Shown in pieces: positions 1 to 28,024 of a DNA stretch of 28,024 nucleotides (position 1 is the stretch's first letter; every line of letters starts with the position of its first letter). Position numbers and translations under genes: made by a program. This DNA comes from a virus. The notes below the pieces were generated by a model that had not been told where the DNA came from, did not search any database, and saw only the letters and a program-made list of their open reading frames with translations. The stretch is from the IMG/VR virus record IMGVR_UViG_3300035145_002755, positions 1-28,024 of that record; one strand, 5' to 3'.

Positions 1-60
1 ACGGATTACTGATAGTCTAGCATAAAGCTTCACATTACGTCAACACTTTTCTTTTTTATT

Positions 61-210
61 ATGAACCGCGAAGTTGCACTTGGTCTCCTGTCAGTTGCTA
101 ACACTGGCAATGATATCTTGGCAGTCCTTGATGTTATTCAGAGTGACACGCAAAGTGATAATCAGGGTGATGCAGTGAGTTATATCACTGGTGAATCTGT
201 GACCTTCTGA
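61..210 (+). CDS. Small conserved-looking phage protein, 49 aa, function unknown
   Basis: A complete reading frame from ATG to TGA encodes 49 residues, starting MNREVALGLLSVANTGND and ending GESVTF. It is acidic and leucine/isoleucine-rich in its first half, which would suit a short helix, followed by a Ser/Asp/Gln-rich tail. I recall similar short proteins starting MNRE-x-AL-x-LL in marine T4-like cyanophages, always without a function. No good Shine-Dalgarno sequence precedes the ATG; the upstream stretch is T-rich. Just upstream all three frames are closed by stops within the first 25 bases, so nothing of the previous gene can be named. It ends about 26 bases before the -35 box of a sigma70-type promoter, so it belongs to an upstream transcript. 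The short length and weak start signal keep confidence moderate. Confidence 0.55.
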   Translation: MNREVALGLLSVANTGNDILAVLDVIQSDTQSDNQGDAVSYITGESVTF

Positions 211-221
211 TTGTTACATAG

Positions 222-249
222 TGGGGAGGCAGTTCTTGACAGTCTCCCC
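222..249. repeat. Inverted repeat GGGGAG / CTCCCC around a -35 box
   Basis: GGGGAG at 222-227 and CTCCCC at 244-249 are perfect inverted copies separated by 16 bases, and the TTGACA box at 236-241 lies inside the loop. It could be an operator for a dimeric regulator, or a hairpin at the 3' end of the upstream transcript. No T-run follows, so a simple intrinsic terminator is unlikely. Chance is possible for a 6-base arm. Confidence 0.4.
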
Positions 250-264
250 GATATGTGCTATAGT
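236..264 (+). promoter_or_regulatory. Sigma70-type promoter with extended -10
   Basis: TTGACA (236-241, perfect consensus) is followed by a 17-base spacer and TATAGT (259-264, five of six), with a TG one base before the -10 box (extended -10). Transcription would start near 271. This is the classic early promoter form read by the host RNA polymerase, unlike the CTAAATA-type late promoters further on. The first start codon downstream is at 403, leaving a leader of about 130 nt. Confidence 0.8.
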
Positions 265-269
265 ATTCG

Positions 270-361
270 TGTCAGATAGGGCAGTGTTTTTGTGCCGTTG
301 ATTGATGCGGCGCGGCGGGCGTGATAAAAAGGCATCACTACCCTAACCTACAGAGGTGACA
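270..361 (+). promoter_or_regulatory. Candidate structured leader RNA with GC-rich core
   Basis: The leader made from the promoter just upstream can fold into nested stems. TGTCA (270-274) pairs with TGACA (357-361). TAGGGCAGTG (277-286) pairs with CACTACCCTA (336-345), with a single C/A mismatch. TGCC (293-296) pairs with GGCA (331-334). The apical part (307-323) is very GC-rich in an otherwise AT-rich genome. CGGGCGT at 316-322 is a perfect complement of ACGCCCG at 411-417, which covers codons 3 to 5 of the next gene, so a loop-to-coding-region contact could block translation. No open frame of note lies here. I do not recognise a known riboswitch or phage RNA family. The pairing is read directly from the sequence; regulation is inference. 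Confidence 0.45.
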
Positions 362-402
362 AATCGACCTAGCTATTTCACTCTCATAAAAAAATCCCGG
401 AT

Positions 403-543
403 ATGAAAAAACGCCCGTATTGGAATTTCTGGAAAGTTGTATTAGCAGGGTGGTTAATTAGGTATCCAAAAACAATGTCCAAGGTGGTGTTAATACCCCT
501 TGGATTTTTTATTGTTCTGGTATATAATGCCCTTACAAATTGA
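403..543 (+). CDS. Small single-pass membrane protein, 46 aa
   Basis: ATG at 403 to TGA at 541-543 gives 46 residues. A basic, aromatic N-terminus (MKKRPYWNFWK) is followed by a short hydrophobic stretch and then, after YPKTMSK, a clear membrane-spanning segment at about residues 28-41 (VVLIPLGFFIVLVY). The positive-inside rule would place the N-terminus and the RYPKTMSK loop in the cytoplasm. I recall comparable short membrane proteins in cyanomyoviruses, without a known role; host membrane modification or lysis timing are only guesses. The Shine-Dalgarno is poor (CCGGA directly before the ATG). It is the first gene behind the sigma70-type promoter and the structured leader, so it is probably expressed early and perhaps under translational control. 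The 29-base gap to the next gene suggests co-transcription. Confidence 0.65.
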   Translation: MKKRPYWNFWKVVLAGWLIRYPKTMSKVVLIPLGFFIVLVYNALTN

Positions 544-572
544 ATAACTAGAAAAAAATTCCCGGAGGTAAA

Positions 573-797
573 ATGAAACCCACAAAGGTTTATCACATAT
601 ACACAAAGGATGAGTGTATATACAATAATTTAAGTGAAGAAGAATTCACTGAGAAGTGGACAGAACTGAGTGCAATGGTAGGATTATTACATACTGATTT
701 TTCGCCCACTGATCTTTCTTATGAGGAGTGTACTAGACACTGGGGAGGATACTGTGCGGATAACACGACAGAACCTGCTGGTGATGATTCGTATTGA
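573..797 (+). CDS. Acidic conserved phage protein, 74 aa, function unknown
   Basis: ATG at 573 has a strong ribosome-binding site (GGAGGT at 564-569, with short 3-base spacing). The 74-residue product is strongly acidic, with a core rich in Tyr/Cys/Trp: HIYTKDECIYNNLSEEEF, then a helix-like EKWTELSAMVGLL, and an acidic, Thr-rich end. It has three cysteines (C15, about C53 and about C61), which might bind metal or form disulfides, although spacing gives no recognised zinc motif. The C-terminus, GDDSY, resembles that of a small protein family I remember from cyanomyoviruses. No function is known to me. The stop codon lies inside the -35 box of the next promoter, so the end of this gene and the start of the glycosyltransferase transcription unit overlap. 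It probably shares the transcript of the membrane protein upstream. Confidence 0.75.
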   Translation: MKPTKVYHIYTKDECIYNNLSEEEFTEKWTELSAMVGLLHTDFSPTDLSYEECTRHWGGYCADNTTEPAGDDSY

Positions 798-822
798 CAC
801 CCTACATAAACACTGTTAGAAT
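794..822 (+). promoter_or_regulatory. Sigma70-type promoter with extended -10, before the glycosyltransferase
   Basis: TTGACA (794-799, perfect) is followed by a 17-base spacer and TAGAAT (817-822, five of six), with TG one base before the -10 (814-815). The expected start is near 829, only about 15 nt before the ATG at 844, so the messenger would have a very short leader and no clear Shine-Dalgarno. The -35 box overlaps the stop codon of the upstream gene. This is an early, host-polymerase type of promoter. Confidence 0.75.
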
Positions 823-843
823 TGGATTGAGTTACTTAAACTT

Positions 844-1626
844 ATGGCAAAAGGATTTACAGTTAAAGCAAACACTCCGAGTACAAAGAAAGTAAAAAAG
901 GAGGAGTGGGATATTGCTGCTATTAAAGAACGAATGAAAGGTAAGACAATTGTATTTTGTCTACCTGGACGAGGAGTATCATATATCTTTCTGAAGAACT
1001 TTGTTCAACTTTGTTTTGATATGGTACAGAATGGTATGGCCATTCAGATCAGTCAAGATTATTCATCAATGGTAAACTTTGCACGTTGTAAGGTTCTTGG
1101 TGCGAATGTATTGCGTGGACCTGATCAGATTCCTTGGGATGGTAAATTGCAGTATGATTATCAACTGTGGATTGATAGTGACATTGTATTTGACACTAAC
1201 AAGTTCTGGCAGTTATGTGATCTTGCACTCTCAGAAGATGGCACAGAACGTGAAATCACTGCTGGGTGGTATGCCACTGAAGATGGACACACAACTTCTG
1301 TCGCACACTGGTTAGAAGAGGATGATTTCCGTAAGAATGGTGGAGTGATGAATCACGAAACAGTCGAATCTATCCAGAAGCGTAAGAAGCCATTTACTGT
1401 TGACTACACTGGTTTCGGATGGGTGATGATCAAGAAGGGTGTGTTTGAAGATGAGAAGATGAAGTATCCTTGGTTTGCTCCTAAGATGCAAGTCTTTGAA
1501 TCTGGAAGCGTTCAGGACATGTGTGGTGAGGATGTCTCATTCTGTCTTGATGCTATTGAAGCTGGTTATGATATTTGGTGTGATCCCCGGATCCGCGTTG
1601 GGCACGAAAAAACTCGCGTAATCTGA
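844..1626 (+). CDS. Glycosyltransferase-like protein (GT-A fold), 260 aa
   Basis: The 260-residue product has the layout of a GT-A type glycosyltransferase. A short polar N-terminus leads into a beta-strand/loop KTIVFCLPGRGVSY near residue 35. A D-S-D motif lies at residues 111-113 (within LWIDSDIVF), the usual metal and nucleotide-sugar site. An acidic GED at about 228-230 and a late histidine (H254, in VGHEK) follow, as in family 2-like and Anp1-like enzymes, where these act in catalysis and metal binding. No signal peptide or membrane segment is visible, so it should act in the host cytoplasm. Sugar donor and acceptor cannot be read from the sequence. Related enzymes occur in many cyanomyoviruses near baseplate genes, as I remember, and might glycosylate a virion or host component. 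It is driven by its own sigma70-type promoter and followed by three tightly packed genes. Confidence 0.75.
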   Translation: MAKGFTVKANTPSTKKVKKEEWDIAAIKERMKGKTIVFCLPGRGVSYIFLKNFVQLCFDMVQNGMAIQISQDYSSMVNFARCKVLGANVLRGPDQIPWDGKLQYDYQLWIDSDIVFDTNKFWQLCDLALSEDGTEREITAGWYATEDGHTTSVAHWLEEDDFRKNGGVMNHETVESIQKRKKPFTVDYTGFGWVMIKKGVFEDEKMKYPWFAPKMQVFESGSVQDMCGEDVSFCLDAIEAGYDIWCDPRIRVGHEKTRVI

Positions 1627-1628
1627 AC

Positions 1629-1784
1629 GTGACTCGTTTCAACTTATATTATGATAATAAATTGATTCGTAGCGACCTCTCGTTTGAAGATGCAACAGAG
1701 GTCCTACAAGACTTCTCCGAAGAATTTTTCTCAGGTGAAGGAACTATTAATCCAAACAAAATTGAACTTAGGGAGAACAATTAA
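1629..1784 (+). CDS. Small acidic protein with GTG start, 51 aa
   Basis: A GTG at 1629, two bases after the stop of the glycosyltransferase gene, opens a 51-residue frame ending in TAA at 1782-1784. The product begins VTRFNLYYDNKLIRSD and continues with an acidic helix-like stretch (FEDATEVLQDFSEEFF), ending IELRENN. I recall closely similar short proteins beginning MTRFNLYYDN in cyanophages, which supports the GTG start; there is no ATG in this frame. No Shine-Dalgarno is evident, so translation probably couples to the upstream gene. Function is unknown. The next gene starts two bases after its stop, and that gene's ribosome-binding site (AGGGAG near 1770) lies inside this one. Confidence 0.7.
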   Translation: MTRFNLYYDNKLIRSDLSFEDATEVLQDFSEEFFSGEGTINPNKIELRENN

Positions 1785-1786
1785 TT

Positions 1787-1933
1787 ATGGCACGCGCTAA
1801 AGTTGGTTTGACTGGCGACAAGATGATTGAAGCCACACCGAAAAAGACTCGTCAGGGTCAAGGTAAGCACACCAAGTATGCTGCTACATCACGTAATGGT
1901 AAGAAGAAAGTCTATCGTGGCCAAGGTCGCTAA
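1787..1933 (+). CDS. Small, very basic protein, 48 aa, possible nucleic-acid binder
   Basis: ATG at 1787 to TAA at 1931-1933 gives 48 residues: MARAKVGLTGDKMIEATPKK at the start and SRNGKKKVYRGQGR at the end. It has nine lysines and five arginines against two acidic residues, a net charge of about +12. The GRNGKKK-like, glycine/arginine-rich end resembles the disordered tails of ribosomal and other RNA-binding proteins. I remember near-identical small proteins in many marine T4-like phages, so it is likely a real conserved gene, but no role is known to me. The ribosome-binding site AGGGAG lies about 11 bases upstream. The gene sits between a 51-aa protein and the oxygenase; its last 17 bases overlap the most likely oxygenase start. 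A longer frame starting at 1827 reads through this gene out of frame and is not real there. Confidence 0.75.
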   Translation: MARAKVGLTGDKMIEATPKKTRQGQGKHTKYAATSRNGKKKVYRGQGR

Positions 1934-2483
1934 TTTATTTGCATCTCCTCTTCATATTGAGGAGATGCTTTTTGATGTGAATAGTATTCGTGAAGAATGC
2001 TATCAGAGACAAAATAATAATCCTGGTAGAGAACTTTCTAATATGGGTGGTTATCAATCAGGAGATTACTTTCTTCCTGATTTATTTTTTAATGATCTAT
2101 TCTTAAAGATTGAAGAGGCAGGTAATGCTTTTGCAGATTTAATTGGTATTCGTCCAGTTAAAATAGATAACTTTTGGATTAATATCAATCGTAAAGGTCA
2201 TTACAATCAAAAACATGATCATCCTAACTGTCAATTGTCTGGAGCATATTATGTGAAAGTGCCACCAAACTCTGGTTTGATTAAATTCATTCATCCATGT
2301 GATAGATTTATTACAAGAGATTGGAATGTCAAAGAATTTACACCATACAATTCAGAAGTATGGGGATTTGAACCAAAAGAGAATGATCTTTATATCTTTC
2401 CTTCTTGGCTTGAACATTCGGTAACTCCAAGTTCAAGTGATGAAGATCGTATTTCAATCTCATTTAATTTGATGAGTAAATAG
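1917..2483 (+). CDS. 2-oxoglutarate/Fe(II)-dependent oxygenase-like protein, about 188 aa
   Basis: The fold and motifs match the putative 2OG-Fe(II) oxygenases of the TIGR02466 / 2OG-FeII_Oxy_5 group. An N-terminal LFASPLH corresponds to the family's LF-x-x-P signature. The first iron ligands are in KHDHPN (H100, D101, H102), followed by SGAYYVKVP, the distal histidine H167 (in LEHSV), and RISISFN, where R178 and S180 would bind 2-oxoglutarate. These enzymes hydroxylate an unknown substrate using Fe(II), O2 and 2-oxoglutarate. I chose the GTG at 1917 because it keeps the LF-x-x-P signature close to the N-terminus and has AAGAAG upstream. The start overlaps the 48-aa gene by 17 bases. Alternatives are ATG at 1896, or ATG at 1965, which would lose the signature. 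Everything upstream of about 1896 in this frame is an out-of-frame reading of the 48-aa gene. Confidence 0.72.
   Translation: MAKVANLFASPLHIEEMLFDVNSIREECYQRQNNNPGRELSNMGGYQSGDYFLPDLFFNDLFLKIEEAGNAFADLIGIRPVKIDNFWININRKGHYNQKHDHPNCQLSGAYYVKVPPNSGLIKFIHPCDRFITRDWNVKEFTPYNSEVWGFEPKENDLYIFPSWLEHSVTPSSSDEDRISISFNLMSK
2476..2482 (+). promoter_or_regulatory. Possible weak late-promoter box GTAAATA
   Basis: GTAAATA overlaps the stop codon of the oxygenase gene and lies 22 bases before the next ATG, the same arrangement as the clearer CTAAATA boxes later in the window. The first base differs from them, so this is only a weak candidate. Confidence 0.25.
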
Positions 2484-2485
2484 TT

Positions 2486-2501
2486 GTAACGACTTTGTTA
2501 C
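2486..2501 (+). repeat. Small inverted repeat just before a start codon
   Basis: GTAAC (2486-2490) and GTTAC (2497-2501) are perfect inverted copies around a six-base loop, three bases before the ATG at 2505. It occupies the position where a Shine-Dalgarno would be, and none is present. A five-base arm can arise by chance. Confidence 0.3.
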
Positions 2502-2504
2502 TTT

Positions 2505-3182
2505 ATGGCTACATTAATTTGTAACTTACCCTCTATTGAAGTATGGGTAAGAAAAGAATATCTGACTGACCACCAATCTGGTCATGGTGAATTTGTAAAG
2601 GGCGTTTGGGTGTCGTGTAAGTCGATACCTGGACGTACTTTTTATTTTGAGACATACTTACCAGAGTATGCTGCAATGTATGATAAACTGCCTATCAGTG
2701 CCTTTGTAAGCGAGCCTGAGACGCCTTCACCTGATATGAACCTACCTAACCTACAATTCTGGAATTGTATGGACTATGGTGTGGTCTCTGTAACTAAACA
2801 ATTCATTGGTTCAATGGATTATGAGTTATATACTAGGGACCATGGGATTCAAAAAGGTACTTATATCTGTACAATAGATAATTATCATCAGGATCCTGAT
2901 ACAATTGACTATGCAACAAGTGAAAATCCTGCCGAACACAAGTCTCATAACCTAATTGAGCTTGATAATGGACAGTATGCACTCTATCCAAACAATAGAA
3001 TGCGTATTTTTGACAATAGTTTGACACCTGTTGAACCAAAAATGCCTGATTTTAAGGTATCAACGCAATATTACAGTGTTGAGAATGGTTTTGATCGACT
3101 TGGAATGGGTCGTGAAGACGAATATTTTTGGAAAACTGCTAAAGAACGCGAAAATCAACCTAAGGAGAACGAAGATGAATGA
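2505..3182 (+). CDS. Conserved phage protein, 225 aa, function unknown
   Basis: The 225-residue product begins MATLICNLPSIEVWVRKEYL and is rich in aromatic residues and beta-strand-like stretches (VWVSCKSIPGRTFYFETYLPEY). A middle segment carries an acidic, Tyr-rich DNYHQDPDTIDYATSE, and the end is charged (ERENQPKENEDE). I recall similar proteins in the same position, shortly before gp25, in marine T4-like cyanophages, where they remain unnamed. The ATG at 2505 fits that family start although it has no Shine-Dalgarno. No signal peptide, membrane segment or catalytic motif is visible. A baseplate-assembly role is suggested only by its place. The gene overlaps the next by eight bases (ATG inside its last codons), which points to coupled translation. 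Confidence 0.75.
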   Translation: MATLICNLPSIEVWVRKEYLTDHQSGHGEFVKGVWVSCKSIPGRTFYFETYLPEYAAMYDKLPISAFVSEPETPSPDMNLPNLQFWNCMDYGVVSVTKQFIGSMDYELYTRDHGIQKGTYICTIDNYHQDPDTIDYATSENPAEHKSHNLIELDNGQYALYPNNRMRIFDNSLTPVEPKMPDFKVSTQYYSVENGFDRLGMGREDEYFWKTAKERENQPKENEDE

Positions 3183-3354
3183 CTTTCTAGACAATTTAGC
3201 TAATGATCAGCATCAAAAGATGCTTCGTGAGATTGCAGAAGACGATCTGACACCCAAAAAGAAGGATAAAAAGGACGAGCAAGAACTCTGGGAGCGAATT
3301 GATACTGGAGGTGCCTCACCAGGAGTATGGGAAAGAGGTATCATTAGTGAGTGA
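3175..3354 (+). CDS. Small charged protein, 59 aa, function unknown
   Basis: The start is the ATG at 3175, preceded by a strong AAGGAG about ten bases upstream and overlapping the last eight bases of the previous gene. A longer in-frame start at 3031 lies inside that gene and is a shadow. The 59-residue product is highly charged: MNDFLDNLANDQHQKMLREI, an acidic/basic middle with KKKDKKDEQE, then a Trp- and Gly-containing end, WERIDTGGASPGVWERG. It may be largely helical and disordered. I do not know its function. It is the last gene before the late promoter of gp25, so it closes the accessory block. Confidence 0.7.
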   Translation: MNDFLDNLANDQHQKMLREIAEDDLTPKKKDKKDEQELWERIDTGGASPGVWERGIISE

Positions 3355-3359
3355 TACCC

Positions 3360-3368
3360 CTATAAATA
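3360..3368 (+). promoter_or_regulatory. T4-type late promoter (CTATAAATA) before gp25
   Basis: CTATAAATA at 3360-3368 contains the full T4 late-promoter octamer TATAAATA, which in T4 is recognised by the gp55 sigma factor with gp33 and gp45. It lies about 30 bases before the gp25 start, directly after the stop of the upstream gene, and opens the structural block. The sequence after it (AAGAAAGAAC) resembles that after the boxes at 7271 and 18538. Confidence 0.8.
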
Positions 3369-3397
3369 AGAAAGAACATACTATACAAACATAGATA

Positions 3398-3799
3398 ATG
3401 CCTTTAGAAAGGGTAAGTCAAGGCTTTAGAGACATAAGTGGATCATTTCAGAGTCACCCTTTGACAAATGATATGATTGGTCTTAAGAATGCATCTGCAA
3501 TCGCAAGATCCATTCGTAATATTGTCATGACTGCCCCTGGAGAAAAGTTTTTTAACCCCAGTTTTGGTTCTGGTATCTCTCAACTGCTTTTTGAAAACCT
3601 TGATATTATAACTGCAGTTGCAATTAAGGATGAAATTGAAAATTCTATTCGTAATTATGAACCAAGAGTCGTATTAGAGAACGTTCTGGTCAAGCCAGAC
3701 TTTGATAATAACTCATATGATGCAACAGTTATCTATAGAATCGTAGGAATTGATGTTCCTACACAAGAATTAGAGTTTGTATTACAGTCAACTCGATAA
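3398..3799 (+). CDS. 25: Baseplate wedge subunit gp25
   Basis: The 133-residue product is almost the length of T4 gp25 (132 aa) and shows the family features: an N-terminal part leading into KNASAIARSIRNIVMTAPGEKFFNPSFGSG, a helix, then the EPR motif at about residues 88-90 (in NYEPRV), and a C-terminal strand pair. gp25-like proteins (also TssE of type VI secretion and IraD-fold proteins) form the wedge core next to the sheath and contact gp6; the EPR motif is needed for assembly. It is the first gene after a TATAAATA late promoter. No obvious Shine-Dalgarno precedes the ATG. gp6 begins at the very next base after the stop codon, so the two are translationally coupled. Confidence 0.92.
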   Translation: MPLERVSQGFRDISGSFQSHPLTNDMIGLKNASAIARSIRNIVMTAPGEKFFNPSFGSGISQLLFENLDIITAVAIKDEIENSIRNYEPRVVLENVLVKPDFDNNSYDATVIYRIVGIDVPTQELEFVLQSTR

Positions 3800-5731
3800 A
3801 TGGCACTAGTAAATTTCGCAAATCTGGATTTCAACCAGATAAAATCCACTCTTAGAGAATATCTTAGAAATAATTCCAATTTTACGGATTATGACTTTGA
3901 AGGATCTAATCTGTCAACGGTTCTGGACGTTTTAGCATATAATACTTACATTGCATCGTACAATGCCAACATGGCATCGAACGAATGCTTCATTGATAGT
4001 GCTACATTAAGAGAAAATGTAGTAGCACTTGCAAGAAATATTGGATATACCCCTAGATCAAGAACAGCTTCTGCAGCAGTAGTTAGTTTTTTCGTTGATA
4101 CTGACGGAATTACACCTGCACCAACATCAATTACGTTGAATAAAGGTCCAGTTGCGACTTCAAACGGTGCTTTTGGTGGAGAATCGTATGTTTTCTCATT
4201 ACTTGATGATGTAACAGTCCCAGTTGTCAATGGAATTGCATCATTTGACCTCTTAACCATCTATGAAGGGACATATTTAACTGAAACTTACACATATTCA
4301 TCAAGAAATCCCAATCAAAGGTTCTTACTCAACAATGTTGGAGCAGATTCCAACACAATTCGTGTAAGAGTAGGTACAAATAGCTCTACTGCTAAGCAAA
4401 CTTACACATTACAGGACAATTTATTTGATATTGACGGAGATTCAAGAGTTTACTTTTTACAGGAAGTAGAAGATGAGAGATATGAACTGATTTTTGGTGA
4501 TGGAATCTTTGGAAAAGCACTAAGTGAAGGAAATCAGGTAGAAATCAACTATTTGACCACTAGTGGTGGGTCATCAAACGGAGTTGATAACTTTGCATTC
4601 AACGGAAGAATGACTTATGTGAGAAATGGTGTTACTTATACTATTTCTCAAGGCGTTTCTCTCCTCACTACTGATATTGCTTCTGATGGTGGTGATGTTA
4701 TTGAAAAAGTTGACTCAATTAAGAAGTTTGCACCTAGAATCTATGCTTCTCAAAACAGAGCACTGACAGCAAATGACTATGAAACACTAATTCCAGCAAA
4801 AATCTATCCAGAAACTGAATCTATTTCTGTTTTTGGTGGAGAAGAGTTGATTCCTCCTCAATATGGAAAAGTATTCATTAGTATCAAGCCAAGAACTGGT
4901 GAATTTCTCCCAAATCTCATCAAAGAGAATATTAAGAGAGATTTGAAAAAATATGCTGTTGCTGGAATCGTTCCTGAAATCCTTGATTTGAAATATTTGT
5001 ATCTTGAGGTTACATCTAACATCTATTACAATACAAATCAAGCTCCATCATCATCAGAAGTCGCTACAATTGTTCAAAGCAACGTTGAGTCATATGCCGA
5101 CTCAAGTGAACTGAATAAGTATGGTGCTAGATTTAAATATAGTAAATTTTTAAAAATTATTGATGATAGTCACGAAGCGATTACTTCCAACATTACCTCT
5201 GTAGCAATGCGGAGAGACGTTAGGGCTGCCCTCAACACACTCGCAGAGTATCAGATAGGGTTTGGTAATCAATTCCATATTGCAAGGATGAGTGGGTACA
5301 ATATCCGATCAAGTGGATTCAGAGTTGCTGGTGTTACTCAGAATGTTTACATCGGAGACATTCCAAATACCAATAGACAGAACGGTTCATTGTTCTTATT
5401 CACTCTTGATAATCCAGCATCAAGAAACCCAACAATCGTTAGAAGAAACGTTGGTAGAATTGACTACATTAAGGGAATTATCACATTAAATCCAATCAAC
5501 ATTCAATCAACTCAAAAAGTGATTGATGGTCAGTCTGTGATTCAAGTGGTTGCTACACCACAATCAAATGATGTAATCGGACTACAAGATTTGTATTTGC
5601 AACTTGATGTAAATAGCAGCGTCTTTGAAGTTATCACTGATAGCATCGCTTCTGGAATTGATCCATCTGCATCAACTTATACAGTCTCTTCAAGCTACAA
5701 TTATAACAGAGGTTTACTGGTAAAACCATAA
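3800..5731 (+). CDS. 6: Baseplate wedge subunit gp6 (baseplate J-like)
   Basis: The 643-residue protein is close to T4 gp6 (660 aa). Its N-terminus (NFANLDFNQIKSTLREYL, then DFEGSNLSTVLDVLAYNTY and an ASNECFIDSATLRENVVALA helix) is the typical gp6 / baseplate J start. The middle carries the FGDGIFGKAL and ANDYETLIPAKIYPE segments seen across this family. gp6 forms the iris-like ring that ties the wedges around the hub and changes shape on infection; it works with gp25 and gp53. The C-terminal 200 residues or so are beta-rich. The gene starts directly on the gp25 stop and ends one base before the next ATG, so 25, 6 and the following gene form one tight unit. Confidence 0.92.
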   Translation: MALVNFANLDFNQIKSTLREYLRNNSNFTDYDFEGSNLSTVLDVLAYNTYIASYNANMASNECFIDSATLRENVVALARNIGYTPRSRTASAAVVSFFVDTDGITPAPTSITLNKGPVATSNGAFGGESYVFSLLDDVTVPVVNGIASFDLLTIYEGTYLTETYTYSSRNPNQRFLLNNVGADSNTIRVRVGTNSSTAKQTYTLQDNLFDIDGDSRVYFLQEVEDERYELIFGDGIFGKALSEGNQVEINYLTTSGGSSNGVDNFAFNGRMTYVRNGVTYTISQGVSLLTTDIASDGGDVIEKVDSIKKFAPRIYASQNRALTANDYETLIPAKIYPETESISVFGGEELIPPQYGKVFISIKPRTGEFLPNLIKENIKRDLKKYAVAGIVPEILDLKYLYLEVTSNIYYNTNQAPSSSEVATIVQSNVESYADSSELNKYGARFKYSKFLKIIDDSHEAITSNITSVAMRRDVRAALNTLAEYQIGFGNQFHIARMSGYNIRSSGFRVAGVTQNVYIGDIPNTNRQNGSLFLFTLDNPASRNPTIVRRNVGRIDYIKGIITLNPINIQSTQKVIDGQSVIQVVATPQSNDVIGLQDLYLQLDVNSSVFEVITDSIASGIDPSASTYTVSSSYNYNRGLLVKP

Positions 5732-5732
5732 A

Positions 5733-7274
5733 ATGACACAAACTAGAGTTCCATTTAAGTATATTGTAAAAAATCAACTTCCCGACTACGTTCGGGATGA
5801 ATTCCCTTTGTTGGGAGAGTTTTTATCGCAGTATTACCTTGCTCAAGAATTTCAGGGAGCTCCTCTTGATTTACTTCAGAACATTGATCGTTATATCAAA
5901 TTAAATAATAATGCGAATGTAATAAAATCAACTTTTCTGCGATCAGATATTACTGCAACTGATACTACAATACTTGTTAATAACACAAATGGTTATCCTG
6001 ACGAATATGGTCTAATTAAAATTGATAATGAGATAATTACATATACTGAAAAAAACGATTTTAGTTTTATTGGATGTATTCGTGGATTTCAGGCTCATGC
6101 CAAAGATCCTAAGAATGAAACTTTTGTTTTTTCAGATTCCGAATCAGCATCACATAAAGCAGAAGCAACGGTAGAAAATTTAAGTGTAGATTTTCTGTCA
6201 AGATTTTTTAAAAAGGTAAAACATCAGTTTTTACCTGGACTTGAAGATAAAACATTATCCGACAAAATCAATAAAAATCTTTTTGTAAAACAGGCAAAAG
6301 ATTTTTATACATCAAAAGGCACTGACCAATCATTTAAGATTCTTTTTAAGGCATTATATGGAGAGGACGTTGAGGTTTTAAAACCTTCAGAGAATCTATT
6401 CACTCCATCACAATCTTTGTATAAAATTACAAAGGATATGATTGTTGAGCCAATATCTGGCAATGTCATGGACATTGAAGGTTATACAATGTATCAAAAT
6501 GAATTTGGTGATTTAATTAATAAAGCATATGCTCCAATTACGGATGTAGAGAGAGTTATTGTTGGTGGAGCATCTACAGATTATTATCGTTTAAGTTTTG
6601 ATGCAAATTATTCTAGAGATCTTCAATTTGACGGCGCAGAATATGGTGAGTTTGTTGCTCATCCAAAAACAAAGTTGATAGGAGATTATACAATATCATC
6701 AAAAACATTTGATGTTGATTCAACAGTTGGATTTCCAAAATCTGGTGAATTAATAGTCACTTATGATGATAGAACAACTGGAATTGTATCATATACTTCA
6801 AAATCATTAACTCAGTTTTATGGTATCACTGATATAAGTAATACCATTTCAGATAATTCAACTGTTGGTATCAATACTTTTGCTACGGTTACTCTTCAGG
6901 ATGAAACTGTGGTTTCTATGAGAATCGTAAATGTTTTAACTGATTATCACGTTGGTGAACAAGTTGGTTGGGTTAAAGGCAAACCATATTATGGTCCATA
7001 CCATATTCACAAAGGTAGAAAGATGGTTGGTGCTAAGCATGTCTCAACTCCTCACGATTATATCTACGATACCAAGGAAGCAAGTCTGCTTGATTATGGA
7101 ATAGATACTGCAGCGGTAGCTATTTCAGATTATTCAACTTCGTCAAGTATTTCTGCATCAACAAATGTGGTGTCTAGTACGTCTTCAAGCGCCTCTTCTG
7201 GTGGAGGCGGAGGATCCACACCTTCAACGCCTACTGGTGGTGGCGGCGGTGGAGGCGGTGGATATGGTTACTAA
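5733..7274 (+). CDS. Virion structural protein, 513 aa, with His-cluster and Gly-rich tail; N-terminal part of a usually giant protein
   Basis: The first 400 residues or so match my memory of the N-terminus of the giant structural protein that follows gp6 in cyanomyoviruses: VPFKYIVKNQLPDYVRDEFP, FLSQYY, a YPDEYGLIKIDNEIITY module, a TSKGTDQSFKILFKALYGEDV helix, and VDSTVGFPKSGEL. In those phages, as I recall, the chain continues into what is here the next gene. Here it runs instead into a tail with P418-Y-Y-G-P-Y-H-I-H426, M431VGAKH436 and STPH441, then a Ser-rich stretch and a Gly-rich end with runs of five and nine glycines, finishing YGY. The four histidines could bind metal. It lies in the slot of T4 gene 7, suggesting a baseplate wedge or peripheral role. 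The stop codon overlaps a late promoter. The structural role is fairly sure, the exact role is not. Confidence 0.78.
   Translation: MTQTRVPFKYIVKNQLPDYVRDEFPLLGEFLSQYYLAQEFQGAPLDLLQNIDRYIKLNNNANVIKSTFLRSDITATDTTILVNNTNGYPDEYGLIKIDNEIITYTEKNDFSFIGCIRGFQAHAKDPKNETFVFSDSESASHKAEATVENLSVDFLSRFFKKVKHQFLPGLEDKTLSDKINKNLFVKQAKDFYTSKGTDQSFKILFKALYGEDVEVLKPSENLFTPSQSLYKITKDMIVEPISGNVMDIEGYTMYQNEFGDLINKAYAPITDVERVIVGGASTDYYRLSFDANYSRDLQFDGAEYGEFVAHPKTKLIGDYTISSKTFDVDSTVGFPKSGELIVTYDDRTTGIVSYTSKSLTQFYGITDISNTISDNSTVGINTFATVTLQDETVVSMRIVNVLTDYHVGEQVGWVKGKPYYGPYHIHKGRKMVGAKHVSTPHDYIYDTKEASLLDYGIDTAAVAISDYSTSSSISASTNVVSSTSSSASSGGGGGSTPSTPTGGGGGGGGGYGY
7200..7263 (+). repeat. Direct repeat encoding the glycine-rich tail
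   Basis: A 16-base unit GGTGGAGGCGG-x-GGAT occurs at 7200-7215 and 7248-7263 with one mismatch, inside the last codons of the 513-aa gene. Both copies encode glycine runs. The GC-rich unit stands out from the AT-rich surroundings and could expand or shrink by slippage, changing tail length. Confidence 0.6.
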
Positions 7275-7277
7275 ATA
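7271..7277 (+). promoter_or_regulatory. Late-promoter box CTAAATA overlapping a stop codon
   Basis: CTAAATA, followed by AGTAAAAAA, overlaps the TAA stop of the 513-aa gene and lies 24 bases before the start of the giant gene. The 15 bases at 7272-7286 are identical to 18541-18555 before the gp8-like gene. CTAAATA is the usual late-promoter form in marine T4-like cyanophages. AAGG six bases before the ATG at 7301 serves as ribosome-binding site. Confidence 0.7.
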
Positions 7278-7300
7278 AGTAAAAAAGTCTCAAGGCAGAT

Positions 7301-10300
7301 ATGTCGAAGCAGTTGAATAATCGATACTACGAGAAGGGCGATACCATCCGAGTAAAGACTCTTGGATTGGCGGCTAATGACGCTGTTTCAAATAACTGGA
7401 TTTTAAATTCTGCCACCACTTATAAGGTAGAAAAACTTGAGAAAATTAATGTACAAAATTTCAGATATAAATTAACTCTTGACAATAACCACATTTTTAG
7501 AATTGGCGATACTTTAACTGTAACAGGAAATAATTTTAAGGCGTCATCTAAAGTATATTCTGTAAATAGTGCTACTCAAATAACAATAGGCGATCAGGGA
7601 AATTTAGATAATGTTTCCGTAGATTCTATTAAAGTAAGAAAAAATATTTTAAAGGGAAGAGCAACAAATTATGATATTTCCGCAGTTGCTACAAATGTTC
7701 AAAATATTTACAAAAAGGGAACTAGCACATTAGTCGCGTCTTCTTCATTACCATATTTTGGGAATACGAATCTAGAATCTGCTAATACTAAGATTACTTT
7801 TAGTGGAACTTTTCCACCAACTGGAAGTGCTGCCACAGACACTTTCAAAATTTTATCAACAGGCGACCATGGATTATATACAGGCGATGTAATCTATTAT
7901 TCGCCACAAAAAACTACATCAACATCAACAGATATTGATGGCAATACGATTACCACAACAACGACCCAAACAGGTATTGCTGAAGAAGGAATTTATTTTG
8001 TAAGGAGACTTACTGATACTACAACTATAAAATTAGCTAAAAGTAGATCTCAACTTTTCAATGAAACTTATATTACAACAGAACCCATCAGTGTAACTGA
8101 TAATACTATTGAACTTTATTCATATAAAGATAAAACATTAGAAAACCAAAAACTTTTCAGGGAAATACCTGGACAAAATAACAACTTAAATCAAACTGAA
8201 ACAGATCCTGGAACCAAAAATGGTATCTTGGTGAATGGAGTGGAGATTTTAAACTATAAATCTCTTGATGGAATCAATTACGGTAGAATAGAATCTGTAG
8301 TTGTAGATAATTCTGGAAGTGGATATGACGTAATCACCCCACCAAATGTCGTAATATCAGATACTACTGGAGTTGGAGCTACTGCAAATGTTGCGGTAGT
8401 TGGTTCTTTTAATAGAATTGATTTACTCGATACTGGATTTGATTATGTTAAAGATCCTGTTGTCACAATTACAGGAGGAAATGGTCAAGGTGCGACTGCT
8501 ATAGTTAATACTTCTTTGGTTGAACATAATGTAGATTTTAATTCTGCTGAAGTTGATGGACTAGTTACAATTGGTTCAACCTCGGCTATTGGGTTTTCCA
8601 CTTACCACAAGTTTAGAGATCATGAGAGAGTTATTTACAAGTCAAACGACCAGAGTGGAATCGTTGGATTGACCACAGGTGCATTCTATTACGTCTCTGT
8701 TCAAACTAATACGAATGTAAAACTCCATAAAACAATGGAGGATTCTATTGCTGGTGTTAATACAGTAACATTTACTGATTATGGATCTGGCAGACATACC
8801 TTGCAAGCCACAGACCTTAAGAAAATTGTTTCTTCAATAGAAGTTGCAGCACCAGGAACTGGTTATCAAAATAGAAAAACAACTGCCGTAGGTGTATCAA
8901 CTTCACTTAATGAGATTCAAATTCCATCTCATGGATATTCATCTGGAGAAAAAATCAAATATCTACCAGATTCAAGTGCCATTGGTGGATTAGTTGATGG
9001 AACAGAGTATTATGTAACCACTGTTGACGAAAATCACATCAAATTATCGTCAGTAGGCCCAACTTCTGATGAGGAACTGTATTACAGAACAAATCAATAT
9101 GTAAATCTGACTTCTCCACAAACACAGATTGATGGATTCCTTTCAGAAAATCAAGGAAAGCACCATTTTAATTATCCAGAAATCGTTGTTTCTGTGGTTG
9201 GTGAAATTGGAATTTCTTCTATTGGAGCGGAGACGTTTGAAGCCAGAGTATCTCCAGTAGTAAGAGGAAGAATTGATTCAATAAATCTCCAAACCAAAGG
9301 AGTTGGTTATGGTTCTTCCGAAGTCATTAATCTTGTCAGAGACCCTGAAATTTCTTTGCAGGTTGGTTCTGATGTTCAATTGACTCCCATAGTTGCTAAT
9401 GGAAAAGTTATTCAAGTAATTGTAAACAACGGTGGAAAAAATATTAATGCCACTCCAGAATTAAATGTTATCTCAGACAGTGGCCAAGGTTGCGTATTAA
9501 CTCCTGCCATTTCTGGAGGGCAGATAACTTCAGTAACGGTTATTGGTGGAGGTTTTGGATATCTTGCCGAGGATACCACTATTGAAATTGTATATCCTGG
9601 AACTGGTGCTAAATTTAGATCAACTCTTCAGAGATGGACGATAAATGAATACCAAAAAAATATATCAAAAGTTACTTCTGATGATGTTTTCATTGATAAT
9701 GGTTTGAATCTGGATTTTGGACTGCAAGCAGTTCATTTATATGCACCAAGACTTTTAAGACAAGAGTTATATCAAAATAGGCAAGATGGGACAGTAACGT
9801 ATAATTCTCCAGACCTTGTTCTTGATAATGGTGTAGAAAAATTAACTTCAAAAAATCACTCTCCAATTATTGGGTGGGCTTATGATGGAAATCCAATTTA
9901 CGGACCATTTGGATATTTGAAAAAGAATGGTGGTGTAGTAACTCAGATGAGATCTGGTTACAAACTATCATTGAAATCAAATAGACCACCGACTTCTATA
10001 TTTGCAGAAGGATTCTTTGTAGAAGATTTTGAGCATATTGAAAGTTCTAGTGATGATGTTCTAGATGAAAATAATGGAAGATTCTGCATCACCCCAGAAT
10101 TTCCAAAAGGAACTTATGCATATTTCTCAACGTTGTCAGAAACTGCAGAATCTCAAGGTGCATTCAAAAACTATAAAGTTCCACAATTCCCATATTTGAT
10201 TGGAAAATCATTATATTCTAAACCATCAAATTTAAGTTATTTGAAATCATCCAATCATGATGAATATGATGTTCAAGGAAATGGTTGGGTAAGAAATACT

Positions 10301-13300
10301 AGTTTCTATAATCTTGAGGAGGATGATTCATCATATTCTTATGTTGAAAGGCCGTTTAAGTTAACAAATACACAATTATCAAAAGTCACATATGCTTCAC
10401 CAGGTACAGTTGGTAATATTGGCATTTTAACTGGAGGAACTAACTATAAGATTGATGATTCTCTGATTATTGATGATACTGACACTCAAGGATTCAATGC
10501 AGATATTAGAGTGTCAAGAATTGGTGGAAAACAGGTATCCTCTATAAGTTGTGCGACTACATCAATATCATCAATTGAAGTTATTCCATCAGGAAAAACT
10601 GGAGAGTATACTTTCTTTACTGATTCGCCTCATGAACTGTTAAACCAAGAGTTGGTCTCTATTGCTGGTCTGAGCACCACTGCGGTCAAACTTCATGGAC
10701 AATATAAAGTTGGTGTTACTACTTCAACTTTAGTTTTGAGAGCTGGGGTTGGGACTACTGGAGCTACAGGAATAACAACTTACTTTGACATCTATGGTTT
10801 TGGAATTGACAATATCATAGAAAATGATATCTTCAAGATTGGTGATGAAAAGGTCAAAGTTCTGAATGTTGACAAAGTATCATCTAGAATTAGAGTTTTG
10901 AGAGAAGTTCTTGGAACTTCTGGTGCAGCACACACTGCTACAACAATCTTCTATGAAGAACCAAGAAGGTTTACTGCAAATGTCGGATTCAATACAACGT
11001 TTGACTTTGTAATCAATAAGGAACTGTATTTTGAACCACAGAATACCTTAGCACTTGGTATGAGTGCTGGAGTTGGCATTGGAACCACTATTACCTTCGT
11101 CAACCCTGGATCTGGTGCAACCAACGTCTTCCTGCCAACACAGACGCTATACCTGCCAAGCCACGGTCTTAAAACTGGCGATGAGCTAATCTACAAACTC
11201 AACAGTCAAGATGAGGCTATTGGAGTTTCTACTGCTGGTGTATCAACTTTTGCTCTTGCTGACCAACAGAAATTATTTGTTGCCAAAATTGGCGAAGATC
11301 AGATTGGTGTTTCTACAGTTAGAGTTGGTCTCAACTCTACAGGCACATTTGCTGGAATTGGTTCAACTAACGCACATCAAGGACTTCTGTTCTTCACTGG
11401 ATATGGTCAAGGTTCAAACCACAGTTTTGTAACCAATTATCCTAATGTAGTCTCTGTATCTGCATTCAAGAATACCGTTACTGTATCTACAGCATCAACT
11501 CATGGTCTCACAGTATTAGATACCGTATACGTTGATGTAAGACCATCAACAACTCAATCTTTTGCTGTTTCATATGATGATTATAATCAAAGAATCATCA
11601 TTAATAAAAAAGATGTTGATGCATCTGATATAAACGTAACTTCAAATGAAATTACTATTGGAGACCATGGATATAAGTTAGGTCAATCTCTGATTTATAC
11701 TGCATCCAGCCCAGCGGGTGGATTAGTTAATAATAAAATCTATTATACAGTAATTGTTGATAAGGATACAATTAAGTTATCAGAATCTTATTTTGATTCA
11801 ATAAGTTCTGTTCCAACGATTGTTGATATTACTAGCGCAACTGACTCTTCATTCTCACCAATTAATCCAGAAATAAAGGTCTATAAAGAGTCTACTATTG
11901 AATTTGATCTTTCCGATTCAAGTTTAACGTATACTAGAAACTCTGTATCATATCCAGCTTTCAAGTTTGTATTATTTACTGACAATAATTTTGATACAGA
12001 ATTCCATAAGACATCAGATAATGAAGATTTTGAAGTGTTGACCACAGGTACAGTTGGTGTAGATGGAAAAGTAACTCTTACTTTAAACAACAATATTCCC
12101 AAGACTTTATATTATAAGTTAGTTCCAGTATCTAACGATCTACTTCCAAATGAGAAAAGTAATGTTGTTTGTGACCCAGAAGTAATTGGATATAATCAAA
12201 TCTCGATTTTAGACAGTGTATATTCTGGAAAGCAAAGCATTTCTATCGCATCTTCTACATCATTCAGATATCTATTACAAAAAGTTCCAGAAAAAACATC
12301 ATATACATCAAGTGATGCAATTATTGAATATTCTACAGACTCTGCTACTGGTATTGGATCCATCGTTCAATTAAAGACGTTCAATAAAGGATCTAATTAC
12401 TATAAGTTACCTTCTGTAAGAGGTGTTACTAGTGGACTGGGTTCTGGTGCGGTCTTTGAAGTAACTAGCACAGATATTGGTGCAATTAAAAGGACTAAAC
12501 TTAGAAGTATTGGATTTGATTATCCATATGATAAGACTTTAAAACCAACTGCTAAACTTCCTGAAATAGTCAAAATTGATAATTTAGCTATTCTTGATTC
12601 TGTTGGGGTAACATCTTTTGGATATGGATATGGTTCTATTGAACCTAAGATCTTGTTATTTGATGGCCAAACTGGAGAACAAAAAACAGAAGCAGATCTT
12701 AGGTTTGAATTTGGAACAAACCAACTGCAAATTGTTAAAAATACTTTTGGTGTTAACAACGTTCAACCAACACTCTTGCCAACTAAAAATAGTAATGGCA
12801 TGGGAATCGGTTCAATGTCATATGATTCTGGAACGAAGACCGTTACAGTTACTTTAGCATCGGGTATTACAACTGTTGGAGCCTTCCCATTTGCAATTGG
12901 GGATGAGGTTATGGTTGAAAATGTCAGCGTTGGCATCGCATCAACCAATCCTCAAGGTGTAGTTGAAATTGTAGATACAGGAAAAGGTTACAATACCGAG
13001 AACTACAACTACAAACTATTTGTACTTACCTCTGTTGACGAAAATATTGGAGGAATTGGCACAGTAGCATTCAGTCTTGATGGATATATTCCTACGGGAG
13101 AAACCCCTGGAACATTTAACAGTTTAAGATCTGCGGGAAGAATTATTCCTAAGAAACATTTCCCAGTATTTGATGTTTCTCTGACAACAACAGATTTTAT
13201 TGAAGATGAAGATATTATTTCTCTGGATGATGAAAAGGCTACGGGAGTTATTGAAAGTTGGGATAGTAGAAATGGAAATCTAAAAATTAGATCTAACAGA

Positions 13301-16300
13301 GACTTCACCAAGGGTCATATTGTTGAGGGACAGTCCTCTGGAACCAGAGGAACCATTTCTTCAATCATCTCTTCAGATTCCGAATATGATATTGACTCTC
13401 AATCAAGAGTTGAATCTGGATGGGAAGATGTTACTGGTTTCTTGAATGATACTAGACAGGTTGTTCAGGATGGTGATTACTATCAGAAGTTCTCATATTC
13501 TCTCAAGTCCAAAGTTCCCCTTGACACTTGGGATGAAACTGTTGGCGCTCTCAATCATACCTCAGGATTTAAGAAATTCTCCGATCTTGTAATTGAGACA
13601 TCACCAATTCAATCTGCGGTTGTTGGATTAGGAACAACAACATCTCATTTTGATAATACAATTGATTTCATACAGAATGTTGACATGAATTGTGTTTACA
13701 ATTTTGATCTTGTCAAAGAGAATAATAAATCCACCTTCTCAGACAAAATTATTGCTTCAAATAGAATCCTCACTGATTATGAAGAATCTGTAGGAAATAG
13801 AGTTTTGAATGTTGATAATGTTGCAAGTCAATTTAATAGTAATCCTAGACCAACCAAGTTTAGTGAAGTTGCTCGCTGGCCTATCGCAGACGCATGTGGT
13901 CATAAGTTTGTAACTTATATCCAAGACCCAGATGTAACTGCTGAATCGCAAATTCAAATGGTTACGGTTCTCCATGATAAACAGGGTTCTGGATTTATTA
14001 ACCAATATGCGATTACATCAACTGAAATTGAGTTGGGTTCTTTTGACTATACTCTTGATGGAACTGATGGAGTTCTTCAGTTCTACCCCAATAAGTTTAA
14101 GATTAATCCTTATAATATCTTCAATTTAACATATAATATCGGTGCTGCAGTAACAAACACCGACACACAAACTCTTGGTGGTGCAGTAAAGATTACCTCT
14201 AGCAGTCAGAATGTATCTGCTGGAACAACAACAAATATTGTTAGTATTGCCAACACATATACTGCAGCAAAAGTTCTTGTTTTGACCAAAACTGTTGATG
14301 ATCAGTTTGAATATGATGAACTTAATCTGATTAGTGATGGAACAACTGTAGATGTAGTTGAATATGGTGAACTGTCATCTATTAATCAAGAGGCTTGGTC
14401 TGGTGGATATAGTGGACTTGGAACATACAATGCATACATTGATGGAAGCAATATCAAAGTTGATTTTGCTCCAAATGTATCAGTTGCATCTTCTGTCAAT
14501 ACTATCATAGTTGGACTTTCAAGTGCAGGAACTGGTATTGGTTCAGAGGGACTGGTTCACGCAGAGGTTGGTGCTTTACCAACATCAATTGCATCTAGTG
14601 GATCGCCAACTGAAAATGCAATTGCAGAATACAATAATTCTACTTACAACGCTGCGTATTGTATTGTCCAAGTGTCTGATCCAGACAATGATCATCATAT
14701 GATGACTGAGTTGTTGGTAATTGATAAACCAGATTTTAACGAGACCTTCATTTCGGAGTTTGGCACAATTGTTAGCGATACTGCTCCAGCAGCTGGTCTT
14801 GGAACTTTCGGTGCAGCAGTGGTCGGTGACGTTGTAAGAATTACGTTTACTCCTAACGAAAATATTAATACTGAAATCAAGACCTACTACAATTACATGA
14901 AGCATGATGATGATGGGTCTACTCCAACTAAGATTGATCTTACAAGTTCTTATATTGATACTCAATTTGGAACATATGCAGGAACTGATGTTGATGTTAA
15001 GAGAGCATTTAACATCCTATATGGTGGTTATCAGGTGTTTGAAAGATATATTGATGCTAGTGATGAAGATGTAGTTGGATCTAATACCAGTCTTGATGTT
15101 CAGAATGCTATTACAATACCAAATCACTTCTTTGTTACTGGTGAACAACTAACTTACAGTACTCCAGGTGCTGGAACAACTGAAAATATTGGTATTGGAG
15201 CAACAACTATTTCTGGTGTTTCTACTGACAAACTTCCAGGAACTGTCTTCGCTATTAAAATTGATTCTAATAAGATCAGACTTACTGATACTGCAGAGAA
15301 AGCCTTGGCAGCAGTTCCAAATGATTATTTTGATATTGTATCGGTTGGAATTGGAACTTCTCATACATTTACCGCAAATAACCAAAACACCAAGTGTTTG
15401 ATTGCTATTGACAACTATATCCAGTCTCCTGTAGTTGCAACTGCATTAACAACTTCTTTGAGTGATCAATTGTTTGCAAGTCAAGGAAGTATGTTCCTTT
15501 CTGGAATTGGATCTATTTCTGGTGGAGAACTTCTTCAGATTGGCGAAGAAATCGTTAAAGTTCAATCAGTCGGTGTTGGTTCTACAAACCAAGTAAGAGT
15601 TAGAAGAGGATGGCTTGGAACAAGAAGGGCTGGATATGGCACTGGTGCTCTCGTAACCAAAGTTCAAGGTAATTATAATATTACAAACAACACTCTAAAC
15701 TTTGTTGAAGCACCATATGGCAATATTCCACTTTCAACTACTACTGCTTCACCTGAGGAAAGAGACTGGACTGGTATTTCAACTAGTTCCACTTTCCAAG
15801 GAAGAGTATTCTTGAGATCTGGTACTCCGGGTTCTTCAGTTAGAACATATGGCAGAAACTATCTCTTTGATGATATTTCTGACCAATTTGATGGTTCTAC
15901 AGATACATTTACATTGAAGTCCGAAAAATCTAATACCACTGGATATGAAGATGATAATGCGATACTTCTCATTAATGATATTATTCAGGTTCCTGGTCTA
16001 ACTCAGAACTTTACTCTTGCAGAACAAGCAGGTATTACTTCTGCGGTCTTTGTCAATGATGGGCAGACAATTACTTATGATGTAAATTCTTCCAATCTCC
16101 CTATCGGTGGAGTAATCATCTCAGTTGGTTCTTCCGAAGGATTTGGTTATCAACCACTGGTTTCTGCAGGTGGTACAGCAACAGTTTCTGCTGCTGGAAC
16201 TATCTCTGCCATCACGATTGGTAGCACAGGTTCTGGATATAGAGCCGTTGAAACTTATGATGTTCTTACCAGTGTTGCAACAACCGTTGCTGTTGGAGCA

Positions 16301-18508
16301 ACTGTAATTACTATAAACGACCAGAATAGTGTATTCAAATTCCTGGAGTTTAACGCTGGTGCCGCATCATCAATTGGTGTAGGAACATTCTTTAGCAGAC
16401 CAACAGATATTATTTCTGTAGGGACAACTTCAGTAAACATTGGTATTGGAAGCACATCTTCTTCAGAAATTCCTGCTGGAACTGATGTTCTTGTCAGAGT
16501 CTTTAATCCATCTGTCGGTATTGTAAGAGTTGGAGTTGCAAGTAGTGCTGTTGGTATTCAAACAGTCACTCATATTGGTGTCGCAACTATTAGTGCTGGC
16601 CACCTTTTAGAAACTGTGCATATCACTAGTGTTGGTAGTGGATATACCTCTACTAATTTACCAGAGGTAATTATTGAAGACCCATTGCCTTATACCAATA
16701 TTCCACTCATTTATCAAACTGATGGTCTTGCAGAAGCTTCAACTGGAGTTGGATCTCAAGCAAGAATCAATATCAACGTTGGATTTGGTTCTGATATTAT
16801 TGATTTTGAAATCAGCAATACTGGATTTGGATATGGAAGAAATCAAAATCTGACTATTCCTACTGGAGGACCTACTGGTATTCCTACGGATCCAACACTT
16901 GCTGGCGACTTTGAAAGATTTACAATCAACGTTGAAGAAATATACTCTGACAAATTTGCTGGATGGTCTATTGGACAACTTCAAACTATTGATAATTTTG
17001 ATGATCAATTTGATAGTCAGAAGACAGATTTCCAAATCAAGATTGGTGGAAATATTACATCAATTATTGCATCTAAGGGATCAAATATTGTTATTCAAGA
17101 TGTTCTCATTGTTCTTTTCAATAACATTCTCCAGGTTCCAGGGGAAGGGTACATATTTAATGGAGGAAGCACAATTGTATTCCCAGAACCACCTAAACCT
17201 GGTGATACTGTAGATATCTTGTTCTACAGAGGAAATGGTTCTGTTGATGTCAAATCTGTTGATATTTTAGAGACCGTCAAGCAAGGAGATACTCTTGATA
17301 TTGAATACGATCCTACACTAAGCCAGTCAAAAGACTTGGATGAAGATGCAAGACTTGTATATAGCGTTGATTCTACTGACCAGGTAACAACAAATGCTTA
17401 CTATGGTCCAGGATTGGCATATAATATTAATCTTGAAAGACCCGTCACCTGGTGTAAGCAAACCACAGATAAAATCATCAATGGTGAGCGAGTTGGTAAA
17501 GATAGACCTGGATATAAGGCAAATATTTTCCCAACTAGCAATGTAATTCAAACTGTTGGTGTTGGTTCTACTACCATCTACGTTGAGAATGTTCAACCAC
17601 TATTCAACCAACAACATGAATCAGGTTCATCACTTTCTTTCCAGAAAGATGTTTTGATAGTTTCTCAAGATGCAAGAGTTGGAGCATCAGCTACTGCTAC
17701 AGTTGGTTCTGCTGGAACAATTACTGCAATTACAATCTCCGATGGTGGTTCTGGTTACTCCTCAGCACCTACAGTCGTTATTGGAAATCCAGTTGGACTT
17801 GGATCTGAGCAGAGACAAACTGCAACAGCATCAATCACTGCTGGAGTAGTAACTTCTATTACCCTTGGCGCTGCTAAGACTGGATATTCACAGTCTAATC
17901 CACCAGTTGTTCTTATTGAGACTCCTGCAGTTCTTGCAGAAAGACTCAGTGCAGGAATTTCTTATAGAGGTGACTTTGGAAATATCGTTGGAGTAACTAC
18001 AACCACTGTTGGAGTTGCAACTGGACTGGTCTTTGATCTGTTCATTCCAAATAACTCTGCACTCAAAGACACTGAACTTGTAGGAACCGCAGTAACTGTC
18101 AGCACCCTTGCTGTTGGCGACTTCTTTGTGGTTAGAAACTCTAACGTTGGTCTTGGTGTTACTTCACTCAAACCTGGTGGAGCAGTTGCAGTTGGTGTTG
18201 GAACCACCTGTATTGATAACGTCTATGAGGTTGTTGGCGCAGCAACTACTCAAAAGACTCTACCTGGAGTTGGATCGACAACAGTTAATCAAGTCACGGT
18301 CAGTGTCCTGAGCTACAACGGTTACGATTTCTCTGCAGTTGGCGTTAACACCTTCTTTGGAAACTACAGTTTTGGCAGAATTGAAACAACTGCAAGAACT
18401 TCTACATCTGCGTTCAATTTCTATAATCAAGATGGAGTCAGTGGAATTACGACTTCTGCTCTGGTCAGAAGATTCGTTCCTCTGAAAATTACAGATTATA
18501 ACGTGTGA
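7301..18508 (+). CDS. Giant virion structural protein with YHYH-domain motif, 3735 aa
   Basis: One unbroken frame of 11.2 kb encodes about 3735 residues. The YHYH-domain signature GWAYDGNPIYGP lies at residues 858-869 and is followed by VTQMRSGYKL and FFVEDFEH, all familiar from giant cyanophage structural proteins. The rest is a mosaic of short beta-rich repeats. GSGY/GFGY units are near residues 340, 380, 520, 668, 750, 2977, 3113, 3175, 3484 and 3528. HG-x2-TG...YYV...IKL units are near 188, 435, 542, 1286, 1454 and 2608. IG-x-E...RG-x-GT units lie at about 1178 and 2745, and FD-x-QFD...LQVPG units at about 2857 and 3232. The C-terminus (NTFFGNYSFGRIE to FVPLKITDYNV) looks like the normal family end. 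Its N-terminus lacks the gp6-adjacent domain, which is now the preceding gene. It probably forms an extended baseplate-peripheral or fibre-like part. No signal peptide, membrane segment or clear protease motif is visible. Confidence 0.82.
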   Translation: MSKQLNNRYYEKGDTIRVKTLGLAANDAVSNNWILNSATTYKVEKLEKINVQNFRYKLTLDNNHIFRIGDTLTVTGNNFKASSKVYSVNSATQITIGDQGNLDNVSVDSIKVRKNILKGRATNYDISAVATNVQNIYKKGTSTLVASSSLPYFGNTNLESANTKITFSGTFPPTGSAATDTFKILSTGDHGLYTGDVIYYSPQKTTSTSTDIDGNTITTTTTQTGIAEEGIYFVRRLTDTTTIKLAKSRSQLFNETYITTEPISVTDNTIELYSYKDKTLENQKLFREIPGQNNNLNQTETDPGTKNGILVNGVEILNYKSLDGINYGRIESVVVDNSGSGYDVITPPNVVISDTTGVGATANVAVVGSFNRIDLLDTGFDYVKDPVVTITGGNGQGATAIVNTSLVEHNVDFNSAEVDGLVTIGSTSAIGFSTYHKFRDHERVIYKSNDQSGIVGLTTGAFYYVSVQTNTNVKLHKTMEDSIAGVNTVTFTDYGSGRHTLQATDLKKIVSSIEVAAPGTGYQNRKTTAVGVSTSLNEIQIPSHGYSSGEKIKYLPDSSAIGGLVDGTEYYVTTVDENHIKLSSVGPTSDEELYYRTNQYVNLTSPQTQIDGFLSENQGKHHFNYPEIVVSVVGEIGISSIGAETFEARVSPVVRGRIDSINLQTKGVGYGSSEVINLVRDPEISLQVGSDVQLTPIVANGKVIQVIVNNGGKNINATPELNVISDSGQGCVLTPAISGGQITSVTVIGGGFGYLAEDTTIEIVYPGTGAKFRSTLQRWTINEYQKNISKVTSDDVFIDNGLNLDFGLQAVHLYAPRLLRQELYQNRQDGTVTYNSPDLVLDNGVEKLTSKNHSPIIGWAYDGNPIYGPFGYLKKNGGVVTQMRSGYKLSLKSNRPPTSIFAEGFFVEDFEHIESSSDDVLDENNGRFCITPEFPKGTYAYFSTLSETAESQGAFKNYKVPQFPYLIGKSLYSKPSNLSYLKSSNHDEYDVQGNGWVRNTSFYNLEEDDSSYSYVERPFKLTNTQLSKVTYASPGTVGNIGILTGGTNYKIDDSLIIDDTDTQGFNADIRVSRIGGKQVSSISCATTSISSIEVIPSGKTGEYTFFTDSPHELLNQELVSIAGLSTTAVKLHGQYKVGVTTSTLVLRAGVGTTGATGITTYFDIYGFGIDNIIENDIFKIGDEKVKVLNVDKVSSRIRVLREVLGTSGAAHTATTIFYEEPRRFTANVGFNTTFDFVINKELYFEPQNTLALGMSAGVGIGTTITFVNPGSGATNVFLPTQTLYLPSHGLKTGDELIYKLNSQDEAIGVSTAGVSTFALADQQKLFVAKIGEDQIGVSTVRVGLNSTGTFAGIGSTNAHQGLLFFTGYGQGSNHSFVTNYPNVVSVSAFKNTVTVSTASTHGLTVLDTVYVDVRPSTTQSFAVSYDDYNQRIIINKKDVDASDINVTSNEITIGDHGYKLGQSLIYTASSPAGGLVNNKIYYTVIVDKDTIKLSESYFDSISSVPTIVDITSATDSSFSPINPEIKVYKESTIEFDLSDSSLTYTRNSVSYPAFKFVLFTDNNFDTEFHKTSDNEDFEVLTTGTVGVDGKVTLTLNNNIPKTLYYKLVPVSNDLLPNEKSNVVCDPEVIGYNQISILDSVYSGKQSISIASSTSFRYLLQKVPEKTSYTSSDAIIEYSTDSATGIGSIVQLKTFNKGSNYYKLPSVRGVTSGLGSGAVFEVTSTDIGAIKRTKLRSIGFDYPYDKTLKPTAKLPEIVKIDNLAILDSVGVTSFGYGYGSIEPKILLFDGQTGEQKTEADLRFEFGTNQLQIVKNTFGVNNVQPTLLPTKNSNGMGIGSMSYDSGTKTVTVTLASGITTVGAFPFAIGDEVMVENVSVGIASTNPQGVVEIVDTGKGYNTENYNYKLFVLTSVDENIGGIGTVAFSLDGYIPTGETPGTFNSLRSAGRIIPKKHFPVFDVSLTTTDFIEDEDIISLDDEKATGVIESWDSRNGNLKIRSNRDFTKGHIVEGQSSGTRGTISSIISSDSEYDIDSQSRVESGWEDVTGFLNDTRQVVQDGDYYQKFSYSLKSKVPLDTWDETVGALNHTSGFKKFSDLVIETSPIQSAVVGLGTTTSHFDNTIDFIQNVDMNCVYNFDLVKENNKSTFSDKIIASNRILTDYEESVGNRVLNVDNVASQFNSNPRPTKFSEVARWPIADACGHKFVTYIQDPDVTAESQIQMVTVLHDKQGSGFINQYAITSTEIELGSFDYTLDGTDGVLQFYPNKFKINPYNIFNLTYNIGAAVTNTDTQTLGGAVKITSSSQNVSAGTTTNIVSIANTYTAAKVLVLTKTVDDQFEYDELNLISDGTTVDVVEYGELSSINQEAWSGGYSGLGTYNAYIDGSNIKVDFAPNVSVASSVNTIIVGLSSAGTGIGSEGLVHAEVGALPTSIASSGSPTENAIAEYNNSTYNAAYCIVQVSDPDNDHHMMTELLVIDKPDFNETFISEFGTIVSDTAPAAGLGTFGAAVVGDVVRITFTPNENINTEIKTYYNYMKHDDDGSTPTKIDLTSSYIDTQFGTYAGTDVDVKRAFNILYGGYQVFERYIDASDEDVVGSNTSLDVQNAITIPNHFFVTGEQLTYSTPGAGTTENIGIGATTISGVSTDKLPGTVFAIKIDSNKIRLTDTAEKALAAVPNDYFDIVSVGIGTSHTFTANNQNTKCLIAIDNYIQSPVVATALTTSLSDQLFASQGSMFLSGIGSISGGELLQIGEEIVKVQSVGVGSTNQVRVRRGWLGTRRAGYGTGALVTKVQGNYNITNNTLNFVEAPYGNIPLSTTTASPEERDWTGISTSSTFQGRVFLRSGTPGSSVRTYGRNYLFDDISDQFDGSTDTFTLKSEKSNTTGYEDDNAILLINDIIQVPGLTQNFTLAEQAGITSAVFVNDGQTITYDVNSSNLPIGGVIISVGSSEGFGYQPLVSAGGTATVSAAGTISAITIGSTGSGYRAVETYDVLTSVATTVAVGATVITINDQNSVFKFLEFNAGAASSIGVGTFFSRPTDIISVGTTSVNIGIGSTSSSEIPAGTDVLVRVFNPSVGIVRVGVASSAVGIQTVTHIGVATISAGHLLETVHITSVGSGYTSTNLPEVIIEDPLPYTNIPLIYQTDGLAEASTGVGSQARININVGFGSDIIDFEISNTGFGYGRNQNLTIPTGGPTGIPTDPTLAGDFERFTINVEEIYSDKFAGWSIGQLQTIDNFDDQFDSQKTDFQIKIGGNITSIIASKGSNIVIQDVLIVLFNNILQVPGEGYIFNGGSTIVFPEPPKPGDTVDILFYRGNGSVDVKSVDILETVKQGDTLDIEYDPTLSQSKDLDEDARLVYSVDSTDQVTTNAYYGPGLAYNINLERPVTWCKQTTDKIINGERVGKDRPGYKANIFPTSNVIQTVGVGSTTIYVENVQPLFNQQHESGSSLSFQKDVLIVSQDARVGASATATVGSAGTITAITISDGGSGYSSAPTVVIGNPVGLGSEQRQTATASITAGVVTSITLGAAKTGYSQSNPPVVLIETPAVLAERLSAGISYRGDFGNIVGVTTTTVGVATGLVFDLFIPNNSALKDTELVGTAVTVSTLAVGDFFVVRNSNVGLGVTSLKPGGAVAVGVGTTCIDNVYEVVGAATTQKTLPGVGSTTVNQVTVSVLSYNGYDFSAVGVNTFFGNYSFGRIETTARTSTSAFNFYNQDGVSGITTSALVRRFVPLKITDYNV

Positions 18509-18510
18509 TA

Positions 18511-18517
18511 CTAAATA
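18511..18517 (+). promoter_or_regulatory. Late-promoter box CTAAATA after the giant gene
   Basis: CTAAATA, two bases after the stop codon of the giant gene and 47 bases before the gp8-like ATG. It is one of two late-type boxes in this short gap. Confidence 0.55.
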
Positions 18518-18537
18518 AAAATTAGTTCCAAAACCCC

Positions 18538-18546
18538 TAATAAATA
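18538..18546 (+). promoter_or_regulatory. Second late-promoter box TAATAAATA before the gp8-like gene
   Basis: TAATAAATA differs by one base from CTATAAATA's core and continues AGTAAAAAA, so that 18541-18555 is a 15-base exact copy of 7272-7286. It ends 18 bases before the ATG at 18565. The gp8-like start has no Shine-Dalgarno, as with gp25, the other gene here behind a TATAAATA-like box. Confidence 0.6.
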
Positions 18547-18564
18547 AGTAAAAAACCCAGCAAA

Positions 18565-20121
18565 ATGGCCGCAATTATAACTGACCAAATCAGAATATTG
18601 AACGCAAGAAATTTTCTTGACGGCATTACAACGTCTGGCAGTTCTTATTATTCTTTTATTGGATTGCCAAATGCAACCGATATTCAATCTGATTGGGACA
18701 ATAGTCCACCAGCACCTGTAGATAATTTTGATAGTGAAAATGAAATATGGGAAACTGTGATTGGATTAAAAAAAATCACAAGCAGTGATGTAAAATTAGT
18801 AGTTCCCAAAGTTGAGTGGAAGTCTGGTAATACGTTTGACATGTATCGCCATGACTATAGCACTTCAAATACCGCTAAGGTATCTGGTTCCACGACTCTT
18901 TATGGGTCGTTCTTCTATGTAATGAATAGCGACTATAGGGTTTATATTTGTCTCCAGAATGGAACGACTCCTGAGACTCCAAACGGAGCACCATCTCTTG
19001 ATGAACCAACATTTGTTGATTTAGAACCAAGAGCTGCAGGTGCAAGTGGTGATGGGTATATTTGGAAATATCTTTATACTATTGCACCAGCAGATATTGT
19101 AAAGTTTGACTCTACTAATTACATTCCTGTTCCTTCGGACTGGGCGTCTTCAACTACAAATGCATCGGTTCGCGATAATGCCGTAGACGGATCAATCAAA
19201 ACAGTAATTGTTACTGGAAGGGGTGTCGCACTGGGTACTGCAAATGCAGTTTATACTAATGTTCCAATTAAAGGAAATGGAACTGGTGCTGAGTGTACAA
19301 TTACAATGAATGCTGACTCTCAAATCGCATCTGTTGTAGTTTCTAATCAGGGATCTGGTTACACTTACGGAAATGTTGACTTAGTTGCTGGTGGTGTTCC
19401 AACAGGAACCACAAGACCAACTTTTGATGTTATCATTTCTCCACAAGGAGGACATGGTGCGGATATCTACAGAGAACTTGGAGCAAAAAATGTTCTCATG
19501 TACTCTAGATTCCAAAATGATATTCAAAACCCAGATTTTATTATTGGAAATCAAATTGCAAGAGTTGGTATCGTAGAGAAACCAAATACTTTTGGAACTA
19601 ATACACCATTATCCGCAGATAAGGCAAGCGCCCTTCTTGCTCTCAGATTAACTGGAACTGGATACAGTGGTGCCACTTTTGACGCAGACTCTTTTGTTAC
19701 TCAAACAGTTGCGACAGGTTCAACCGCTGTTGCAAGAGTCGTAAGTTATGATCAGTCTACTGGAGTCCTGAAGGTATGGCAAGATAGAACTCAATCAGGA
19801 TTTAGTACTGTAGGGGCAGCAATTACGAATCCACAATATGGATTTGACCAAGTTGACTTTACTGCATCTCCAACTGGAGATGGCTCTCTTACAGTTAATG
19901 GTGGTTCTGTCTCTGAAGGATTGACAATTGACAGCACTTTTACAGGTGTATCAACCGTAATAAATAATAGGACCTACTACCTTGGTCAATCATTTACTAA
20001 TGGTATTGCGAATCCTGAAGTTGCAAAATACTCAGGCAACATAATCTATGTTGACAATAGACCATCTGTGACAAGATCAACTAATCAAAAAGAAGACATC
20101 AAGGTTATATTACAATTCTAA
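18565..20121 (+). CDS. 8: Baseplate wedge protein gp8-like
   Basis: The N-terminus MAAIITDQIRILNARNFLDG with SSYYSFIGLPNATD, then SGNTFDMYRHDYS, YVMNSDYRVYICLQNG and GDGYIWKYLYTIAPADIVKFDS...YIPVPSDW matches the cyanophage gp8 family as I know it. T4 gp8 is a wedge protein of 334 aa that dimerises and binds gp10, gp7 and gp6. This one is 518 aa. The extra length is explained by a GSGY-type beta repeat near residues 232-290 (NQGSGYTYGNV) and a C-terminal extension with another TGTGYSGATF unit near residue 365, both like modules in the giant proteins beside it. Synteny between the gp7 slot and the gp9 to gp12 slot supports the name. Two late-promoter boxes precede it, and the next gene starts nine bases after its stop. 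Confidence 0.8.
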   Translation: MAAIITDQIRILNARNFLDGITTSGSSYYSFIGLPNATDIQSDWDNSPPAPVDNFDSENEIWETVIGLKKITSSDVKLVVPKVEWKSGNTFDMYRHDYSTSNTAKVSGSTTLYGSFFYVMNSDYRVYICLQNGTTPETPNGAPSLDEPTFVDLEPRAAGASGDGYIWKYLYTIAPADIVKFDSTNYIPVPSDWASSTTNASVRDNAVDGSIKTVIVTGRGVALGTANAVYTNVPIKGNGTGAECTITMNADSQIASVVVSNQGSGYTYGNVDLVAGGVPTGTTRPTFDVIISPQGGHGADIYRELGAKNVLMYSRFQNDIQNPDFIIGNQIARVGIVEKPNTFGTNTPLSADKASALLALRLTGTGYSGATFDADSFVTQTVATGSTAVARVVSYDQSTGVLKVWQDRTQSGFSTVGAAITNPQYGFDQVDFTASPTGDGSLTVNGGSVSEGLTIDSTFTGVSTVINNRTYYLGQSFTNGIANPEVAKYSGNIIYVDNRPSVTRSTNQKEDIKVILQF

Positions 20122-20130
20122 TAAGGAATT

Positions 20131-23100
20131 ATGTCGCAAATCACCAATCTCAATGTTGCTCCATATTATGATGATTTTGATCCAACGGACAACTATCATA
20201 GAGTATTGTTCAAACCTGGATATCCTGTTCAGGCAAGAGAATTAACAACACTTCAATCTATTCTTCAGAATCAGATTGAAAGATTTGGGCAGCACTTTTT
20301 TAAGGAAGGCGCAAAAGTAATTCCTGGTAATACTGCATACAGTAGAAATTATTATGCAGTAGAACTAAATACAACTCATCAAGGTGTTCCAATTGACGCA
20401 TATCTTGATCAGTTAATCGGTTTAAAAATCACTGGAAGAACTTCCGGTGTTACTGCAGTCGTTCAAAGCTATATCTCATCTTTAGACTCTGAAAGAGGTA
20501 ATCCAACTCTTTATTTAAACTACTTGGGCTCTAGTACTCAGAATAATGAGACTCAGGTATTTGCTAATGGAGAAATCCTTACTGTTGAAGGAAATATTGT
20601 TAGTGGTCTTTTGGGTAATGAAATTATTGCTTCTGGTGAGGCATTTGCGTCCACCATTGCTGAAGAGGCAACCTCAACTGGTTCTGCATTCTCAATTTCT
20701 AATGGTGTTTACTTTATCAGAGGTCAGTTTGTAAACGTTGCAGACGAAACTCTGATTCTCGATCAATACACTAATTCCCCTTCTTATAGAATTGGTCTCT
20801 ATGTTAATGAGGAAATTATCACTCCAGACCAAGATGAAACTCTAACTGATAATTCTCAAGGATTTAATAACTATGCTGCACCTGGTGCAGACAGACTTAA
20901 AGTCGATGTTTTTCTGTTCAAAAAAGCACTCACTGACTTTAATGACGAAAATTTTGTAGAACTCGCTGTTGTTGAAAATGGTATTTTAAGAACCACTCGA
21001 ACAACTTCCGAATACTCAGTCATTAATAATGAACTTGCAAGAAGAACTCATGATGAGTCTGGAAATTACTATGTAAAACCATTTGTTGTTACTCCAACAG
21101 AATCTCTTAATGACGGAGAAGGAAATAGAGGTCTTTTAGCAGCAGATCAAGTTACTCCAGGTGGATCTGTACCTTCTGACGATTTAGCACTGTATCAAAT
21201 CTCCCCAGGAAAAGCATATGTCAAGGGATATGAGATTGAGACTGTAGGAACCACAGTTCTTGATGCACCAAAACCAAGAACAACCAAAACAGTTAACAAT
21301 CGATCAATTTTCTACAATACTGGTTCGACCATCAATCTGAATAGAGTATATGGAGCTCCTCTGGTTGGTTCTGGTAATACATATGTTCTTAGTCTGAGAG
21401 ACGAAAGAGTTGGTTCGGTTGATGGTGCAGTTGGTGCTGCTCAAACAGAACCTGCTGGCGCTGAAATCGGTGTTGCAAGAGTCTATGACTTCAGACTTGA
21501 GTCTGGTTCATATAGCACTTCTAATGGCGATGTTAATCAGTGGGATATTTCCTTATTTGATGTACAGACAATAACTAAAATTACTCTGAATGAAAATACT
21601 ACATTAACTACACCAGTATTTGTTGAAGGAACAAACAGTGGAGCGACTGGTTTCCTGAAGAATAGTATTTCTGATACTAATGTCATTGAACTCTATGAAA
21701 CTTCTGGAGAGTTCACTAGATTTGAAGGATTTAAATTTGATGGTATTGACAATGGTAGAGTTGCTACAGCGATTACTGCATATGGCATCGGTGATGTTCA
21801 GTCAGTATATGGTAAAGTTGGCGTAGGAACAACTTTTGCTGCAGACGTTATTCCTTCTACTCAAGCAACCATCGGTATCGCCACTATTACTGCTGTAAAT
21901 TCTGACGGCAATAGTACAGTTATCTCGGCAAATCCACAGTTCCCAGGTTTGGTAAGTGTTGGTGATTTGATTAGTTACACCAGTACAGATACTGCACAGA
22001 GTTTTACGGATCCAGTTTTTGCTACAGTTCAGTCAGTAGCCGATACAAGCATTGTAATTTCTGGTGTCACTACTGTTACTGGCATTTGTCAGGGAAGACT
22101 TCCAGAGACTGGAACAAGAATTGAAGTTACTGATATGAAAGTTCTTGCAACAAAACTTTCAGAATCAAGTGATGACACACTTTATACGACACTTCCAAAA
22201 GAAAATATTGAATCAGTTACCCTCAATGATTCTTTCATTAATCTTAGAAAATATGAAACTGTAAATATCACTGACAATGAGTTGTCTGCAGTGGTAAATG
22301 CAGGAACTAATGAAACATTCATGCCATTTGACGAGGAGAGATATTCTCTGATTAGATCTGATGGTTCAACTGAGGTTCTGACTGCTGACAAGTTCGCATT
22401 TGCAAATGGCGCAAAAGAACTTCAGATTTATAATCTGGGCACAAATGATATTGGCGCTCAATTAATCTATACGGTTAAGAAACTCAAACCTGTCGCGAAG
22501 AAAAAGAAAAAGAACAGAGTTAACTCGGTTATAATTGATAAATCCAATCTTGTAGGATCTGGAGTTGGAGCAACAACTCTGAATGATGGCCTTACTTACG
22601 GAAACTACGCTTATGGTACTAGGGTTCAGGATAAGAGAATATCTTTGAATGTTAGTGATGTTATTGAAATTCAGGCAATTTATGAGTCCGCAGATACAAG
22701 TCAAGCATCAGCACCAACTGTTATTATTGCATCTCTTTCTGGTCCACAAGGCGAAACTAGTGACCTTTTAGTTGGAGAAAGATTTGAAGGACTCACTAGT
22801 GGCGCTGTGGGCGTAGTTGCAGAAAAATTAACTGGCACTAAGATCTCTTATATTCCTAAAAATACTAATGCATTGATTGAGGGAGAGACTATAAGATTTG
22901 AAGAGACAAATATTGATGGAACGGTTTCAGTAGTAACTGAACCAAGTTTTAATGTCTCAAGCAACTATAAGTTCTCCACAGGTCAGAGAGGATCTTTCTA
23001 TGGTGGTGGTTCTATCAATAGAAAAGATGGTATTGATCCAGCTTCAAAACAACTGAAAGTTTACTTTACTAATGGGTATTTTGAAGCAGCAGACTCTGGA

Positions 23101-26100
23101 GATATTGTCACAACAAATTCATATTCTGAATTTGATTACACAAAAGATATTAGGACTGTTGATGGTTTTAGAAACACTGACATTATTGATATTAGACCTA
23201 AGACTTCCAATTATACAGTAACTGAAGGTGCTAGATCTCCATTTGAATTCTATGGAAGATCATTTAATGGAGCAGGAAATTCTTCTAGTGTCCTTTCTTC
23301 TGATAATTCATTTGATATATCATTTGCATATTATCTCCCAAGAATTGATAGAATTTTCTTAACTCAGAGTGGTAAGTTCCAAGTGCAATATGGAACTCCA
23401 TCTGAAAAATTAGAAAGACCACTTGCTGTTGATGATGCTATTGAAGTTGCAACCGCAACTCTACCAGCATATCTTTATGATATGTCTCAGATTAAGTTGG
23501 ACTTTCTCCAGCATAAGAGATATCAGATGCGTGATATCAAGAGACTGGAAGATAGAATCAGAAGTCTTGAATATTACACAGCATTATCTCTGCTTGAAAC
23601 CAATACTTCAAGTTTCTTCATTCCTGATGGAGATGGTCTCAATAGATTTAAGTCTGGATTTTTTGTAGACAACTTCACTTCTTTGAACACCCAAGAAGAG
23701 TCTGTTCCATTTAAGAATAGTCTGGATTCCGAATTCAAGATTCTGAGACCTCAGCACTATACAAATGCCATTGACCTTATTCAAGGTCCAGTTGTAAATG
23801 TAGATGCATCCTCTGATTTATCTACCGCACAACCAGAGGGTGTCAATATTAGAAAGACAAGTGATGTTATTACTCTAGATTATGCTGAGGTTGAGTGGTT
23901 AAAACAAACCTTTGCTACTAGAACCGAAAGTGTAACTCCTTTCCTTGTAAGTTTCTGGCAGGGAAGTCTTGAGTTGACTCCAGCAACTGATACTTGGGTT
24001 GATACAGTAAGACTTGAAGCGAAGATTATTGACGTTGAGGGTGATTATGAGCAAGTAATGGCAAGAGCAGTTGATGAGCAAGGTGTTGACCCTCAAACTG
24101 GATTTGCTCCTACTATCTGGAATGCTTGGGAAACCAATTGGACTGGTAGAGACGTAATTGAGACTACAAGAACCAGAACTCAAAGAGTTCCCAGAGTAGT
24201 TCACCGTGGTCCTCGTGGAAGAGCATTAACGGGTTCACGCCAGAGAAATGTTAATGCTGATATTATTGAAGATACTTTCCGTGAGGTAAGAGACACTGGA
24301 GTTATGTCCAGAACTGGTTCTAGAACCATTGTTACCGAACAATTTGATAGAACTTCTGTTGGCGATAGAGTCGTAAGCAGAAATGTTGTTCCTTATATGA
24401 GATCTAGAAACATTCAGTTTGAAGCGAAGAAACTCAAGCCTCTGACGAGACTGTATGCTTTCTTTGATAATTCTAATGTAACTAAGTTCTGTGTTCCTAA
24501 GTTGTTAGAAATTTCTATGACAACAGGGACATTTGAGGTTGGAGAAACTGTTGTTGGTACTATGATCAACGCGGGTACTGGTCCTGTAAACGTAAATTCT
24601 CCAAAAATTACCTTCAGAGTTGCTCAGGCAAATCATAAAGAAGGCCCATATGATTCTCCAGATAGAGTGTATCGTCAAAGTCCATATAACTCCCAACCAA
24701 TGGGAGAAACATATTCTTCAACGTCTACAATTTTGAATGTGGACACATTCTCTCTTGCAAATCAAGTACAAGGCGATTTCTTTGGTTATGTTGAGAGAAA
24801 CATGACTCTGGTTGGTAAGACTAGTGGTGCTCAAGCAACAATTACTGATGTAAAATTAATTTCTGATATTGGAGCAGCACTTCAAGGTAGTTTCTTTATC
24901 CCAGATCCAAATGTAAATACAAATCCAAGATTTGAAACCGGAACAAGAGTTCTTACGTTTATAAACAGCAGCACAAATAATCAAGAAACTGCAACAACTA
25001 TTGCAGAAGAAGGTTACATTTCAAGCGGAACGATTGAAACTGTTCAAGAGAATATTGTTTCTGTTAGAAATGCTAGAATTCAAAACAAACTTGAATTTGA
25101 AGAACAAGCAGTTGCGAGAACAACTGGCACTCAGTTAGTTGGTAGTCGTACCATTGGAACAACTAGGGTCCAGCAGACAGTTTACTATTGGTATGATCCT
25201 CTGGCACAATCTTTCTTGGTTGATGATAATACTGGAGTTTATCTGACTAAGTGTGATGTTTTCTTCAGAACCAAAGATGACGCAGATGTTCCTGTAACCC
25301 TGCAGATTAGAACCATGAATAATGGTCTGCCCACCCAGAAGATTCTTCCTTTCTCTGAAGTAACACTGGATCCTGATCAGGTTAATCTCTCTGGAGACGG
25401 TTCAGTTCCTACTACATTTGAATTCAAGGCTCCAGTCTTCCTTGAAGGCGGAGGAACAGATTACGCTATCTGTATTGCTTCAAATTCTACAAAATATAGT
25501 GTCTATATCTCAAGAGTTGGTGAGAATGATCTGATTAGCGATACTTTCATCTCTAACCAACCATATCTTGGTTCTTTGTTTAAGTCGCAGAACGCATCTA
25601 CTTGGGAACCAAGTCAGTGGGAAGATCTTAAGTTTACTCTGTATAGAGCAGACTTTGTTGAGAGTGGATCTGTAGAATTCTATAATCCACAACTCAAGGA
25701 AGGAAATGGACAGATTCCTACGCTCCTTCCCAACTCGCTTGGAATGAATTCTAAGAAGATTAGAGTTGGTCTTTCTTCAACATTCAATGATCCAGATTTG
25801 ACACTTGGTAACACCATTACTCAAATTGGTTCTAATGCGACTGCAAACTTTGTTGGTACTGCAGGAACCAATGTTGGTACGATGAATGTTATCAATGCAG
25901 GCATTGGTTACACTGGACCATTTACATATCCTGGAATTGCTTTAACCACAGTAACTGGAAATGGTAGAGGTGGAAGTGCCGACATTCAAGTAACCGCTGA
26001 CGGAACTATTGGATTTGCAACAGTTAAATCTACTGCTCATGGCGGTTCTGGATATCAAATTGGTGATGTTCTGGGTATCACAACCATTGGACAAAATAAT

Positions 26101-27630
26101 CTTGGTTCTGGCGTCAGACTTTCGGTAACGTCTATTGGAAGCAGCAGCGAATTGATTCTTGATAATGTTCAGGGAGATTTCCTGACTGGTGTTGGTAATA
26201 CTCTTCAGTTTATCAACAATTCTGGAGTTACCACTACTCTGAATTATGCTGGAATGGGTGTTGGTCCTTATCTCAGACCAACAGATGTCACTGTTGAAAA
26301 TGATGGCCTGCATATTAAGGTCAATCACAAGAACCACGGAATGTATGATGATAGCAACACTGTTACTATTTCTGGAGTTGCCCCAGACACCAAACCAACC
26401 AAATTGACTGCTGCATATGCGGCAGACTCTACTGGTGCTCTGACTGTTGAAAGTGGTAGTCAGTTCTTCGCCTTTGAAAATGTTGGTGTTGGAACCACTA
26501 ACGCTGGATACATCCAAATTGGAGACGAAATTATTGGATTTACGACTGCAACAGGTAGTTCCCTTGGAGGAACTATCACCAGAGGAACTGATCCTAAAGA
26601 TTATCCAGTCGGAACTCCAGTTTATAAGTATGAACTTAATGGCGTATCTCTGAGAAGAATTAACAAGTCACACGAACTCTCAGATTCTACAGTTTCCGAT
26701 TCTATTGATTATGATCACTATAATATTAAAATTGATATGTCATCTGATGGAACAGATAGAACTGCTGCTTCAGGACATCCAAAGCTCTTTGCTAATACAA
26801 AGAAATCAACTGGTGGCGAAACCATAAAGGCAACTCAAAATATGCCATATGAAATTCTGACTCCAATTGTTCAGACTGTTACTCCAGAGGGAACTAATGT
26901 AACAGCAACGGTTAGAACGGTTACTGGAAAGAGTCTGAGTGGAAATGAACTTCCATTCCTTGATAATGGATTTGAATCTATTGCCCTGAATAGACCAAAT
27001 TATCTCACTTCTCCAAGAATTATTACTTCGGATGTAAACTCAACAAATCTGTTGACAGCACTTCCAGGCAATAAGGCATTTAATATGAGTGTTCAGATGT
27101 CAACAGTAGATACACGTTTGTCTCCTGTAATTGACACACAAAGAGTTAGTGCAATTCTGACTTCTAACAGAGTCAATAATATCATTCAGGACTTTGCAGT
27201 TGATGCTAGAGTCGCTGGTATTGAAGGAGATCCATCCGCATTCCAATATATCTCTAAAGAGATGACTCTTGAAAATGCGGCAACCTCTTTAAAAATTATT
27301 ACTGGCGCACATCAGAATGCTTATACTGATATTAGAGCGTTCTATGCCATTGGTAATGACGGTGGATTTGATCCAATCTTTGTTCCTTTCCCAGGATATG
27401 ATAACTTGAATGATAGAGGTCAGATTATCCGCCGTGAGGATTCAAGTGGAAGACCTGATAAATTTATTGAATTGGTTAAAGATGGAGAGGAGGATGCTTT
27501 CCAAGATTTCACCTTTACAAGAGATGATCTTCCCTCATTCAAGCACTTTAGAGTCAAACTTGTTCTGACATCTACAAGTCAAGCATATCCACCATCACTT
27601 AGAGACCTTAGAGTTATTGCCCTTGCATAA
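20131..27630 (+). CDS. Large virion structural protein, DUF4815-type N-terminus, 2499 aa
   Basis: ATG at 20131 has AAGGA five bases upstream. The N-terminus (NVAPYYDDFDPTDNYHRVLF, KPGYPVQARELTTLQS, QIERFGQHFFKEGAKVIPG) is the DUF4815 signature of large phage structural proteins. Other landmarks are a lysine run near residues 789-794, a helical RLEDRIRSLEYYTALSLLE near 1135-1155, an arginine-rich stretch at about 1346-1385, DPLAQSFLVD followed by a beta-sandwich-like region near 1690-1800, GSGY and IG-x-E...RG modules near 1970 and 2128, and a C-terminus with PFPGYDNLNDRG and PSLRDLRVIALA. These match a protein found just before the neck genes in cyanomyoviruses, as I remember. It fills the slot of T4 genes 9 to 12, so it is probably a peripheral baseplate protein that holds or replaces fibre-linking parts. 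I would not assign a T4 gene number. Confidence 0.8.
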   Translation: MSQITNLNVAPYYDDFDPTDNYHRVLFKPGYPVQARELTTLQSILQNQIERFGQHFFKEGAKVIPGNTAYSRNYYAVELNTTHQGVPIDAYLDQLIGLKITGRTSGVTAVVQSYISSLDSERGNPTLYLNYLGSSTQNNETQVFANGEILTVEGNIVSGLLGNEIIASGEAFASTIAEEATSTGSAFSISNGVYFIRGQFVNVADETLILDQYTNSPSYRIGLYVNEEIITPDQDETLTDNSQGFNNYAAPGADRLKVDVFLFKKALTDFNDENFVELAVVENGILRTTRTTSEYSVINNELARRTHDESGNYYVKPFVVTPTESLNDGEGNRGLLAADQVTPGGSVPSDDLALYQISPGKAYVKGYEIETVGTTVLDAPKPRTTKTVNNRSIFYNTGSTINLNRVYGAPLVGSGNTYVLSLRDERVGSVDGAVGAAQTEPAGAEIGVARVYDFRLESGSYSTSNGDVNQWDISLFDVQTITKITLNENTTLTTPVFVEGTNSGATGFLKNSISDTNVIELYETSGEFTRFEGFKFDGIDNGRVATAITAYGIGDVQSVYGKVGVGTTFAADVIPSTQATIGIATITAVNSDGNSTVISANPQFPGLVSVGDLISYTSTDTAQSFTDPVFATVQSVADTSIVISGVTTVTGICQGRLPETGTRIEVTDMKVLATKLSESSDDTLYTTLPKENIESVTLNDSFINLRKYETVNITDNELSAVVNAGTNETFMPFDEERYSLIRSDGSTEVLTADKFAFANGAKELQIYNLGTNDIGAQLIYTVKKLKPVAKKKKKNRVNSVIIDKSNLVGSGVGATTLNDGLTYGNYAYGTRVQDKRISLNVSDVIEIQAIYESADTSQASAPTVIIASLSGPQGETSDLLVGERFEGLTSGAVGVVAEKLTGTKISYIPKNTNALIEGETIRFEETNIDGTVSVVTEPSFNVSSNYKFSTGQRGSFYGGGSINRKDGIDPASKQLKVYFTNGYFEAADSGDIVTTNSYSEFDYTKDIRTVDGFRNTDIIDIRPKTSNYTVTEGARSPFEFYGRSFNGAGNSSSVLSSDNSFDISFAYYLPRIDRIFLTQSGKFQVQYGTPSEKLERPLAVDDAIEVATATLPAYLYDMSQIKLDFLQHKRYQMRDIKRLEDRIRSLEYYTALSLLETNTSSFFIPDGDGLNRFKSGFFVDNFTSLNTQEESVPFKNSLDSEFKILRPQHYTNAIDLIQGPVVNVDASSDLSTAQPEGVNIRKTSDVITLDYAEVEWLKQTFATRTESVTPFLVSFWQGSLELTPATDTWVDTVRLEAKIIDVEGDYEQVMARAVDEQGVDPQTGFAPTIWNAWETNWTGRDVIETTRTRTQRVPRVVHRGPRGRALTGSRQRNVNADIIEDTFREVRDTGVMSRTGSRTIVTEQFDRTSVGDRVVSRNVVPYMRSRNIQFEAKKLKPLTRLYAFFDNSNVTKFCVPKLLEISMTTGTFEVGETVVGTMINAGTGPVNVNSPKITFRVAQANHKEGPYDSPDRVYRQSPYNSQPMGETYSSTSTILNVDTFSLANQVQGDFFGYVERNMTLVGKTSGAQATITDVKLISDIGAALQGSFFIPDPNVNTNPRFETGTRVLTFINSSTNNQETATTIAEEGYISSGTIETVQENIVSVRNARIQNKLEFEEQAVARTTGTQLVGSRTIGTTRVQQTVYYWYDPLAQSFLVDDNTGVYLTKCDVFFRTKDDADVPVTLQIRTMNNGLPTQKILPFSEVTLDPDQVNLSGDGSVPTTFEFKAPVFLEGGGTDYAICIASNSTKYSVYISRVGENDLISDTFISNQPYLGSLFKSQNASTWEPSQWEDLKFTLYRADFVESGSVEFYNPQLKEGNGQIPTLLPNSLGMNSKKIRVGLSSTFNDPDLTLGNTITQIGSNATANFVGTAGTNVGTMNVINAGIGYTGPFTYPGIALTTVTGNGRGGSADIQVTADGTIGFATVKSTAHGGSGYQIGDVLGITTIGQNNLGSGVRLSVTSIGSSSELILDNVQGDFLTGVGNTLQFINNSGVTTTLNYAGMGVGPYLRPTDVTVENDGLHIKVNHKNHGMYDDSNTVTISGVAPDTKPTKLTAAYAADSTGALTVESGSQFFAFENVGVGTTNAGYIQIGDEIIGFTTATGSSLGGTITRGTDPKDYPVGTPVYKYELNGVSLRRINKSHELSDSTVSDSIDYDHYNIKIDMSSDGTDRTAASGHPKLFANTKKSTGGETIKATQNMPYEILTPIVQTVTPEGTNVTATVRTVTGKSLSGNELPFLDNGFESIALNRPNYLTSPRIITSDVNSTNLLTALPGNKAFNMSVQMSTVDTRLSPVIDTQRVSAILTSNRVNNIIQDFAVDARVAGIEGDPSAFQYISKEMTLENAATSLKIITGAHQNAYTDIRAFYAIGNDGGFDPIFVPFPGYDNLNDRGQIIRREDSSGRPDKFIELVKDGEEDAFQDFTFTRDDLPSFKHFRVKLVLTSTSQAYPPSLRDLRVIALA

Positions 27631-27632
27631 TT

Positions 27633-27863
27633 ATGAAAGAATACGTAAAAGTAAAGGATTCCCTGAGTTTAGTCAGGGATCCTAGTACTGGTGCAATCAT
27701 CAATACCAGTAAGTCTGAATATGATGAATATATGAAAGCAAAAAAGAAAAACGCATCAAAATCAAAAAGAGTTGAGCAGCTTGAAACTGATGTAAATGAT
27801 ATCAAGAATGATTTGAATGAAATTAAGTCTCTTTTGCTAGACCTGGCAAGAAAACAAGACTAA
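27633..27863 (+). CDS. Small coiled-coil protein before the neck gene, 76 aa
   Basis: ATG at 27633, two bases after the previous stop, starts a 76-residue protein. The first 35 residues include DSLSLVRDPSTGAIINTSKSEYDEYM and look like a small folded part. A lysine-rich linker (KAKKKNASKSKR) follows, then a heptad-patterned helix VEQLETDVNDIKNDLNEIK, ending with SLLLDLARKQD, a likely short coiled coil. I recall similar proteins with an EYxxY...coiled-coil layout in cyanomyoviruses. The place matches that of T4 wac (fibritin, whisker protein, a trimeric coiled coil) directly before gene 13, but it is far shorter, so a whisker role is speculation. Translation is probably coupled to the upstream gene. 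Its stop codon overlaps a late promoter. Confidence 0.75.
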   Translation: MKEYVKVKDSLSLVRDPSTGAIINTSKSEYDEYMKAKKKNASKSKRVEQLETDVNDIKNDLNEIKSLLLDLARKQD

Positions 27864-27866
27864 ATA
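27860..27866 (+). promoter_or_regulatory. Late-promoter box CTAAATA before the neck gene
   Basis: CTAAATA overlaps the TAA stop of the 76-aa gene, as at 7271, and lies 24 bases before the gp13 ATG. AAGGAG at 27874-27879 then gives a good ribosome-binding site ten bases before that ATG. Confidence 0.65.
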
Positions 27867-27889
27867 TCAATATAAGGAGTAATGTGTAA

Positions 27890-28024
27890 ATGGCACAACC
27901 ATCTACTAGGCAGGAGCTGATAGACTACTGCAAAAGACAACTTGGATATCCTGTTCTTGAAATCAACGTTGCTGATGAGCAAATTGATGACTTGGTAGAT
28001 GACGCCATTCAGTTTTTTCAAGAG
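27890..28024 (+). CDS. 13: Neck protein gp13 (5' part only)
   Basis: The window ends inside this gene after 45 codons. The visible start, MAQPSTRQELIDYCKRQLG, followed by PVLEINVADEQIDDLVDDAIQFFQE, is the characteristic N-terminus of the gp13 neck protein of cyanomyoviruses. In T4, gp13 and gp14 close the filled head and connect it to the tail. An ATG at 27882 is out of frame with this reading and is not the start. It follows a late promoter and a strong Shine-Dalgarno and marks the switch from baseplate genes to neck genes. Confidence 0.85.
   Translation, partial: MAQPSTRQELIDYCKRQLGYPVLEINVADEQIDDLVDDAIQFFQE

Follow-up and report, generated by a model that had tools for sequence, protein, structure and literature searches.

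The window analysed here, 28,024 nucleotides of DNA (a 28-kb fragment) from a marine T4-like virus related to the cyanomyoviruses, raises the question of whether a large baseplate gene has been divided in two and, if so, by what means. Pfam and PHROG matches indicate that the usual gene order gp25-gp6-gp7-gp8 is kept, and the place of gp7 is occupied by two open reading frames, one of 513 aa (gp7N, 5733-7274) and one of 3735 aa (gp7C, 7301-18508); all features described here lie on the plus strand. Upstream, a match to the T4-type late promoter motif TATAAATA (3361-3368) precedes gp25 and is likely the promoter of gp25-gp6-gp7N. The baseplate wedge protein gp6 (643 aa, 3800-5731; PHROG 219, Pfam Gp6) directly precedes gp7N. 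Within gp7C, residues 846-948 (9836-10144) form a YHYH domain (PF14240, E 3e-24), and a CTAAATA late promoter motif (18511-18517) lies before gp8 (18565). The first-pass annotation of this DNA had read the locus as a gene fission accompanied by the gain of a promoter.

A megablast search of the joint between the two genes against isolate phages returned nothing, and protein searches were therefore used. The two proteins match PHROG 2885 consecutively, gp7N at positions 6-409 (E 1e-137) and gp7C at positions 407-3362 (E 0). In tblastn comparisons, gp7N residues 1-404 and gp7C residues 10-600 adjoin inside the single annotated gp7 of S-SM2, Bellamy, SynMITS9220M01, P-TIM68, B23 and S-B05, with a gap of about 9 aa between the two matches in S-SM2. 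Both proteins thus align with consecutive segments of the one long protein that follows gp6. The core common to all fused gp7, as delimited by sequence comparison and an AF2 model, comprises gp7N residues 1-404 (5733-6944), which agrees with the earlier placement of its end near residue 405. The start of the 3735-aa protein had been quoted less exactly: YYEKGDT is present, but about eight residues stand ahead of it, and the protein begins with MSKQLNNRYYEKGDT.

The fused ancestral form, which the first-pass annotation had proposed, was found in the isolates examined, the broken frame of S-SKS1 aside. A single long gp7 is also present in more distant isolates, including P-SSM2 (15.6 kb), ACG-2014f (12.7 kb) and S-CAM4 (10.5 kb), and the gp7 of S-SSM4 (20.8 kb) and of P-TIM40 (22.1 kb) is likewise one gene. 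In the Kyanoviridae (S-SM2, Bellamy, P-SSM2), gp7, the baseplate wedge initiator of PHROG 2885, likewise lies between gp6 and gp8 but is one gene, whereas the window has two, parted by a C-terminal module, a tail, a stop codon, a promoter and a start codon. T4 gp7 (PDB 5iv5, 5hx2) is also a single chain, of 1032 aa; its segment 725-758 aligns with the gp7N core at profile positions 189-222, but beyond this short segment it bears no recognisable sequence likeness to gp7N, and the Pfam wedge match fell below the family cut-off. By profile and gene order the locus belongs to PHROG 2885, but the single chain of that family is here replaced by two genes, a state confined to the split clade described below. 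The window has gp7 in two parts and no standard gp7.

In S-SKS1 (L033, 4974-7103 and 7037-11101), the reading frame of gp7 is interrupted some 710 aa in and resumes in an overlapping one. This is the only exception among the isolates examined, it lies elsewhere than the split joint, and the record is unannotated there; it reflects either a sequencing error or a real frameshift.

A set of 181 distinct gp7 N-terminal sequences was assembled from three IMG/VR protein scans with gp7N, a module scan and isolate records. It contained 24 split genes, 144 fused genes and 13 genes cut off by contig ends, a ratio of 24:144 that should not be read as a natural frequency, since split loci are favoured by both the first gp7N scan and the module scan. 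The prospect that nearly all relatives carry two genes at this place was not borne out. In a tree of the core that included every split sequence (24) and 64 fused ones, the split genes formed one clade (SH-aLRT 100) nested among fused groups, all deep branches were fused, and the nearest relative of the clade, L125 (60% identity), was fused as well. The joint reads VRISSVLSNIEYDQPNYYYEKDDTIEIKSLG in L125 and VSMRIVNVLTDY...stop...MSKQLNNRYYEKGDTIRVKTLG in the window. As the split genes constitute one clade with a fused nearest relative, the sequence comparison leads us to conclude that the gp7 split arose by one fission of an ancestral single gene, a single derived event that supports the original reading of a fission with a gained promoter. 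Fusion of genes is common in tail proteins, and the two-gene state might accordingly be ancestral, with the split primitive and many later fusions; however, one change suffices on the tree, the split group is nested while the deep branches are fused, and the distant isolates are fused too, which makes this history very improbable. The split loci came from more than 20 metagenomes and showed the same stop codon and joint in 24 of 24 cases at 65-95% protein identity, indicating that the stop codon is genuine and no product of assembly. No account of the split was found in the literature searched on cyanophage gp7, late promoters, gene fission and YHYH, a search with most subscription papers outside its reach.

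The joint itself is compact. The TAA stop codon of gp7N (7272-7274) lies within a CTAAATA late promoter motif (7271-7277), confirming what had been noticed at first, and the next ATG, at 7301, is preceded by a Shine-Dalgarno-like AAGG (7292-7295) 5 nt ahead of it. With the two genes only 26 nt apart in the window, a programmed frameshift, readthrough or bypass might yield a full-length chain across the joint. Against this, the spacer measures 23, 25, 26 or 30 nt among the loci measured and the frame relation changes within the clade, so that a conserved frameshift is ruled out; moreover, the RNA structure at the joint is unremarkable (z -0.64), and gp7C has a conserved ATG with its own leader resembling a ribosome site. 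Production of a continuous chain is thus highly unlikely.

CTAAATA has been reported as the late promoter core of the T4-like phage Aeh1, beginning at -12 (PMC1524935), which would place the predicted transcript start at the joint near 7283. The motif is not more abundant than chance in the window (4 copies against 6.05 expected), and its placement is informative. Of the 44 coding-strand copies in the split-clade contigs, 37 fall within a zone comprising 1.45% of positions, namely non-coding DNA situated 10-60 nt ahead of an ATG, although these contigs are homologous and the 37 placements are therefore not independent events. This placement exceeds that of all 105 letter permutations of the motif in the same contigs, whose other strand carries 5 copies. 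Across marine contigs, the extended string ACTAAATAAGTAAAAA is found mostly 25-32 nt before structural genes. At the joint, CTAAATA with the stop codon inside it is present in all 24 split loci, and around the corresponding position of the fused loci it was found in none of 144. The joint motif agrees with T4-type late promoters (TATAAATA, or CTAAATA in Aeh1; PMC1524935) in sequence, in strand and in its spacing from the start codon, sharing with them a coding-strand motif at a conserved distance before late genes; unlike theirs, it overlaps with the preceding gene's stop codon, and the joint promoter is a prediction from the motif. Judged by its placement and conservation, the motif is a well-supported candidate late promoter, as had originally been proposed.

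Structure models bear on where the cut falls. The AF2 model of gp7N shows a confident beta domain at residues 230-403 (pLDDT about 90), which a break at 404-407 separates from a small folded module reaching to about residue 455; the end is disordered (pLDDT < 50 at 457-513). In the model of the fused L125 gp7, two predicted domains flank a low-confidence stretch at residues 403-436. The pTM is low for both models (0.38 and 0.36, respectively), and the domain arrangement is unreadable from either; nevertheless, the break in gp7N and the low-confidence stretch in L125 together indicate that the cut falls in a probable interdomain linker. A Foldseek search with the model of gp7N found no convincing match to gp7.

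Beyond the core, gp7N carries a His-rich C-terminal module (residues 407-452, 6951-7088), followed by a low-complexity Ser/Thr/Gly tail that ends in GGGGYGY and is predicted to be disordered (7089-7271). The His- and Gly-rich sequence noted at the outset is therefore present, but it is not new, since the module is common to gp5 and gp6. Residues 407-452 match the C-terminal module of the gp5 hub/lysozyme of S-SSM7, S-SCSM1 and P-TIM68, with the shared pattern G[WY]VxGxPYYGxxHxH..GxKMVGxxH....H..I at about 61-67% identity, and the gp5 of two of these three phages also has a low-complexity tail after the module. In these phages the module ends the central hub protein, whereas in the window it ends a wedge protein. 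Among marine viral contigs, the module was located near the C-terminus of 32 distinct gp5, 5 gp6 and 16 gp7N sequences, and the gp7N tail carries the conserved motif G.PYYG..H.H..(G)(R)KMVG..H near its C-terminus, as do the gp5 and gp6 modules. All 24 split genes have the module, and none of the 144 fused genes has it at the joint; as the 24 split loci represent one evolutionary event, this association amounts to one coincidence of gain rather than 24.

Within the split clade, dN/dS was 0.14 for the module, 0.15 for the core and 0.52 for the low-complexity end, from which we conclude that the module is under purifying selection with the same constraint as the core. A decaying gene, or an error of assembly or sequencing, is contradicted by this value for the module, by the intactness of both reading frames and by the fact that 24 loci, drawn from more than 20 metagenomes, all share this joint, and is the least credible explanation of all. 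In effect, the variable spacer and frame dispose of a frameshift, dN/dS of a pseudogene and recurrence of an assembly error.

Searched alone, the tail gave no significant family in Pfam or PHROGs, and the module gave no match in the PDB by sequence. In hhalign, the module aligned to YHYH (PF14240) with a probability of 68% over 34 columns, a match resting on GWxxxGxPxYGP. The YHYH domain is predicted to bind zinc and to be a tail-associated metal-dependent hydrolase (PMC7824862). The conserved HxH...H...H pattern of the module suggests metal binding. The first-pass idea that the first half of gp7 might form a tip of its own gains some plausibility from the fact that gp5, the hub/spike protein, terminates in this module as well. 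Its other idea, that the gained promoter may let the two parts be made in unequal quantities, is a possible consequence of the split.

The module also occurs in other settings. In another lineage (L105, L112-L119 in part, L077), the full module with a Gly-YGY end is found at the C-terminus of gp6, with gp7 continuing after it. Near the end of the gp5-locus protein in L121 (S-SM2_017) and L122 (Bellamy_17), the framework of the module is kept and all histidines are lost. Many fused relatives carry a low-complexity C-terminal tail on gp6, and comparison of the tails showed that the gp6 of the window does not. Relocation of the tail from gp6 was considered and rejected, as the nearest fused relatives (L125, L139 and L158) have no gp6 tail.

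A source in gp5 is suggested by the DNA itself. Eight gp5 genes with the module end in TAC-TAA-ATA, which gives the same overlap of stop codon and CTAAATA as in gp7N, and gp5 3' ends with TACTAAATA share collinear DNA similarity with the module and gene end of the window. By blastn, the gp5 3' end of L087 was 68% identical to the window in the module and 87% over 53 nt at the end, and the gp5 of L083 was 79% identical over 121 nt of the module; these matches are short, and part of the likeness follows necessarily from shared amino acids, Gly codons, the stop codon and the motif; moreover, the gp5 genes compared are those of other contigs, the split-clade contigs stopping short of the gp5 locus. 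We favour the inference that a gp5-like 3' end was transplanted into gp7. Because gp5 3' ends show the same stop/promoter arrangement, the joint promoter probably came together with the tail; it could have had another source, given that many structural genes are preceded by ACTAAATAAGTAAAAA as a stock late promoter.

The latter consideration bears on a stepwise origin, in which the linker acquired the module first and the stop codon, promoter and start codon evolved locally later. A late promoter that is a stock sequence before many genes would be compatible with such a course, as would L178 and L197, where a gp5-type His module (residues 566-599 and 588-622, respectively) lies inside an unbroken gp7 chain, so that the module can evidently be accepted in mid-chain too. 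These in-chain modules sit between NVQNVY and a VSSSSLP-like stretch, elsewhere than the split joint. However, no fused gp7 with the module at the split joint was found among 144, and gp5 3' ends already show the arrangement from module to stop and promoter; a stepwise origin is thus unlikely, though less so than the other alternatives weighed above.

The explanation we prefer, with a probability of roughly 0.78, is that a single gp7 was cut once, in a flexible linker, by a gp5-type 3'-end cassette, with both parts working as separate genes. The cut would have fallen between the wedge-core domain and the giant distal part of the ancestral gp7. The cassette would have comprised the His-rich module, the low-complexity Gly-YGY tail and the stop codon inside CTAAATA, with an AAGG-bearing leader and a new ATG after it. 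Translation of the gp25-gp6-gp7N message would then yield the wedge core, capped by the module, and the distal 3735 residues would be made separately, with a late promoter and a ribosome site to themselves. Both halves presumably join the same baseplate, and the module may act as a cap or tip; the transfer from gp5 to gp7 and the activity of the promoter are likewise putative steps. A broader proposal, which we advance tentatively and regard as doubtful, is that in marine T4-like phages a portable cassette forming a gene end (a His-rich cap, a Gly tail and a stop codon over a late promoter) moves among gp5, gp6 and gp7, and that its landing in mid-gene made a new structural gene in one step, the cap being shifted from the spike at the centre to the six wedges.

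Our analyses thus describe a polarised case, confined to one branch with a known fused sister, in which a large baseplate gene was split into two working genes, and the likely physical means of the split was the borrowing of another gene's end, promoter included. A short conserved module is found on three baseplate proteins, without a Pfam or PDB match in these data. These observations suggest that cyanophage gp7 can function with its wedge core on one chain and its giant distal part on another, and that a virus can turn part of an existing gene into a new structural gene.
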